From Bacteroides gallinarum DSM 18171 = JCM 13658 (lineage in GTDB: Bacteria > Bacteroidota > Bacteroidia > Bacteroidales > Bacteroidaceae): a stretch of 64,000 nucleotides of DNA. The number at the start of each line of letters is the position of its first letter. Positions within the stretch are counted from its first letter, which is position 1. A program made the position numbers and the translations under genes. The notes under the pieces were generated by a model. The model saw nothing but the letters and a program-made list of their open reading frames with translations, made no database searches and was not told the DNA's origin. Shown piece after piece: positions 1 to 64,000 of the stretch. The stretch spans positions 62,001 through 126,000 of the forward strand of contig NZ_KB894121.1 of the NCBI RefSeq assembly GCF_000374365.1, read 5' to 3'.

Positions 1-72
1 GTAGAAGTGCCCCTTACCACTTTCAACCCGGTAAAGACCGTCAACGATTTATTGAGAGAACAGCACCAATAA
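1..72 (+). CDS. 3' end of an unidentified gene (cut by window edge)
   Basis: The first 23 codons read without a stop and end in TAA at 70-72, giving the tail VEVPLTTFNPVKTVNDLLRE plus three residues (QHQ). The frame is open at the left edge, so only the C-terminus is present. The tail looks like ordinary soluble protein but is too short to assign a family. The following gap carries palindromic repeats that could serve as its terminator or as control sites of purT. Confidence 0.55.
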   Translation, partial: VEVPLTTFNPVKTVNDLLREQHQ

Positions 73-82
73 TAGCGGCGGC

Positions 83-190
83 ACTAAGTTAACTTCACAG
101 CTTCGATGAAGTTAACTTGAAAGGTGCCGATATGTTAACATCATAATTGCGGGAAGTTAACTTCGTAGAGAGAATGAAGTTAACTTCCCG
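83..190 (+). promoter_or_regulatory. Array of five GTTAAC palindromes upstream of purT
   Basis: GTTAAC cores lie at 88-93, 111-116, 134-139, 156-161 and 179-184, so centres recur every 22-23 bp. Four of the five are extended to about AAGTTAACTT. The last two form a 14-bp perfect inverted repeat (151-164 with 176-189) followed by a T-rich stretch. This could be a multi-site operator for purT, a terminator for the upstream gene, or one of the tandem arrays common in this window. The regular spacing is seen directly; the role is inferred. Confidence 0.5.
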
Positions 191-219
191 TATTTCTTTT
201 TATATCGTTTTTTTCTCCC

Positions 220-227
220 TATCTTTG
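220..227 (+). promoter_or_regulatory. Bacteroidetes -7 box for purT
   Basis: TATCTTTG matches the TAnnTTTG consensus of the primary Bacteroidetes sigma factor. It lies 28 bases before the purT ATG at 256, with T-rich sequence where the -33 element belongs. Confidence 0.6.
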
Positions 228-255
228 CCGTAATTCTATAATAACTGATACTGAA

Positions 256-1422
256 ATGAAAAAGATTTTACTCTTAGGTTCCGGTGAGCTGGGTAAGGAA
301 TTCGTAATTTCCGCCCAGCGTAAAGGTCAATACATCATTGCCTGCGACTCTTATGCCGGAGCGCCCGCCATGCAGGTGGCGGATGAATGCGAGGTGTTCA
401 GTATGCTGGACGGCGACGCATTGGAACGTGTGGTGCGCAAGCACCGGCCGGACATCATCGTACCGGAAATAGAAGCTATCCGTACGGAGCGCTTGTACGA
501 TTTCGAGAAAGAAGGTATTCAGGTTGTGCCCAGTGCGCGTGCAGTAAACTTTACCATGAACCGTAAGGCTATCCGCGACCTTGCCGCTAAGGAACTGGGG
601 CTGAAAACCGCCAGATATTTTTATGCCAAATCCCTGGACGAGCTGAAAGCCGCTGCCCAAAAAATCGGTTTCCCCTGTGTGGTGAAGCCGCTGATGTCGT
701 CTTCCGGCAAAGGGCAGTCGCTCGTGAAGAGCGCCGACGAGCTGGAACATGCCTGGGAATACGGTTGCAATGGCAGTCGCGGTGATATCAAGGAGCTTAT
801 CATCGAGGAGTTCATCAAGTTCGACAGCGAAATTACCCTGCTGACAGTTACTCAAAAGAATGGCCCCACTTTGTTCTGCCCGCCTATCGGCCACGTACAA
901 AAAGGCGGGGACTATCGCGAGAGCTTCCAGCCTGCCCATATCGACCCTGCCCATTTAAAGGAAGCGCAGGATATGGCAGAGAAAGTAACCCGTGCCCTGA
1001 CAGGCGCCGGCTTGTGGGGAGTGGAATTTTTCCTGAGCCATGAGAACGGTGTTTACTTCTCCGAACTTTCACCGCGTCCGCACGATACGGGTATGGTAAC
1101 GTTGGCAGGCACGCAGAACCTGAACGAGTTCGAGTTGCATTGCCGCGCCGTATTGGGTTTGCCCATTCCGGGTATCAAGCAGGAGCGGATAGGGGCGAGC
1201 GCCGTTATCCTTTCGCCCATTGCCAGCCAGGAACGTCCCAACTATCGCGGTATGGAGGAGGTAACGAAAGAGGAAGATACTTACCTGCGCATCTTCGGCA
1301 AGCCGACCACCCGCGTCAACCGTCGTATGGGCGTTGTATTGTGCTATGCTCCGCTGAACGGCGACCTCGATGCATTGCGCGATAAGGCGAAACGGATTGC
1401 CGGAAAGGTGGAGGTGTACTGA
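256..1422 (+). CDS. purT: Formate-dependent phosphoribosylglycinamide formyltransferase PurT
   Basis: PurT makes formyl-GAR from GAR, formate and ATP in cytoplasmic purine synthesis, bypassing the folate-dependent enzyme. The 388-residue product has the family's normal length. It opens with a Rossmann-like start ([14 protein letters not shown]) and has the ATP-grasp core with [15 protein letters not shown] near residues 141-155 and the metal-site region [22 protein letters not shown] near residues 257-278. It stands alone behind its own -7 box. The GTTAAC palindromes upstream are candidate control sites. Confidence 0.95.
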
Positions 1423-1547
1423 AACTGAACATAAACATAAGCATAAGGCATTTTGTATTATGCGTATAATGCTAAGTATAAAGCATAAGGTTTAAGGTAT
1501 AGGAATGAGGTATGAAGAATGAGGTGTGAGGTATTCTTCGTACCTCA

Positions 1548-1646
1548 TTCTTTAATGTCTCCGATATACTTTAATGTCTCCGATATACTTTAATGTTGCC
1601 GACATACTTTAATGTTTTCGATTTACCTTAATATCTCCGATTTACA
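1548..1646. repeat. 19-bp degenerate tandem array between purT and the PepSY-like gene
   Basis: A unit of the form TACTTTAATGTCTCCGATA recurs about five times with phase points at 1551, 1570, 1589, 1608 and 1627, an exact 19-bp period with a few substitutions. The array ends against the stop codon of the minus-strand gene at 1648. The rest of the gap (1423-1547) holds looser repeats such as ATAAGCATAAGG and GAATGAGGTATG. Confidence 0.85.
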
Positions 1647-1647
1647 G

Positions 1648-2133
1648 CTATTCGAATAGCCCCGGATAAATCTCCCCACCCAGTTCGCTCACATTCAGTT
1701 GTTGCCGTAACTTCCCGTCCGGCGAATAGAATAATTGGAATTCTTCATCGGAATTGTAACCTTCTACCTCGATAACGATTACCGTAGGATGTTTGGGGAA
1801 TGTGATTATCCTCACATCTTTTAGTCTCATGGAAGCCATGATGTTTTTCATAAAAGCGTCTGCAACGGGAGCGGGAATTTTCTCCAACGATTCGACATCA
1901 TCTTCCGTCATTACCCATTGGGCATTTTCATCGAACCACACATCCGTCTCCCGGTTGTCCGTAACGAACTCTGCCACATAGCAACCCGCCATTTGTTCCC
2001 ATTCGACATTCATAGCCTGCGGGTATATCTTCTCAAAAGCAGCTTGTACCTTTGCAGGAACTTCTTTTGCAAAGGTGGAAATGGAAAAAAGCAGTAGCAT
2101 ACTTGCTGCGATACAAAATCTAAATCTTTTCAT
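1648..2133 (-). CDS. Exported PepSY-like (DUF2874 type) protein
   Basis: The start was set at the ATG at 2133 because the residues from there form a signal peptide (MKRFRFCIAASMLLLFSIST, cleaved near FAK). The frame extends further upstream but codes nothing recognisable. The 161-residue product has the small repeat fold of Bacteroidetes PepSY-like/DUF2874 proteins: AFEKIYPQAMNVEWEQ, then VWFDENAQWVMTEDD and a second AFMKNI repeat. These are periplasmic proteins of unknown role. Family call is by pattern, without a search. Confidence 0.7.
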   Translation of the reverse strand: MKRFRFCIAASMLLLFSISTFAKEVPAKVQAAFEKIYPQAMNVEWEQMAGCYVAEFVTDNRETDVWFDENAQWVMTEDDVESLEKIPAPVADAFMKNIMASMRLKDVRIITFPKHPTVIVIEVEGYNSDEEFQLFYSPDGKLRQQLNVSELGGEIYPGLFE

Positions 2134-2222
2134 TGCGCCTAAGGATGAAATAAGTGTAAAATATGAAGTATAACAACGCCTTGTCCGCATAGTTCATACC
2201 TTATGCCTCTTGTTTTAGATTT

Positions 2223-3143
2223 TTATCGGTTGGATACGACTGGTTGAGGAGTAGGCTTTAGCGAATTAGTTGAGAGGTAATGGCAATGATTCGACAACCG
2301 TTCCTTTTCCGAAGGTATCAGTTGCTTCAAATATTTATTCGTATCCTCTAAACGGTACTCGGGAGAGCACTCAAAAAGATAGTTTAAGATATTCAAGTGT
2401 CCCGCCCCGAAAATGACAAGTATCCGGTCGGTCGAACCGGTTTCGATTCGCTGGATATTTCGGAATATACGCAGGTTCCGGTTGAACCAACGCCCCGTTT
2501 CGAAGTCGGTTCCGATAAAATCGTATGGAGAGGATTCGTACTTGAAATGGCCTATCAGGTAATTTCCCAAGCTTCGTCGGACGTTTTCCGGATTGTTCAG
2601 CGCAATGAGTTCGGCAATGATTCCCTGTTTATTGAAAACGGATTGAGGGGTGAATTCTTTCACCGAGTCCGGATGATTATAGAAACTTTCGTCAAAGCGG
2701 GCAAAATCATCGCTGTCTTGATTGTCCAGTAATTCGGCTATATTCTCATAATGCCTGCCCCATTCGTCTGCACAATAAATCCGGTCGATGCCCAGCCGTT
2801 TTGCCAGGCGGAAGCCGACCTGCTCGTACTCGCCACGTTGTAGAACGTAACGGCCGGCTCGGTATTCACAAAAAAGGGAATCTATTTCACCCTGCATCCC
2901 GACCGGCCGTTCAATCACGATAATTGTCGGAGAAAATGCTGTCAGTGAATTTACCAAAGCTTCAATCTCTGTCTGATAAGCCGGTTCTAAAACATTTATC
3001 TGTTCATCATCGCCATATTGCACCCTATCCAAATTGGGAAAATCGAAATGAAACGTTCCCAATGTAAGTACGGGAATGGTATCTTGTGCATATACGAGCG
3101 AAACCGCCAGCATGCACCATATTGAAAGGAATATTTTTTTCAT
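2223..3143 (-). CDS. Exported DUF5694/TraB-like protein
   Basis: A signal peptide (MKKIFLSIWCMLAVSLVYAQ) precedes a domain starting VLTLGTFHFDFPN and ending with VIFGAGHLNILNYL near residue 247. An early G-x-x-H and a late GAGH are typical of the TraB/TIKI/DUF5694 fold, whose better-known members are metallopeptidase-like. The 306-residue length fits DUF5694. It probably acts in the periplasm; no substrate can be named. It follows ispE on the same strand with a 47-base gap, so cotranscription is possible. Confidence 0.6.
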   Translation of the reverse strand: MKKIFLSIWCMLAVSLVYAQDTIPVLTLGTFHFDFPNLDRVQYGDDEQINVLEPAYQTEIEALVNSLTAFSPTIIVIERPVGMQGEIDSLFCEYRAGRYVLQRGEYEQVGFRLAKRLGIDRIYCADEWGRHYENIAELLDNQDSDDFARFDESFYNHPDSVKEFTPQSVFNKQGIIAELIALNNPENVRRSLGNYLIGHFKYESSPYDFIGTDFETGRWFNRNLRIFRNIQRIETGSTDRILVIFGAGHLNILNYLFECSPEYRLEDTNKYLKQLIPSEKERLSNHCHYLSTNSLKPTPQPVVSNR

Positions 3144-3190
3144 TATAGAAACCTTATTGAAAAACTTCGTACTTCACTTTATCCCCGCAA

Positions 3191-4021
3191 TTAAACGGTC
3201 AGCCTTCCTTTATATACGAATGCCTTCTCGCCGAAGTCGATATCCGGCAATACGGTATCGGCATCGAACAGCCCGTAGACGGACGAGCCGGAACCGCTCA
3301 TCGACGCATAAATGGCGCCTTGCCGGTACATTTCATCCTTGATTTCACCGATAGCGGGAAACTGCGGGAAAACACTCTCTTCGAAGTCATTCACCATATA
3401 TTTTTTCCATTCCCCGACGGGCAACCGTACCGCCTCCTTTAGCGGATACTCCGGACGGTGCGACTTTATCAACGAAAAGGCATCCCGTGTAGAGACGAAT
3501 ATATCCGGCTTTACCAGCCAGAGCTGATACCCTTTCAACGATAGGGCGACGGGGGAGAATATATTGCCGATACCCTCCGCGTAAGTAGGTGCATTCCGGA
3601 TGAAAAAAGCGCAGTCCGCTCCCAAACGGGCTGCATACTCCTCCAACTTGTCGTAACCTAAGCCGAGGCCGAACTTCTCGTCCAATAGTTTCAGCATGAA
3701 CGCTGCATCTGCCGAACCGCCGCCCAGCCCTGCCCCCGAGGGGATACGCTTGAACAAATGGATATCCACCGGCGGCAGGTCGAACAATTCGTCCAGCAGC
3801 TTATAAGCTTTTACAACCAGGTTGTTTTCCGCTTCTCCCGCTATTTCGATTCCCGCCTGGTGCAGGCAGTACTTTCCGCTGCCCCCGTGCAGCAGATTGA
3901 TTTCCAGCGCATCTTCAATGGGAATAGGGTAGAAGATAGTCTCCAGGTTGTGGTAACCGTCCGGACGTTTCTCCGTGATGTTCAGTCCCAGGTTTATTTT
4001 GGCATTCGGAAAGGTAAGCAT
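3191..4021 (-). CDS. ispE: 4-diphosphocytidyl-2-C-methyl-D-erythritol kinase IspE
   Basis: IspE phosphorylates CDP-methylerythritol in the non-mevalonate isoprenoid pathway. The 276-residue product begins [20 protein letters not shown], the family signature, and has the GHMP-kinase phosphate loop [15 protein letters not shown] near residues 91-105 and a late [11 protein letters not shown] motif. Its promoter is divergent from that of dnaB. Confidence 0.96.
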
Positions 4022-4089
4022 CGTTAATTGAGAATTAAGAATTGAAAAATGAAAATTAAAAAATAACCCGTCAAAGTAGGCTTCGGAGA

Positions 4090-4097
4090 CAAAGTTA
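4090..4097 (-). promoter_or_regulatory. -7 box for ispE
   Basis: On the minus strand the bases read TAACTTTG, a TAnnTTTG match, about 70 bases before the ispE start. The leader in between is A/T-rich with repeated GAATT and AAAATT words. Confidence 0.5.
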
Positions 4098-4137
4098 ATG
4101 AATTCTGTTTATAGTAGATTGAAAACTTAACAACGAT

Positions 4138-4157
4138 TTATTGATAGCTATCAATAA
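4138..4157. promoter_or_regulatory. 20-bp palindrome at the dnaB/ispE divergent promoter
   Basis: TTATTGATAGCTATCAATAA is a perfect palindrome centred at 4147.5, with outer bases CGATT/AATCG that also pair apart from one extra base. It sits over the expected -33 region of the dnaB promoter, so it is a candidate operator for a dimeric regulator. Confidence 0.5.
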
Positions 4158-4164
4158 AATCGTT

Positions 4165-4172
4165 TATCTTTG
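4165..4172 (+). promoter_or_regulatory. -7 box for dnaB
   Basis: TATCTTTG matches TAnnTTTG. It overlaps the TTG at 4170 that gives the longest reading frame. That TTG would therefore lie upstream of the transcript start, which supports the GTG at 4236 as the real dnaB start. Confidence 0.6.
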
Positions 4173-4235
4173 CTCTCCCTTTTGAAAGGCGGACTATTAT
4201 TTCTTGATTTTTTAATTTCAATTTTAATTCCAAAA

Positions 4236-5810
4236 GTGGCAGAACAAAGACGAACTTCACGCACCTCGAAGGCAAAAGCCCCGCAGCCCGTCAATGACTA
4301 CGGGCGCATCCAGCCGCAAGCTCCGGAACTGGAAGAAGCCGTGCTCGGCGCATTGATGATTGAGAAAGACGCTTACTCGCTGGTGAGCGAAATTCTCCGT
4401 CCGGAATCTTTTTACGAGCACCGGCATCAACTGATATATTCCGCAATCACAGACCTGGCGGTCAACCAGAAACCGGTGGATATCCTCACCGTGAAAGAAC
4501 AGCTTGCCAAGCGCGGTGATTTGGAAGAAGTGGGCGGCCCGTTTTATATAACCCAGCTCAGCAGCAAGGTCGCATCTTCTGCACACATCGAATACCATGC
4601 CCGCATTATCGCCCAAAAGGCGCTGGCGCGCGAGCTGATAACCTTCACCAGCAATATCCAGTCCAAAGCATTCGACGAAACGCTCGATGTGGACGACCTG
4701 ATGCAGGAAGCCGAAGGCAAGCTGTTCGAGATTTCCCAGCAGAACATGAAGAAGGATTATACGCAAATCAACCCGGTCATTGCCGAGGCGTACGACCTTA
4801 TTCAGAAAGCCGCCGCCCGTACCGACGGCTTGAGCGGTCTTGAGAGCGGATTTACGAAGCTCGACAAGATGACCTCCGGCTGGCAGAATTCCGACCTTAT
4901 CATCATAGCCGCCCGTCCTGCCATGGGTAAGACGGCGTTCGTGCTTTCCATGGCAAAGAACATTGCCGTGAACTTCCGCAACCCCGTAGCCCTGTTCTCC
5001 CTCGAAATGAGCAACGTACAGTTGGTAAACCGCCTTATCTCCAACGTATGCGAAATACCGAGCGAGAAGATTAAGAGCGGACAGCTTGCCGACTACGAAT
5101 GGCAGCAGTTGGACTACAAGCTGCGCGACCTGCTGGATGCACCGCTATACGTAGACGATACCCCCTCGCTTTCCGTATTCGAGCTTCGCACGAAGGCGCG
5201 CCGCCTGGTGCGCGAACATGGGGTGAGGGTGATAATCATCGACTACCTCCAGTTGATGAATGCCAGCGGCATGTCGTTCGGCAGCCGCCAGGAGGAGGTA
5301 AGTACGATTTCGCGTTCGTTGAAGGGGTTGGCAAAGGAGCTGAACATCCCTATCATCGCCCTGTCGCAGTTGAACCGTGGTGTGGAGAACCGTGAAGGCG
5401 AGGAAGGCAAGCGCCCGCAGTTGAGCGACCTTCGCGAGTCCGGAGCCATTGAACAGGATGCCGATATGGTATGCTTCATTCACCGTCCCGAATACTACAA
5501 GATTTATACCTCAGCCGACGGCAGCGACTTGCGCGGTATGGCGGAAATCATCATAGCCAAGCACCGTAACGGCGCTGTGGGCGATGTGCGCCTGCGTTTT
5601 ATCGGCCAGTACACCCGTTTCCAGAATCCGGAGGACGATATGATTATTCCACCGCCTACCGAGGGAGTCGGAGGAGCCACGTTCGGTTCGCGTATGAATG
5701 CACCTATCGGAAGTCCTTCTACACCGCCTCCACCGTCTGCCACCGACTATACGCCGCAAACGGACAATCCGTTCGGCGGGGTAGGGTCGGACGGGCCGTT
5801 GCCGTTCTAA
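4236..5810 (+). CDS. dnaB: Replicative DNA helicase DnaB
   Basis: DnaB is the hexameric 5'-3' helicase of the replication fork. The N-terminal domain is recognised by LEEAVLGALMIEKDAY, and the RecA-like core by the Walker A stretch AARPAMGKTAF near residues 225-235, IIIDYLQLM and SQLNRGVENR. The C-terminal tail is low-complexity and proline-rich (PIGSPSTPPPPSA). The start chosen is the GTG at 4236 (MAEQRRTSRT, 524 residues) because the longer frame begins with a TTG inside the promoter box. Its stop is 21 bases from the convergent gene. Confidence 0.95.
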   Translation: MAEQRRTSRTSKAKAPQPVNDYGRIQPQAPELEEAVLGALMIEKDAYSLVSEILRPESFYEHRHQLIYSAITDLAVNQKPVDILTVKEQLAKRGDLEEVGGPFYITQLSSKVASSAHIEYHARIIAQKALARELITFTSNIQSKAFDETLDVDDLMQEAEGKLFEISQQNMKKDYTQINPVIAEAYDLIQKAAARTDGLSGLESGFTKLDKMTSGWQNSDLIIIAARPAMGKTAFVLSMAKNIAVNFRNPVALFSLEMSNVQLVNRLISNVCEIPSEKIKSGQLADYEWQQLDYKLRDLLDAPLYVDDTPSLSVFELRTKARRLVREHGVRVIIIDYLQLMNASGMSFGSRQEEVSTISRSLKGLAKELNIPIIALSQLNRGVENREGEEGKRPQLSDLRESGAIEQDADMVCFIHRPEYYKIYTSADGSDLRGMAEIIIAKHRNGAVGDVRLRFIGQYTRFQNPEDDMIIPPPTEGVGGATFGSRMNAPIGSPSTPPPPSATDYTPQTDNPFGGVGSDGPLPF

Positions 5811-5831
5811 GGGCTCGATGATAAGGAAGGA

Positions 5832-6653
5832 CTATTCCTTTTTCATCCTCAGCACCCTTATCCCCGTAAACCTCTTGTTGTTTTTCAGCATCTGTGCCAA
5901 CGGTACTTGCGTAATCACCACCATTTTCCGGGTAGAAGAAGCGTGGAGTAGTTTCAACACTCCCTTCTCATAATAGGCAAGCCCCAAATGGGCTACATCC
6001 AGCCCCGGGATATTGGTGGTGATAGCTATGATGTCGCCGTTCTTTATCCAGCTAAATCCCTTATCCGGCAATCTGTCCTTGGGGACATAATGGAATACCT
6101 GTCCGGACAGCGCCTTTTCTATCTCCTTGATTTTACCGATATTTTGGGGAGACGATGCCAACTGCCGGTATGCTTTGGGGTGCGTAGACATGAAACAGAG
6201 GGATAATCTCACCGTATCGGAGCTGTGGATAGCAGCCACATCCTCCATGAAACCGTGCCTGATGCCGTTGTTTACCCAGTCGGCAATGTAATGCAGGCGG
6301 GAAGTATAACCGTTGATTTTGCCGTTGCGGTAACGGATGTTTTGCAGCGTCCGTGCATAGTCGGCCTTGTCTATCGTGCCGTTTTTTACAGGAGCGAGCG
6401 CCAGGGCAAGCACATACTCTACAAAAGTGGTGCAGTCTACCTCGTCGAAGTTGATTACGAGCTTTTCCTCATCATTCACTTCCAGCGTATGCGCCACGTA
6501 AGGAGTTTTGAGGAAACTCAATCCGTACTTCAGCATGGCATTGTCCGTCTCTTGTGCAGAGACGGACGATGCTATTGCCAAAATACAGAATATGCCGGAT
6601 AAAGCAGAGGGCATACCGGATAAAACACGGGCTTTGCCGGATAAGACTTTCAT
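5832..6653 (-). CDS. DUF1460 exported amidase-like protein
   Basis: DUF1460 proteins have an NlpC/P60-like cysteine peptidase fold and include cell-wall amidases. The likely nucleophile is the cysteine of NFDEVDCTTFVEY and the histidine is in LDVAHLGLAYY. The product is 273 residues and exported. The N-terminus is odd: before the hydrophobic signal segment it has a 7-residue pattern xxxLSGx (MKVLSGK ARVLSGM PSALSGI), encoded by three 21-bp near-copies (phase points 6592, 6613, 6634). A shorter start at the internal Met14 is possible. It lies 11 bases downstream of the beta-galactosidase gene. Confidence 0.8.
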   Translation of the reverse strand: MKVLSGKARVLSGMPSALSGIFCILAIASSVSAQETDNAMLKYGLSFLKTPYVAHTLEVNDEEKLVINFDEVDCTTFVEYVLALALAPVKNGTIDKADYARTLQNIRYRNGKINGYTSRLHYIADWVNNGIRHGFMEDVAAIHSSDTVRLSLCFMSTHPKAYRQLASSPQNIGKIKEIEKALSGQVFHYVPKDRLPDKGFSWIKNGDIIAITTNIPGLDVAHLGLAYYEKGVLKLLHASSTRKMVVITQVPLAQMLKNNKRFTGIRVLRMKKE

Positions 6654-6664
6654 TGTCGAACGGC

Positions 6665-9904
<3,240 letters not shown>

Positions 9905-9907
9905 TTA

Positions 9908-10777
9908 TCATTTTTCCGGAAAGACGAGCCCTTCTCTCAACCATTTCTCCAGCTCGCCGGTCCATTGGCGCTTGTACGTGAAGCTGTCGCGGAAGCCCCA
10001 GCCGTGCTTGCCGGTGGGGTAGACATGCAGTGTAGCGGGTACTTTCTGCTCGCGCAGGGCGAGGAAGTAGCCGATGCCGTTGGCGGGCGGTACGGCTCCG
10101 TCGTCTGCCGACAGCATGATGAATGCCTGCGGAGTGCGGGGAGACACTTGCCGCTCGAGCGAGTACTTCTGTTCCAGCTCGGCGGAGGGAGCTTCTCCGA
10201 GGAGGTTCTTACGCGAGCCGCCGTGGGTGATTTTTTTCTGCATGGAGATAACGGGGTAGAACAGGACTTGAAAGTCGGGGCGGGTGGCGTCGCTGCTGTA
10301 TAGCGTGGCAAGGGAGGCGGCAAGATGTCCTCCTGCGGATGCTCCCATGATGCCGATGCGGTTCGGGTGGATACCCCATTCTTTGGCATGGCTGCGTACC
10401 AGGCGGATAGCTTGCTCGGCATCCGACAGGGGTACTTCGTTGTGTCCGTTCGGCATCCGGTACTTCAATACCGCGTAGGTGATACCTTGTGCCGTGAACC
10501 AGGCTGCCATGTCGTGCCCCTCGTGATTCATGGCAAGACGGGCGTATCCGCCGCCGGGACACATGATAACTGCCATGCCGTTCGGCTTTGCCGGGCGGTA
10601 AACGGTAATGGAAGGATTAACTACGTTGGCTACGCGGCCGCCTTTCAAATCTTCCTGTTTGCCGGTCAGCCCGTTGGTGTTGGGTGCTCCGTCAGGCCAT
10701 AACGGTAGCTCCACGGGCTTTTGGGCAGACAACATGGTTGTTGCGAGTAAAAGGGATAAAGCTAAAATCTTCTTCAT
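9908..10777 (-). CDS. Exported alpha/beta hydrolase, carbohydrate esterase-like
   Basis: A signal peptide (MKKILALSLLLATTMLSAQ) precedes an alpha/beta hydrolase with the oxyanion-hole motif CPGGGYARLA, the nucleophile elbow MGASAGGHLA (Ser147), an acidic residue in LSADDGAVPP and His in GKHGWGF. This matches exported acetyl-xylan-esterase/BD-FAE-like enzymes of Bacteroidetes. With the family 2 galactosidase next to it, removal of acyl groups from glycans is likely, but the substrate is not visible. Confidence 0.8.
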   Translation of the reverse strand: MKKILALSLLLATTMLSAQKPVELPLWPDGAPNTNGLTGKQEDLKGGRVANVVNPSITVYRPAKPNGMAVIMCPGGGYARLAMNHEGHDMAAWFTAQGITYAVLKYRMPNGHNEVPLSDAEQAIRLVRSHAKEWGIHPNRIGIMGASAGGHLAASLATLYSSDATRPDFQVLFYPVISMQKKITHGGSRKNLLGEAPSAELEQKYSLERQVSPRTPQAFIMLSADDGAVPPANGIGYFLALREQKVPATLHVYPTGKHGWGFRDSFTYKRQWTGELEKWLREGLVFPEK

Positions 10778-10784
10778 AACGTAT

Positions 10785-10972
10785 TCGTTTTATTTCTTCC
10801 GGTTATTTCTTCCGGACTTGCTCCGGTAAGTTTTCCGGTTGTTTCTTCTCCGGTTATTTCTTTTCCGGCCGTTTTTTTTCCGGTTGTTTCTTCTCCGGTC
10901 GTTTTTTTCCGGTTATCTCTTCTCCGGTCATTTCTTCTTCAGTCGTTTCTCCGGAAAATTTCTTCTTCGGAA
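10785..10972. repeat. TTTCTTCTCCGGTT-type degenerate tandem array
   Basis: About eleven copies of a roughly 16-bp unit with the core TTTCTTYTCCGGTYRTT fill the gap between the OPT transporter and the esterase gene. The strand is almost purely pyrimidine plus G. The array runs up to the transporter's stop codon at 10974, whose surroundings (CTTCTTCGGAATTTATTTGG) resemble the unit. Confidence 0.8.
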
Positions 10973-10973
10973 T

Positions 10974-12959
10974 TTATTTGGTTTTCATCGAAGCTTTGAC
11001 GAAATAGCATATCAGGATAGCGTAAGCACCCAGCGCCAGTACCTCAGACCATGTATTGTTGAGCCATGCGTCGTTCACCAAATTTACGCCGCCGAAGCGC
11101 ATCGCCGCGCTTACCACGCCCATCAGCGCACCGCCGGCAATGAAACCGGATGCCAGCAGCGTACCTTTCTCGCCGCGCTCGGTGTTGAGGGCTGCATCCT
11201 TGCTACGGCTGGTTACATACCAGTTTATAGCGCCGCCCACTACCAGCGGAACGTTCAGCTCCAACGGGATGAACATGCCCAGCGCAAAGGCAAGCGCCGG
11301 TATCTTACAGGCATTCAGTATGATAGCCAGCACTGCACCGATGCCGTAAAGCAGCCACGGTGCACCTACGCCGTTCATCAGCGGCTCGATAACCGCTGCC
11401 ATGGCATTGGCTTGCGGGGCGGCTAATTGCCCGCTGGTAAATCCGTACGTCTTGTTCAGGATAATCATCACACCGCCTACGGTGGCGGCCGAAACAATCG
11501 TTCCGAGGAACTTCCACGTTTCCTGCTTCACAGGGGTGCTTCCCAGCCAGTAACCAATCTTCAAGTCGGTGATGAAAGCACCTGCCATAGACAACGCCGT
11601 ACATACCACACCGCCCATAACCAGTGCTGCCACCATGCCGCCGGGACCTTTCAGCCCTACCGCTACCATTACTACCGAGGCAAGGATAAGCGTCATCAGC
11701 GTCATGCCCGAAACCGGGTTAGTACCTACAATGGCAATGGCGTTGGCAGCTACGGTGGTAAAGAGGAACGAGATGCCTGCAACGAGCAGGATAGCCACTA
11801 CCGTGTGCAGCAGGTTACCCTGCATCACGTCGAAGTAGAAAAACAGTGCAACCAGTATGAGGGTGAAGATAGAGCCGATAGCGATAATCTTCATGGAGAG
11901 GTCGCGCTGCGTGCGCTTCACTTCGGCATCGGCCTTGCCGCCCATTTCCTTGGCAGCCAGTCCTACGGCGCTCTTGATGATACTCCACGACTTGATAATG
12001 CCTATGATACCCGCCATGGCGATGCCGCCGATGCCGATGCTCTTGGCGTAGTATTTGAAGATTTCTTCCGGGGACATAGCGCCTACGGTGGCGGTGATTT
12101 CCGGATTCCACTGGTTCAGCACGCTGTCTCCCCAGATAAGGGACATGCCGGGGATGATAATCCACCATACGGCGAGCGAGCCGGCGCAGATGATAGAGGC
12201 GTATTTCAGCCCGACAATGTATCCCAATCCCAGGACGGCGGCGCCGGTATTTACCTTGAACACTAATTTCGCCTTTTCTGCCAGCATCTCGCCGAGGCCG
12301 CATACGCGGGTGGTGAAGTTCTCGTTCCACCACCCGAAGGTAGCCACGATGAAGTCGTACAACCCGCCGATGATACCTGCCAGCAGCAGCGGTTTAGCCT
12401 GACTGCCGCCTTTCTCGCCCGACACGAGCACTTGTGTCGTTGCAGTGGCTTCGGGGAAGGGGTATTTGCCGTGCATGTCGCTTACGAAATATTTACGGAA
12501 CGGAATGAGGAAAAGAATGCCTAGTGCGCCTCCCAGCAACGAGCTGATGAATACTTGTGCGAATGTCACGGTGATTTCCTGCGGATAGCTCTCTTGCAGG
12601 ATATACAGTGCGGGCAGGGTGAAGATAGCGCCTGCAACGATAACGCCGGAGCTGGCGCCTATGGACTGTATGATGACGTTCTCGCCCAGGGCGTTCTTGC
12701 GTTTGGCTGCCCCCGACACGCCCACGGCGATAATGGCGATAGGAATGGCTGCCTCGAACACTTGTCCCACTTTCAGCCCCAGGTAGGCTGCTGCTGCCGA
12801 GAACAGGATTGCCATGGCGATACCCCACAGCACCGACCAGAGGCTTACCTCGGGGTATTTCCTGTCGGGGCTCATCAGGGGATTGTAGACTTCTCCCGGC
12901 TTCAGTTCGCGGAACGCGTTTTCCGGCAGGCCGGTCAGTTTCTCTTCTTCTTGTTTCAT
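10974..12959 (-). CDS. OPT family oligopeptide transporter
   Basis: This is a polytopic inner-membrane protein of the OPT family (proton-driven uptake of small peptides or metal-chelate ligands). The start was set at the ATG at 12959 (MKQEEEKLTGLPENAFRELK), which gives 661 residues; the longer frame adds an unlikely polar tail. Family features are RELKPGEVYNPLMSPD, the first membrane segment LWSVLWGIAMAILFSAAAAYLGLKVGQ (in part) and the late IPLELNVPLVVGGAINWYV. Roughly 14-16 membrane segments are visible as hydrophobic runs. Confidence 0.88.
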   Translation of the reverse strand: MKQEEEKLTGLPENAFRELKPGEVYNPLMSPDRKYPEVSLWSVLWGIAMAILFSAAAAYLGLKVGQVFEAAIPIAIIAVGVSGAAKRKNALGENVIIQSIGASSGVIVAGAIFTLPALYILQESYPQEITVTFAQVFISSLLGGALGILFLIPFRKYFVSDMHGKYPFPEATATTQVLVSGEKGGSQAKPLLLAGIIGGLYDFIVATFGWWNENFTTRVCGLGEMLAEKAKLVFKVNTGAAVLGLGYIVGLKYASIICAGSLAVWWIIIPGMSLIWGDSVLNQWNPEITATVGAMSPEEIFKYYAKSIGIGGIAMAGIIGIIKSWSIIKSAVGLAAKEMGGKADAEVKRTQRDLSMKIIAIGSIFTLILVALFFYFDVMQGNLLHTVVAILLVAGISFLFTTVAANAIAIVGTNPVSGMTLMTLILASVVMVAVGLKGPGGMVAALVMGGVVCTALSMAGAFITDLKIGYWLGSTPVKQETWKFLGTIVSAATVGGVMIILNKTYGFTSGQLAAPQANAMAAVIEPLMNGVGAPWLLYGIGAVLAIILNACKIPALAFALGMFIPLELNVPLVVGGAINWYVTSRSKDAALNTERGEKGTLLASGFIAGGALMGVVSAAMRFGGVNLVNDAWLNNTWSEVLALGAYAILICYFVKASMKTK

Positions 12960-13150
12960 AATAGTTGTTTTATTGTTATTGTTATGATTGCGATATGTGT
13001 TGAATTCAGGCGGATACATAAGTTCATCCCGTGGGACGAGCCAGGCCGTACCGTAAGACGGAGGGCGTTTATCCCGTGAGATGATTTTCTTCGTTCCGGG
13101 GACGGATGTTTTCATCTGGCGGAACGAATCCGTTTAGGCTTCAAAGAAAG

Positions 13151-13183
13151 CAAAAAAAAAGGAGAATTGAAAAATTCTCCTTT
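13151..13183 (-). terminator. Rho-independent terminator of the DUF1573 gene
   Basis: AAAGGAGAAT and ATTCTCCTTT form a 10-bp stem with a 6-base loop (13158-13183). On the minus strand it is followed by an uninterrupted T run (13151-13157), 20 bases after the DUF1573 stop. Confidence 0.8.
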
Positions 13184-13203
13184 ATTCTGTATCATAAAAA
13201 CGA

Positions 13204-13599
13204 TTATTTAGCGTCTTTGGCGGTCATATCCCCTTCGACGAACAGCCGCATCATTTCGCTCTTGGCGTTGGTGCGCAGCGTAATGGACTTCTTGAAGTGT
13301 CCGGGATATTTGCCCGTACCGTTGTAGGTTATCTTGATAGTTCCCGTCTTTCCGGGCATTACGGGCTCCTGCGTGTATTCGGGTACGGTACATCCGCAAG
13401 ATGCCACGGCTTGGTGGATTACCAGCGGAGCGTCTCCTACGTTGGTGAAGGTGAACGTACAGCTTACCACCGGGCTGTTCTCGGAGAATGTGCCGAAGTT
13501 GTGGGTGGTCTTATCGAATTTGATGTCTGCCTGGCCTTGTGCGTAGGCATAACCGATGCCCATAACCAGCATCAGCATATAAAAAGCAAGTCTTTTCAT
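13204..13599 (-). CDS. Exported DUF1573 protein
   Basis: The 131-residue product has a signal peptide (MKRLAFYMLMLVMGIGYAYA) and a single DUF1573 domain: FDKTTHNFGTFSEN, FTFTNVGDAPLVIHQAVASCGCTVPEY and GTIKITYNGTGKYPGHF. The fold is an immunoglobulin-like ASPM/SPD-2/Hydin-type domain common in Bacteroidetes and secreted to the periplasm. No enzyme activity is expected. It has its own -7 box and terminator, so it is monocistronic. Confidence 0.85.
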   Translation of the reverse strand: MKRLAFYMLMLVMGIGYAYAQGQADIKFDKTTHNFGTFSENSPVVSCTFTFTNVGDAPLVIHQAVASCGCTVPEYTQEPVMPGKTGTIKITYNGTGKYPGHFKKSITLRTNAKSEMMRLFVEGDMTAKDAK

Positions 13600-13626
13600 G
13601 TCTTTATTTTTTTATTACACAAAGTG

Positions 13627-13634
13627 CAAAGGTA
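13627..13634 (-). promoter_or_regulatory. -7 box for the DUF1573 gene
   Basis: The minus strand reads TACCTTTG, a TAnnTTTG match, 28 bases before the ATG at 13599. Confidence 0.6.
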
Positions 13635-13688
13635 AAGTTTTTCTGCAAAAATAGCTCGTTCTCTGTGCGAAATTGTATTAAATCGGTG

Positions 13689-15149
13689 TCAGAACCCGGT
13701 GTAGCGGATGATGAGCAGCGAGAAATAGGGGAAGCGGAGGGCTGCAATCTGCTGCCCGTCACTGAGGTACTTCTCTTGCGGAGTACCTACATTCTCGAAA
13801 TAGCGGTAGTCGTATTCGGGGTGCAGGCGGATGCAGCGGTGTACTTCGCCGGTGCACTGCGACAGTTTCATGATGACGACTGTGTTTCGTGATTGTACCA
13901 GCCGTTCTATTTCTTCGGCGGTGGTGATGCCGGGAATTACGGTCAGCCTTTCTTCCTGGCTGGCGATGTGCAGCCCGCCCCGTGCTCCGGCGGCAATAAA
14001 GGCGGGGATACCGGCAATCTGCTCTACAGGAGTGCCGCCGGCTTGCAGTTTTTCATATATATAATGTATGGAGGAGTAGAGGCCTGCATCGCCTTCGGCG
14101 ACGATAGCCACTTTCTTGCCCGTGCGGTGCAGGGAAAGGGTGGTGGCATATACTTGGTCGTAGGCGTGGAGGGCGTCGCTCCGTTGCTTGCTCATGGGCA
14201 GGGGGAAACGGCGGATGCGTTCGGCGGGGATGCCGAGTTGGTGCATGATGTCGGCGGCACGTGACAGGAGGCTGCCGTTGCGGGCAGGAGTTTCGGGGCA
14301 GAAGATGCAGTCGGCGTTCTGGAGCGCTTTCAGTCCTTTTACGGTAATCAGCTCCGCTTCGCCGGGGCCGAGGGATACGAAGTAGACGGGGCGGGTGTGG
14401 CGTACGTACATTCGCATCGTTCCCGGTTGGCGGTTGTCGTGGTTTGTTTCGTTGCTTCCGGTTATTTTGTTATTATCATTTGTTTGGTTTACTTCGTTTG
14501 TTTCGTTGTTTTCATTTGCTTCATTTGTTTCGTTTGTCCCATTGCCTTCATTTGCTTCGCTTGTTTCGTTTGCCCCATTGCCTTCATTTATTTCGTTACT
14601 TTCATTTGTTTCATTTCTTTCATTTATCTTGTTTCTTTCATTCTCATTCTTTTCATTTGTCCCGTCCTTTTCGTTTACCCCGTTTACCTTATCATCTGTA
14701 TTTTCTTTACCTTCCTTATTTTCGGCGGGAGCTTCTTCTTGCACGGTACAGAGGAACTGCCAGCCGTAGCGTTCGTAAAAAGAGGTATGTTCCGTTACAA
14801 GATAGAGGGTGGGGATGCCTTGCAATGCCATATCGTTGCACACGCGGTTCAACATCGTTCCGGCAATGCCCCGGCAGCGGAATTCCTTCTCCACATACAC
14901 GGCGCAGAGGTTGGGCGATAAATCTTTCCGGTTATGGAAGTCGTTCTCTATCACACCGAGCCCGCCGATTATACGGTCTTCCGCCAGGGCTACGTACCAT
15001 TGCGGAATGGCCTGCTGATGTCGGATGCAGTCGTCGATACTGCTGAGGTACGCCTCTGCCGGGATGTTCCATTTGGCGTGGAACCAGGCGGCGGCACGTG
15101 TCTTGAGTTCGGGATGTTCTTGTAGCTTTAGTATTTGGTAACCGTTCAT
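13689..15149 (-). CDS. cbiL: GNAT acetyltransferase-precorrin-2 C20-methyltransferase (CbiL) fusion
   Basis: The start was set at the ATG at 15149 (MNGYQILKLQEH), giving 486 residues. Residues 1-135 are a GNAT acetyltransferase with the acetyl-CoA loop RCRGIAG (91-97) and HTSFYERYGW. Residues about 253-486 are a tetrapyrrole methylase of the CbiL/CobI type (VYFVSLGPGEAELITVKGL, AEGDAGLYSS), which methylates C20 of cobalt-factor II/precorrin-2. About 105 residues of Asn/Glu/Thr-rich repeat (NETNEANEGN-type) join them. CbiL is absent from the main cbi operon, so this protein must supply that step. The acetyltransferase's substrate is unknown. Confidence 0.85.
   Translation of the reverse strand: MNGYQILKLQEHPELKTRAAAWFHAKWNIPAEAYLSSIDDCIRHQQAIPQWYVALAEDRIIGGLGVIENDFHNRKDLSPNLCAVYVEKEFRCRGIAGTMLNRVCNDMALQGIPTLYLVTEHTSFYERYGWQFLCTVQEEAPAENKEGKENTDDKVNGVNEKDGTNEKNENERNKINERNETNESNEINEGNGANETSEANEGNGTNETNEANENNETNEVNQTNDNNKITGSNETNHDNRQPGTMRMYVRHTRPVYFVSLGPGEAELITVKGLKALQNADCIFCPETPARNGSLLSRAADIMHQLGIPAERIRRFPLPMSKQRSDALHAYDQVYATTLSLHRTGKKVAIVAEGDAGLYSSIHYIYEKLQAGGTPVEQIAGIPAFIAAGARGGLHIASQEERLTVIPGITTAEEIERLVQSRNTVVIMKLSQCTGEVHRCIRLHPEYDYRYFENVGTPQEKYLSDGQQIAALRFPYFSLLIIRYTGF
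14415..14732. repeat. In-frame low-complexity array coding the GNAT-CbiL linker
   Basis: A T/C-rich stretch with TTCATTTG/TTCGTTTG words recurs in multiples of three bases (9, 15 and 18), so the coded strand reads as a chain of NETNE, ANEGN and NERNE units. It is degenerate, with many synonymous changes, and keeps the frame throughout. Confidence 0.8.
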
Positions 15150-15283
15150 ATAGCGTTGTTGTTTGTCGTTGCCGGTGTACGGGTTTTCCGCCGTTGTCTG
15201 GCTTTGAGGGCATAAAGGTACGAAATAGGAACGAGTCGGCAAATCATCTGTCGCTTTTGTAGGATTATCCGGTTTATATTCCC

Positions 15284-15291
15284 TATCTTTG
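15284..15291 (+). promoter_or_regulatory. -7 box for the AraC-type regulator
   Basis: TATCTTTG matches TAnnTTTG, with TTTTG at 15255-15259 as a possible -33 element, 28 bases before the ATG at 15319. Confidence 0.55.
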
Positions 15292-15318
15292 GTACTTTTA
15301 CCAAAACAATGAAAGCTT

Positions 15319-16176
15319 ATGGATTACCAACTGAATACACGTCTGAACGGTAATATTGCGATGACTTCCCGCTTTCACGAAAGCACCCCGTTGCAACGGG
15401 ACAAGACTTTATATAAGTTTCTGTGGGTGCAGGGCGGCACGCTTACCGTCGAGGTAGACCACGTACCCATGAAGCTGTCTAAAGACGAGATTATCACGCT
15501 TACCCCGCTGCATCGCCTGGATATAAAAGAGGTGGAGGGCGAATACCTTACCTTTGTATTCAACAGCAATTTCTACTGCATCTACGGACACGACAATGAG
15601 GTGTCCTGCAACGGTTTCCTGTTCTACGGCTCGTCGCGAGCAATGCGGCTGAAGCTCTCGGAGGAGCAGTCGTCCAACCTGCACGATATCGTCCGCATCT
15701 TCCGCCAGGAGTCCGCCATTAACGATAATCTCCAGGAAGAGATGTTACGGATTGTACTGAAACGTTTCATCATCACTTGTACGCGCATAGCCCGTGCAAG
15801 GTTCGGCATGGGGCAGGAGGACGACAAGGCTTTCGACATTATCCGGCAGTTCTATGTGTTGGTAGACCTGAATTTCCGCGAGAAGAAGCAGGTGCAGGAC
15901 TACGCCGGCATTCTCTGCCGTTCGCCCAAGACTCTATCTAACTTGTTTTCCGCCTGCGGGTTGCCTTCCCCGCTGCACGTCATTCACGAGCGGATAGAGG
16001 CGGAAGCCAAGCGCCTGCTGCTGTACACCCGGAAAAGCGCTAAGGAAATCGGTATCATTCTGGGCTTCGAGGACTTGGCTGCCTTCAGCCGTTTCTTCAA
16101 GAAAATAGCGGGGGAGAGCGTATCGGAGTACCGGAAAAGAATACAACGGGAAGAATTGCCAACTCTTACGGAATAA
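15319..16176 (+). CDS. AraC-family regulator, RclR-like by context
   Basis: The 285-residue protein has a cupin-like N-terminal sensing domain (GGTLTVEVDHVPMKLSKDEI) and a C-terminal double helix-turn-helix (CRSPKTLSNLFSACG, then SAKEIGIILGFEDLAAFSRFFKK). It contains several cysteines (Cys87 and Cys97 in the sensor half), so redox sensing is conceivable. The next genes are homologues of E. coli rclC and rclA, which are controlled there by the AraC protein RclR. Orthology to RclR is inferred from context only. Confidence 0.8.
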   Translation: MDYQLNTRLNGNIAMTSRFHESTPLQRDKTLYKFLWVQGGTLTVEVDHVPMKLSKDEIITLTPLHRLDIKEVEGEYLTFVFNSNFYCIYGHDNEVSCNGFLFYGSSRAMRLKLSEEQSSNLHDIVRIFRQESAINDNLQEEMLRIVLKRFIITCTRIARARFGMGQEDDKAFDIIRQFYVLVDLNFREKKQVQDYAGILCRSPKTLSNLFSACGLPSPLHVIHERIEAEAKRLLLYTRKSAKEIGIILGFEDLAAFSRFFKKIAGESVSEYRKRIQREELPTLTE

Positions 16177-16289
16177 TTGCCATTTCACACCTGGCTGAAA
16201 ACAGGGAACTTTGCAAAAACATAATCACTGCGGCTGGACATAGGGAATACGGGTTATTCCTTTGGAAACGGTATGGAGGTCGGGGTAAG

Positions 16290-16500
16290 GAACGTGCCCG
16301 GATTGAAAGACAGAAGAATAAAGAGACGAAAGAATAAAGAGATGAAAGAATAAAGGGGCGAAAGAATCAAGAAACGAAAGAGTTGGGAGACAGAAGAACA
16401 AAAGAATAAAAGAACAAAAACGAAAGAGGGGAGATAAAGAACAAAAGGGTAAAACAAGTAAAAAAGAGTAGAAGAGTAAGAGAGCGAGAAAGGAACGTGA
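16290..16500. repeat. Purine-rich degenerate array between the regulator and the DUF417 gene
   Basis: Units near GAAAGAATAAAGAGAC recur with a period of about 16-17 bp and drift gradually; C and T are rare across the block. No convincing reading frame is present on either strand. The gap as a whole (16177-16686) holds this array, a C/T-rich stretch and the 33-nt element at 16637-16669. Confidence 0.65.
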
Positions 16501-16636
16501 AGAAGAAACGGAATTCCCTCATTTCTTTTCCTCCTTAACAAAAAGCAGAAAGCAACATCCCCTTTCCCTTCTTCCCGAATACGGAAAACAAAGTCCCCCT
16601 TTTTTATCATTGAAGAACTCTGAAAAATTCCCGAAG

Positions 16637-16669
16637 AACTCCGTGAAACTCTGTGTCCTCTGTGGTGAA
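16637..16669 (+). repeat. 33-nt element related to the inverted repeat after rclA
   Basis: These 33 bases (AACTCCGTGAAACTCTGTGT to GTGGTGAA) match the right arm of the inverted repeat at 18642-18719 at 29 of 33 positions by eye. It stands 17 bases before the DUF417 start, so the two elements bracket the gene pair. Confidence 0.65.
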
Positions 16670-16686
16670 CCTAACAACAATTGTAT

Positions 16687-17277
16687 ATGAAAACAAAACT
16701 GCAAAACCTGTTTGTCGCAGCCCTGGTACTGGCTGCTTCCTCCCAGAAGCTGGGCATCGACTTAATCCGTGTGGCTATCCTCGTAATCTTTGTATGGATA
16801 GGCGGACTGAAATTCTGGAATTACGAAGCCGAGGGCATTGTGCCGTTTGTGGCGAACAGTCCTTTTATGAGCTTCTTCTACAACAAGCCCGCACCGGAGT
16901 ACAAGGAATATAAACTGAAAGAAGGCGAGTTCAGCGAGGCGAAACACCAGTGGCATGTGGAGAACAACACCTACGGCTTCTCCCACGGTCTGGGCATACT
17001 GATTATGTCAATCGGCATCCTTACTTTCCTGGGTATATTTTCTCCTAAAATAGGGCTGGCGGGAGCGGCACTGGCTATCCTTATGACCCTCGGCACGCTT
17101 TCTTTCCTCGTTACCACTCCCGAGGTGTGGGTTCCCGACTTGGGAAGCGGGGAACATGGTTTCCCTTTGCTCACCGGAGCGGGACGCCTGGTAATCAAAG
17201 ATACCGCTATCCTTGCCGGAGCTGTCGTGGTGCTTGCCGACAGTGCCAAAAGAGTATTGAACCAACTAAAGAAATAA
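16687..17277 (+). CDS. rclC: DUF417 (YkgB/RclC-like) inner-membrane protein
   Basis: The ATG at 16687 (MKTKLQNLFVAALV) is preferred over a TTG two codons upstream, giving 196 residues. The family signature is clear: IRVAILVIFVWIGGLKFWNYEAEGIVPFVANSP, then SHGLGILIMSIGILTFLGIF and DLGSGEHGFPLLTGAGRLVIKD (given in parts of a longer block). Four membrane segments are expected. E. coli RclC, in the reactive-chlorine-resistance operon, belongs to this family. The next gene, an RclA homologue, starts four bases after the stop, so the two are cotranscribed. Confidence 0.82.
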   Translation: MKTKLQNLFVAALVLAASSQKLGIDLIRVAILVIFVWIGGLKFWNYEAEGIVPFVANSPFMSFFYNKPAPEYKEYKLKEGEFSEAKHQWHVENNTYGFSHGLGILIMSIGILTFLGIFSPKIGLAGAALAILMTLGTLSFLVTTPEVWVPDLGSGEHGFPLLTGAGRLVIKDTAILAGAVVVLADSAKRVLNQLKK

Positions 17278-17281
17278 GATT

Positions 17282-18637
17282 ATGAAAAAGTACGATGCTA
17301 TTATTATCGGCTTCGGCAAAGGCGGCAAGACGCTTGCCGTCGAACTGGCAAAACGGAACTTCACCGTTGCCATGGTAGAACGTTCGGACCAGATGTACGG
17401 AGGTACGTGCATCAATATCGGATGTATCCCGACTAAGACTTTGGTACACTCGGCAGGACTGGCGGATAAGAATGCGACCTGGGAGCAGAAGCAGGCATAT
17501 TACAGCCGGGCTATTGCGAGGAAAGAGGAGGTGACCGGGCTCCTGCGCGGAAAGAACTACCACAACCTGGCAGACAACCCCAATATCACGGTATATACGG
17601 GTACGGGGGCTTTTGCCGCTCCCGATACGGTAGAGGTACGCACGGCGGAAGAAACGGTGCTGCTCCAGGCTCCGCAGATATTCATCAATACGGGGGCGGA
17701 GACTGTCATTCCGCCTATCGAGGGAATAAAGGACAATCCGAACGTCTACACCAGCACATCCATTATGGAGTTGACGGAGCTGCCCGCACACCTCGCCATT
17801 GTGGGCGGCGGCTACATCGGCCTGGAGTTTGCCTCCATGTACGCTTCTTTCGGTTCGCAGGTTACGGTGTTGGAGGGTTATTCCGAGCTGATAGCCCGTG
17901 AAGACCGCGACATCGCCGCCTCTGTGCAGGAGGTGCTGGAAAAGAAAGGCATCGTTTTCCGCCTGAATGCCCGCGTACAGTCCGTAGACGGCGCTGCGGT
18001 TACCTATCGGGATGCGGTGACGGGCGATGTCCTGCGGGTGGAGGCGGATGCCGTTCTGCTGGCTACCGGCCGCCGTCCGAATACTTCCCGGTTGAACCTG
18101 GCTGCCGCAGGGGTAGAAGTGGACGAACGCGGCGCTGTCATCGTGAACGGTCATTTGCAAACCACCAATCCCCACATACGCGCTATCGGCGATGTGAAAG
18201 GCGGCTTGCAGTTCACTTACATCTCCCTGGACGATTACCGCATTCTGCGTGAAGATTTGTTCGGAGCGGGCGAGCGTAAGGTATCTGACCGCGACCCGGT
18301 GAGCTATTCCGTATTTATAGACCCGCCCTTGTCGCGTATCGGCATGAGCGAAGCGGAAGCCCGTCAGAAAGGTCTGAACATCAAAGTGAACAAACTCCCG
18401 GTAACCGCCATTCCGCGCGCCCATACATTGGGAAACACGGACGGGCTGTTCAAAGTGATAGTAGATGCCGACACGGACAAGATAATAAGCTGCACCCTGT
18501 TCGGAGCGGAGTCGGGTGAAGTAATCAACATAGTGGCAATGGCAATGAAAACCGGACAGGAATATACTTTCTTGCGCGATTTCATCTTTACGCATCCCAG
18601 CATGGGCGAGGCGCTGAATGATTTGATGAACTTTTAG
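17282..18637 (+). CDS. rclA: RclA-like FAD-dependent disulfide oxidoreductase
   Basis: This is a class I pyridine-nucleotide-disulfide oxidoreductase of 451 residues. The FAD site is IIIGFGKGGKTLA, the redox cysteine pair Cys43/Cys48 is in GGTCINIGCIPTK, the NAD(P)H-binding site is VGGGYIGLEFASMYASFG, and the C-terminal dimer motif is TFLRDFIFTHPSMGEALNDL. E. coli RclA reduces Cu(II) and protects against hypochlorous acid. Mercuric reductase and lipoamide dehydrogenase are relatives but lack the DUF417 partner. Context with the AraC and RclC homologues favours RclA. Confidence 0.85.
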   Translation: MKKYDAIIIGFGKGGKTLAVELAKRNFTVAMVERSDQMYGGTCINIGCIPTKTLVHSAGLADKNATWEQKQAYYSRAIARKEEVTGLLRGKNYHNLADNPNITVYTGTGAFAAPDTVEVRTAEETVLLQAPQIFINTGAETVIPPIEGIKDNPNVYTSTSIMELTELPAHLAIVGGGYIGLEFASMYASFGSQVTVLEGYSELIAREDRDIAASVQEVLEKKGIVFRLNARVQSVDGAAVTYRDAVTGDVLRVEADAVLLATGRRPNTSRLNLAAAGVEVDERGAVIVNGHLQTTNPHIRAIGDVKGGLQFTYISLDDYRILREDLFGAGERKVSDRDPVSYSVFIDPPLSRIGMSEAEARQKGLNIKVNKLPVTAIPRAHTLGNTDGLFKVIVDADTDKIISCTLFGAESGEVINIVAMAMKTGQEYTFLRDFIFTHPSMGEALNDLMNF

Positions 18638-18641
18638 GTTG

Positions 18642-18719
18642 TTTCACCACAGAGGGCGCAGAGTTCCACAGAGTAAAAGATAAAAAACTCTGTGGAACTC
18701 TGCGCCCTCTGTGGTGAAA
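18642..18719. repeat. Perfect 33-bp inverted repeat after rclA
   Basis: The arms at 18642-18674 and 18687-18719 are perfectly complementary over 33 bp around a 12-base A-rich loop. It begins four bases after the rclA stop and could stop transcription in either direction, though it lacks a long T run. The arm sequence is related to the element at 16637-16669. Confidence 0.9.
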
Positions 18720-18792
18720 TTTGTCCTGCATAGCTTGCGTATTTCCCCAAAATTGCCGAATATTGTGCCTTGAAATATAAACCCGAATAATC

Positions 18793-19962
18793 ATGACCAG
18801 ATTACCACTCATAGGTATTGCATTCGTGTGTGCATTGTCTGTGACCTCTTGCGGGACGAAGCCCCGGCAATCATCCGGCAATTCCGCTTCGGACACTGTT
18901 GCTGCTGTCTCCGCTACGGATACCGCCTCTGTTGTTATCCCCGCCTATGCCAAAGGCTATACAGTGAACTATCTCCCGGGTAACGTACGCCTGGTAGACA
19001 TACACGACCCTCAGAAGAAAGAGGGGAATACATTCCGGTACGCCTTAGTGCCCAAAGGAACGAAACCTGCCGGTATTCCCGAGGACTATACGGTAATCGA
19101 AACACCGGTGAAGCGGGTTATCTGCATGACCTCCCTGCAACTGTCCAATTTTATCCGGCTGGATGCCTGCGACCATGTGGTGGGCATCACCAGCACCCGC
19201 CACCTCTTCAATAAAGAGATGAACGGGCGGCTGAAATCGGGCGAAACATCCAAGATAGGGATTGAAGGAAATTTCGATAATGAGGTGATAATGAGCATAA
19301 ATCCCGATGTTATCTTTATCTCTCCTTTCAAACGGGGCGGATACGACGCCATGCGCGAGATAGGCATCCCGCTGGTTCCGCATCTGGGATATAAGGAGAT
19401 GAGCCCGCTGGGACAGGCGGAATGGATTAAGTTCATCGGCATGTTCATCGGGCAGGAAGCGGAGGCGAATGCAAAGTTTGCCGAAATAGAGAAGCGCTAC
19501 AACGAGCTGAAGAAACTGGTGGCGGATGTAGAGAAACGTCCCGTGGTGTTCAGCGGCGAGATACGCGGCGGCAACTGGTATGCGGTAGGCGGAAAGAGTT
19601 TTCTTGCCGAACTGTTCCGCGATGCCGGTGCGGACTATTTCCTGAAAGACGACCCGCGTTCGGGCGGTGTAACGCTGGACTTCGAAACGGTGTACAGCCA
19701 GGCGGAGAGCGCCGATTACTGGCGCATAGTCAACAGCTACGACGGAACATTCTCCTACGATGCCTTGAAGTCCTTAGACCCCCGTTATGCCGATTTCCGC
19801 GCCTTCCGCCAGAAAGGGGTAATCTATTGCAATATGCGCGAGAAACCCTTCTACGAAAGTATGCCCATGCAGCCCGAAATAGTGCTGGCAGATTTGATTC
19901 ATGCTTTTCATCCCGGCCTGTTGCCCGATTATGAACCTACCTATTACGAACGCCTGAAATGA
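18793..19962 (+). CDS. btuF: Cobalamin/iron-complex ABC substrate-binding lipoprotein (BtuF-like)
   Basis: The 389-residue protein has a lipoprotein signal with Cys20 (LSVTSCG), not followed by an acidic stretch, which suggests anchoring on the periplasmic face. The periplasmic-binding fold is seen in VKRVICMTSLQLSNFIRLDA, EVIMSINPDVIFISPF and GEIRGGNWYAVGGKSFLAELFRDAG (in part). The class covers cobalamin, haem and ferric siderophore binders. The corrinoid genes around it favour cobalamin, but no riboswitch precedes it. The stop overlaps the permease start (ATGA), so translation is coupled. Confidence 0.78.
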   Translation: MTRLPLIGIAFVCALSVTSCGTKPRQSSGNSASDTVAAVSATDTASVVIPAYAKGYTVNYLPGNVRLVDIHDPQKKEGNTFRYALVPKGTKPAGIPEDYTVIETPVKRVICMTSLQLSNFIRLDACDHVVGITSTRHLFNKEMNGRLKSGETSKIGIEGNFDNEVIMSINPDVIFISPFKRGGYDAMREIGIPLVPHLGYKEMSPLGQAEWIKFIGMFIGQEAEANAKFAEIEKRYNELKKLVADVEKRPVVFSGEIRGGNWYAVGGKSFLAELFRDAGADYFLKDDPRSGGVTLDFETVYSQAESADYWRIVNSYDGTFSYDALKSLDPRYADFRAFRQKGVIYCNMREKPFYESMPMQPEIVLADLIHAFHPGLLPDYEPTYYERLK

Positions 19963-21026
19963 TGAAAAGACCCGTACTGCTGCTGATGATATTGATATCG
20001 GCATCCATTTTCCTGCTCTTTCTCCTGAACCTGCTGCTGGGCTCCGTCCATATCCCCTTCGGTAAGATATGGGAAATTCTGTGGGGTACGGGAGCCGCTT
20101 CCCCACCCGATATGATGAGCAACCAGGAGGTGATATGGAGCAATATCATCTGGAAAAGCCGTGTGCCGCAGGCGTTGACGGCATTGGTGGCGGGAGCGGG
20201 GCTTTCGGTTAGCGGCTTGCAGATGCAGACGGTGTTCCGTAATCCGCTGGCAGGGCCTTCGGTGCTGGGCATCAGCTCGGGGGCGAGCCTGGGAGTTGCC
20301 TGCGTGGTGCTGCTGTCCGGCGCAATGGGCGGGGTGGCATTGAGCCGCCTGGGATATATGGGAGAGGTGGCTTTGTCCGTTGCCGCCATTATCGGCGCCT
20401 TGTCGGTTATGGCGCTGATTGTCTACGTCTCCCAGAAAGTGAAAGGAAACGTAACACTGCTCATTATCGGCGTGATGATAGGCTATGTGGCGAGCGCCGT
20501 TATCGGCGTGCTGAAATATTTCAGTGTGGAAGAAGATATACGTGCTTACGTTATCTGGGGGCTGGGCAGCTTTGCACGCGTATCCGGCGACCAGATGATA
20601 CTGTTCGTCTGTATCATGGCAGTGCTGCTGCCGTTGTCGTTCCTGCTGATAAAGACCATGAACCTGCTGCTGTTGGGCGACGGCTATGCGCGCAATTTAG
20701 GACTGAATATCAAACGGGCGCGCCTGCTCGTCATATCCTGCTCCGGAGTGTTGGTGGCTATTGTAACCGCTTACTGCGGGCCTATTATGTTTATCGGGCT
20801 GGCAGTGCCCCACCTATGCCGTGCTATCTTCCATACGTCCGACCACCGCATCCTGATGCCCGCCACCTTGCTGGTAGGCGCTGCACTGGCGCTGGTGTGC
20901 AACCTGATAGCCCGTATGCCGGGATTCGAGGGAGCATTGCCCGTCAATTCGGTAACGGCGCTGGTCGGTGCGCCGGTCGTGGCATCCGTACTTTTCAGAA
21001 AGAGAAAAGGAGAACTGAACGAATAG
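19959..21026 (+). CDS. btuC: FecCD-type ABC permease (BtuC-like)
   Basis: The 355-residue FecCD/BtuC-family permease has about ten membrane segments. Family motifs include LGSVHIPFGKIWEIL, WKSRVPQALTALVAGAGLSV, LQMQTVFRNPLAGPSVLGIS and GPIMFIGLAVPHLCRAIF. Its start overlaps the substrate-binding gene by four bases. It pairs with the ATPase at 21207, although 180 bases of repeat DNA separate them. Substrate is inferred from context as cobalamin or another corrinoid. Confidence 0.85.
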   Translation: MMKRPVLLLMILISASIFLLFLLNLLLGSVHIPFGKIWEILWGTGAASPPDMMSNQEVIWSNIIWKSRVPQALTALVAGAGLSVSGLQMQTVFRNPLAGPSVLGISSGASLGVACVVLLSGAMGGVALSRLGYMGEVALSVAAIIGALSVMALIVYVSQKVKGNVTLLIIGVMIGYVASAVIGVLKYFSVEEDIRAYVIWGLGSFARVSGDQMILFVCIMAVLLPLSFLLIKTMNLLLLGDGYARNLGLNIKRARLLVISCSGVLVAIVTAYCGPIMFIGLAVPHLCRAIFHTSDHRILMPATLLVGAALALVCNLIARMPGFEGALPVNSVTALVGAPVVASVLFRKRKGELNE

Positions 21027-21029
21027 CCT

Positions 21030-21206
21030 GCTAAACAGTAAATGCGACGAACCATATAGCCTTGTAAATTAGATAATCTGTAATGCGATAACCCATAATT
21101 AGATAGCACCATAATTAGATAACCCATAACCCTGATAACCCATAACCCCGATAACCTGTAATTAGATAACCCATAATTCGATAACCTATAAACCCGATAA
21201 CCCGAA
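21030..21206. repeat. GATAACCCATAATTA-type array between permease and ATPase genes
   Basis: About nine copies of a 15-16-bp unit (GATAACCCATAATTA and variants) run from just after the permease stop to the base before the ATPase start codon. The first units (ACGAATAGCCTG, then ACGAACCATATAGCCTTG) look like copies of the permease 3' end including its TAG stop. Confidence 0.8.
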
Positions 21207-22226
21207 TTGAATAACGAGACTATACATATCGAAAACCTCTCTATCGGCTATCCCGGTAAGAGCGATGTAAAAGTAGTAGCAGACGGTATCTGCGCCGGCA
21301 TCAACAGCGGCGAGCTGACCTGCCTGTTAGGAGCCAACGGAGTAGGGAAATCCACGCTGCTCCGTACATTGTCCGCCTTTCAGCCCAAGTTGGGCGGAGA
21401 GATACGTATCCAGGGAAAAGAGATTGAATCCTATACCGACAAGCAACTCTCGCGCGTTATCAGCGTGGTGCTGACGGAGAAATGCGATATCCGCAATATG
21501 TCCGTTATGGAATTGATAGGATTAGGACGTAGCCCTTATACCGGCTTCTGGGGTACGCTCACCAAAGAAGACAAGCGTGTGGTAGAGCACTCCATTGCTT
21601 TGGTCGGCATCCCCCACCTGACACACCGAATGGTGCATACGCTGAGCGACGGCGAGCGCCAGAAGGTAATGATAGCTAAGGCACTTGCCCAGGAAACCCC
21701 GGTGATTTACTTGGACGAGCCTACCGCCTTCCTCGACTTCCCCAGTAAGGTAGAGATGATGCAATTGCTGCACCACCTCAGCCGGCAGACGGACAAGACT
21801 ATTTTCCTCTCCACGCACGACCTCGAACTTGCCTTGCAGATAGCCGACAAAATCTGGCTTATGGACAAGGCGAACGGCGTCACTATCGGCACTCCCGAAG
21901 ACCTCTCCCTGAACGGTAGCCTTAGCAGCTTCTTCGCCCGCAAAGGCATCGTATTCGACCTGGAAACCGGACTGTTCCGTGTAGACAATGAATATACCTC
22001 GCAGATACGTCTGACGGGACACGGGCAGAGATATGCCATGGTGCGCAAGGCTTTGCAGCGCAACGGCATACTCGCTAATCGCAATATCGAGTCGGAAACC
22101 TATATCGAGACGGGCGATTTGAAGGGAGACGGCGTTTTTGTTCTGCATCAGCCCGGTAAAGAACCGGTCGTTGTTGCCAGCATCGAGGACTTATTGGCAG
22201 TAGTTCAAGCTTCTTTGCCGTCTTGA
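21207..22226 (+). CDS. btuD: ABC ATP-binding protein (BtuD/FecE-like) with C-terminal extension
   Basis: The ATPase has Walker A LLGANGVGKSTLLRT, the signature LSDGERQKVMIAKALAQ, Walker B VIYLDEPTAFLD and the switch histidine in STHDLE. The length, 339 residues, exceeds the roughly 255 of FecE/BtuD; the extra C-terminal part (from about residue 250) is a small domain of unknown role. The start is unusual: a TTG at 21207 directly abutting repeat DNA, with an in-frame stop at 21198. No ATG is available before Walker A. It completes the importer with the two genes upstream. Confidence 0.83.
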   Translation: MNNETIHIENLSIGYPGKSDVKVVADGICAGINSGELTCLLGANGVGKSTLLRTLSAFQPKLGGEIRIQGKEIESYTDKQLSRVISVVLTEKCDIRNMSVMELIGLGRSPYTGFWGTLTKEDKRVVEHSIALVGIPHLTHRMVHTLSDGERQKVMIAKALAQETPVIYLDEPTAFLDFPSKVEMMQLLHHLSRQTDKTIFLSTHDLELALQIADKIWLMDKANGVTIGTPEDLSLNGSLSSFFARKGIVFDLETGLFRVDNEYTSQIRLTGHGQRYAMVRKALQRNGILANRNIESETYIETGDLKGDGVFVLHQPGKEPVVVASIEDLLAVVQASLPS

Positions 22227-22255
22227 TAAGCCGTAATATGTTTGCCGAAGCAGGG

Positions 22256-22510
22256 CAGAATGTGACCTAATGTGACAGAGTGCAACATAATAGAGTAGAA
22301 CGTAACAGAGTAAAACTAATGTCGCAGAATGCAATGTATAGGGCAGGATGTAACAGAATAAACCTAATGTCACAGAGTGCAACATAATAGGGTGAGCGTA
22401 ACAGAATAAAACCTAATGTTACAGAATGCAACGTAATAGGGTAGAACGTATCAGAATAAACCTAATACCACAGAATACAACGTAATAGAGCAGAATATAA
22501 CAGAACACAG
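22256..22510. repeat. 49-bp degenerate tandem array after the ABC ATPase
   Basis: Five copies of a unit starting CCTAATGTGACAGAGTGCAA have phase points 22266, 22315, 22363, 22412 and 22461 (period 48-49 bp). Each unit contains half-repeats ending in ACAGARTAAA. This fills most of the 332-base gap between convergent genes; no terminator stands out. Confidence 0.85.
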
Positions 22511-22558
22511 CACAACACAACAAACCCTGAAAAGCCGTCCCCCCTTGCCGTCCAGTCC

Positions 22559-23236
22559 TTACCGGAATCGGAACCTATACCCTACGGTAAAGAAAGAAGC
22601 GAAATTCCGGGGCAGATAACCGTTGAACTCCTTTTTCATAACCTTGTACAGTTGTTGATTAACCTTTACCAAGCCCACTTGTGCTTCCGCACCGATAATA
22701 AACCTGCGGTATTCGAATTCGATTCCCGTTGTGATACCGGCATCCAACCGCCTGTTTCCCGCATTGTCTGCCAATACGCAGCCGAAGGTATCTATCCTGA
22801 AATGGCGATAAGCTTTGGTAGAACTGTTGTTGTAATAATACGGAATGCTGCCGGAAGTCTTTCCGCCCGCACCGCAGGCAATGTACGCACCCATGTCCAG
22901 CGAAACATGGTAATTCTCCCCCAGAGGCAGACGTACGGCAGCCGTAACGGGAATCTGCAAATACAATTCATGCATCTTGGCATACCTCACATACTTCATG
23001 TCTTTGCAGCCGCCTATGGATACGAATTCCAGGGCAGATTGCAATGCCCAAGTACTGTTCAGCATATATTCCACACCTATCCCCGCCTTGTAAGCTATCT
23101 GCGTTTCGCTGCCCGAATGCTTCCCGTAAAGGCGGGAAGTCCCTATCCCTGCCTTGGCATGGAAAGAGAAGGGCGATTGGGCATACCCGGCAGATACGGC
23201 AAGAGCCAGGCAAATCATCACTATTATCTTTTTCAT
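22559..23236 (-). CDS. Small outer-membrane beta-barrel protein, last gene of the cbi operon
   Basis: The 225-residue product has a signal peptide (MKKIIVMICLALAVSAGYAQ) and alternating strands typical of PorT/OmpA-like 8-stranded barrels (FHAKAGIGTSRLYG, AYKAGIGVEYMLN, TTGIEFEYRRFIIGAEAQVG), ending in a terminal strand FFTVGYRFRFR. Its ATG overlaps the cbiJD stop by four bases (ATGA), so translation is coupled to the cobalamin enzyme. A transport or stabilising role in corrinoid handling is possible but unproven. Confidence 0.72.
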   Translation of the reverse strand: MKKIIVMICLALAVSAGYAQSPFSFHAKAGIGTSRLYGKHSGSETQIAYKAGIGVEYMLNSTWALQSALEFVSIGGCKDMKYVRYAKMHELYLQIPVTAAVRLPLGENYHVSLDMGAYIACGAGGKTSGSIPYYYNNSSTKAYRHFRIDTFGCVLADNAGNRRLDAGITTGIEFEYRRFIIGAEAQVGLVKVNQQLYKVMKKEFNGYLPRNFASFFTVGYRFRFR

Positions 23237-25122
23237 ACGTATATCTTCCCGTCCTCACTGATTAACAATATGGTAAGCTCCCCGTGAGGTAACAAGGAAG
23301 CGCAACATCGCCGGCAATATCCAATCAGTAACTTGGCGAACCCCTCCGTCTTTTCAGCAGGAATGATACTCCACAATTCGCGTGCCAGGTTCATCTGCCG
23401 TATAGCCGCCGCTACCTCCTCTCCGCATGCCGCTTGCCGGGCTATATCCAGGATAAAATCCCTGTTCATCGTAACCTTCTTGCTGTGAGTGTCGAGATTA
23501 CCCTCCGCCAGCTTCACCGCCTTGCCTATCATTACGCCTAATGTAACGCGAGGCACTCCCAGCTCATCGGCAATCTTCAAAGTCTCCCCGATGAAATTGC
23601 CGTAATGCACGAAAGCCTGTGCCGGCAAATCGGGATAATACGCCTTGATGTAACGCTCGCTCTTTGCCCCGGAGCTGATAACTACCCGCGGGCTGCCTGT
23701 GGCGCGCGCCACCTCCATAGACTTGCGGATAGAGCCGATGAAAGCCTCGGTAGAGAACGGCTTCACGATACCCGACGTACCGATGATAGATATCCCCCCC
23801 CTTATACCCAGGCGGGGATTGAAAGTACGTCCGGCTATCTCCTCTCCGCTGGGCACGGAGATAGTAACCAGGAACGGGGCGGAACGCCTGGGTATGCCGA
23901 GCCGTTCGAGGCACAGCCTTACATTGTCCGCTATCATCTTGCGCGGAGTAGGGTTGATAGCCGGCATACCCGGTTCCAGCCCCAGTCCGGACAAGGTGAC
24001 GATACCTATGCCTTCCCCTCCGGTGACGACGATATTGTAATCCGCCGCTTCCCCGCCACCCGGTTCATCCGCTTCGTACGGCACGGCTACACTCGCCTTT
24101 ATCCGCATTCCGTCGGTGATGTCGGGGTCGTCTCCCGCATCCTTTATAACGCAGGCTTCCGCCTTCCGCATCCGGCTGCCGTTTACGAGGCAACTATGCG
24201 GAAACCCCTCCCGGTTCTCCACCGGCACGCTTATCTGCTCCCCGTTGGGCAACACTACCGGAAACTCCCCGGGACGCGGCTGTCCGCCGAAGCCGAACAA
24301 ATCCCACGTGGCAGCTACGGCGGCTGCGGTGGCACAAGTCCCGGTGGTGAGCCCGCTGCGCAAAGGATAGAAATCCGGTACGAACTTCTCCACCATTCTC
24401 CGCAACCCATGTTCACCGTTCACCGTTACGAAATCTTCCGGAAGCGGCGGACGCTCTATCGCAAAAATACGGATACCCAGCTCACGGGCAGCCTCCACCT
24501 TTTCGGGAAAACCACCGGACACACCGCTTTCCTTAAGCAAGATTGCATCGGGACGAAGCCGGCGCATCGGCAGGCGCTCGTCCTCCCCCGTACGGTAGTA
24601 ACATAGATATTCCTCGGAGAAACCCTGGCGGCGTGCCAGCTCGCGCGAACTTTCGCGGTCGAGGATGCGGAAATAACAGCGGCAGCCTTCCCGCCAGAGC
24701 GTTTCCAGCTTGCCGATAGTCTGTACGCCGGTCAGTGCCAGCAGCACACGGATACCCTCCTCCCTTATCCGGCAGATAGCATCCCCGTAATCCCTGCACC
24801 ACACGATACCTTCCGCCTCCCTTTTCGGGTAGATGCGCTCGTAGCGTATAACCGGTATCCGGAGCCTGCCAGCCGCTTCACCGACATTCCGGTGCAGCTC
24901 CCCCGCAAAGGGATGTGCGGCATCCACCAACAGCGAGATATGGTGGCTGCGGCAGAAACTCTCCAGCCCGCTGCCGTCCATGCCCCCTTGCAGGCGGATG
25001 CCGTTGTGCAAGGTAATATCCTGCTCACTGCCCCTGGTGGAGTAATAAAAAGGCTTTCCCGCTTCCTCGAGCGTCCGGACTGCTATGCGTCCTTCGGTTG
25101 TGCCGCCTAATACGAGTATCAT
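23233..25122 (-). CDS. cbiJD: CbiJ-CbiD fusion: precorrin-6A reductase / cobalt-precorrin-5B C1-methyltransferase
   Basis: Residues 1 to about 245 are CbiJ/CobK (MILVLGGTTEGRIAVRTLEE, LLVDAAHPFAGELHRNV, LLKESGVSGGFPEKVEAA), which reduces the corrin ring at the precorrin-6A stage with NAD(P)H. From about residue 250 the CbiD domain starts with LRSGLTTGTCATAAAVAAT and has IKDAGDDPDITDGM and SIIGTSGIVKPFS; it methylates C1. Total length is 629, as expected for the two together. It is 23 bases downstream of cbiGF and overlaps the barrel gene. Confidence 0.93.
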   Translation of the reverse strand: MILVLGGTTEGRIAVRTLEEAGKPFYYSTRGSEQDITLHNGIRLQGGMDGSGLESFCRSHHISLLVDAAHPFAGELHRNVGEAAGRLRIPVIRYERIYPKREAEGIVWCRDYGDAICRIREEGIRVLLALTGVQTIGKLETLWREGCRCYFRILDRESSRELARRQGFSEEYLCYYRTGEDERLPMRRLRPDAILLKESGVSGGFPEKVEAARELGIRIFAIERPPLPEDFVTVNGEHGLRRMVEKFVPDFYPLRSGLTTGTCATAAAVAATWDLFGFGGQPRPGEFPVVLPNGEQISVPVENREGFPHSCLVNGSRMRKAEACVIKDAGDDPDITDGMRIKASVAVPYEADEPGGGEAADYNIVVTGGEGIGIVTLSGLGLEPGMPAINPTPRKMIADNVRLCLERLGIPRRSAPFLVTISVPSGEEIAGRTFNPRLGIRGGISIIGTSGIVKPFSTEAFIGSIRKSMEVARATGSPRVVISSGAKSERYIKAYYPDLPAQAFVHYGNFIGETLKIADELGVPRVTLGVMIGKAVKLAEGNLDTHSKKVTMNRDFILDIARQAACGEEVAAAIRQMNLARELWSIIPAEKTEGFAKLLIGYCRRCCASLLPHGELTILLISEDGKIYV

Positions 25123-25145
25123 GGTAATGGAGTGGTAAATGCGGT

Positions 25146-27167
25146 TTATTGTCTGAATAAATGTTTAAACTCGTGCGCATACAGCCGCGACAGCCCTTCC
25201 CGGTTGCCGATAGCCTCGCCTACGACAATCATCGTTGTCAGCGTCAGGCTGTTTTCCTTCACTATCCGGGCGAGGTCTTTCAGCTCACCGGTAAAGATAC
25301 GTTCGTCTTGCCAGGTCAGATGATAACACACGGCTACGGGAGTCGTTTCCGGGTACTCCTGCAAAAGCTCCGCCTGCACCTGCTCCGCGATGCCTGCGCT
25401 TAAGAAGATACACATGGTGCTTTGCGAGCGTGCTAGCAGGTGCAGCTTCTCCCGCTCGGGCATGGGAGTACGCCCCTCGCCGCGGGTAAGAATGATACTC
25501 TGCACCTTCTCTGGGATAGTGAACTGCGATTTCAGGGCTGCCGCCGCTGCCTGGAAAGAAGATATGCCAGGGGTGATATGATAACTCATGTTATGCCGGT
25601 CGAAGTAATTCATCTGCTCCTGTATCGCCCCGTAGATACACGGGTCGCCCGTGTGCAGGCGTACGATAAACTTGCCTTTGTCGTAGAACTCCTTCATCAG
25701 CGCAAACTGCTCCTCCAAGTCCATGGAAGCGGAGCTGCGTACCGTAGCGCCCGGCTTGGCGCACAACGTCAGCTCACGGGGTACAAGGCTGCCCGCATAA
25801 AGAATAAGGTCTGCCTTCTCCAACATCTGCCTGCCGCGCACGGAGATAAGGTCGGGACTGCCCGGACCCGCACCCACAATCTCGATATGCCCCCGGCGTA
25901 CGGCGCGTATATCCATGGCAACGGCTATCGTGTAGTTGCCGCCTTTCCTTTTCGGCATTACCAGTTGCGCGTTGCCGGCAGACAGTATGGCGGCAGCTTC
26001 GCATACGCTGGGCGTTCCCATATGCTTCATTACGGTAGGGCTGGGAGTAGGAACCTCTACCTCCGCCAATTCCCCGGCGGTGTAGAAGCGAAGCTCCCAT
26101 TTCCCCTCGAGCGACTTCACCACCGGCTCCTCGCGTTTGGCGTCGATTGTAGAGAAAGAGGCGATTGCCTGCAAAGGGATGTTGCAGGCTTTCAGCTCGT
26201 CTTGGAGAGCTTTCATCACTGTGTTTACCGGCTCAGCCTGGTGTGCAAGCCCGATGCCTGCATGCAGTACGCGCGGCACATAACAGATAAGCGGCTTTCC
26301 TTCCAACGGCGGTATTTTCGGAGAAACGCACAGCACCAGTTCGAAGCGGGAAGGGTCGATGTCCTCCAGGCGGTAGAACACCTCCACGTGGGCGGGAAGA
26401 TGAGCTTCCAGCCAGTCGGTTCCCTCGTCGCGCACCTCGAGCAACAGAGCGGTAGGTTTTCCGGCAACGAAAATCCCGATAGCCTCGTTCATGCACACCC
26501 TCATCTTTTCTTCGGAAGTAGAGGCAGGCTCTGCCGGCGACGGGGCGGGAGAGGTTGCCCTGATAACCGGAAACCAGCCGAAACGCCCGGGCAGTCGGTC
26601 TAACGCCCACAACCCGGTAAGGTCGCTTTGGGTAGTTACTACCGGTTCGGCGCCTAATATGCCTGCCACCACGACAGCCAGTTCGTTGGCTCCGCCGATG
26701 TGTCCGGAAAGGACGGAAATGGCATATTTGCCGGTACTGTCCACGCAGACTACGGCGGGGTCGGTGTACTTGTTCTTCACGCAAGGGGCGATAGAACGGA
26801 CACAGATACCCATGGCACCGATAAAGATAAAGGCGCCGTAACGGTTGAAGTTGTCGGCGGTGAAACTGCCGGCAGATTCTATATGGGTACATCCTTCCTC
26901 ATGGCGCGGGGTAAAAATCGTTGCGCCCGGCAACTCTTTAAGCAATAGCCGTGCAGAATTCAGCCCGGCTTCCGAAACAAGGATAATGGCGGTTTTTATG
27001 TCGGGTGTATCGGACTTCATGTCAGGCATATCGGTTTTTGTATTTGGTGTATCGGGCTTCGTGTCGGGCATATCGGTTTTTGTATTTAGTGTATCGGACT
27101 TCATGTCAGGCATGTCAGCTTTCGTATTTAGTGTATCGGTTTTCATACCGGATATATCAGTTTTCAT
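25146..27167 (-). CDS. cbiGF: CbiG-CbiF fusion: cobalt-precorrin-5A hydrolase / precorrin-4 C11-methyltransferase
   Basis: Residues about 60-400 are CbiG (FIGAMGICVRSIAPCVKNKY, STGKYAISVLSGHIGGANE), which opens the ring lactone and releases acetaldehyde. The rest is CbiF/CobM (IEIVGAGPGSPDLISVRGRQ, LHTGDPCIYGAIQEQM), which methylates C11. The first 60 residues are an odd 7-residue repeat of the type MPDMKSD/TPNTKTD with no counterpart in CbiG; the true start may be any of the many methionines there. Total length is 673. Confidence 0.92.
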   Translation of the reverse strand: MKTDISGMKTDTLNTKADMPDMKSDTLNTKTDMPDTKPDTPNTKTDMPDMKSDTPDIKTAIILVSEAGLNSARLLLKELPGATIFTPRHEEGCTHIESAGSFTADNFNRYGAFIFIGAMGICVRSIAPCVKNKYTDPAVVCVDSTGKYAISVLSGHIGGANELAVVVAGILGAEPVVTTQSDLTGLWALDRLPGRFGWFPVIRATSPAPSPAEPASTSEEKMRVCMNEAIGIFVAGKPTALLLEVRDEGTDWLEAHLPAHVEVFYRLEDIDPSRFELVLCVSPKIPPLEGKPLICYVPRVLHAGIGLAHQAEPVNTVMKALQDELKACNIPLQAIASFSTIDAKREEPVVKSLEGKWELRFYTAGELAEVEVPTPSPTVMKHMGTPSVCEAAAILSAGNAQLVMPKRKGGNYTIAVAMDIRAVRRGHIEIVGAGPGSPDLISVRGRQMLEKADLILYAGSLVPRELTLCAKPGATVRSSASMDLEEQFALMKEFYDKGKFIVRLHTGDPCIYGAIQEQMNYFDRHNMSYHITPGISSFQAAAAALKSQFTIPEKVQSIILTRGEGRTPMPEREKLHLLARSQSTMCIFLSAGIAEQVQAELLQEYPETTPVAVCYHLTWQDERIFTGELKDLARIVKENSLTLTTMIVVGEAIGNREGLSRLYAHEFKHLFRQ

Positions 27168-27300
27168 AAGTGGGTATATTGTTTTTTATAATGGATATAT
27201 TTGTTTCTGTAACGGATATATCAGTTTCTATAATGTGTATTCATTTCAGAAGATACAGCCTTCTTTTAGGAAGATACAACCTTCATCTCAGGAGATACAG
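26988..27300. repeat. 21-bp array crossing the cbiET 3' end, the gap and the cbiGF 5' end
   Basis: A 21-bp period runs through the last codons of cbiET (AGATACAGCCTTCATTATCTC-like units near 27241-27300), the 98-base gap (GGATATATCAGTTTC-like units) and the first 60 codons of cbiGF (TATCGGTTTTTGTATTTAGT-like units). The sequence drifts along the block, but the spacing holds and stays in frame within both genes. Confidence 0.75.
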
Positions 27301-28747
27301 CCTTCATTATCTCAATAGGATTATAATCGTTCAAGGCGATACGCACGGAAGGTTGCAGCTCCATGCCTGCGGCTTCCGCTCCTTCTGCAAATGCCTGCCT
27401 GCTTTCTGCCGATACGGAGTTGAATACGACGCAACCGCCGGGCAGCAGTACCTCCTTTATTTTCATCAGCATCTCCGGCAGATGTCCGCCATGCCCGCCT
27501 ATAAAGACGGCATCGGGGCGGGGGAGCGTTCCCGTTTCCGCTTGCAGGAAATCGCCGATGATTGCCGTGATGCCCGGCGCACCGAAACGGCGGCTGTTGA
27601 TATTCATCAGTTCTTCACCTTCGGCACGTATCTCGAAAGAAACGACCGTAAGGTGGGGAAATTGCAGCCGGGCTTCTATGGAAACCGAGCCGGTACAGAA
27701 ACCCACATCCCAAAACACACGCCGGCGGTTCAGCTCCAACGCCTGCAATGTAAGCAGGCGGATAGGGGCTTTGGTTATCATCCGGGCGCGTCCGTCCAGG
27801 TGGGCGAACAGCTTGTCGGGTATGCCGAAAGGACGGGCTGGCAACGGGCTGTACACACATTCGTGGCAGGCTTGCCCGTTCGCCTCTCCGGGATAGCAGG
27901 CGCAGAGTAACAGGTTGTTGGGATGCTCGAACGTGCCCAATGCCGCTTCTTCCAATGTCATGCGGAGAATGCGTTCTTTTCCGGGATTGCCGAGATGCTC
28001 TCCTACATACATCGTGTAATGGCGGTAGCCGTATTCCAGCATCCGGGTGGCGATTGCGGCAGGAGTATGTTCCCGGTCGGTGAGGATGCCGATTTTAGGT
28101 GCACGCTCTATTAGGGCGCGGTCGAACTCATGCCAGGGGCGTCCCGTCAGCGAAACGGTACGCATATCGTCGTAAGGCATTACGAGGCGGTGCGCCAATA
28201 CCTGGAGCGAGTTGAAAGACGGGTAAAGCGTGATTGCCGCATCCGGCAGCTTCCGCCTTACCGTATTGGCAAAGCCGAAGAACAACGGGTCGCCCGAAGC
28301 GAAAACTATAATCTGTCCGGCAGGATTATTATCTTCCGTACCATTCCGTACTGTTCCGGAAGTGGTAGATGCTTTTTTATGCTGTGTAGATACGCATTCA
28401 TTTTGTATAAGTACTTTTTCATCCCGTGTAGATACGCTTTCATTCTGTACAAGTACTTTTTCATCCCGCGTAAATACGCTTTCATCCTGCACAAGAACTT
28501 TTTCATTCCGCATAAGCGCTTTTTCATACTGTGCAAACACATTATCCAGCGGCACGGTAATGGAAATCCATATCGCATCGTCCGGTAGCAAGCCGCCTAC
28601 AATCTCCTTGTGCCGTACCCCTCCCGAAAACACCTTTCCTTGCCGTATATGCTCCAGTACTTCCGGCGGGAAGAAAGGCGTCCGGTTATCATCCATTCCT
28701 ATAATGATAAATTTCCGTTGCATCGCCGATTTCCAGTCATTATTCAT
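27266..28747 (-). CDS. cbiET: CbiE-CbiT fusion: precorrin-6Y C5,15-methyltransferase (decarboxylating)
   Basis: The N-terminal CbiE methylase (FIIIGMDDNRTPFFPPEV, FASGDPLFFGFANTV) and C-terminal CbiT (RRRVFWDVGFCTGSVSIEA, AVFIGGHGGHLPEML) together methylate C5 and C15 and remove the C12 acetate carboxyl. The equivalent single protein is CobL. Residues about 73-145 inside CbiE are a foreign-looking insert with a 14-residue repeat (DEKVLVQNESVSTR), between a beta strand and the SAM-binding GDP motif. The C-terminus ends in a short repeat (MKAVSPE MKVVSS). The gene is 9 bases downstream of cbiHC. Confidence 0.92.
   Translation of the reverse strand: MNNDWKSAMQRKFIIIGMDDNRTPFFPPEVLEHIRQGKVFSGGVRHKEIVGGLLPDDAIWISITVPLDNVFAQYEKALMRNEKVLVQDESVFTRDEKVLVQNESVSTRDEKVLIQNECVSTQHKKASTTSGTVRNGTEDNNPAGQIIVFASGDPLFFGFANTVRRKLPDAAITLYPSFNSLQVLAHRLVMPYDDMRTVSLTGRPWHEFDRALIERAPKIGILTDREHTPAAIATRMLEYGYRHYTMYVGEHLGNPGKERILRMTLEEAALGTFEHPNNLLLCACYPGEANGQACHECVYSPLPARPFGIPDKLFAHLDGRARMITKAPIRLLTLQALELNRRRVFWDVGFCTGSVSIEARLQFPHLTVVSFEIRAEGEELMNINSRRFGAPGITAIIGDFLQAETGTLPRPDAVFIGGHGGHLPEMLMKIKEVLLPGGCVVFNSVSAESRQAFAEGAEAAGMELQPSVRIALNDYNPIEIMKAVSPEMKVVSS
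28370..28530. repeat. 42-bp (2 x 21) array inside the CbiE domain
   Basis: Alternating 21-bp units (TACTTTTTCATCCCGTGTAG type and TACGCTTTCATTCTGTACAA type) give about four 42-bp periods, read in frame as DEKVLVQNESVSTR-like peptides. It is degenerate and has no stops on the coding strand. Confidence 0.8.
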
Positions 28748-28756
28748 TAGTCTCCC

Positions 28757-30202
28757 TCATACATCCCTTCCCGGCCTTAGCTGTTCCGCATCGTTGTAGC
28801 ATAAGATAGCGTTCACTAAGGTGGCGGCGAGATTACTGCCGCCTTTGCGTCCTTCCACGATTATCTTCGGGATATGGGTAAAAGGCTTTATCATATGTTT
28901 GGACTCCTGCACGTGCACGAAGCCCACCGGAGCGGCGATAATCCCTGCCGGATACGCTTTCCCTTTACGGATAAGGTCGCAAAGCTCCATTAGGGCGGTC
29001 GGAGCGTTGCCGAATACGAAAAGCGCATCGGGACAATCTTCCACAGCCAGGCGCGTGCCTGCCTGCGTCCGGGTGATGCCTTTCTCTGCCGCCATTGCAG
29101 CGGTACGCGAATCGCCGAGATAGCATTTCACCTCCACACCCAGACGCTCCAAAGCCCCTTTACGGATACCGCTGGCAGCCATTGTTACATCCGTAACGAT
29201 TGTCCGTATGCGTCCTTCGATGATGCCCCGGTACAATGTTTCCACAGCTCCTGCGTCCGTATGCAGCAACTTTTCCATTTCAAAATCTGCGGTGGTATGG
29301 ATAGCGTGCAGCAGCGCCCATTTATGGTCGAGGGGAATGTTATCGTTCTTCAATTCCTTTTCTATGGTACGGAAGCTCCGTATCATGATATCCTGTCCTT
29401 TATTGATTTGGAGGTGGCTTGCAGAGGACGGGGAATGCCCCCTTTCATCTTCCCTATAATACCCCCGCGGTGTAATTATCGTCCCGTTCCACTCGTAAGA
29501 CTGCGAGTTGCCTATCAGCACAACGGTGAACATATCTATATCTTCGGGATTGAACGCTTCCAGCGTGGTTATATGCACCTCTTGTTCGGGGCGTCCCGCC
29601 TGGCGCACATACCCCACGGGCGTCTGCGGTGAGCGTCCCTCCTGCAAGAACAGTTCTTTCAGGCGGTAAAGCTGCCAATAGCGCCCCTCGCTTTTGGGGT
29701 TGTAGACAGCCGTCACGAAATCGGCGGCGGCAGCGGCTACGATACGCTTCTCGATGCGCTCCCACGGCGTCATCAGGTCTGACAGCGAAATCACGCAGAA
29801 ATCATGCCCGACGGGAGCGCCCAGCAAGGCGGCAGCCTTTTGGAAAGCGCTGATACCCGGCAGCGAAACAACCTCTATGTCGCTGTACCGTTGGCGCTTC
29901 ATCTCATAAATAAGGGGAGTCATGCCGTAAATCCCTGCATCGCCCGAGCTGACAACGCATACCGTCTTACCCTGTCCGGCAAGTTCGAAAGCCTGTTCGG
30001 CACGGTCGCGTTCCCGCTTCATCCCCGTGTCTATACATTCCGTTCCGGGACGGAGGTGGGGAGTGACGAACCGGAAATAATATTTGTATCCTACCACTAC
30101 ATCCGCTTCCTTCAAAGCGGCGATTACGGCAGGCGTAATATCCTGCTCATTACCCGGACCGATACCGGCAACGATGATTTTGGGCTGTTTCATAAGTTCC
30201 AT
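28757..30202 (-). CDS. cbiHC: CbiH-CbiC fusion: precorrin-3B C17-methyltransferase / precorrin-8X methylmutase
   Basis: Residues 1 to about 250 are CbiH/CobJ (KIIVAGIGPGNEQDITPAVI, VSSGDAGIYGMTPLIYEM, SLSDLMTPWERIEKRI), which methylates C17 during ring contraction. The C-terminal part is CbiC/CobH (HAIHTTADFEMEKLLHTD, TIVTDVTMAASGIRKGAL), which moves the C11 methyl to C12 to give cobyrinate. Length is 481. The start may be Met4 (MKQPKIIV). It is the second gene of the riboswitch-controlled operon, 156 bases after cbiK; that gap shows nothing notable. Confidence 0.93.
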   Translation of the reverse strand: MELMKQPKIIVAGIGPGNEQDITPAVIAALKEADVVVGYKYYFRFVTPHLRPGTECIDTGMKRERDRAEQAFELAGQGKTVCVVSSGDAGIYGMTPLIYEMKRQRYSDIEVVSLPGISAFQKAAALLGAPVGHDFCVISLSDLMTPWERIEKRIVAAAAADFVTAVYNPKSEGRYWQLYRLKELFLQEGRSPQTPVGYVRQAGRPEQEVHITTLEAFNPEDIDMFTVVLIGNSQSYEWNGTIITPRGYYREDERGHSPSSASHLQINKGQDIMIRSFRTIEKELKNDNIPLDHKWALLHAIHTTADFEMEKLLHTDAGAVETLYRGIIEGRIRTIVTDVTMAASGIRKGALERLGVEVKCYLGDSRTAAMAAEKGITRTQAGTRLAVEDCPDALFVFGNAPTALMELCDLIRKGKAYPAGIIAAPVGFVHVQESKHMIKPFTHIPKIIVEGRKGGSNLAATLVNAILCYNDAEQLRPGRDV

Positions 30203-30358
30203 ATTTCTATATACAAAGATACGTCAATTTAGCGGATTACAGGCATGAAACGGCAAATTTCCCACTTCGTTTTTGCGGTATTTCCCCACCTCTATTTAAT
30301 GGCAACGTTTATGCCTCATTCAATAATAAGATGCTCGCCTCATTCCGCAATGACATCC

Positions 30359-31321
30359 TTACTTCACCTCCTTGCCTGCCGCATACGCCGCTTTCTTCTC
30401 CATGATACCCAGCATGCGGTGTTTCAGTCCGAAACGGATGTGCTCTATAAATATATCCTGTATCTCAGGAACTTGTCCCAACCCTTCCAGGCGGGTATTT
30501 ACGGTGTAACCCTCTTTCTCGAGCGCCTCCTTCCAGTCGCCCGCAATATCGTTCTTGGCATGGTCGCCGGCAACGAACATTAAAGGAACGAGCGTTACGC
30601 TTTTGGCTTTGGCAGCTTTCAGTTGTGCAGACATCGTTTCGAAAGTCGGATAACCCTCGATAGTGCCTACGTGGAAGTTAGTCCGGCCGTCGGCTTTCAG
30701 CATATAATCAATCTGGCCGTACATGGCAGTACTGGGAGTATAAGTGCCGTGCCCTACGAGAACGATGTGCTCTTTGGCGTTCTTTTTCCCGTTGGCAGGC
30801 GTGCCGAAACGTTTTTCCAGGATAGCGGTCACTTCTTCGCAATCTTCTACCGAATAGAACAGGGGCGTGCCTACACGTATCTGCTTGAAGAAAGGCAACA
30901 CACTTTCCACATCGCGGCGGAGCGATTCCATTTCCACACCGTCGATGATATTAGTGCTCTGTATGATGACATGCGTATAACCCTCGCTGCGCAGCCGGAG
31001 CAAAACATCCAGCGGAGTAGCTTTGTCGATGCCCCGTGCCTTGAGGCGGCGTATGATGATGCGCGAGGTATAAGCCTCCCTGAACTCCAGTTCCGGAAAA
31101 GCAGCCTTAGCCTTGGCATTAATGGCGTCGATAGTCTGTGCACGGGTATCGTCGTGCGTAGTGCCGAAGTGCACCATGAGCAAGGCAGCCTTATCGCCCG
31201 GCTTCATATTTGCCAGCATATCGTCTGCAACGAAATTTTCTCCTTCGTGCGCGGAGCAGAAAAGGGAGAACACGGTTAATATTAAAAACAGGCTCGTTCT
31301 CATACTTGTCTTCATAATCAT
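30359..31321 (-). CDS. cbiK: Exported sirohydrochlorin cobaltochelatase CbiK
   Basis: CbiK inserts Co2+ into sirohydrochlorin, the first committed step of the anaerobic pathway. Residues matching Salmonella CbiK Glu89, His145 and His207 are present as Glu130 (DGVEME), His191 (VLVGHGTYTP) and His254 (VAGDHAKND). The first about 24 residues (MRTSLFLILTVFSLFCSAHE region) form a signal peptide, so the product should be periplasmic. Periplasmic CbiK forms are known in Desulfovibrio. The start may be any of three close methionines. It heads the cbi operon behind a cobalamin riboswitch. Confidence 0.88.
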   Translation of the reverse strand: MIMKTSMRTSLFLILTVFSLFCSAHEGENFVADDMLANMKPGDKAALLMVHFGTTHDDTRAQTIDAINAKAKAAFPELEFREAYTSRIIIRRLKARGIDKATPLDVLLRLRSEGYTHVIIQSTNIIDGVEMESLRRDVESVLPFFKQIRVGTPLFYSVEDCEEVTAILEKRFGTPANGKKNAKEHIVLVGHGTYTPSTAMYGQIDYMLKADGRTNFHVGTIEGYPTFETMSAQLKAAKAKSVTLVPLMFVAGDHAKNDIAGDWKEALEKEGYTVNTRLEGLGQVPEIQDIFIEHIRFGLKHRMLGIMEKKAAYAAGKEVK

Positions 31322-31390
31322 AACAGAATTTTGGTTTTATAATTGATAATTTAGTCTTCCTAATCCCGGGGCGACCATTGTCTTTCTAAC

Positions 31391-31595
31391 GGCATAGGCA
31401 GGTTTCCTGGCTTACCCCTGCAAGAAAACGCGTAACCTTCCCGTCCTTGTCGGACAGTGGTATGAATGAGGATGTTTCCTTGCACTTTATCCGCGTATGC
31501 ACCGGGATAAAATGGAGTTTACAGTAGCGGGCACTGTTCCGGACTTGCACCGGATTCCCTTTTATACGGCAGGCAGGATGCGCTGCCGTATCACC
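31391..31595 (-). promoter_or_regulatory. Cobalamin riboswitch upstream of cbiK
   Basis: Read on the minus strand, the element has GGGAATCCGGTGCAAGTCCG followed by GAACAGTGCCCGCTACTGTA and the B12 box ending AGCCAGGAAACCTGCC. A -7 box (TATCTTTG) at 31613-31606 places the transcript start just before it. It ends about 70 bases before the cbiK start, the arrangement of an OFF switch. Confidence 0.93.
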
Positions 31596-31605
31596 TAAAC
31601 CGGGA

Positions 31606-31613
31606 CAAAGATA
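31606..31613 (-). promoter_or_regulatory. -7 box of the cbi operon
   Basis: The minus strand reads TATCTTTG, about 10 bases before the first helix of the cobalamin riboswitch. Confidence 0.6.
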
Positions 31614-31694
31614 TATATAAATTCCATATATCGGAGTAATGAGCCGGTGATTTAATTTATCCGCGATATATATTGCGTAAAAGAAAAAACATTG

Positions 31695-31702
31695 TACCTT
31701 TG
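31695..31702 (+). promoter_or_regulatory. -7 box of the Xus-like operon
   Basis: TACCTTTG matches TAnnTTTG with TTG at 31673-31675 as a possible -33 element. It is divergent from the cbi promoter 80 bases away and precedes the plus-strand riboswitch by about 130 bases. Confidence 0.6.
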
Positions 31703-31829
31703 CACCCGAAAATCAAACCCTTTAAGGAATAAAAAAGAAACTGTTTATTTCTTAACGGTTTAGACATAAGATTGTTATGTAAATCGGTTCGCATTCATTT
31801 CCAAATGTTCGCATGGCATTTTCAAATGA

Positions 31830-31976
31830 AGGACGATTAAAAGGGAATCAGGTGCAAATCCTGAACAGTCCCGCTGCTGTAAGCTCTCAACAGTGTTACC
31901 GGAGAGATACGCCACTGTCTTATTTTTCAGGACGGGAAGGTTCCGGTAATGGAGCAAGTCAGAAGACCTGCCGGTT
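31830..31976 (+). promoter_or_regulatory. Cobalamin riboswitch upstream of the Xus-like operon
   Basis: The core GGGAATCAGGTGCAAATCCT plus GAACAGTCCCGCTGCTGTAA and the B12 box GCAAGTCAGAAGACCTGCC (31953-31971) are clear. About 125 bases separate it from the receptor ATG at 32100 and contain CGTGGGATAAGG, also found (as CGTGGGATAGG) after the riboswitch at 42.9 kb, so this may be part of the expression platform. Confidence 0.93.
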
Positions 31977-32099
31977 TATTTGTGTTTTTAAAGCTTTCGT
32001 GGGATAAGGCTGAAAACAATATTCACGAGTACTTTTCCGTAACCGGTGGACTTTGTTTGTTTTTTCGTGCCGTTTTCCCCATGAATTAAAATTTGAAGA

Positions 32100-34481
32100 A
32101 TGGCATACCGAAGAAACAACAACCGCTTATCCCGTACATTACTGTTCGTATCCCTATTATTGCTTTCCGATTTGCTGGCGGCACAAGGCACATACACCAT
32201 ATCCGGCGTCGTGTCGGACGCAGGCAAGCATCCCCTGCCGGCGGCTATGGTGGCGGTAGAAAGCTCCACTACGGGCACATACACCGACGACAAGGGCGCA
32301 TACTCCCTGCGGCTTCCTGCCGGAAAACACAAGCTCGTGGTATCGTTGTACGGCTACAACACCATAAAGAAAGAAATCGATGTACGGAAAAACCAGACCT
32401 TCGACTTCAGGTTGCAGGAAAACTCGGTAGACCTGCAATCCGTTACGGTGTACGGCAAGAGCCAGACGCAGAAACTGCGCGAGGGAGCCTATACGGTGAA
32501 CGCCGTCGATGTAAAATCCATAGCCAACTCTACCACCAACCTGAACGACGTCATTAACCGTACCACCGGCATCAAGGTACGTACCGAAGGCGGGCTGGGC
32601 TCCGATTTCGAGCTGTCGCTGAACGGAATGTCGGGCAATGCAGTGCGTTATTTTGTAGACGGAGTACCTATGGATACCAAAGGGACGGAAATATCGCTGG
32701 CTAACTTTCCGGTAAACACTATCGACCATATCGAGATATATAAAGGCGTCGTTCCCGCCCATTTGGGCGCTGATGCTTTGGGAGGAGCTATCAATATTAT
32801 CACTAAAAAGGAGAAAAAGAACTTTTTAGACGCCTCATTCAGTATAGGTTCTTTCCATACCTATCTTGCAGATTTGAATGCGCAAGTATATTTCCCCAAG
32901 ACAGGTATTGTCCTGAAACCGACGATAGGCTTTAATTATTCCAAGAACGATTATACGGTAAAGGATGTAGAGCTGTGGAATGAAGAACAGGGTAAATACA
33001 TGCTGGCCGATGCCAAGCGTTTCCACGATGATTACCTCTCGGTGCTGGCACAGGTAGAGGTAGGGGTGGAAAACAAGAAATGGGCCGACGCATTCTACGT
33101 TTCCGGCTCTTACTCGAAGGTAGATAAGGAACTCCAGACAGGAGCCATGCAAAGCATCGTTTACGGTATGGCAGAGAAGCAGCAGGACGCCTGGAACGTT
33201 TCGGCACGCTACCGTAAGAAAGATTTCCTGATAGAAAAGCTGGCGATGAACGCACTTGTTTCCCACACGTGGGACCATGCGCTTACCGTAGATACGGCTT
33301 TCCGTAAATACAGTTGGAACCAGTCGTACATTGAAAGTGCACGGAATGAGATAACCGGATACGGCAAGCAACTGCGTCATTACAAACGTCCGCTTACGGT
33401 AGTACGCGCCAATCTGAATTATGATTTTAACAAATACCACTCTATCAACCTGAATTACTTGCTGACACGTACGGGAAACAAACGCTACGACGATTTCGAT
33501 GACGAGTTTGTACCCTCGAATGACGTATTGGCGAAACACATTGTGGGGCTTTCGTACAACCAGTCGTTCATGAATGACAGGTTGGTGAACACTTTCTTCC
33601 TGAAAGACTATATCAACCATGTCAAGATAGAACAGACAGACCTGTCCTGGATAACGAACTCCGCCAATATGCCCCGTAGCACTACGAAAAACAATCCGGG
33701 CTACGGGTTGGGCACGCGCTACAACTTTTGCGAGCCTTTTGCCCTGAAAGCATCCTATGAGCATACCGTTCGCCTTCCTCTGGCCAGGGAGTTGTTGGGA
33801 AACGGTACGACCATATACGCCAACCTCGCCTTGAAGCCCGAACACAGCAATAATTTCAATGTGGGCGCTTTCGGAAATATCCGTCTGGCTCCCAAACACC
33901 TGCTTTATTACGAGGCAAATGCCTTTTACCGTAAGGTGGAGGACTATATACATGCCGTGGTATCGGAAGTAGAAGGCATGATGCAGTATGACAACATCTC
34001 CAATGTAACAATGAAAGGAGCGGAGGGAGAGCTGCGCTATACCTACGACAACCTGCTGCAACTGACTACTAATTGCAGCTACCAGGAAGCGCGTGACATG
34101 AATCCGCTGAAAAAAGACGGAAAGCCTTCCGTAACCTATAAGAACAAGATACCTAACAGGCCGTGGCTGTTTAGCAATACCGAGCTGACCCTGACACAAA
34201 GAAATCTTTTCCAGAGAGACGACAAAGTACGTTTCGGCTATCTGTACCAGTACGTCCACTGGTTCTACCTCACCTGGGAAGGATACGGGTCATTGGACAG
34301 CAAGTCCAAAATCCCGACGCAGCACCAGCACATCGCCACCCTGACCTACTCGTGGCATAAAGAAAAATACAATATAACGTTGGAGTGCAATAATCTTTTC
34401 GACAGTAAGATATACGATAACTATATGCTGCAAAAACCCGGACGCTCCTTCTTATGCAAATTCAGACTATTCATTCATTAA
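32100..34481 (+). CDS. TonB-dependent receptor (XusA/BtuB-like)
   Basis: The 793-residue outer-membrane receptor has a signal peptide, a carboxypeptidase-regulatory-like domain (YTISGVVSDAGKHPLPAAMV), a plug (IEIYKGVVPAHLGADALGGAINI) and a 22-strand barrel ending FLCKFRLFIH. It imports a ligand using TonB energy. The cobalamin riboswitch upstream points to a corrinoid or cobalt ligand. The next genes are a DUF4374 lipoprotein and a PepSY membrane protein, the arrangement of the xenosiderophore system XusABC of Bacteroides thetaiotaomicron. Confidence 0.9.
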   Translation: MAYRRNNNRLSRTLLFVSLLLLSDLLAAQGTYTISGVVSDAGKHPLPAAMVAVESSTTGTYTDDKGAYSLRLPAGKHKLVVSLYGYNTIKKEIDVRKNQTFDFRLQENSVDLQSVTVYGKSQTQKLREGAYTVNAVDVKSIANSTTNLNDVINRTTGIKVRTEGGLGSDFELSLNGMSGNAVRYFVDGVPMDTKGTEISLANFPVNTIDHIEIYKGVVPAHLGADALGGAINIITKKEKKNFLDASFSIGSFHTYLADLNAQVYFPKTGIVLKPTIGFNYSKNDYTVKDVELWNEEQGKYMLADAKRFHDDYLSVLAQVEVGVENKKWADAFYVSGSYSKVDKELQTGAMQSIVYGMAEKQQDAWNVSARYRKKDFLIEKLAMNALVSHTWDHALTVDTAFRKYSWNQSYIESARNEITGYGKQLRHYKRPLTVVRANLNYDFNKYHSINLNYLLTRTGNKRYDDFDDEFVPSNDVLAKHIVGLSYNQSFMNDRLVNTFFLKDYINHVKIEQTDLSWITNSANMPRSTTKNNPGYGLGTRYNFCEPFALKASYEHTVRLPLARELLGNGTTIYANLALKPEHSNNFNVGAFGNIRLAPKHLLYYEANAFYRKVEDYIHAVVSEVEGMMQYDNISNVTMKGAEGELRYTYDNLLQLTTNCSYQEARDMNPLKKDGKPSVTYKNKIPNRPWLFSNTELTLTQRNLFQRDDKVRFGYLYQYVHWFYLTWEGYGSLDSKSKIPTQHQHIATLTYSWHKEKYNITLECNNLFDSKIYDNYMLQKPGRSFLCKFRLFIH

Positions 34482-34502
34482 TTATTCAAATAAAAAAAGA
34501 AA

Positions 34503-35813
34503 ATGAAAAAATTTAAATTCTTAGTATGGGCATTTGCCGCTGTCATGACAACCATGTCTTTCAGTGCTTGTAGTGATGACGATGATAACTCCGGCGATAT
34601 CGGAGGCGAAATGATTGATAAGGTGCATTATGATATCTGGGTAACTATCGGTTCCAGCGGTATGGGTTCGGATGATGCCCTGCTGGTAAAAAGCGTCAAT
34701 TCGCTTGAAGGCGACGAAACTATCGACTTTAAGAACTCAGGTTGCGATGTAACAGCCAAACTCTACCAGGAATCCATTATCGACGGACAATACTATTACC
34801 AGATTCCGAAGGAAAAAGACCGCTTCGGCAAATACCAGATTTCGAACACAGCCATTACTACGGTTGCCGAGCAAGCTTTCCAGACGAATACCTATAAAGA
34901 CCGCCGTTACTCGTTTGTATGGATAAGCGACGATACTTTCGTTATAATAGCTGCAAACGGTCCTGCCGACGAGGTAATTTGGACGAAAATCAATGCTAAC
35001 ACCATGAAAATCGAGGCAGAAGGCAATTTGGGATTGGCCGAACTCACCAATTTCACGAAATTCAGCACCTCCGGCCTGGCACGTTACCGTAAGTCCGACG
35101 ATAAGATTATCTATGCTTTCCAGGACAAAAACGACGAGACAGGTTTCTATGTAGCATTTATCGATGCAGCCACCATGAAGGTCGAAAAATATGTGAGAGA
35201 AGAACGTGCGGAGCAAATGGCAGGTACAGCCTATGGTGAATTGTTGCAGAACAAGATGTTCTTCGACAATAACGAAAACCTCTATATCGCCTGCAACAGC
35301 CGCATTCCGAACTCGGAGGCAAGCACTTGCCAGTATGGACGTCTGCTCCGCATCAAAAAGGGAGAGATGGAGTTCGACCAATCCTATGAAGGCTTCCGCC
35401 AGAATGCGAATAAAGAGGCCGACCAGGGTAAGCTGGTAACCGTAGATTACCTGGGTAACAACAAGGCGCTGATTTACGTGCAAGACCCTAAATACACAGG
35501 TTGCGGCGATGATAATGCCAAATACGAAAAGGGTAAAAACTGGGGCGATGCCTATAACTGCTATTATGCTTTGCTCGACTTGACTACGGACGAGGTAACG
35601 GAATTTACCTGCGACGGACAGAAACTGCCTTATAGCAGCGGTACTTTCTCGCAACGTTCGTTCATTCTGAACGGAAAGGCATATATCGGTGTCAATCCCG
35701 AACACACTGCACCGTGCGTATACGTATACGACATCAAGAGCGGCAGCATGAAGAAGGGAGTCACTATCCAGGAGGGTTACGACTTTAGCCGTATTGTGTA
35801 CATTGCAGATTAA
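34503..35813 (+). CDS. DUF4374 surface lipoprotein (XusB-like)
   Basis: The signal ends SFSAC with Cys23, followed by SDDDDN, the acidic surface-export signal of Bacteroides lipoproteins, so surface exposure is likely. The 436-residue product has the repeated beta-propeller-like strands of DUF4374 (YSFVWISDDTFVIIAANG, GRLLRIKKGEMEF, YVYDIKSGSMKKG). XusB, a DUF4374 protein, binds ferric enterobactin and feeds the XusA receptor. Here the ligand may instead be corrinoid-related given the riboswitch. The gene is 21 bases after the receptor. Confidence 0.83.
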   Translation: MKKFKFLVWAFAAVMTTMSFSACSDDDDNSGDIGGEMIDKVHYDIWVTIGSSGMGSDDALLVKSVNSLEGDETIDFKNSGCDVTAKLYQESIIDGQYYYQIPKEKDRFGKYQISNTAITTVAEQAFQTNTYKDRRYSFVWISDDTFVIIAANGPADEVIWTKINANTMKIEAEGNLGLAELTNFTKFSTSGLARYRKSDDKIIYAFQDKNDETGFYVAFIDAATMKVEKYVREERAEQMAGTAYGELLQNKMFFDNNENLYIACNSRIPNSEASTCQYGRLLRIKKGEMEFDQSYEGFRQNANKEADQGKLVTVDYLGNNKALIYVQDPKYTGCGDDNAKYEKGKNWGDAYNCYYALLDLTTDEVTEFTCDGQKLPYSSGTFSQRSFILNGKAYIGVNPEHTAPCVYVYDIKSGSMKKGVTIQEGYDFSRIVYIAD

Positions 35814-35835
35814 TACTAACTGCCGGTAATTATAA

Positions 35836-35887
35836 AGACAACCGGAACAAGGGATAATACAGAATGCCCGCTGTTCCGGTTTTGTCT
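35836..35887 (+). terminator. Hairpin between the DUF4374 and PepSY genes
   Basis: AGACAACCGGAACA and TGTTCCGGTTTTGTCT pair with a two-base bulge, about 20 bases after the DUF4374 stop. The T run is poor, so it more likely lowers downstream expression or protects the upstream message than ends transcription. Confidence 0.45.
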
Positions 35888-35911
35888 TATTCTGGCTTGT
35901 CATCCGTATTT

Positions 35912-37372
35912 ATGAAGAAGATAAACAGATATACCTTTTCCCTCCACCGCATTGCCGGAACAGTTATCGCCCTGTTCTTTTTCATGTGGTTCGTATCGGG
36001 GCTTATCCTGATATATCATCCGTACCCCCGGCTGTCGGACAGCAAGGTGTATGCGATGAAAGAAACATTGCCCGACTCACTGCCCGGCATACACCAGTAC
36101 GTGGAGCGTATGCCCGGAACCGTGAGAAACATCCGTGTCCGCCAGTTCCAGGGGCAGACGCTCGTGGAGCTGAAAACCAAGGACAGCACCGGGCTTTTCT
36201 GTGCGGACACCCTGCAAGCGGTAAAGCCGGTAACATATGCCGCGATAGAGCAGATTGCCCGGAGGTGGGTGGATGCCCCCATACGGCGCGTAGACACCCT
36301 CTACGAACGTACACAGTGGATTTTGTACAGCCGCTACGAACGCGAGCTTCCTATCTACCGTTTCTATTTCGACGATGCGGAAAAGCACGAACTGTTCGTT
36401 GCCAGTCGTACGGGAGAAGTGCAGCAGCTTACGGATGCTTCCCAACGCCTTTGGGCATGGCTGGGCGCTATCCCGCATAAGTTCTATCTGCCTTTTATCA
36501 GGAAAGACGTCTCTATATGGAAAACGAGCATCACCGTAGGCGGATTTCTATGCCTGGCAGCCTCCCTTACCGGTTTCTATCTGGGGATATACCTGCTGCT
36601 GAAACGGTACAGGAAGAAAAAGCAGTGGGAGGTTCCCTACAAGAGATTCTGGTATCGCTGGCACTTTGTGATAGGGCTTGTATTCGGCATTGCCCTGATT
36701 GCGTGGAGCGTAAGCGGTGTCTTGTCCATGCAGCGGGTTCCCAGGTGGATAGTGCCCATGCAGGGCAACTATTTTTTCAGCTACTCCAAGATGTGGGGAA
36801 AGCAGCCTTTGCCCGTTACCGCCTACCGGCTGGATTACCGCAAGCTGAAAGAGGCTTATCCGGAGCTGAAAGAGGTGTCGTGGACTCATTATGGAGAGAT
36901 ACCCGTATATGCCATTGTAGAGGGCGATAATGAGCGCCTGATAGACGCTTCCGCAGAAGACGTACGCGAACTGTTCATCCCGGAAGTAACTATCGTAGAG
37001 GGGCTGAAACGCCTCCACGGAGACAGCGTGCAGTTCAGCATCTCGCTGATAGACCGCTACGACAACTATTACCTCGACCGCGACCGTTCGCTTCCCTTGC
37101 CCGTGTATAAGGTAGAGGTGGACGATGCGGACGGCACGCTTTATTATATCAGTCCGGAAACGGGCTACGTCCGCTTCCTCAACCACAATAAAATAGTGAG
37201 GAAATGGCTGTTCAGCGGCATTCATTACCTGAACATACAATGGCTGATAGAACGTCCCGTGTTATGGACTATCGCCATTTGGCTGGTGTGCATAGTGGGT
37301 GCTGGTTTCTCCCTTACCGGGGTATGGCTGGGAGTGAGGTATATAAGGCGTACTTTCAGTAGGCGCAGATAG
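35912..37372 (+). CDS. PepSY-domain inner-membrane protein (XusC-like)
   Basis: The start was placed at the ATG at 35912 (MKKINRYTFSLHRIAGTVIA), which begins the first membrane segment; 486 residues. Four membrane segments (about 14-34, 195-215, 245-265, 455-475) and a PepSY periplasmic region (VYKVEVDDADGTLYYISPETG) mark the PepSY-TM family, whose members act as inner-membrane ferric-chelate reductases or their partners. It completes a XusABC-like order. What it would reduce in a cobalamin-regulated operon is unknown. Confidence 0.83.
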   Translation: MKKINRYTFSLHRIAGTVIALFFFMWFVSGLILIYHPYPRLSDSKVYAMKETLPDSLPGIHQYVERMPGTVRNIRVRQFQGQTLVELKTKDSTGLFCADTLQAVKPVTYAAIEQIARRWVDAPIRRVDTLYERTQWILYSRYERELPIYRFYFDDAEKHELFVASRTGEVQQLTDASQRLWAWLGAIPHKFYLPFIRKDVSIWKTSITVGGFLCLAASLTGFYLGIYLLLKRYRKKKQWEVPYKRFWYRWHFVIGLVFGIALIAWSVSGVLSMQRVPRWIVPMQGNYFFSYSKMWGKQPLPVTAYRLDYRKLKEAYPELKEVSWTHYGEIPVYAIVEGDNERLIDASAEDVRELFIPEVTIVEGLKRLHGDSVQFSISLIDRYDNYYLDRDRSLPLPVYKVEVDDADGTLYYISPETGYVRFLNHNKIVRKWLFSGIHYLNIQWLIERPVLWTIAIWLVCIVGAGFSLTGVWLGVRYIRRTFSRRR

Positions 37373-37400
37373 CGTTCCGTCTTGCGAGGCGGTATCTTTT

Positions 37401-37467
37401 ATCCCGCAAGCAAAATCTTTTCATCCCGTGAGCCGGTTTGTTTCGGCTTGCGGGATGATTTTTTTTA
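37401..37467 (+). terminator. Terminator of the Xus-like operon
   Basis: ATCCCGCAAGC (37401-37411) pairs perfectly with GCTTGCGGGAT (37446-37456), followed by a run of T, 28 bases after the PepSY stop. The loop is long (34 bases) and carries another CATCCCGTGAG copy. Confidence 0.65.
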
Positions 37468-37794
37468 GCCCGTGAGGGGAATTAAGATACGGTATGATGT
37501 CGGTTGTTTTTACTGTTTTACACTCGTGTTAGGGTTTATTTTTAAGTCCAGGTTCTTATTGACCCCCCTTACCCCGCCCCTCATTTTTTATTCAGTTGAT
37601 TTATAGTGTATTAGTAAAAACGATAAGTAGGGGGGACAGCCTCGGGGCGGTTTTATACTATTTGGAATGTTGTCATGAAAAGAGAAAGAGTAGGGGGAGG
37701 GGATTGCCGTATCGGGAAGGGATATTTATAGGGTATAGTTTATCTGTTGTATATATGGGGGTAGGGATAAATGCGGTTGAAGCAGCGTAAATAA

Positions 37795-37975
37795 GGTTGG
37801 GATATGATTGGGGTTGTTCGGTATATCATTAGGGTGAGTTCGGTATATCATTGTGGGTAGTTTGATATATCGTTGGGGTGATACTGATATATATACCAGG
37901 TTAGTTTGATATATAATTCGGTTAAGATTGAGGTATAATCCGGATAAAGTCGTTATGGGGTTCGGGGGAAATCCT
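37795..37975. repeat. GATATATC-rich degenerate array
   Basis: Units of about 22-23 bp of the type GTTTGATATATCGTTGGGGT recur about seven times and then drift. This is part of a 1.7-kb gene-free stretch (37373-39048). Small frames inside it have repeat-driven composition and no initiation signals. Confidence 0.65.
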
Positions 37976-37994
37976 GCATGTAGCCACAACTAAG

Positions 37995-38430
37995 CCGGGC
38001 GTACAATCCGCAATAAGCCTTGCATATAATTCGGGGTATGTCTTGTGTATATTCCGAGTAAGCTTTACATATATTCCGGGTAAGCTTTGCATATATTCCG
38101 AGTATGCCTTATATATATTCTAGGCAAGCTTTGCATATATTCCGAGTATGCCTTATATATTCCGGGTAAGCTTTACATATATTCCGAGTATGCCTTATAT
38201 ATATTCCGGGTAAGCTTTGCATATATTCCGAGTACACCTTATATATGTTCTGGGTAAGCTTTGCATATATTCCGAGTATGCCTTATATATATTCCGGGCA
38301 AGCCTTGCGTATATTCCGGGTAAGTCTTATATATATTCCGGGCAAACCTTATGTGCATTCCGAATGGGTCTATATATTCCTAAGCAAATCTAATGTGTAT
38401 TCCTAAGATAGAGCTTGCATATAATCCGGG
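37995..38430. repeat. Long array of TATATTCCGGGTAAGCTTTG units
   Basis: About 17-18 copies of a 22-23-bp unit run in tandem. Two flavours roughly alternate: TAAGCTTTGCATATATTCCG with a GAG or GGG end, and TATGCCTTATATATATTCCG. This is the longest array in the window. It does not have the identical repeats and unique spacers of CRISPR. Confidence 0.85.
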
Positions 38431-38719
38431 TAGAACGCATGATGCGTACGGCTGTTGATTTACTTCCCTGGCATAGAAAAATATTGTCGTTGGATAGTTT
38501 AAGAGAACAGCGGAGGGGGGTAAAAGAGGGTCAATAGGGACCTGAGCTCTAAAATGAACCTTAAAAAATCGGAAATTTTTGTGCTTTTGGAATGCAATGC
38601 TTTGATTATAAATAGGTTAAAGCATTGAAACGTCTCCGGGGATAAAAACATGGGTTTTCTCCGGTACGGTATATTCTACCCTTTCTCTCCCTACTGCCTG
38701 ATTAAGAAATTATTTACCA

Positions 38720-38900
38720 TTTATCCCGATACACCTATGGGCTTCTTTAGGATATAGAAAACGTTTTATCCCGATGCGCCTGTGGGCTTCTTTAGGATAT
38801 AGAAAAACGTTTTATCCCGATGTGTCTGCGGTTTCTTTTAGGATATAAAAAAACGTTTTATCCCGATGTGCCTGCGGTTTCCTTTAGGATATAGAAAAAC
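38720..38900. repeat. 46-bp tandem array before the CbiK lipoprotein gene's terminator
   Basis: Four copies with TTATCCCGAT at 38721, 38767, 38812 and 38858 (period 45-46 bp) share TTCTTTAGGATATAGAAAAA. Bases 38431-38719 between this and the previous array are A/T-rich with short inverted words and no recognisable gene. Confidence 0.85.
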
Positions 38901-38943
38901 GGTAAAGGTGTCCGCTTTATGGGATAACCCTTACCGTTTCTTT
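38894..38943 (-). terminator. Terminator downstream of the TonB-CbiK operon
   Basis: AAACGGTAA and TTACCGTTT enclose a 30-base loop. On the minus strand the stem is followed by TTTTTC, 105 bases after the CbiK-like stop. The plus strand also has CTTTATTCTT after it, so it may work both ways. Confidence 0.5.
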
Positions 38944-39048
38944 ATTCTTCATGCAATTATTTCCGGTACTTCATATGTTTCCTTATGTTTCCCTTCCACT
39001 TGCTTTATGTTCATTCGGCTTTCTTTTCTGTTTCCTTTCAGCTTTCTC

Positions 39049-40248
39049 TTATGCCTCCGGTTGGTAGCCTTCGCCATTCTCCCAAGCATCGGCATCCCAC
39101 TGTTCTTTCAGGTGGTTCACCCAGATAGCGCGGATTTCGGGATAGCTGCCCAGTGCCTTGATGCCGCAACCGTCCTTGATACCGTGGTCGGCGTCTGCCT
39201 GGCCTACGGGGTGTGCCTCGAAAGTTCTGTCTACCTTGAAACCGATTTTTTCCAGGCGTTCGCGCCAGCTATATTCGTTGGTGTTAAGCTCTACGTCGTC
39301 CAGACTTTTGTTCTCGGCTATGGCTTCGATGCCCCAAAGGTCGTTGTGGGCGTGGTCGCCGGCGATAGACATGAAAGGAGCGAGGTACACGTTCACTTCA
39401 TTCGGTTGCAGGTTGTTGTCCTGGCAATACTTCATTACCTGCGAATAGATGCAGTCGGGATAGTTGGCAATCATCTGTGCAGCAGAAGTCACCGGTATGC
39501 GGTCTGCTGGTAGTTCCTCTTCTTCTTTAGGCCAGAAAAGCATTTCACCGTAGTCCACAGTACCTACGAAGATATTGCCGTTGGTTGCTTTCTCTTGCAG
39601 CTTCTCTTGTGTTTCGAGGTACTTTATGTTGGCGTTGTAGTTTACGTCGGGGTTACCGTGTCCCATAAGGAGCACGAGGTTTTTCTTGTCTGCCAGTTTC
39701 TCCTTGTAATGATTGTAAAGGACTTTTGCTACGGCTTCCGTATCATCGTCGGTAGAGAGCAGGTTGGCGCCTTTCAGCACGTCGATATGCGGATACCAGT
39801 CTATCATGAAATTCTTCTTGATATCGGTATTCATCAGCGAGAGGTATTCTTCGCCCGGAATAACGTGCAGCGACTGTACGGCTACGCGCGTATAGCCGGC
39901 ATCGCCGATAGCTTTCAGCCATTGGTCTAACTTGTAGCGTGCCTCGCCGGTAGATGCCTCTGCACGGCCGATACAGGTGCGCGAGGTGAAGGACATGTAG
40001 ATGTCCGTCTCGGGGAACTGCTTCTGGAAGTCGTTGATAATCTCATCGTAAACGTCCAGTGACTCGTTGTAGGTACTTCCGAAAGTACAGAGCAGGATAG
40101 CGGTATCGTGCTTCTTGGTTTCAGCAACTACGCGGGTGGCGGGGTTGGCGGTACTTTCTTCATCGTCGTCGTCGCTGCACGAGGCAAAGCCGGTGCAGGT
40201 TACGGCTACCACGAGGGCTGCCAGCAGGTAAAACTTGAAATTCTTCAT
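39049..40248 (-). CDS. Surface lipoprotein CbiK-like chelatase (IhtB-like)
   Basis: The 399-residue protein is a CbiK paralogue keeping all three key residues: Glu134 (IPGEEY), His197 (LLMGHGNP) and His299 (IAGDHAHND). Its signal ends in Cys24 followed by SDDDDEE, a lipoprotein with an acidic surface-export signal. An insert of about 45 residues follows the first histidine motif. P. gingivalis IhtB is a CbiK-like surface lipoprotein proposed to handle haem, next to a TonB receptor. Here the pair is under a cobalamin riboswitch, so corrinoid or cobalt handling is more likely. Direction of catalysis is open. Confidence 0.85.
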   Translation of the reverse strand: MKNFKFYLLAALVVAVTCTGFASCSDDDDEESTANPATRVVAETKKHDTAILLCTFGSTYNESLDVYDEIINDFQKQFPETDIYMSFTSRTCIGRAEASTGEARYKLDQWLKAIGDAGYTRVAVQSLHVIPGEEYLSLMNTDIKKNFMIDWYPHIDVLKGANLLSTDDDTEAVAKVLYNHYKEKLADKKNLVLLMGHGNPDVNYNANIKYLETQEKLQEKATNGNIFVGTVDYGEMLFWPKEEEELPADRIPVTSAAQMIANYPDCIYSQVMKYCQDNNLQPNEVNVYLAPFMSIAGDHAHNDLWGIEAIAENKSLDDVELNTNEYSWRERLEKIGFKVDRTFEAHPVGQADADHGIKDGCGIKALGSYPEIRAIWVNHLKEQWDADAWENGEGYQPEA

Positions 40249-40289
40249 ACTTGTAATGAATTAAATAATGAATTGAAATATATAATTAA

Positions 40290-40460
40290 TGTATCGTATT
40301 ACTTGCGAAATGTATAGTGTTGTATTACTTGATAAATATATGATGATGTATTACTTGTAAAACATATAATAATGTATTGCCTGTGATATATGGTAACGTA
40401 TTACTTGGCAAATACAATAACGTATTATTTATGAAATATACGATAACGTATTTACTTGTT
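40290..40460. repeat. GTATTACTTG array between the TonB receptor and CbiK-like genes
   Basis: Seven copies of a unit of the type GTATTACTTGATAAATATAT have phase points 40296, 40322, 40348, 40374, 40398, 40422 and 40448 (period 24-26 bp). The last copy contains the receptor's stop codon and final codons (TTACTTGTT on the plus strand). Confidence 0.85.
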
Positions 40461-42512
40461 CTTGAACTTGATAAGCGCCGATGCGTAGAAGTTCCTCCCC
40501 GGCGTGCTGGTTGCCCGGTTGCGTCCGAAGGGGGTGCGGTCTACGTAGTCGAACAGGTTGTCCACGCCTACATTCATCGTCAGCGTCCAGAACCGCATTT
40601 TCAGCAGGGTGTGGGCGGTGTTGATACGCCATGTCTGGAAGCCGTCGGCATTGTTGTCATTCACGTAGTGGCGGGTGGACTGGTAGCGGCCGTACACTCC
40701 CAAGCCCAGGCGGTAGCGCCCCCATGCGTGCTGCCAGGTGGCGTTGAGCGTGGCGTTGTGGCAGGAGGTGGCGTCGATGTAGAGGTACTGCATGTAGTTG
40801 TCGCCCTTGTCGGCGGCATACTGCGCTTTAGGGTCGGCATAGCTGTATCCGCCGCCCAGCATGATGTCTTTCGTAGGGCGGTAGTTGAAGGTGAAATCCA
40901 TGCCGTAGATGCGGGCTTTCGTTAGGTTGGTGTACCGCTTGCTCTTTTCTATCTCGAGGAATTTCTCCTCGGGAGTTACCTTTATCTCTACCAGCTCTAT
41001 CATGTTGCGGATGAAGTTGGCGTATCCCGTCAGGCTTGCCTGGAACTTGCCTCCCACGTACTCCACGCTTACGGAGCCGTATTGCGAGGTCTGTGCCTTA
41101 AGGTCGGTGTTGCCGTGGTAGGCGGTGAGCGAGCCGCCGCCGATGCTGCCCGTATAGTCGTAGTACAGCTCTTTGATAGTGGGCGCCTTGAAGCCCATGG
41201 CGTAGGAGGCGCGCAGGTTGAAGTGTCCCGCCTTGTACAGCGCCGAGACTTTGGGGCTGAGGTTAAATCCGGTTTCCTTATGCTGTGTGCCGCGTACGCC
41301 GGCGGTCAGGACGAAGTTGTCCGTAGCCGTCCACTCCTCCTGCGCATAGGCGGCGAGGGTGTATACGGAGGCAAGGTCGTCGGCTATGTGGTGGGGAGAT
41401 TCCAGGCGGTTGTACTGGTATTCGATGCCGGTGTTCAGGATGTGGCGGTCGCCGAGGTAGAAGATGCCCTTTACCTGTGCCAGCACTTGCTGCTGTATGC
41501 TCTGCTTGATACGCTGGCCGGGGTAGTAGGTGATGCGGTCGCCGTCCTTGAAGTAGTCGGTGATGTCTTTCAGCTTATAGTCGTAGAAGTAACCGTAGCG
41601 GCCGTACGAGAGGTCGGCGGTGAGGTAGTTGCGTCCGTTCAGCTTGTACTTGCCGCCGGCGGCGAAGGTGTAGTTGCGGTAGTAGAAGTCGTTGGGCAGG
41701 TATTTCCATGGGCCGTGCGTACGCATCACCCAGCGCTCGTAGTAGGTTCCTTCGGCGGTGAGGTTGAGCCGCTTGTTTACCTGCCATTCCAGGTTCTCGG
41801 AGAGCGTGTAGTTGGTGGAGCGGTTCACGGTGAGCATGGTGGAGCCGGATTTCAATTGGTTCTGGTCCCACTGCATGTCTGTGTTGCGCCAGCCGTCGGT
41901 GTGTCGGAAGTTGATGCCGGTTACCGATTTCAGCTTGCCGTACTTGAAGCCGAAGCTGGTGCTTTGCCGTACATCGCCATGCTCGCCTACGCGGGTGGTG
42001 CTGGTAAGCTCCATTTTCTCCCGGCTCTGCTTGGTGATGATGTTGATAACGCCGGCAATGGCATCGCTGCCGTAGAGCGAAGAGGCGGCGCCTTTCACGA
42101 TTTCTATGCGCTCTATGTTGGCGGGGTTCAACTGGTTGAGGTCGTTCTGCCCGCCGATGTCGCCGTTCATGCGCTTGCCGTTTATCATGATGAGGATGTA
42201 ATCGTTGTTCAGCCCGTTGAGCTGGATGTGGCTGCCCATGTCGCCGTCGTGGAAGGTGAGGGAGGGACAGAGGCCGCTCAGGAGGTCGTCGATGCTGCGT
42301 GCCTGGTATTGTTCCAGGGCTTTGCCGGTGAGCACTTCCGTCTGTACGGGGGCATCTTTGAGGTAGTGTTCCGTACCTGTGCCCGTTACCACTACTTCAT
42401 TGAGCAGGAGCGAGAGTTCTTTCTCGTCTTTGTTTTTCAGGATGCTTTGTGCCGTGGCGGATTGCATCGCGCAACACAGCAATGCCGCTCCAAGCCAATA
42501 CTTGCGCTTCAT
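40452..42512 (-). CDS. TonB-dependent receptor (BtuB/IhtA-like)
   Basis: The 686-residue receptor has a signal peptide (MKRKYWLGAALLCCAMQSAT), a TonB-box-like segment LNEVVVTGTGTEHY, a plug (VKGAASSLYGSDAIAGVINI) and a barrel ending in FYASALIKFKNK. It lacks the carboxypeptidase-like domain of the other receptor in the window. It is transcribed with the CbiK-like lipoprotein behind a cobalamin riboswitch, so the ligand is probably a corrinoid, another tetrapyrrole or a cobalt complex. Confidence 0.9.
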   Translation of the reverse strand: MKRKYWLGAALLCCAMQSATAQSILKNKDEKELSLLLNEVVVTGTGTEHYLKDAPVQTEVLTGKALEQYQARSIDDLLSGLCPSLTFHDGDMGSHIQLNGLNNDYILIMINGKRMNGDIGGQNDLNQLNPANIERIEIVKGAASSLYGSDAIAGVINIITKQSREKMELTSTTRVGEHGDVRQSTSFGFKYGKLKSVTGINFRHTDGWRNTDMQWDQNQLKSGSTMLTVNRSTNYTLSENLEWQVNKRLNLTAEGTYYERWVMRTHGPWKYLPNDFYYRNYTFAAGGKYKLNGRNYLTADLSYGRYGYFYDYKLKDITDYFKDGDRITYYPGQRIKQSIQQQVLAQVKGIFYLGDRHILNTGIEYQYNRLESPHHIADDLASVYTLAAYAQEEWTATDNFVLTAGVRGTQHKETGFNLSPKVSALYKAGHFNLRASYAMGFKAPTIKELYYDYTGSIGGGSLTAYHGNTDLKAQTSQYGSVSVEYVGGKFQASLTGYANFIRNMIELVEIKVTPEEKFLEIEKSKRYTNLTKARIYGMDFTFNYRPTKDIMLGGGYSYADPKAQYAADKGDNYMQYLYIDATSCHNATLNATWQHAWGRYRLGLGVYGRYQSTRHYVNDNNADGFQTWRINTAHTLLKMRFWTLTMNVGVDNLFDYVDRTPFGRNRATSTPGRNFYASALIKFKNK

Positions 42513-42669
42513 CGTCTATACCTTTTATAAATTGAATAAGCATAAAAAGGCACGTTGCTTCTGCATACGAATGGTAATGACCCGAAAAGAATAAAATAGG
42601 CTGGAAATCCTATCGTATAATGTAGGGGACATCGCTTCTAATCCTGGAAGCTCAGTGCTCACGTTACGG

Positions 42670-42848
42670 AAGCGGCAGGTATTCTGGCTCTCCTCTGCTT
42701 GTACTGCCTTCCCGCCGCGTTGCCGCAGCAGTGGCTTTTGGAGGGTACAAACATCTTTTATAAAGGATTACAGCTGCAGGTACAGCTCCGGTCTTGCACC
42801 GGATTCCCTTGCATCGGCAGGCGGATGTGTCTGCCCGATTACCGTTTC
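42670..42848 (-). promoter_or_regulatory. Cobalamin riboswitch upstream of the TonB/CbiK-lipoprotein operon
   Basis: On the minus strand, GGGAATCCGGTGCAAGACCG is followed by GAGCTGTACCTGCAGCTGTA and the B12 box AGCCAGAATACCTGCCGC. The element ends about 160 bases before the receptor start; that leader shows no other feature. Confidence 0.93.
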
Positions 42849-42854
42849 CGGTGG

Positions 42855-42862
42855 CAAAGATA
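42855..42862 (-). promoter_or_regulatory. -7 box of the TonB/CbiK-lipoprotein operon
   Basis: The minus strand reads TATCTTTG directly before the riboswitch. It is divergent from the box at 42917. Confidence 0.6.
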
Positions 42863-42916
42863 AAGAGTTTTATACATTATTTTGCCTTTTATCCCTAATT
42901 AATTTTAGAATTTCTT

Positions 42917-42924
42917 TATCTTTG
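42917..42924 (+). promoter_or_regulatory. -7 box of the CWC/carboxylase operon
   Basis: TATCTTTG, a TAnnTTTG match, stands about 10 bases before the first hairpin of the plus-strand riboswitch. Confidence 0.6.
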
Positions 42925-42934
42925 TCCCCGAATT

Positions 42935-43113
42935 GGTTCCGGGCGGACGTTTCTGCCGTCCGGATTAAAAGGGAATCGGGTGCAAATCCCGGACAGTCCC
43001 GCTGCTGTGAAGCTCCGCCTTTACGAAGTCTTGATAAAGAACCTTTGCCACTGATAGCTGTTGTATATCGGGAAGGCATCAAGACAAGGAGTCAGTCAGA
43101 AGACCTGCCATTC
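42935..43113 (+). promoter_or_regulatory. Cobalamin riboswitch upstream of the CWC/carboxylase operon
   Basis: The order is a hairpin (CGGACG-CGTCCG), the core GGGAATCGGGTGCAAATCCC plus GGACAGTCCCGCTGCTGTGA, and the B12 box TCAGTCAGAAGACCTGCC near 43092-43109. About 80 bases separate it from the first ATG at 43195 and include ACTCGTGGGATAGG, shared with the riboswitch at 31.8 kb. Confidence 0.93.
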
Positions 43114-43194
43114 ATTGAAGTCTGTCTTTACTCGTGGGATAGGAAGGCAGTACGAACCCAAGTTAACGTTTTTAAATATGAGTGAGAACTGCCT

Positions 43195-43428
43195 ATGAAA
43201 AAGGTATGTCCGCGTTGTGGTGCAACATTCGAGTGCATGCACGACGATATTTTGCAGTGCCATTGTGCGTCTGTCCGGCTGGAGCCGGAGCAGCGTGCGT
43301 ACTTGAAGGCCGTGTATGCGGATTGCTTGTGCAATGCCTGCCTGAAACTGGTGGCGGGCGGCGCTATTCCTTATATAAATAAACCGAGAGAAAATGATAA
43401 AGAAAGTATTGATAGCGAACAGAGGTGA
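43195..43428 (+). CDS. Cysteine-rich CWC family small protein
   Basis: The 77-residue protein has seven or more cysteines in paired motifs (CPRCGATFEC, CHCASVRL, CLCNACL), the pattern of the cysteine-rich CWC family, and probably binds zinc or another metal. Function is unknown. It is the first gene after the riboswitch and its end overlaps the biotin carboxylase start by 35 bases, so the frames are tightly linked. It could be a metal-handling or regulatory protein of the cobalamin response. Confidence 0.75.
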   Translation: MKKVCPRCGATFECMHDDILQCHCASVRLEPEQRAYLKAVYADCLCNACLKLVAGGAIPYINKPRENDKESIDSEQR

Positions 43429-44905
43429 GATTGCCCTGCGCGTGATGCGCTCCTGCAAGGAAATGGGCATATTGACCGTTGCCGTGTTTTCCGAAGCCGA
43501 CCGTGCTTCGCATCATGTGGCGTATGCCGACGAGGCTTACCCGATAGGGGCGGCTGCGGCGAAAGAGAGTTATCTGAATATAGAGAAAGTGATTGCCGTG
43601 GCAAAGGGCTGCGGTGCGGATGCCATTCACCCGGGTTATGGCTTCTTGTCGGAGAATGCGGAGTTTGCCCGCCGCTGTAAGGAGGAGGGTATCGTATTCA
43701 TCGGCCCTTCTGCCGAGACTATGGAGGCTATGGGCGACAAGATAGCCGCCCGCAAGCGGATGATTGCCGCCGGCGTGCCGGTAGTGCCGGGCACGGAGCG
43801 GCCTTTGCAGAGTGCGGAGGAGGCTGTGCGCATCTGCAACGGGATTGGGTATCCGGTGATGCTGAAGGCGTCCATGGGTGGCGGAGGTAAGGGTATGCGC
43901 CTTATCCGCAGCGAGGAGGAAGTGGCGGAGGCGTACAATACGGCACGTTCGGAGTCCATGTCGTCCTTCGGCGACGATACGGTGTACGTGGAGAAGTTCG
44001 TGGAGGAGCCGCATCATATCGAGTTCCAGATTTTGGGCGATAACTACGGCAATGTAATCCACCTTTTCGACCGCGAGTGTTCCGTACAGCGCCGCAATCA
44101 GAAGATTGTGGAGGAGAGCCCGTCGCCTTTCCTTACGCCCGAGTTGCGCAGGGAAATGGGAGAGAAAGCCGTTGCCGCTGCCAAAGCGGTGAATTACTCC
44201 GGCGCGGGTACTATCGAGTTCTTGGTGGATAAAGACCGTAATTTCTATTTCCTCGAAATGAATACCCGCTTGCAGGTGGAGCATCCCGTTACGGAGGAGG
44301 TGGTAGGCGTGGACTTGGTGAAGGAGCAGATTTTCGTGGCGGACGGCAAGCCGTTGCATCTCCGCCAGGAGGATATCTTCCAGCGCGGCCATGCCATAGA
44401 GTGCCGCATCTGCGCCGAGGATACGGAGAACAATTTCATGCCTTCGCCGGGTATCATCAGGCAACTGACCGAGCCTAACGGCATCGGTGTGCGCATTGAC
44501 AGTTATGTGTACGAGGGGTATGAAATTCCCGTGTACTACGACCCGATGATAGGCAAGCTTATCGTGTGGGCTACCACCCGCCAGTATGCTATCGAGCGTA
44601 TGCGCCGCGTGCTTTACGAGTACAAGATTACGGGGCTGAAAACAAATCTTGCTTACCTGAAACGTATCATGCATGTGCCGGACTTCGTAAAGGGCGAGTA
44701 CAATACGTTGTTCATCGCCAAGAATGCCCGTATGCTGGTGCGCTCCAACGGCAGCAACGAGGAGATAGAGAATGTTGCCATGATTGCGGCTTATATGGAT
44801 TACCTGGTGAACCTGGAGGAGAATGCTTCGGCACAGTTGCCCGACGGGCGTCCTATCAGCCGTTGGCGCGAGTTCGGGTTGCAGAAGGGTGTACTGAGAA
44901 TTTAA
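43394..44905 (+). CDS. Biotin carboxylase subunit of acyl-CoA carboxylase
   Basis: This ATP-grasp enzyme carboxylates biotin on the carrier protein. Of 503 residues, the start KKVLIANRGEIALRVMRSCK, the ATP loop MKASMGGGGKGMRLI, DRECSVQRRNQKIVEESPSP and the catalytic EMNTRLQVEHPVTEEVVGVD are all standard. Together with the two genes downstream it forms a three-part acyl-CoA carboxylase, most likely acting on propionyl-CoA/methylmalonyl-CoA. That substrate would explain control by a cobalamin riboswitch. Confidence 0.92.
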   Translation: MIKKVLIANRGEIALRVMRSCKEMGILTVAVFSEADRASHHVAYADEAYPIGAAAAKESYLNIEKVIAVAKGCGADAIHPGYGFLSENAEFARRCKEEGIVFIGPSAETMEAMGDKIAARKRMIAAGVPVVPGTERPLQSAEEAVRICNGIGYPVMLKASMGGGGKGMRLIRSEEEVAEAYNTARSESMSSFGDDTVYVEKFVEEPHHIEFQILGDNYGNVIHLFDRECSVQRRNQKIVEESPSPFLTPELRREMGEKAVAAAKAVNYSGAGTIEFLVDKDRNFYFLEMNTRLQVEHPVTEEVVGVDLVKEQIFVADGKPLHLRQEDIFQRGHAIECRICAEDTENNFMPSPGIIRQLTEPNGIGVRIDSYVYEGYEIPVYYDPMIGKLIVWATTRQYAIERMRRVLYEYKITGLKTNLAYLKRIMHVPDFVKGEYNTLFIAKNARMLVRSNGSNEEIENVAMIAAYMDYLVNLEENASAQLPDGRPISRWREFGLQKGVLRI

Positions 44906-44919
44906 AGGAGTTTTGTTTT

Positions 44920-45435
44920 ATGGAAATACATATAGGTAACCGCGTGGCGGATGTTACGCTGGTAAGTAAGGAGGGAAATAAGGTGCAGCTTACCGTAGAC
45001 GGGAAGCCGTACGAGGTGGATATCGTAATGGCGGAGAACGGGAGCTGTTCCATTCTGCACAACGGGAACTCGTTCAATGCGGGGCTGGTGCGCGGAGAAG
45101 GCGGAAAGAGTTACGATGTGAACATGTTTTATCGTTCGTACCATGTGGATATCGTGGATACGCAGGCCAAGTACCTGCACATGAGGAAGGGGGCGGATGA
45201 GAAGCAGGGCGACAAGATTATCGCCCCGATGCCGGGTAAGGTCGTGAGTATCCCCGTAAAGCCGGGCGACCGCCTGGCTGCCGGCGACATTGCCGTGGTG
45301 CTGGAAGCGATGAAGATGCAGAGTAACTACAAGGTCAGTGCGGACTGCGTCGTGAAAAACATATTGGTGAGCGAGGGCGAGCCGGTAAATGCGAATCAGG
45401 TATTGATAGAGTTGGAACTTATTAAGGAGGAATGA
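44920..45435 (+). CDS. Biotin carboxyl carrier protein
   Basis: The start ATG at 44920 has AAAGGAG nine bases upstream and gives 171 residues; the open frame further upstream is a shadow of the biotin carboxylase gene. The C-terminal biotinyl domain has KIIAPMPGKVVSIPVKPGD and the biotin lysine in LEAMKMQSNY. The N-terminal about 90 residues are a barrel-like region for binding the other subunits. The end overlaps the next gene region. Confidence 0.92.
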   Translation: MEIHIGNRVADVTLVSKEGNKVQLTVDGKPYEVDIVMAENGSCSILHNGNSFNAGLVRGEGGKSYDVNMFYRSYHVDIVDTQAKYLHMRKGADEKQGDKIIAPMPGKVVSIPVKPGDRLAAGDIAVVLEAMKMQSNYKVSADCVVKNILVSEGEPVNANQVLIELELIKEE

Positions 45436-45437
45436 AT

Positions 45438-46970
45438 ATGAACAGGGAAGAGATATACAGACGTTTCGAGGAATTGGATAAACGTGCCTCGCTGGGCGGC
45501 GGCATAGACAAGATTGAGAAACAACATGCCGGCGGGCGCATGACGGCACGCGAGCGTATCGATATGTTGCTCGACAAGGGTACTTTCAATGAGCTGGATA
45601 AGTTCGTGGCTCACCGCTGTACGGACTTCGGCATGGAGAAGAAGCAGATAGCCGGCGACGGCATGGTGACGGGTTACGGCAAGATAGACGGGCGGCAGGT
45701 GTTTGTTTATGCCTACGACTTTACGGCGCACGGCGGCTCGCTGAGCGAGACGAATGCCGCCAAGATTGTCAAGGTACAGCAGTTGGCGTTGAAGAACGGC
45801 GCTCCTGTTATCGCCCTGAACGATTCCGGAGGCGCACGTATCCAGGAGGGTGTGAACAGCCTGGCGGGGTATGCTTCCATTTTCTACCAGAATACGATAG
45901 CTTCGGGGGTTATCCCGCAGATTTCGGCTATCCTGGGCCCTTGTGCGGGCGGTGCTTGCTATTCGCCGGCACTGACGGATTTCATCTTCATGGTGAAGGA
46001 GCAGAGCCATATGTTTATCACGGGCCCGGATGTGGTAAAGACTGTTACGCACGAGGAGGTGGATAAGGAGGAGCTGGGCGGCGCTTATACGCATAGCAGC
46101 AAGAGTGGTGTTACCCATTTTATGTGCAATACGGAGGAGGAGACGCTGATGAGTATCCGTGAGTTGCTGAGTTTCCTGCCGTCCAACAATATGGAGGATG
46201 CTCCGTATGTGGCTTGCACGGATGATATTCACCGGCAGACGGAGGATTTGCAGACCGTTATTCCGGAAGACCCCAATATGCCTTACGATATCAAGGATAT
46301 CGTGGAACCGGTGTTGGATAACCGGTATTTCTTCGAGGTGATGCCTCACTTTGCAAAGAATGTGGTGGTGGGCTTCGGGCGGCTCAACGGGCGCTCGGTG
46401 GGCATCGTAGCCAACCAGCCGGCGTACCTGGCGGGTGTGCTGGATATCGACGCTTCGGACAAGGCGGCGCGTTTCATACGTTTCTGCGACTGTTTCAACA
46501 TCCCGCTGATAACGTTCGAGGATGTTCCGGGATTTTTGCCCGGTACGGTGCAGGAGCATAATGGCATTATCCGCCACGGCGCCAAGATTGTCTATGCGTA
46601 TGCCGAGGCTACCGTGCCCAAGATTACGCTGATAACCCGCAAGGCTTACGGGGGCGCTTATATCGTGATGTCCAGCAAGCCTACGGGCGCCGATGTGAAC
46701 CTTGCTTATCCGCAGGCGGAGATTGCCGTAATGGGTGCGGAAGGGGCTGTGAACATCTTGTACCGGAAGGCTTCGCCCGAGGAGAAGAAGGAGATTATAG
46801 GGCAGTACGAGGAGAAGTTCTCTAATCCTTACCGTGCTGCCGAACGTGGTTTCATAGATGAGATTATCATGCCTCGCAACACCCGTTATAAGCTGGTGCA
46901 GGCTTTGGAAATGGCTCATAACAAGAACCAGAGCAATCCGCCGAAAAAACACGGCAATATGCCTTTATAA
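45438..46970 (+). CDS. Carboxyltransferase subunit (propionyl-CoA carboxylase beta / methylmalonyl-CoA decarboxylase alpha type)
   Basis: The product of about 510 residues has the two crotonase-like halves of acyl-CoA carboxyltransferases: LNDSGGARIQEGVNSLAGYA with GPCAGGACYSPALTDF, and DVPGFLPGTVQEHNGIIRHG with AYGGAYIVMSSK. Two ATGs compete, at 45432 and 45438. A strong AAGGAGG at 45424-45430 is spaced for the second. A pure PCC or a sodium-pump decarboxylase cannot be separated by sequence, but no membrane decarboxylase subunit is adjacent, which favours the soluble carboxylase. Confidence 0.92.
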   Translation: MNREEIYRRFEELDKRASLGGGIDKIEKQHAGGRMTARERIDMLLDKGTFNELDKFVAHRCTDFGMEKKQIAGDGMVTGYGKIDGRQVFVYAYDFTAHGGSLSETNAAKIVKVQQLALKNGAPVIALNDSGGARIQEGVNSLAGYASIFYQNTIASGVIPQISAILGPCAGGACYSPALTDFIFMVKEQSHMFITGPDVVKTVTHEEVDKEELGGAYTHSSKSGVTHFMCNTEEETLMSIRELLSFLPSNNMEDAPYVACTDDIHRQTEDLQTVIPEDPNMPYDIKDIVEPVLDNRYFFEVMPHFAKNVVVGFGRLNGRSVGIVANQPAYLAGVLDIDASDKAARFIRFCDCFNIPLITFEDVPGFLPGTVQEHNGIIRHGAKIVYAYAEATVPKITLITRKAYGGAYIVMSSKPTGADVNLAYPQAEIAVMGAEGAVNILYRKASPEEKKEIIGQYEEKFSNPYRAAERGFIDEIIMPRNTRYKLVQALEMAHNKNQSNPPKKHGNMPL

Positions 46971-47080
46971 ATAGTTATTTTTTTAATGTGTGAAAGCTGG
47001 TATCCCTGGAGAAGTGATTTCTGTGGGGGTACTTTTTTTACCCGATTACCGATTACCTAATCAATATATACGTTGGAATT

Positions 47081-48769
47081 ATGGAATTATTAAGAAACCT
47101 CTTTGAGGGTTACCCCAACCTGTGGGGTGGCGGTGTGGCGCACTCCGTTCTCATTTTGTCGCTTGTCATTGCGTTCGGCATCATGCTTGGCAAGATTAAG
47201 ATTGCCGGAATATCCCTGGGTGTTACCTGGATATTGTTCGTGGGGATTGTATTCGGACATTTCAACCTGAACCTGGATGAGCATTTGCTTCATTTCCTGA
47301 AGGAGTTCGGATTGATTTTGTTTGTATATTCTATCGGCTTGCAGGTGGGGCCGGGCTTTTTCTCTGCCTTTAAGAAGGGGGGATTTACGCTGAATGTACT
47401 GGCGGTGCTGGTGGTCTTTGTCAGTGTGCTGATTACCGTGGTGCTGCATTTCACTACGGGGATACCTATCACGACTATGGTGGGTATCTTGTCGGGGGCG
47501 GTTACCAATACGCCGGGGCTGGGTGCTGCCCAGCAGGCAAACAGCGACCTGAACGGTATCGATGCTCCGGAGATAGCGCTGGGTTATGCGGTGGCTTATC
47601 CTCTGGGTGTTATCGGGTGTATCCTGGCGCTGCTGGCTTTGAAGTATCTGTTGCATGTCAATACCCGGAAAGAGGAAACGGAAGCCGAGCAGGGCTTGGG
47701 ACATTTGCAGGAGCTGACCGTGCGCCCTGTTTCCGTGGAGATACGCAACGAGGCGGTGGACGGCAAGACGATAAGGGCTATTAAGCCGTTGCTGAACCGT
47801 GCGTTCGTTATTTCGCGCATACGCCACCATGACTCCGGGAGCGAGGTGGAGCTGGTGAGTGCCGATACTGTGCTGCATCTGCAAGACCAGATTTTGTTTA
47901 TCTCCAACCCGAAGGATATGGAGGCTATAATTGCTTTCTTTGGCAAGCAGGTCAATGTGGAGTGGGAGAAAGTGGATAAGAAGTTGATTTCGCGCCGTAT
48001 CTTGATTACCAAGCCGGAGCTGAACGGGAAGTCGTTGGCGCAACTGAAAATCCGTAATAACTTCGGTGCGAGCATCACCCGTATCAACCGTTCGGGGGTG
48101 GATTTGGTGGCGACGCCTCATTTGCAGTTGCAAATGGGCGACCGGGTAACGATTGTGGGCAGCGAACTGGCGGTAAGCCATGCGGAGAAGGTGCTGGGCA
48201 ACTCTTTGAAGCGCCTGAATCATCCGAACCTGATTCCTATTTTCCTGGGTATCGCGTTGGGGTGTATCCTGGGGAGTTTGCCTTTCATGTTTCCGGGTAT
48301 TCCGCAACCGGTCAAGCTGGGGCTTGCCGGCGGTCCGCTGATTGTGTCTATTCTTATCAGCCGTTTCGGACCTCAGTATAAGCTGATTACATATACTACG
48401 ATGAGTGCCAACCTGATGATACGCGAGATTGGTATCTCGCTTTTCCTGGCGTGTGTGGGGCTGGGAGCAGGCAAGGGGTTTGTAGATACCATTATTTATG
48501 AAGGCGGTTATGTGTGGATAGCTTACGGTGCGATTATAACGGTGGTTCCGTTGCTGGTGGGCGGACTGGTGGGGCGTTATGTCTGGAAGCTGAACTATTA
48601 TACGTTGATAGGTGTGCTTTCGGGAACGAATACCAATCCGCCTGCCCTGGCTTATTCTTCGGAGCTGACTGCGTGCGACGCGCCTGCTGTGGGGTATGCC
48701 ACGGTTTATCCGCTGGCTATGTTCCTGCGGGTGCTCACGGCGCAAATCCTGATATTGGCATTGGCGTAG
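47081..48769 (+). CDS. YidE/YbjL/AspT-type transporter with TrkA-C domains
   Basis: The 562-residue membrane protein has two copies of the AspT/YidE/YbjL membrane module (GLILFVYSIGLQVGPGFF, then IGISLFLACVGLGAGKGFVD), each with a conserved late motif (GAVTNTPGLGAAQQA, GTNTNPPALAYSSE). They flank two cytoplasmic TrkA-C/RCK-like domains (residues about 210-380). Relatives include the aspartate:alanine exchanger AspT; the substrate here is unknown. The 110-base gap before it holds a weak GGGTA-TACCC hairpin that may end the carboxylase operon. Confidence 0.85.
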   Translation: MELLRNLFEGYPNLWGGGVAHSVLILSLVIAFGIMLGKIKIAGISLGVTWILFVGIVFGHFNLNLDEHLLHFLKEFGLILFVYSIGLQVGPGFFSAFKKGGFTLNVLAVLVVFVSVLITVVLHFTTGIPITTMVGILSGAVTNTPGLGAAQQANSDLNGIDAPEIALGYAVAYPLGVIGCILALLALKYLLHVNTRKEETEAEQGLGHLQELTVRPVSVEIRNEAVDGKTIRAIKPLLNRAFVISRIRHHDSGSEVELVSADTVLHLQDQILFISNPKDMEAIIAFFGKQVNVEWEKVDKKLISRRILITKPELNGKSLAQLKIRNNFGASITRINRSGVDLVATPHLQLQMGDRVTIVGSELAVSHAEKVLGNSLKRLNHPNLIPIFLGIALGCILGSLPFMFPGIPQPVKLGLAGGPLIVSILISRFGPQYKLITYTTMSANLMIREIGISLFLACVGLGAGKGFVDTIIYEGGYVWIAYGAIITVVPLLVGGLVGRYVWKLNYYTLIGVLSGTNTNPPALAYSSELTACDAPAVGYATVYPLAMFLRVLTAQILILALA

Positions 48770-48781
48770 AGGGGTGTTTGC

Positions 48782-49525
48782 TTACTTGCCTGCCGAGTAG
48801 TATGCTTCTGCCTGAGCCAGCGTTTCGGGCTTGCCGATGTCGAACCAGCGGCAGCCTTGAAGCGGATAGCCTTGTATGCGGGCTGTCTTGCATACGGACA
48901 GGTAGAAGGGGATGATAGAGAACTTGCCCGTCCACTGGCTGTTTTCCATATAGCGGAACAGGGAGGGTGAGATGATATGGATGCCTCCGAATGCCATTTC
49001 TTCGTACTGCCCTTCGCGGTAGGCGAGTTCTTCCGGCTTGGTTTCGCCTGTGGATTTGTTTATCCAGCCGTGCAGGTAGTGTGCGTCGTCCAGCAGCAGG
49101 TAGCGTGAGGTCTGCCGCCGGCTGACGAGCAGCGTAGCTTCGGCATCGCTCTCCCGGTGGTGTTTGTAGACTGCCGCCAGGTCGATGTCGGAGAGTATGT
49201 CGGCATTGTGTACCAGGAACGGTTCGTTGCCGTCCAGAAACGGGCGTGCTTTCTTTATCCCTCCGCCGGTGTCGAGGAGCATATCCCGTTCGTCGCTGAT
49301 GTGTACGGTAACTCCGAAATCGTTATGGGTGCGGAGAAACCGGATTATCTGCTCGCCGAAGTGGTGGATGTTGATTGTAATGTCGTCGAACCCAGCGTCT
49401 TTCAGCCGTAGTATTACCCGTTCCAGCATCGGCTTCCCGGCTACCGGGATGAGGGCTTTGGGGGTGTGGTCGGTTAGCGGGCGCAGGCGTGTGCCCAGGC
49501 CGGCGGCGAATATCATGGCTTTCAT
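48782..49525 (-). CDS. Sugar-1-phosphate nucleotidyltransferase, MurU-like
   Basis: The 247-residue enzyme starts KAMIFAAGLGTRLRPLTDHT and has PKALIPVAGKPML and FLVHNADILSDIDL, the pattern of MurU-type nucleotidyltransferases. MurU converts MurNAc-1-phosphate to UDP-MurNAc in cell-wall recycling. The gene is 30 bases downstream of an AmgK-like sugar kinase on the same strand, the expected partner, which supports this over HddC or mannose-1-phosphate functions. Confidence 0.82.
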   Translation of the reverse strand: MKAMIFAAGLGTRLRPLTDHTPKALIPVAGKPMLERVILRLKDAGFDDITINIHHFGEQIIRFLRTHNDFGVTVHISDERDMLLDTGGGIKKARPFLDGNEPFLVHNADILSDIDLAAVYKHHRESDAEATLLVSRRQTSRYLLLDDAHYLHGWINKSTGETKPEELAYREGQYEEMAFGGIHIISPSLFRYMENSQWTGKFSIIPFYLSVCKTARIQGYPLQGCRWFDIGKPETLAQAEAYYSAGK

Positions 49526-49555
49526 AAAGTATGGGGTTGTGTCTTTTGCGGCTAA

Positions 49556-50986
49556 CTATGCTTTTGCATTGAAGTTTTGTTCTATATTCTGTTCTCTATG
49601 TATCAAATGTACCTGTACTCCGAATTTCTTGTGCAGGTGTTCTGCCAGGTGTTGTGCCGAGTAGACGGAGCGGTGTTGCCCGCCGGTGCAGCCGAAGCAT
49701 ACGGAGAGGTTGGTGAACCCGCGTTCCATATACCGCTTTACGGAGGCATCTACCAGGGCGTAGACATGTTCCAGGAAAACGGCTATCTCACCGTCTTCTT
49801 CGAGGAAGCGGATAACGGGTTCGTCCAGCCCGGTGAAGGGCTTGTAGCGTTCGTACTTGCCGGGGTTGTTCACGGCACGGCAGTCGAACACGAAGCCGCC
49901 GCCGTTGCCGGTGGGGTCTTCGGGAATACCTTTCTTATAGGCGAAGCTGGTGACCTTTACTGTGAGGCGGCGCTTTTGCAGGTCGTCGGTGAACTGTTTC
50001 AGCTCGGTGAGCTCGCGCAGCACTTTGCAGAGGTAGGGGTATTCGGGGTAGGGCTCCTGGAGCAGTTGGCGCAGGTTCTCGATAGCGAAGGGTACGCTTT
50101 GGATGAAGTGGGGCTTCTTTTCGAAGTAACCGCGGAATCCGTAGCATCCCAGTACTTGCATGGTGCGGAACAGGACGAAGTGGCGGAGCTGGGCGTGGAA
50201 GTAGCTCTCGTCTACCGGCTGGTATTTGCGCAGGGCTTCGATGTATTCTTTCAGCAGTTCCCGGCGCAGGCTGTCCGGATAGTTGGCTTTTGCCTGCCAC
50301 AGGAAGGAGGCTACGTCGTAGTACACCGGGCCTTTGCGTCCGCCCTGGAAGTCGATGAGCCACGGCTCGCCGTCTTTAATCATTACGTTGCGGCTTTGGA
50401 AGTCGCGGTACATGAAGGTGGCGGAGCTGCTGCGGAGGAGTACGTCTGCCATTTTCTGGAAGTCGTCTTCCAGGCGGTCTTCCTGGAAGTCCATGCCTGT
50501 TGCTTTAAGGAAGCAGTATTTAAAGTAGTTCAGGTCCCAGAGGATGCTGCGGCTGTTGAACTCTGCCTGCGGATAGCAGTAGGAGAAGTCCATGCCGTCC
50601 GCCCCGGCAAACTGTACGGCGGGTAGCAGGCGGATAGCTTTGCGCAGCAGTTGCTTTTCTTCTTCGTCGAACACGCTGGTTTTGCGCCCTTTCTCGATAG
50701 CGTCGAACAGGAGGGTGTTGCCCAGGTCTTCCTGAAGGTAGTACACGTCGTCCTCCGAACGGATGAATACTTGGGGCACGGGCAGTCCTTTGCGGCGGAA
50801 ATGTTCTGCCATGTAGAGGAATGCGTGGTTTTCTTCGACGGACTCGCCGCTGACGCCTATCAGCGTGGGTGTACCCGTAAGGCGGAAGTAACGGCGGTTG
50901 GAGCCGGAGGAGGGGAGTTCGTCGATTGCTTCGGGTGCGTGCCCGGTATGTGCGATGTAGAGTTTCTTGAGTTCTTCGGTTATCAT
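49556..50986 (-). CDS. AmgK-like anomeric sugar kinase fused to a RapZ C-terminal domain
   Basis: The start was placed at the ATG at 50986 (MITEELKKLYIAHTG), 476 residues; the longer frame runs into the cbiA promoter region. Residues 1 to about 320 are an aminoglycoside-phosphotransferase-like kinase (SSGSNRRYFRL, FMYRDFQSRNVMIKDGEPWL, IDFQGGRKGPVYYDVASFLW). The C-terminal about 140 residues match the RapZ C-terminal domain (DCRAVNNPGKYERYKPFTG, VCFGCTGGQHRSVY). AmgK phosphorylates MurNAc/GlcNAc at C1, and RapZ senses glucosamine-6-phosphate. The fusion may tie kinase activity to amino-sugar level. Confidence 0.82.
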   Translation of the reverse strand: MITEELKKLYIAHTGHAPEAIDELPSSGSNRRYFRLTGTPTLIGVSGESVEENHAFLYMAEHFRRKGLPVPQVFIRSEDDVYYLQEDLGNTLLFDAIEKGRKTSVFDEEEKQLLRKAIRLLPAVQFAGADGMDFSYCYPQAEFNSRSILWDLNYFKYCFLKATGMDFQEDRLEDDFQKMADVLLRSSSATFMYRDFQSRNVMIKDGEPWLIDFQGGRKGPVYYDVASFLWQAKANYPDSLRRELLKEYIEALRKYQPVDESYFHAQLRHFVLFRTMQVLGCYGFRGYFEKKPHFIQSVPFAIENLRQLLQEPYPEYPYLCKVLRELTELKQFTDDLQKRRLTVKVTSFAYKKGIPEDPTGNGGGFVFDCRAVNNPGKYERYKPFTGLDEPVIRFLEEDGEIAVFLEHVYALVDASVKRYMERGFTNLSVCFGCTGGQHRSVYSAQHLAEHLHKKFGVQVHLIHREQNIEQNFNAKA

Positions 50987-51039
50987 AGCGGTTTTTTTAT
51001 ATTTGGCAGCTAAGATAAGGTTTTTGTCGGAGATATGTT

Positions 51040-51047
51040 TACCTTTG
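51040..51047 (+). promoter_or_regulatory. -7 box for cbiA
   Basis: TACCTTTG matches TAnnTTTG, 70 bases before the cbiA ATG at 51117. No riboswitch motif is present in the leader. Confidence 0.5.
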
Positions 51048-51116
51048 CCGTATAAAATCCATACCGGACGGCTTATAATCCGTAATCCGTTCCGTAACTT
51101 ATAATTCGTAATCGAG

Positions 51117-52568
51117 ATGCGTTCCATTCCTCAGTTTCTGATTGCTGCTCCTACGTCGGGCAGCGGAAAGACTACCGTGAGCCGCGGGTTAATGGCTTTG
51201 TTGGCACAGAAGGGGTTGGCGGTACAGCCTTTTAAATGCGGGCCGGATTATATCGATACCAAGTATCATGCGGCGGTGTGCGGGCGTCCTTCCATAAATC
51301 TGGATACTTTTATGGCGTCGGACGGGCATGTGCGCAGGCTGTATGCACGCTATGCCGCGTCTGCGGATGCCTGCATCGTAGAGGGGATGATGGGGATGTT
51401 CGACGGCTACGACCGCGACCGGGGTTCTTCGGCGGAGATTGCGGGTTTGTTGCAGCTTCCTGTCGTACTGGTGGCGGATGCCAGGTCTGCCGCTTATTCA
51501 ATGGCTCCTCTGTTGTGGGGCTTCGTGCACTTTCGTCCGGAGGTGCGGGTGGCGGGGGTGATATTCAACCGTGTAGGTTCGCCCCGCCATTACGAGATGT
51601 TGCGGGAGGTGTGTGCCGAGGTAGGGATAGATTGCCTGGGGTATCTTCCGAAAACGAAATCGCTGGAGCAGGAGTCGCGTTATCTGGGGCTCGATTTCAG
51701 CTTGTCTAAGGGTACGGATGCTATCGGCGGGCTGACGGACTTGCTGGAACAGCATGTGGATTGGAGGCGGCTGTTGGAAAAGACGTCCTTTCCGTTGCAG
51801 GAGGTACGGGAGGAGGAAGGTTGTGTGTGCGGGCGGGATATGCGTATGGGAGAGCTGGGGGGGCTTGCACATAAGGCGGATGTATTTACATCTGAGCCGG
51901 GTATGCTTGCGCCTGAGTCGGGTACTTTGCGTATATCGGTGGCGCGCAACGAGGAATCTTTCTCTTTTATTTACGAGGAGCATTTGGAGATATTGCGCGG
52001 AATGGGGAGTGTTTCTTTCTTCGACCCGGAGGAGGATGTGCCTATGCCGCAGGATACCGATTTGCTTTATTTGCCGGGCGGGTATCCGGAGAAGCATGCC
52101 CGGGAACTTGCCGGGGCGTGCAGGGCAAAGGAATCCGTCCGCGAGTATATAGAGCACGGCGGCAGGACGCTTGCCGAATGCGGGGGGCTGATTTACCTTT
52201 CGTATGCCGTTAGCCGCGACAGGCGGGAGGGTGAGGGGGCTTGCTGCGGGTTCGACCGAATGGCGGGTGTCTTTCCTTTTTATATCTCCAATGAGGAGGG
52301 ATGCCGGAAGTTGGCATTGGGGTATCGCAGTTTCTGCTATAACGGGCAGCAGTTGCGGGGGCATGAGTTCCATTATACGCAGTTCGGTAAGACGGGGGCG
52401 GCTCCCGATGATGCGGGGAAAGAGCTTTATCTGCCGCCTACCGTGGCACAGGTGTATAATGCCAAGGGGCAGCCGGTGAGCACGCCTGTATTCCGTTACA
52501 AGAATGCGATAGCGAGCTATACGCATCTTTACTGGGGGGAGACGGATATAATGCGATTATTCGAATAA
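51117..52568 (+). CDS. cbiA: Cobyrinate a,c-diamide synthase CbiA
   Basis: CbiA amidates the a and c carboxyls of cobyrinate with glutamine and ATP. The N-terminal ATPase half has IAAPTSGSGKTTVSRGLMAL and KCGPDYIDTKYH; the C-terminal class I glutaminase half has the cysteine in TLAECGGLIYLSYAV and a late GHEFHYT histidine. The length of 483 is slightly over the norm because of a linker (residues about 235-275) containing a 21-bp repeat (EPGMLAP/ESGTLRI). It is followed after 17 bases by the adenosyltransferase gene. Confidence 0.94.
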   Translation: MRSIPQFLIAAPTSGSGKTTVSRGLMALLAQKGLAVQPFKCGPDYIDTKYHAAVCGRPSINLDTFMASDGHVRRLYARYAASADACIVEGMMGMFDGYDRDRGSSAEIAGLLQLPVVLVADARSAAYSMAPLLWGFVHFRPEVRVAGVIFNRVGSPRHYEMLREVCAEVGIDCLGYLPKTKSLEQESRYLGLDFSLSKGTDAIGGLTDLLEQHVDWRRLLEKTSFPLQEVREEEGCVCGRDMRMGELGGLAHKADVFTSEPGMLAPESGTLRISVARNEESFSFIYEEHLEILRGMGSVSFFDPEEDVPMPQDTDLLYLPGGYPEKHARELAGACRAKESVREYIEHGGRTLAECGGLIYLSYAVSRDRREGEGACCGFDRMAGVFPFYISNEEGCRKLALGYRSFCYNGQQLRGHEFHYTQFGKTGAAPDDAGKELYLPPTVAQVYNAKGQPVSTPVFRYKNAIASYTHLYWGETDIMRLFE

Positions 52569-52585
52569 CCGAAAACAAGACTGAT

Positions 52586-53155
52586 ATGAAGAAGGTATAT
52601 ACGCGTACTGGAGATAAGGGTATGACGGGCATTCACGGCGGAGCACGTGTTCCCAAGGATGATATACGTATCGAGGCGAACGGCTGCCTGGATGAGCTGA
52701 ATGCCGTAATAGGTGTCGTGCGTTCCATGCTTCCGGCAGGGGATAGCTGGCAGGAGCTGTTGCATGCCATTCAAAGGGAGTTAATGACGGTAATGAGCCA
52801 TGTGGCTACTCCAGGCGGTGTAACGAACCCTAATCCGCTTTCTGCCGCCGGGCTGACCTTGCGCTGCGAGCAGGAAATGGATGCCATGACTGCCACATTG
52901 AAGGAGCACGGGTATTTTCTTCTGCCCGGCGGTACGCCCGTTTCTGCGCAACTGCATTTTGCCCGTACGGTGGCGCGGCGTGCGGAACGGCGCTTGTGGA
53001 CGCTTCACCGCCAGTCGCCGCTCAATGAGGATATTCTGCGTTTCGTAAACCGCTTATCCGACCTTTTCTTTGTCATGGCGCGCATGGAGATGCAACGGCA
53101 GGATTGGCCGGAGGAGAAGTGGCAGGAGTTCGCTTATAAGAGGAAAAGGCTATGA
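52586..53155 (+). CDS. PduO-type ATP:cob(I)alamin adenosyltransferase
   Basis: The 189-residue enzyme attaches the adenosyl group to cobalt. The family signature is YTRTGDKGMTGIHGGARVPK at the N-terminus, then EANGCLDELNAVIGVVRS and ARTVARRAERRLWTL (ATP-site arginines). It follows cbiA closely, consistent with adenosylation of cobyrinate diamide. Its end overlaps the convergent gene by six bases. Confidence 0.93.
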   Translation: MKKVYTRTGDKGMTGIHGGARVPKDDIRIEANGCLDELNAVIGVVRSMLPAGDSWQELLHAIQRELMTVMSHVATPGGVTNPNPLSAAGLTLRCEQEMDAMTATLKEHGYFLLPGGTPVSAQLHFARTVARRAERRLWTLHRQSPLNEDILRFVNRLSDLFFVMARMEMQRQDWPEEKWQEFAYKRKRL

Positions 53156-53857
53156 CGGTTCTTTTATATCGACTAAGGTCTTGATTGTACGGCTTTTTTC
53201 TTTGGGGGTGTATTCTTCGCTTTTTACCAAGCCTATGTCTTTGGCGTACCATTCGGTTATGTTGCTCGTTTCGGAGAAGAATAGAAAGAATGTCGCTTTT
53301 ATGGTATAGGTTATTTTCATGCAGTCGAACTCTCCGGCGGGTGTCTCGATTCGTTCGAGGCCTTGATATTCTCCGCTGAGGGTGGTCGTCATTTTGGCTG
53401 GACCGGCTTTTATTGTGAATTTGCTTGTTTTTATTTTCTCGCCTTTTTTGAGGCGGTCGTTCAGCGATATGCTGATAGTGCCTTTGGAGCTGAACTTCTT
53501 TTTTATCTCTTCTTCTTTCTTCTTGTCTTCTACGATAATTCTCATCTCGTCGTACAGGGATGTTTCGTCCATTATGTATATGATTGTGTTGCCGTGGGTA
53601 TAGGCTATCTTTTGCCGGGACATGTTTCCCTTTGTCTGTCCGTTGCGGGGCAGGACGGAATCGCTCTGTGTTATGTAGAGCGTATCGTTGCTTGCCGCAG
53701 TGTGTTCTATGAAAGAGAGGATGCGGTGGGTAGCGTCGTTGCTGCTGTTGTGGCTTTCATAGTAGAGGCGTTTGGCGGAAGTGTTGTAATATTGGGCATT
53801 CACGGTAACGGAATGTGCCAACGTAGCCAGTAAAAAAACGAATAGGGTCTTTTTCAT
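53150..53857 (-). CDS. Exported DUF3108/TapB-like protein
   Basis: The 235-residue product has a signal peptide (MKKTLFVFLLATLAHSVTVN) and a beta-rich body with LSGEYQGLERIETPAGEFDC, the characteristic turn of DUF3108-like proteins, followed by TEWYAKDIGLVKSEEY. The middle has a short charged stretch (EDKKKEEEIKKKF). Such proteins are periplasmic or outer-membrane associated and of unknown function in Bacteroides. Confidence 0.7.
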   Translation of the reverse strand: MKKTLFVFLLATLAHSVTVNAQYYNTSAKRLYYESHNSSNDATHRILSFIEHTAASNDTLYITQSDSVLPRNGQTKGNMSRQKIAYTHGNTIIYIMDETSLYDEMRIIVEDKKKEEEIKKKFSSKGTISISLNDRLKKGEKIKTSKFTIKAGPAKMTTTLSGEYQGLERIETPAGEFDCMKITYTIKATFFLFFSETSNITEWYAKDIGLVKSEEYTPKEKSRTIKTLVDIKEPS

Positions 53858-53907
53858 AGTATCGGATGTTGTTATGAGTTTGTTTATGTTTTCTTGGAGA
53901 ACGGGGA

Positions 53908-54044
53908 GTTACGGCGGCTTTGCGTTACAGTAGCTTTGTGTTACAGCAGCTTTATTAAGTAGCTTTTGTTACAGTAGCTTTGTGTTACAGCAGCTTTACA
54001 GCGGTCTTGCATTACAATAGTCTTGCATTACAGCAGCCTTAGGT
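53908..54044. repeat. GTTACAGCAGCTTT array at the 3' end of pncB
   Basis: About nine copies of a 16-bp unit (GTTACAGTAGCTTTGT and variants) run from 53908 to 54044. The final unit, ATTACAGCAGCCTTA, is the pncB stop codon plus its last four codons. The array therefore looks like outward duplication of the gene's own 3' end. Confidence 0.85.
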
Positions 54045-55191
54045 CGTACAGACATGCCCGTACTTCTTCTTCGCTGCCTACGTGCTTTCCTTCGTCGTCG
54101 GACAGTTTCACGCATTCGCGCCACTCCTGGTTGACGTTCATCTTGCACCGGGTGAGCTTCATCACGATGTTGGAGGGCTTGAAGCCGGTATCGTTGGTAA
54201 GGTTGGTTCCGATGCCGAAGGAGCAGCGTATTCTGCCGCGGCAGTATTGTTGTATGTCGAGGGCTTTGCCGAAGTCGAGGGCGTTGCTGAATACGATTGT
54301 CTTGGTGGTGGAGTCGATGCCCAGTTCGCGATAGCGGGCAATCAGCTTGTCGGCGAACTTGAATTCGTCTCCGGAGTCGCAGCGTACGCCGTCGAACAGT
54401 TTCGCCTGTTTGCGGCTCAGGTTCGTGAGGAATACATCGGAGGTGTAGGTATCGGACAGGGCGATGCCCAAATCTCCGTCGTACACGTTCACCCAGTTTT
54501 CCAGCGCCATGTAATTGGCGTGCTTGTAGCCGAACTGTGCTCCGTGGAACATGAACCATTCGTGCGGGTGCGTTCCCATCATCTTGATGCCGTATTTCAT
54601 GGCGAAATGGCAGTTGGAGGTTCCTGTGCAGTATTGGGAGGTTTGTTTCAGGTAGCCGATAACCTTGTCTTGCACATCGAACGAGAAGCGCCGGCGTGTT
54701 CCGAACTCCGAGAAGGGGAGCCGGTGCTCGTTGGACAGTGCGACTTTTTCTGCCAGCTTGCCGGCAAGCTCGTCCGGGTTGGCTACGTTGCCGAGTACCC
54801 GGTTCTTGATTTCCGATACAATGGCGAGCAGGGGCACTTCGTAGAGGGTGGCTTTGTACAGGTAGTCTGTAACTTCGATGCTCAGGTGGCGGTCTTTGTC
54901 CAGGGAGATGTTTATCTTATCGGGCTGGAACCGGAAGGAGGACAGCCATTCCCAGTAGACTCCCGGCAGGAAACGGCAGTGCCGGGTCATGTATTCCAGT
55001 TCTTCGCCGGATAGTGCCACCCGGGAGAGGGCAGCAACGGCTTCTTGGAGTTGTTTCAGGAACTCGTCCGTATAGGCTGTCTCGTCCCGGTCTTTGAAAC
55101 TGAATGTTCCTATGGCATAGGGGAACAGCTTGATGTAAGCATACGAGGTCGTAAACTTGTAAAGGTCTGTATCGAGAATGGTATGAATCAT
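54028..55191 (-). CDS. pncB: Nicotinate phosphoribosyltransferase PncB
   Basis: PncB makes nicotinate mononucleotide from nicotinate, PRPP and ATP in NAD salvage. The 387-residue product starts MIHTILDTDLYKFTTSYAYI and has FGTRRRFSFDVQDKV, MGTHPHEWFMFHGAQFGYKH (in part) and GVRCDSGDEFKFADK with the PRPP-binding end FGIGTNLTNDTG. It stands alone on the minus strand. A link to cobalamin is possible through lower-ligand activation, but this enzyme is housekeeping. Confidence 0.94.
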   Translation of the reverse strand: MIHTILDTDLYKFTTSYAYIKLFPYAIGTFSFKDRDETAYTDEFLKQLQEAVAALSRVALSGEELEYMTRHCRFLPGVYWEWLSSFRFQPDKINISLDKDRHLSIEVTDYLYKATLYEVPLLAIVSEIKNRVLGNVANPDELAGKLAEKVALSNEHRLPFSEFGTRRRFSFDVQDKVIGYLKQTSQYCTGTSNCHFAMKYGIKMMGTHPHEWFMFHGAQFGYKHANYMALENWVNVYDGDLGIALSDTYTSDVFLTNLSRKQAKLFDGVRCDSGDEFKFADKLIARYRELGIDSTTKTIVFSNALDFGKALDIQQYCRGRIRCSFGIGTNLTNDTGFKPSNIVMKLTRCKMNVNQEWRECVKLSDDEGKHVGSEEEVRACLYDLRLL

Positions 55192-55350
55192 CGTATTCTG
55201 TTTTTTAGTCGCTACATTAAATCGGGGATGAAGATAGTAACTTTTTCTTAATTACCGGCATTAATCTGTTAACAACCTCGTATTCCTATTAAACCATGTT
55301 ATAAGTGGCGCCCGGAGAGGCCGATAATTTGGAGGTTTTCGGAAAATACG

Positions 55351-55358
55351 TACCTTTG
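55351..55358 (+). promoter_or_regulatory. -7 box for the candidate small RNA
   Basis: TACCTTTG matches TAnnTTTG; TTTGG at 55328-55332 is at a suitable -33 distance. No gene follows on this strand before a terminator 50 bases on. Confidence 0.6.
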
Positions 55359-55363
55359 TAATG

Positions 55364-55432
55364 TGTTTTTCATAGTATTAGATTTAAGGTTAACAAAAAA
55401 GATTGGCTGTCTGGGATAGATAGCCTTTTTTT
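55364..55432 (+). ncRNA. Candidate small RNA of about 70 nt
   Basis: The unit runs from the expected start point through an A/T-rich body to a terminator: GGCTGTCT (55405-55412) pairs with AGATAGCC (55418-55425), followed by seven T. No reading frame of note is inside. I recall similar multi-copy promoter-leader-hairpin units from Bacteroides genomes, where paralogous small RNA families exist; membership is not verified here. Confidence 0.55.
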
Positions 55433-55442
55433 ATGCCTTTAT

Positions 55443-55648
55443 GTTACTTCCGCTTATAAATCCGTATGTTGCTTCGTTTATAAATCTGTCTGTTTACTTT
55501 TGCTTATAAGGTTGGTTGCTTTTATTTATAAAGCTTGTTTTTGCTTATAAGCTTGTTTGTTTTTACTTATAAGCTTGTTTGTTTTTGCTTATAAGTCTGT
55601 TTGCTTTTACTTATAAAGCTTGTTTGTTTCGTTTATAAATCCGGTTCG
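55443..55648. repeat. CTTATAAGCTTGTTTG array at the 3' end of the ABC permease gene
   Basis: About nine copies of a 22-25-bp unit (GTTTTTGCTTATAAGCTTGT and variants) lie downstream of the ABC permease. The stop codon and final residues (YKRNKQAL) are coded by the last copies, so the array overlaps the gene end. Confidence 0.85.
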
Positions 55649-57992
55649 TAGTGTGCAATGCCAGCGCGCCGTACACGATTACCTGTATCCATAGCGTAAG
55701 CATTTGGGGCAGGATGCCGGCAATGCCGGCTCCCATTGAATTCAGCTTTACGAAAGCGAGTGCGGCGGGGGCTACGGGGAAGATGTAGTGTGCTGCCTGC
55801 CAGTACCACGGCATCAGCTCCAGCGGATAGGAAACGCCGGAGAGGAAGATGTATCCCACGGAGAAGAAGGCTATCATCAGCAGCGGGGCTTCCGAGTCGG
55901 TGAACCAGCGGGAAACAGCGAGCGCGAAGAAGCTGGTGGCGAGCAGGAAGGGAATCATCATGGTAATGATGTCCATGCCGTGCCCGATATGGGGAATGCT
56001 GAAGATGTGCGGGAGCAGCCCCAGCAGGAACAGGGAGAATACGGCGTACAACATGACGTACACGAAAGTCCTGCCGGAAACGATGCACAGCACGTTTTTC
56101 AGTGAACGGGCGTTCATCGTGAAGATGCCTTTCCGCCTTGCTTCCGCCTCTGCACCCGTGAGCATGGCAATCACCATTAGCATTGTCTGGAAGATGATGA
56201 CAATCATTACGGCGGGAATCAGGTAGGAGCCGTAGCCTTCGGTGTAGTTGTATAGGGCTGTTCCCGATACTTCGACGGGGGCGGAGGATGCCACTGCCAG
56301 CAATCCTTGCGGTGGCAGGAACACAGTCCCGGCAGTGCGGTGAGCATCGTTCACGGCAAGCATGACGCGCGTTCCGGCTTCCTGCAATCCTTTGAAGTCG
56401 AGGAAGGCGTTCGTAGCGGCGTAAAGGGTAAAGACGGAGGTTTCGCCGCGGGCAACACGTGTCTCGAAGTCGGAGGGGAGGTAGAATATACCGGCTACTT
56501 CGCCTTTTTTCATCCATTCGCGGGCTTCGAGGATATTGGGTGTGCAGGCGTAGACCGAGGTCTGCGGGGCTGCATCCAACCAGCGTACGTACTCCCTGCT
56601 TAGCGGGGAGTGGGATAAATCGACCACGGCAACCGGGGCTTCGCGTACCAGGTTGGGGGCATACATATAGTTGTAGAGCAGTCCGTAGAGGAATATGCCG
56701 CCTGCCAGTACCAGCAGGATTGCCGGATTGGTGGAGATAGCTTTCCATTCGTGGCGGATAATGCCGCTTAACGGGGTTGCTTCGTTTGCAGCGGTACGGG
56801 ATAATGCTTTGTTTTCCGTGACGGTTTTCTGCATCTGCTTTTTCAATACGGGCAGGATGAGCGTGCCTGATAGCAGGAACACGAAAAGTACGGCTACCGG
56901 TTGCCAGAGATAGGCGAAGCCTGCATCGAAATAAATCATCGCTTGTGTTGCCTCGGTGAAATGGCGTACCGGAAACAGGTAGGAGGCGGCATAGACCGGT
57001 GCATACATCGCCGTTACCGGAAAGGTGACTCCGGACAATGTAGCGCCCAGCGAGCCTATCATCGACACTGCGCTGATTGTATAGGCTATCTTGGGGAAAA
57101 CAGAGAATATGAGTACCGCCAATGCTTGTGTAGCTATGATAAAGAGTACTGTTACGGCGTTCATCAGCCATAGGCTGCCCTGGAAGGGTATGTGCAGCGG
57201 GCCGAACAGTACGTAGTTTGCCAGTATGCCTATAACCGAGAATAGGAGGGTGTAGGGCAGTAGCTTTCCTGTAACGGCGGTAAGGATACGGGCGTTTTGC
57301 AGGTTGCCGGGGTCTTTGCCGGCGGGTATGGCAGCCTGGAGCCATTGATGCACCGTACCGAACTTGAATTCGCTGCCTATGGCGTAGACCGTTACAAGCA
57401 GGATGAGTATCTGGAACAGTATGAAGAAGAAAGGCTGGCTCAGGTAAATGGAATAATTCATATCCGGATTATAGAGCGGATGTGTATCGGCCTCTACCGG
57501 AAGGAGGAAGGTTTGCATCTGCTCTTGTCCTACTCCCAGCGCTTCCGCCCGTACGATGACGGGGGATAGCGCTACGGGTGCAAGCGTGGTTTCAAAAGCT
57601 GCCATTAGTTCGCTTCCCACTGAGAGGAGTGCATAATGGTAGTAGTAGGTCAGGGTGGCGTCCGTACCGCTTACCGCTTTCTGCTCGAAACGGGGCGGAA
57701 TGGACAGGTAGCCGTATATCTCCTTCCGTTGTAATGCTTGCCGGGCGGAGGCTTCGTCGGTGAAGTGCTCCGTGACATGGAAAGTGGGCGCTGCCGATAT
57801 ACGGCGGGAGATATTGCGCGAAGTAGCCGTGTTGTCCTGGTCTACAATGCCTATGGGTATGTTTTCCATTTGTCCGCTCCCGAAGATTGTAGCCATGAAG
57901 AACAGGCAGAACAGGGGCAGGATGAGGCATACGCCGAGGTAAAGACGGCGTGAGGTCATACGGTTCCATTCGCGGAGAAATACTTTATTCAT
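55611..57992 (-). CDS. Tandem ABC-2 type permease (two fused half-units)
   Basis: The 793-residue membrane protein holds two consecutive ABC-2/YhgE-like permease units. Each starts with an amphipathic REWNRM or RHEWKA segment, then a large exported loop (IGIVDQDNTATSRNIS; VAVVDLSHSPLSREYV) and five or so membrane segments. Normally these are two separate genes. No ATP-binding gene lies in the operon, so an ATPase from elsewhere or an unusual mechanism is needed. It is the last gene of a TolC-HlyD-permease operon for efflux. Confidence 0.83.
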   Translation of the reverse strand: MNKVFLREWNRMTSRRLYLGVCLILPLFCLFFMATIFGSGQMENIPIGIVDQDNTATSRNISRRISAAPTFHVTEHFTDEASARQALQRKEIYGYLSIPPRFEQKAVSGTDATLTYYYHYALLSVGSELMAAFETTLAPVALSPVIVRAEALGVGQEQMQTFLLPVEADTHPLYNPDMNYSIYLSQPFFFILFQILILLVTVYAIGSEFKFGTVHQWLQAAIPAGKDPGNLQNARILTAVTGKLLPYTLLFSVIGILANYVLFGPLHIPFQGSLWLMNAVTVLFIIATQALAVLIFSVFPKIAYTISAVSMIGSLGATLSGVTFPVTAMYAPVYAASYLFPVRHFTEATQAMIYFDAGFAYLWQPVAVLFVFLLSGTLILPVLKKQMQKTVTENKALSRTAANEATPLSGIIRHEWKAISTNPAILLVLAGGIFLYGLLYNYMYAPNLVREAPVAVVDLSHSPLSREYVRWLDAAPQTSVYACTPNILEAREWMKKGEVAGIFYLPSDFETRVARGETSVFTLYAATNAFLDFKGLQEAGTRVMLAVNDAHRTAGTVFLPPQGLLAVASSAPVEVSGTALYNYTEGYGSYLIPAVMIVIIFQTMLMVIAMLTGAEAEARRKGIFTMNARSLKNVLCIVSGRTFVYVMLYAVFSLFLLGLLPHIFSIPHIGHGMDIITMMIPFLLATSFFALAVSRWFTDSEAPLLMIAFFSVGYIFLSGVSYPLELMPWYWQAAHYIFPVAPAALAFVKLNSMGAGIAGILPQMLTLWIQVIVYGALALHTTNRIYKRNKQAL

Positions 57993-58054
57993 TGTATGAT
58001 ATTTAATCGTTATATATTTGCATAAATTAGTTCTTTTATGTTTCGCTTTGTGTT

Positions 58055-59038
58055 TTACATTTTAACGAGTACCGACATTCCCGGCCGAAGGCCTTCTACT
58101 GCTTGTACGGGGCGTGCGTGGATTTCGAAAGTCTGCATGTCGTAGCTGCCCGCCTGCTTGGTGGATTTCCAGGTGGCGAAGCTACCCAGCGGGCTGATGT
58201 AGTAGATACGGAACTCTATGTCTTTCTTGTCGAGGGCGGGTACATCGGCTTTGAATGTGCCGCCCATTTTAAACTGCGGCATCAGGTCTTCACGGATATT
58301 CAGGACTGCGTGTGCGTCGCTCATTACTACCAGGCTCATAATGGGTGTGCCCGGAGCAACCAGTTCGCCCCGCTTGGGGAAGATTGTGGCTATCTGTCCG
58401 TCTTCGGGAGCTGTGAGCCTGGAATCTACCAGGAGGGCGGATACTTCGTCTACCGTACTGCGTGCGGCATCTACGAGGCTGCGGGCAGCGGCACGGTCTT
58501 CGCTCCGGGCGCCGTCCAACGCCATTTGGTATTGTTGGTATGCCGCACGCTCGGCTGCTTGAGCGGCTTTGTACATGGCTTCTGCCTCGTCCTTGCGCTG
58601 CGAGGTGACTACGCTGTCTTTGTACAAGGTGAGAATACGCTGGTAGGTGGTCTGGGCAAGGGTGAGGTCGCTTTGTGCCTTGTTCCATAGCTGCCGGGCG
58701 GTGGCGGTGATTTGCCGGCGCGTACCGGCATCTATCTTTTTGTTCTGTTCCTGCGCTACTTGTTCTAGGGCGTTTACCTGGCGGTATTTGGCTTCGATAA
58801 CGGGGCTGTTGATGACGACGAGTGTGTCGCCTGCCTTTACCCAGTCTCCCTCGTCTACAAGGAAGGAGTCGATGCGTCCTGGGAGCTTTCCGCTGATACG
58901 TATTTCCGTGGTTTCCACTTGTCCTTGCAACACCATGGGTTGCCGGTCTATGAGTGACATTCCGATAACCGATACCGCTACGGTAGCGATTAGGATAACG
59001 ATGAATGTAATACTGATACTTTTATTGCTGATATTCAT
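58055..59038 (-). CDS. HlyD-family periplasmic adaptor protein
   Basis: The start was placed at the ATG at 59038 (MNISNKSISITFIVILIATV), which begins the membrane anchor; 327 residues. The biotinyl-lipoyl-like halves are ISGKLPGRIDSFLVDEGDWV and SRLTAPEDGQIATIFPKRGE, with a coiled-coil hairpin in between (residues about 90-200). It bridges the inner-membrane permease and the TolC-like channel coded on either side. Confidence 0.9.
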   Translation of the reverse strand: MNISNKSISITFIVILIATVAVSVIGMSLIDRQPMVLQGQVETTEIRISGKLPGRIDSFLVDEGDWVKAGDTLVVINSPVIEAKYRQVNALEQVAQEQNKKIDAGTRRQITATARQLWNKAQSDLTLAQTTYQRILTLYKDSVVTSQRKDEAEAMYKAAQAAERAAYQQYQMALDGARSEDRAAARSLVDAARSTVDEVSALLVDSRLTAPEDGQIATIFPKRGELVAPGTPIMSLVVMSDAHAVLNIREDLMPQFKMGGTFKADVPALDKKDIEFRIYYISPLGSFATWKSTKQAGSYDMQTFEIHARPVQAVEGLRPGMSVLVKM

Positions 59039-59064
59039 TATGGTAGTATTTATTGGGTTGGAAG

Positions 59065-60486
59065 TTATTTGATAGGCCGGGAGTCTGGGGAGTTCACGGC
59101 ATTCATTCTTGTAAACTGTTCGGGTATCCCGCATAGCGCCAGCAGGTTCATCAGCGCCACGTCGTATTCGTAGTACGCAGCCAGGCGGGCGACGCGTGCC
59201 GTAGCCAGCATGGTTTCGGCATCTACTACTTCAGTGCTTGTTGCCATTCCTTCCGTGAAGGATTTCTTGCGGATGCGTACCAGCTCTTCGCTCAACTCGA
59301 TAGTGGTGTTCAGGGCGCGTACGTTGTCCTGTGCTTTCTGCATCTGCGTGTAGAGTTTGTCGATGCCTACGCTTAAATCGTCTTTGGCTTTTTCTTCGCC
59401 TATGGCAAGGGTTTGCCGGGCTATCTTGGACTGGCGTATCCGTTTCTCACGCGCCAGGCCGTCGAAGAGGTTCCAGGTAAATCCTACTCCTATCATGGTG
59501 CGGGGAACGAGGTTGCTCGGGATGCCGTGGGCGTATAGTGTCTGCTTGCCGAACAGTGCGATGTCGGGCAGGTATCCGCTCTGGTCGATACGGAGCTGCT
59601 GCTCGGCGATGTGCGACTGTAACCGTAACTGGTTGACGGTGTAGTTTTCGGTGTGCATGGCTTGCAGGAACTCTTCTTTGGCAGGCAGGGCGGTGTTTAT
59701 AAAGAGTGGGGAAACGGGTTCTATGTCGCAGGTGTCTTTCAGGTCGAGCAGTGTGCGCAGGGCGTTCTGCAGAACGGCGGCTTCTTTCCGGGAAGCTTCC
59801 AGCGCACGTTGCGCCTCGTCCATGTTTACCTGGGCAAAGAGTCGTCCGGCTTTGTCTGTCATCCCGGCGGCTTCGAGCTTCAGCGCATTTTCGTAATGGC
59901 GTTGCAGGCTGTTGTAGGTGTCTTGGCGTACCCGTACGACTTCTTGCGCCAGGCGTAACCCGAAGTAGCTCTCTGCCAAGAGGGTTCGTTGCGTTGCATC
60001 GGCTTGTGCACGGTTCTCGCGTGCCATGTCAATCATTGCATTGCCTATTTTACCGGCACGGATGCGTTTTCCTCCGGAGAATACGACCCATTCGGCGGTG
60101 AGGCCTACGGAGGTGAGGTTACGCGGCGTGAGCGGAAAGGCGAGTGTGTGGCTGCCTATCTGGTCGAGGATGCTGCCGATGAGTTGGTCGTCCGGAACCA
60201 GGTTGTGCACGAAGTCTTTGGCGGGGTCTGTGAATTGCGAAAGGGACTGCTTTACTTCTATCTTTTCGGACAGGTGTACGAATGTGCCCGCACCTTGCAG
60301 GCTCGGATACCAGAGGGCGTTCAGCTTGTCGCGTTCCGCACGGGCGCTTTCAATGCCTTTGTCGGCTATCTTCAGGCTGCGGTTTCCCTCCTGCATCTGC
60401 CGTAGGGCGTCATCGAAGCTCAGGGGGAGGGTTTGTGCCGTTACCGAACCCGCTCCCAGGAGGATAGTGAGTAAGATTTGTTTCAT
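59065..60486 (-). CDS. TolC-family outer-membrane efflux channel
   Basis: The 473-residue product has a signal peptide (MKQILLTILLGAGSVTAQ) and the duplicated TolC pattern: LSFDDALRQMQEGNRSLKIA at the start, long helical hairpins with SYFGLRLAQEVVRVRQDTYN, and the second repeat KSFTEGMATSTEVVDAETML. It is the first gene of the efflux operon, 26 bases before the HlyD gene. Substrate unknown. Confidence 0.92.
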   Translation of the reverse strand: MKQILLTILLGAGSVTAQTLPLSFDDALRQMQEGNRSLKIADKGIESARAERDKLNALWYPSLQGAGTFVHLSEKIEVKQSLSQFTDPAKDFVHNLVPDDQLIGSILDQIGSHTLAFPLTPRNLTSVGLTAEWVVFSGGKRIRAGKIGNAMIDMARENRAQADATQRTLLAESYFGLRLAQEVVRVRQDTYNSLQRHYENALKLEAAGMTDKAGRLFAQVNMDEAQRALEASRKEAAVLQNALRTLLDLKDTCDIEPVSPLFINTALPAKEEFLQAMHTENYTVNQLRLQSHIAEQQLRIDQSGYLPDIALFGKQTLYAHGIPSNLVPRTMIGVGFTWNLFDGLAREKRIRQSKIARQTLAIGEEKAKDDLSVGIDKLYTQMQKAQDNVRALNTTIELSEELVRIRKKSFTEGMATSTEVVDAETMLATARVARLAAYYEYDVALMNLLALCGIPEQFTRMNAVNSPDSRPIK

Positions 60487-60568
60487 ATGTCAAGTTTATC
60501 GTTTAGGTTAGAGTGATAATCTTCAAACACTCTTTCTTTTCTATTGTTCAATCTACCGCTCTTTTTAC

Positions 60569-60576
60569 TACCTTTG
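60569..60576 (+). promoter_or_regulatory. -7 box for cbiP
   Basis: TACCTTTG matches TAnnTTTG. The expected transcript start (about 60583) lies only about 15 bases before the ATG at 60598, so the leader is very short and the in-frame ATG at 60586 would be nearly leaderless. Confidence 0.55.
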
Positions 60577-60597
60577 CAGCAGGAAATGCAAGAGTAT

Positions 60598-62178
60598 ATG
60601 AAGAAACTTCATCCTGTTATGTTTGCCGGAACGGGCAGTGACGTAGGCAAGAGTATTATCGCTGCTGCCTTCTGCCGTATTTTCAGGCAAGACGGCTATC
60701 GCCCTGCGCCTTACAAGGCGCAGAATATGGCGCTTAACTCGTACGCCACTCCGGAAGGGCTGGAAATAGGCCGTGCACAGGCTGTACAGGCAGAGGCTGC
60801 GGGTGTTCCCTGCCATACGGACATGAATCCGTTGCTGCTGAAGCCGCAGTCCGACCATACTTCGCAGGTGGTTTTGAACGGCCGTCCCGTGGGCAACCGC
60901 AATGCTTACGATTATTTCCGCAAGGAGGGGCGCGAGGAGTTGCGCAGGGAGGTGTGCGCCGCTTACGACCGGCTTGCCCGGCGTTACAATCCTATTGTGC
61001 TGGAAGGGGCGGGGAGCATTTCCGAAATCAATCTGCGTGACTCCGATTTGGTGAACTTGCCTATGGCTATACATGCCGGTGCAGATGTGATTCTGGTGGC
61101 GGACATCGACCGGGGCGGCGTATTTGCCAGTGTTTACGGCTCGGTAATGTTGCTTCGCCCGCACGAACGCGAACGGGTGAAAGGTATTCTTATCAATAAG
61201 TTCCGGGGCGATATACGGCTTTTCGAACCGGGTATCAAGATGTTGGAGGAGTTGTGCGGTATTCCCGTAGTGGGTGTAGTGCCTTATTATAAGGATATTC
61301 ATATCGAGGAGGAAGACTCGGTAGCTCTTGCTGCGAAATCGGTGCAGGCGGAGCGGGGAAAGGTGAATATTGCCGTCGTGCTTTTACGTCATCTCAGTAA
61401 TTTTACGGATTTCAATGTGCTGGAACGTGACCCGCGCGTACATCTTTTCTATACCAACAATACGGACGAGCTGGCTAAGGCGGATATCATTATCCTGCCC
61501 GGCAGCAAAAGTACGCTCGACGACTTGTGCGAGCTGCGCCGCAACGGTGTGGCACAGGCTGTTATCCGCGCTCACCGCGAAGGGGTTGCCGTATTGGGTA
61601 TTTGCGGCGGTTACCAGCTTATGGGGCAGGAGGTGCTCGACCCCGACCATGTGGAGGGGGATATCGAGCGTCTGCCGGGGCTCGGACTGCTGCCTGTAAG
61701 TACCCGCATGACGGGGGAGAAGGTTACGAGGCAGGTGAAGTTCGAGTTGGTTGAACGGGGGCAGTCGAATGGGGAAAGCGGTTGTACCGTTATGCCGCAT
61801 GCCGGTTCCGGTTCCGATTCCGATAATTTTCAGTTTCCGCTCCGGAGTTCCCGGCAGGCTCTTTCCGGTTACGAAATCCATATGGGCAGCACTGTTCCCG
61901 TAGAGGGTGCTCCCGCTTCTCCGCTGAACTTGCTGGAGGACGGGCAGCGGGACGGGTATTTCGTAGACCGTACTTGTATGGGAACTTATATTCACGGTAT
62001 TCTGGATAACCAGGAATTCATAGATTTCCTGCTCGAGCCGTTCGCCGGCAAGCTGTCGGAAACGGCAGGGGCGTTCGACTACCGGCAGTTTAAGGAAGAA
62101 CAGTACGATAAGCTTGCTGCCCATGTGCGCCGCCATGTGGATATGCAGCTTATCTACCGGATATTGACAGAGAACTAA
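60598..62178 (+). CDS. cbiP: Cobyric acid synthase CbiP
   Basis: CbiP amidates carboxyls b, d, e and g of adenosylcobyrinate a,c-diamide. The start MKKLHPVMFAGTGSDVGKSI at 60598 gives 526 residues. Motifs are KAQNMALNSYATPEGLEIGR, DIDRGGVFASVYGS, the glutaminase cysteine in VLGICGGYQLMGQEV and GYEIHMG. Residues about 388-423 are an insert rich in Gly and Ser (GSGSDSDN) just before GYEIHMG that is not usual. It heads a cbiP-cobD-cbiB operon. Confidence 0.94.
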   Translation: MKKLHPVMFAGTGSDVGKSIIAAAFCRIFRQDGYRPAPYKAQNMALNSYATPEGLEIGRAQAVQAEAAGVPCHTDMNPLLLKPQSDHTSQVVLNGRPVGNRNAYDYFRKEGREELRREVCAAYDRLARRYNPIVLEGAGSISEINLRDSDLVNLPMAIHAGADVILVADIDRGGVFASVYGSVMLLRPHERERVKGILINKFRGDIRLFEPGIKMLEELCGIPVVGVVPYYKDIHIEEEDSVALAAKSVQAERGKVNIAVVLLRHLSNFTDFNVLERDPRVHLFYTNNTDELAKADIIILPGSKSTLDDLCELRRNGVAQAVIRAHREGVAVLGICGGYQLMGQEVLDPDHVEGDIERLPGLGLLPVSTRMTGEKVTRQVKFELVERGQSNGESGCTVMPHAGSGSDSDNFQFPLRSSRQALSGYEIHMGSTVPVEGAPASPLNLLEDGQRDGYFVDRTCMGTYIHGILDNQEFIDFLLEPFAGKLSETAGAFDYRQFKEEQYDKLAAHVRRHVDMQLIYRILTEN

Positions 62179-62192
62179 ATATAGACAGAGAC

Positions 62193-63224
62193 ATGATTGA
62201 AGGACATGGAGATGACTCCTACAAATATAGCCGGCCTATAACGGCTAATTTCAGTTCCAATGTGTACAGCAAGGTAGACCTTTCGCTTCTGAAAGCGCAT
62301 TTGTGCGAACGGATTGAGCGCATCGGCAATTATCCCGAGCCGGAGCCTTATACGCTCGAAGCCCGGATAGCCCGCAGTTGCCGTTTGCCCGACGAGGCTG
62401 TCTGTGTAACGAACGGCGCTACGGAGGCTATCTACCTCATAGCACAGACTTTCCGGGGAACGAATACGGCTATTCTGCAACCGACCTTCAATGAGTATGC
62501 GGATGCCTGCCGCATGCACGGGCATCGGGTTACGTCGTTGTACCAGTTGCCGAAAGAGCAAGACGGATATCTGCTGCCGGACAGCGTGCGGATGTTCTGG
62601 CTATGCAATCCCAATAATCCTACGGGAACGGTCACCGGCAAGGAGTATATGCGTGAATTGATTGGGCATAACCCGCAGGTGTGTTTTGTCATAGACCAGT
62701 CTTACGAGTATTTTACGCTGTGCCCGCTCTTTTCTCCGGCAGAGGCGGCGGAATATCCCAATGTCCTGCTGTTGCATTCCATGACGAAAAGGTATGCGGT
62801 TCCCGGCCTGCGGCTCGGTTATGTAACGGGCAGTCCCGGCCTGCTGGCGAGGTTGCGTACCAATCGCATGCCGTGGTCGGTCAATCAGCTTGCTATTGAG
62901 GCGGGGTTGTTTTTATTGGAGAATGATGTTCCCAATCCGTTGGATGTGGCTGCTTATCTAAGGGAAACGGCACGCCTGTCCGCTGCTCTTCAGGCTGTCG
63001 GGGGACTGGATGTATGGGCTACGCAAACGCATTTTATGCTGGTGCAGCTCCGTTTCGGTAAAGCGTCTGCCTTGAAAGATTACCTTGCCGCAGAGCATGG
63101 TATCCTTATCCGGGACGCTTCCAATTTCGTGGGTCTGAATGAGCGTTTTTTCCGCATAGCTACGCAGACGCCGGAAGAAAACGACCGGCTGGTAGCGGCG
63201 ATTGAATTGAGTTATAAGTTGTAA
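62193..63224 (+). CDS. cobD: Threonine-phosphate decarboxylase CobD-like (PLP enzyme)
   Basis: The 343-residue fold-type I PLP enzyme has TNGATEAIYLIAQTF, LCNPNNPTGTVTGKEY and the PLP-lysine motif HSMTKRYAVPGLRLGYVTG. By family it resembles histidinol-phosphate aminotransferase; placed between cbiP and cbiB it is most likely the decarboxylase that supplies (R)-1-amino-2-propanol phosphate for the nucleotide-loop linker. It starts 14 bases after cbiP. Confidence 0.87.
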   Translation: MIEGHGDDSYKYSRPITANFSSNVYSKVDLSLLKAHLCERIERIGNYPEPEPYTLEARIARSCRLPDEAVCVTNGATEAIYLIAQTFRGTNTAILQPTFNEYADACRMHGHRVTSLYQLPKEQDGYLLPDSVRMFWLCNPNNPTGTVTGKEYMRELIGHNPQVCFVIDQSYEYFTLCPLFSPAEAAEYPNVLLLHSMTKRYAVPGLRLGYVTGSPGLLARLRTNRMPWSVNQLAIEAGLFLLENDVPNPLDVAAYLRETARLSAALQAVGGLDVWATQTHFMLVQLRFGKASALKDYLAAEHGILIRDASNFVGLNERFFRIATQTPEENDRLVAAIELSYKL

Positions 63225-63260
63225 TTGGGCGGGATAGCCCGTTCCTCCGGAGATATTCTT

Positions 63261-64000
63261 ATGGAAGATATAATCATACTTTTAGGCATTGCTTTCAACC
63301 TGAACCTTCCGTTGCTTACGGCATGGTTGCTCGACCATTGGCTGGGCGACCCTGCGTGGTTACCGCATCCGGTGGTGGCTTTCGGCAAGGCTATTTCTTT
63401 CTGCGAGCATCGTTTGAACAGCGGAAAAGCCCGTTTTCTGAAAGGTGCTGCCGTATCGGCGGTACTCGTTGCGGGTGTTTATTTCCTCACGCTGTTTTTG
63501 CTGCGCTGGGCTGCGTATTATTCTCCGGGGCTGCTTTTGACCTTGCAGGTGTTGCTTATTTTTTATTGTCTTGCCGGTACTACCTTAGTACGCGAGGTGC
63601 GTGAGGTGTTCAGGGCGGTAGACCGCTCTCCGGAAGAGGGCAGGAGGCAGGTAGCCCGTATCGTGGGGCGCGACACGTCCGAACTGTCGCCCCAGGAAGT
63701 CCGTACGGCAGCATTGGAGACGCTGGCGGAGAATTTGAGCGACGGTGTCATTGCTCCGTTATTTTGGTATATCGTGTCGGGTGTTCCGGGGATGATTGCC
63801 TATAAGATGATAAATACTCTCGACTCCATGATAGGGTATAAGAATGAGCGCTACCGCCGGTTCGGTTGTTTTGCTGCCCGCCTGGATGATGTAGCCAATT
63901 ATATCCCTGCCCGCCTGACTGCTTTTCTCATGGTGATAGCATCCGGCAGACTGCCGCTGTTGCTTTTTGTAGGGAAGTACGGCAGTTGGCATGCCAGCCC
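63261..64000 (+). CDS. cbiB: Adenosylcobinamide-phosphate synthase CbiB (partial)
   Basis: The frame opens at the ATG at 63261 and runs off the right edge with about 246 codons visible. The signature LLDHWLGDPAWLPHPVVAFG, then ALETLAENLSDGVIAPLFWY and MINTLDSMIGYKNERYRRFG identify CbiB. It is an inner-membrane enzyme that joins aminopropanol phosphate to adenosylcobyric acid. It follows cobD by 36 bases. Confidence 0.93.
   Translation, partial: MEDIIILLGIAFNLNLPLLTAWLLDHWLGDPAWLPHPVVAFGKAISFCEHRLNSGKARFLKGAAVSAVLVAGVYFLTLFLLRWAAYYSPGLLLTLQVLLIFYCLAGTTLVREVREVFRAVDRSPEEGRRQVARIVGRDTSELSPQEVRTAALETLAENLSDGVIAPLFWYIVSGVPGMIAYKMINTLDSMIGYKNERYRRFGCFAARLDDVANYIPARLTAFLMVIASGRLPLLLFVGKYGSWHAS

Follow-up and report, generated by a model that had tools for sequence, protein, structure and literature searches.

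A lipoprotein of the CbiK family encoded in Bacteroides gallinarum DSM 18171 = JCM 13658, together with a TonB-dependent receptor encoded directly upstream, is likely to acquire for the cell a tetrapyrrole that is a precursor in vitamin B12 synthesis, probably loading this ring with cobalt under control of a cobalamin riboswitch; we hold this reading with somewhat more belief than doubt. The analysed DNA (the window) is a stretch of 64,000 nt (GCF_000374365.1, NZ_KB894121.1:62,001-126,000, forward strand) from a draft genome of 102 contigs, 99.76% complete. The locus has the following elements.

42657..42861, minus strand: cobalamin riboswitch preceding the receptor and chelatase genes (RF00174, 80.9 bits; cut-off 31.5)
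40452..42512, minus strand: TonB-dependent receptor, 686 aa (Pfam Plug, 2.7e-25; barrel, 3.2e-39)
40249..40451, no strand: receptor-chelatase spacer, 203 nt, with ∼6.7 copies of 26-nt tandem repeats
39049..40248, minus strand: CbiK-family lipoprotein, 399 aa, Cys24 followed by SDDDDEE (Pfam, 4.6e-37; residues, lipobox and model)

The first-pass annotation had placed a TonB receptor and a B12 riboswitch ahead of a CbiK-like lipoprotein, and the Pfam and Rfam matches bear out this order. The riboswitch match (42861-42657, minus strand; E-value 2.4e-18 in a search of the whole 64-kb window) is above the gathering score, on the same strand as the pair and upstream of it; Rfam identified three more cobalamin riboswitches in the window. 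The repeat-bearing spacer is, at 203 nt, longer than in 76 named relatives, none of which exceeds 82 nt, thus we consider co-transcription of the two genes in the window no more than likely. A promoter and terminator scan produced a single weak promoter-like site, fewer than in shuffled sequences, and none on the minus strand.

The lipoprotein matched PF06180 in two stretches with 128.2 bits (cut-off 26.2; E-value 4.6e-37). Its N-terminus is a lipoprotein signal with lipobox Cys24 and the surface-type acidic tail CSDDDDEE, as had been read earlier, and this type of signal predicts that the chelatase-like protein is displayed on the outer cell surface. The acidic tail was observed in 78 of 80 named loci and in all 40 called loci of the family sample, the window included. 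The residues noted initially as an intact chelatase triad, Glu134, His197 and His299, align with Glu89, His145 and His207 of Salmonella CbiK, which we take to be the metal-binding residues, and the Glu-His-His triad is invariant in the 39 lipoproteins of the tree set. At a fourth position, Glu175 of Salmonella CbiK, the window lipoprotein has Asp232; Asp is found there in all 39 lipoproteins, whereas FetB has Glu. The surface-type lipoproteins are ∼330-410 aa long and carry inserts, located in the window form mainly at 233-286.

For the predicted model the best structure match was FetB (Z 30.1), and two CbiKs also matched: the periplasmic enzyme of Desulfovibrio vulgaris (2xvx, Z 28.2) and that of Salmonella (PDB 1qgo, Z 26.1), the overlay on the latter, proposed earlier as a check, giving the same fold. 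By its sequence and predicted structure the window lipoprotein is a member of the CbiK family with the class II chelatase fold. Still, it scored 81.6 bits against the sirohydrochlorin cobaltochelatase model NF047852, under the cut-off of 400, which counts against a cobaltochelatase reading; a second CbiK of the window was likewise under it (197.2 bits). In the tree the 39 lipoproteins, two copies without the surface-type signal and FetB fall on one side, apart from other CbiKs (support 100/97).

The nearest described protein to the surface CbiK is FetB/IhtB of Porphyromonas gingivalis (PDB 9b86), a surface/outer-membrane protein with a CbiK-like chelatase fold and the same triad. The likeness to ihtAB pointed out in the first-pass annotation is strengthened by the supported tree side shared with FetB/IhtB as well as by the best structure match. 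Both proteins also have an adjoining TonB receptor, in P. gingivalis presumably IhtA. Salmonella CbiK is cytoplasmic. The CbiKs of Salmonella and D. vulgaris share fold, triad and a link to cbi genes with the window protein, but the latter is a lipoprotein with inserts and lies on the opposite side of the supported branch.

The pair of receptor and surface CbiK is conserved in Bacteroidales. The receptor gene is directly upstream in 76 of the 77 named loci that include an upstream gene, the window's arrangement being the same, and in 34 of these 76 the two genes overlap; 31 sampled receptors form one clade (SH-aLRT 97), and the clade with the window receptor sits directly upstream of surface CbiK. 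A cobalamin riboswitch was found upstream of the pair in 63 of 68 named loci by a motif scan, which under-counts (Rfam was positive in 12 of its 17 negatives; shuffled sequence gave 0 matches), followed by Rfam. Both methods gave no riboswitch at L145, L149 and L153 (Porphyromonas), at L159, and at L164, the upstream part of L164 being short. At many loci cbi genes are in the same operon as surface CbiK; in B. pyogenes cbiL belongs to the same riboswitch operon, and in genome G052 it comes immediately after the chelatase gene.

The window also carries a cbi operon, which, like the exported second CbiK and the missing early pathway, the first-pass annotation had left unused. The B12-related features are as follows.

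31380..31613, minus strand: cobalamin riboswitch before the cbi operon (RF00174, 95.2 bits)
30359..31321, minus strand: second CbiK, 320 aa, with a signal-peptide-like N-terminus (by eye) and without lipobox (Pfam, 1.2e-77); probably periplasmic
28757..30202, minus strand: CbiH-CbiC fusion (TP_methylase and CbiC)
27266..28747, minus strand: CbiE-CbiT fusion (NCBIfam CbiE, 140.7 bits, and CbiT, 91.3 bits, both above cut-off)
25146..27167, minus strand: CbiG-CbiF fusion (CbiG_N, CbiG_mid, CbiG_C, TP_methylase)
23233..25122, minus strand: CbiJ-CbiD fusion (CbiJ, 1.4e-44; CbiD, 1.9e-83)
18793..22226, plus strand: three genes for a BtuF/BtuC/BtuD-type binding protein, permease and ATPase (Peripla_BP_2, FecCD, ABC_tran), a candidate inner-membrane route for the ring
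13704..14387, minus strand: CbiL-like domain (TIGR01467, 162.0 bits, just below the cut-off of 163.25; TP_methylase)

CbiL is the enzyme that acts next after cobalt insertion. In the window genome, searched for CbiD, hemC, hemB and SUMT, we found CbiD but neither hemC, hemB nor SUMT over the cut-off; with corrin ring genes present and the searched ring-precursor genes absent, this genome fits a tetrapyrrole precursor salvager. According to the parts of Shelton et al. 2019 (PMC6461909) that we could consult, such salvagers similarly have the corrin pathway and miss early tetrapyrrole genes; they are described there mainly in Firmicutes, were tested with 5-aminolevulinate, and no dedicated uptake system is named.

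The family sample consisted of 201 Bacteroidaceae genomes, 59 carriers of surface CbiK and 142 others, and overlapped with the named set (e.g. L122/G062, L129/G002, L141/G037). CbiD was present in 56 of the 59 carriers versus 13 of the 142 others, with Fisher tests of co-occurrence treating genomes as independent and ignoring shared ancestry; conversely, surface CbiK was found in three of 132 genomes without CbiD. All 35 named carriers tested have CbiD. In the window's genus, the lipoprotein was observed in three of seven genomes with CbiD and in none of six others. Porphobilinogen deaminase (HemC) is missing from 57 of 59 family-sample carriers and from 28 of 35 named carriers, e.g. Phocaeicola vulgatus ATCC 8482 (locus L120), a widely used laboratory strain that has CbiD; as the remaining carriers (two and seven, respectively) have hemC, salvage would not be obligatory for all. 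A single one of the 73 genomes that have CbiD or CbiK had hemB, and two had SUMT over the cut-off. The SUMT-like genes of G032, G177 and G191 scored below it (160-163 bits) but may be genuine; all three genomes are without surface CbiK.

In 34 of the 59 carriers, many of them incomplete drafts, the surface lipoprotein was the only CbiK found, and a search for CbiX as stand-in chelatase gave none; the other 25 had a further CbiK match. Another chelatase, CobN, belongs to a late stage of the aerobic pathway. The CbiX search, run on 36 genomes, had matches in two, G000 and G009, which proved to be the CbiK of each genome. There were also 13 CbiD genomes without surface CbiK, three of them without any CbiK, which counts against the salvage reading.

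Since the gene tracks CbiD, is often part of a cbi operon and is found mainly in genomes missing hemB, hemC and SUMT, its distribution favours precursor salvage toward corrin synthesis. This pattern of gene content suggests that carriers may collect, and perhaps load with cobalt, the starting ring from outside. The first-pass annotation had offered cobalt capture, salvage of corrinoid precursors and stripping as possible functions; the distribution speaks for salvage, while stripping of siroheme or haem may still be the function.

For the substrate, cobalt insertion at the surface, contact between lipoprotein and receptor, the inner-membrane route and the response to B12 we infer the following. 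The surface lipoprotein, which belongs to the class II chelatases and retains their metal site, would bind an external sirohydrochlorin-type ring shed by neighbouring cells, possibly as siroheme, and would probably set or exchange the metal, yielding a ring with cobalt. Sitting on the receptor, it would hand the ring over; TonB energy would bring the ring into the periplasm, and a BtuF/C/D-type ABC importer into the cytoplasm, where CbiL (if present), CbiH and the remaining cbi enzymes could complete the corrin ring. With ample B12, the riboswitch would turn this acquisition device off. What counts against such a device is that the CbiL search (at 1e-15) gave no match in 48 of 73 genomes, as entry of sirohydrochlorin needs CbiL, barring a divergent enzyme; a match in G183 was its SUMT gene and was rejected, thus the CbiL tally is 25/73 and not 26/73.

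It is possible, though unlikely, that the surface protein captures without catalysis, the chelatase fold being a binding lid for a cobalt-bearing or metal-free ring and the metal coming from periplasmic CbiK or a donor. Surface lipoproteins acting as lids of TonB receptors are well documented for Bacteroides, as excerpts of the literature describe, and the 25 carriers with another CbiK match would agree with a lid. However, the metal-site triad is invariant in the lipoproteins, the 34 carriers mentioned above have no other CbiK or CbiX, and in one genus the additional, periplasmic CbiK of four carriers no longer has the triad.

Quite improbable, in our estimate, is a device for haem or porphyrin, as for FetB/IhtB, acting in uptake, stripping or re-metallation with B12 control as a regulatory link only. 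FetB, the closest solved structure, lies on the lipoproteins' side of the tree, and in the portions of papers and reviews at hand FetB/IhtB is described as a haem/protoporphyrin protein and assigned to haem iron release or Mn-protoporphyrin, which counts against the sirohydrochlorin reading; Porphyromonas accounts for three of the five riboswitch-free named loci. Among the titles and abstracts searched we found no link between the FetB/IhtB family and corrin synthesis. On the other hand, carriers of the lipoprotein coincide with the corrin pathway, most named loci have the riboswitch, and a B. fragilis cbiK mutant (type of CbiK unstated) was unaffected in haem-iron use, as a report available in part mentions from unpublished data.

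Ordinary corrinoid or cobalt uptake, by a further BtuBG-like receptor for B12 or cobinamide or by a cobalt collector, would explain the riboswitch class, the same as in B12 uptake operons, and the match of the window receptor to BtuB model TIGR01779 (134.6 bits, with siderophore and haem receptor models also matched), but this score is far from the cut-off of 599.7, plain uptake does not explain restriction to corrin-pathway genomes, and we set this very improbable reading aside because a separate operon of the window genome with its own riboswitch encodes a receptor, propeller lipoprotein, BtuF-type binding protein and BtuC-type permease, and the two receptors are far apart in the tree (a long branch, exact place unsure).

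A wider form of the precursor-salvage reading, to which we give somewhat less than an even chance, is that in much of Bacteroidales cobalt is inserted no longer in the cytoplasm but outside it: a surface chelatase serving as receptor lid would load scavenged sirohydrochlorin or siroheme, the product would be imported, and FetB/IhtAB of P. gingivalis would act alike. It is cobalt insertion that commits the anaerobic B12 pathway. Biosynthetic metal insertion on an importer's lid, outside the cytoplasm, would be an uncommon kind of enzymology; if true, it would explain the P. gingivalis corrin pathway without own precorrin-2 and recast FetB/IhtB as the same kind of device. The prevailing view is that Bacteroidales, abundant gut bacteria, rely on other organisms for B12, and a survey, as far as its accessible text goes, gives a complete pathway in 0.6% of Bacteroidetes. 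If the carriers import and finish a ring precursor, they would form an overlooked group that makes B12 conditionally and whose corrin synthesis starts from a community-supplied ring, with sirohydrochlorin-type rings a new cross-feeding currency.

Two other systems of Bacteroides have a similar layout. BtuB-BtuG also combines a TonB receptor and a surface lipoprotein under a cobalamin riboswitch, but BtuG is a beta-propeller, whereas a chelatase fold is predicted for the window lipoprotein, and the window genome has a BtuBG-like operon of its own elsewhere. XusABC, for xenosiderophore uptake, has a receptor with a surface lipoprotein lid, as described in a paper that mentions neither cobalamin nor a riboswitch; its lipoprotein fold and cargo are different. 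A xenosiderophore-like trio of the window (31794-37372) was considered as a general partner and rejected: the whole trio was beside the pair in two of 121 loci scanned, and a related PepSY gene in five of 121, the window included. The lipoprotein of the trio had no match at 0.01 in a PDB sequence search. Other receptors of these loci gave, in PDB searches, matches of Cir/BtuB/FepA/PhuR type only.

The first-pass annotation described a CbiK-like lipoprotein accompanied by a TonB receptor and a cobalamin riboswitch; we confirmed this arrangement and found that it belongs to an order-wide system. Its parts in the window are:

42861-42657, minus strand: cobalamin riboswitch (RF00174, 80.9 bits), heading the receptor-chelatase pair
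42512-40452, minus strand: TonB receptor, 686 aa, downstream of the riboswitch
40248-39049, minus strand: CbiK-family lipoprotein, 399 aa, downstream of the receptor

In the lipoprotein, Cys24 is followed by SDDDDEE; an acidic tail of such type is cited in a passage of PMC8941943 as a Bacteroides lipoprotein export signal. Judging from its sequence, the tail of the window protein probably is such a signal. Tandem repeat arrays flank the chelatase gene (37802-38351, 38720-38901 and 40287-40459, with units of 22, 46 and 26 nt), and the 26-nt array occupies the receptor-chelatase spacer.

Among GTDB genomes we found 540 relatives and analysed the best 80 as named loci; these include B. clarus, P. 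vulgatus ATCC 8482, Parabacteroides, Dysgonomonas, Odoribacter, Alistipes, Porphyromonas and many Prevotellaceae. The upstream gene was a same-strand TonB receptor in 76 of the 77 named loci where an upstream gene was present, with receptor-chelatase gaps of -19 to 82 nt (34 overlapping); in the exception, L156, an antisense ORF is called across the chelatase, and a riboswitch lies upstream. The acidic tail was present in 78 of the 80 (the tail of L149 is basic, and L158 begins close to a contig end). Of the 68 named loci whose upstream sequence extends 3 kb or more, 63 have a riboswitch: 51 by motif and, by Rfam, 12 of the 17 motif-negatives. The motif had no matches in shuffled sequence; Rfam confirmed all nine motif-positive loci tried, the remaining 42 depending on the motif. 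Of the 41 family-sample loci (the window and 40 others), all but L080 yielded a lipoprotein call, and by eye each of these 40 is acidic-tailed. A branch with SH-aLRT 97 separates the receptors of the window and of 30 of the 80 named loci from second receptors at the same loci and from the genome's own BtuB-like receptor.

Co-occurrence was assessed in 201 Bacteroidaceae genomes, that of the window and 200 evenly drawn. The protein query matched 60, leaving 59 carriers of the surface CbiK after removal of G074, in which the match is an exported CbiK. N-termini were examined in 44 carriers and 43 were acidic-tailed; the other, in G016, is a lipoprotein without the acidic tail, which the tree places beside a non-surface copy. 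CbiD, the corrin-pathway marker, was found in 69 genomes overall, in 56 of the 59 carriers versus 13 of the 142 others, and in all 35 named carriers tested (35 of the 80). At many loci the riboswitch and receptor precede the surface CbiK, and a second receptor often comes next, ahead of cbiHC, cbiET, cbiGF, cbiJD and btuF/btuC; at other loci, including the window, the cbi genes are separate from the surface CbiK. Two receptors flank cbiL within the surface-CbiK operon of B. pyogenes (G002, G091), and in G052 cbiL immediately follows the surface CbiK gene. The system is order-wide and tied to B12 ring synthesis.

HemC was detected in 7 of the 201 genomes, in 2 of the 69 with CbiD and in 2 of the 59 carriers. 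CbiD or CbiK occurs in 74 genomes; with the short fragment G150 excluded, hemB was found in one of the remaining 73 and SUMT above the cut-off in two. As hemC, hemB and SUMT, the early genes covered by the search, are mostly absent, most carriers have the corrin ring pathway but probably no means of making the ring. Counting against a strict rule, hemC was present in 7 of the 35 named carriers (P. macacae, P. canoris, an uncultured Porphyromonas, B. propionicifaciens, two Dysgonomonas and UBA3297). No CbiX was found in the 34 carriers, several of them incomplete drafts, that have the lipoprotein as their only CbiK (G016 included). At 1e-15 no CbiL was recognisable in 48 of the 73 genomes, other cbi genes being present; those genomes would therefore need either a C20 methyltransferase of divergent sequence or entry of the ring at a later step.

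The anaerobic pathway requires cobalt-sirohydrochlorin, which, according to PMC7242693, CbiK or CbiX makes from sirohydrochlorin ahead of the CbiL step. We examined by eye 30 CbiK N-termini, from a subset of the 71 genomes with CbiK: 28 were signal-peptide-like (one, L100, short and uncertain), two were lipoproteins, and none of the 30 was without export features. Because genes for sirohydrochlorin are mostly absent and all examined CbiK N-termini look exported, the simplest reading is that an external ring would meet cobalt at the cell surface or in the periplasm. With some confidence, we favour acquisition of a tetrapyrrole precursor by the pair, with probable metal loading. On a bold reading, these bacteria may scavenge a ring and load it with cobalt outside the cytoplasm.

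That the lipoprotein captures the ring without catalysis is a rather improbable alternative. The lipoprotein scores 81.6 bits with the NCBI cobaltochelatase model, whose cut-off is 400; by that standard it is not a called cobaltochelatase. By alignment, its Glu134, His197 and His299 correspond to Glu89, His145 and His207 of Salmonella CbiK, and Asp232 occupies the place of Glu175; the aligned CbiK residues are metal-binding. The Glu-His-His set is kept in all 39 lipoproteins of the tree. Four congeneric genomes (L101, L102, L103, L108) have an intact surface CbiK and a periplasmic CbiK in which the set is replaced; these periplasmic paralogues are perhaps binding proteins.

A haem or porphyrin role is unlikely; the likeness to P. 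gingivalis FetB/IhtB speaks for it, the association with CbiD against it. FetB was matched by an AlphaFold2 model of the lipoprotein (21 sequences, mean pLDDT 78.2, pTM 0.81; residues 1-31, 250-252 and 346-361 below 50) at Z 30.1 (260 aligned, 2.1 A), followed by the D. vulgaris periplasmic CbiK (Z 28.2) and Salmonella CbiK (Z 26.1), with SirB and ferrochelatases trailing at 18-19. In a tree of 63 proteins, one side (100/97) holds the 39 lipoproteins (the window's and 38 of the 80), FetB and related copies L104 and L105; the other holds 19 periplasmic CbiKs with the Salmonella and Desulfovibrio enzymes. According to PMC13402209, PMC6460266 and PMC13227078, FetB/IhtB is a CbiK-like surface protein that may remove iron from haem and makes Mn-protoporphyrin. 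The pairing of a TonB receptor with a CbiK-like chelatase at the surface is a kind already known, and the B12-ring-linked form is a variant of it. Plain uptake of corrinoid or cobalt is more doubtful still. Like the surface CbiK, BtuG (with BtuB) and XusB (with XusA) are placed next to a dedicated receptor.

Tetrapyrrole precursor salvagers, as defined by Shelton et al., are mainly Firmicutes; the same authors give P. gingivalis as without the steps leading to precorrin-2. Work on B. thetaiotaomicron names BtuJ, BtuK and BtuL, and term counts in it gave no mention of CbiK or chelatase. In the titles and abstract openings of mostly non-subscription papers, we found no proposal of a surface CbiK role in corrin synthesis.

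A second riboswitch, ~7.4 kb off on the same strand, heads a cbi operon. Other B12-related features of the window are:

30359-31321, minus strand: CbiK, exported-looking, first gene of the cbi operon
downstream of that CbiK, minus strand: cbiH-C, cbiE-T, cbiG-F and cbiJ-D fusions of the operon
13704-14387: cbiL-like domain, 162.0 bits, slightly below the cut-off
18793-22226: ABC set of BtuF/BtuC/BtuD type

The genome has seven cobalamin riboswitches, four of them in the window. Of the other three, one precedes genes in the layout usual for B12 uptake: a receptor and an acidic-tailed, propeller-type lipoprotein, presumably BtuB and BtuG, together with a binding protein and a permease. Another, a motif match that Rfam also hits, immediately precedes a gene for a beta-eliminating lyase that is probably tryptophanase (G000:C27, locus L199, 12940-14741, minus strand); the third precedes a gene without a Pfam match.

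On the plus strand at 31794-37372, a cobalamin riboswitch is followed by a 793-aa TonB receptor (MxcH-like at 2e-144, though under the cut-off of the MxcH model), a lipoprotein of 436 aa whose tail reads CSDDDD, and a PepSY_TM protein. The gene layout is that of the XusABC xenosiderophore system; unlike XusABC, the trio sits under B12 control, between the window's two CbiK genes. A related PepSY gene was beside the pair in 5 of 121 loci, with the complete trio in two. One could guess that the trio possibly takes up cobalt complexes.

Divergent from the pair's riboswitch, at 42917-46970 (plus strand), another cobalamin riboswitch precedes a small Cys-rich protein (43195), a biotin carboxylase (43394-44905) and a carboxyltransferase (45432-46970), apparently an acyl-CoA carboxylase set under B12 control. 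At 55363-55435, plus strand, the window matches FopS, a small RNA family of Bacteroidetes, with 79.2 bits.
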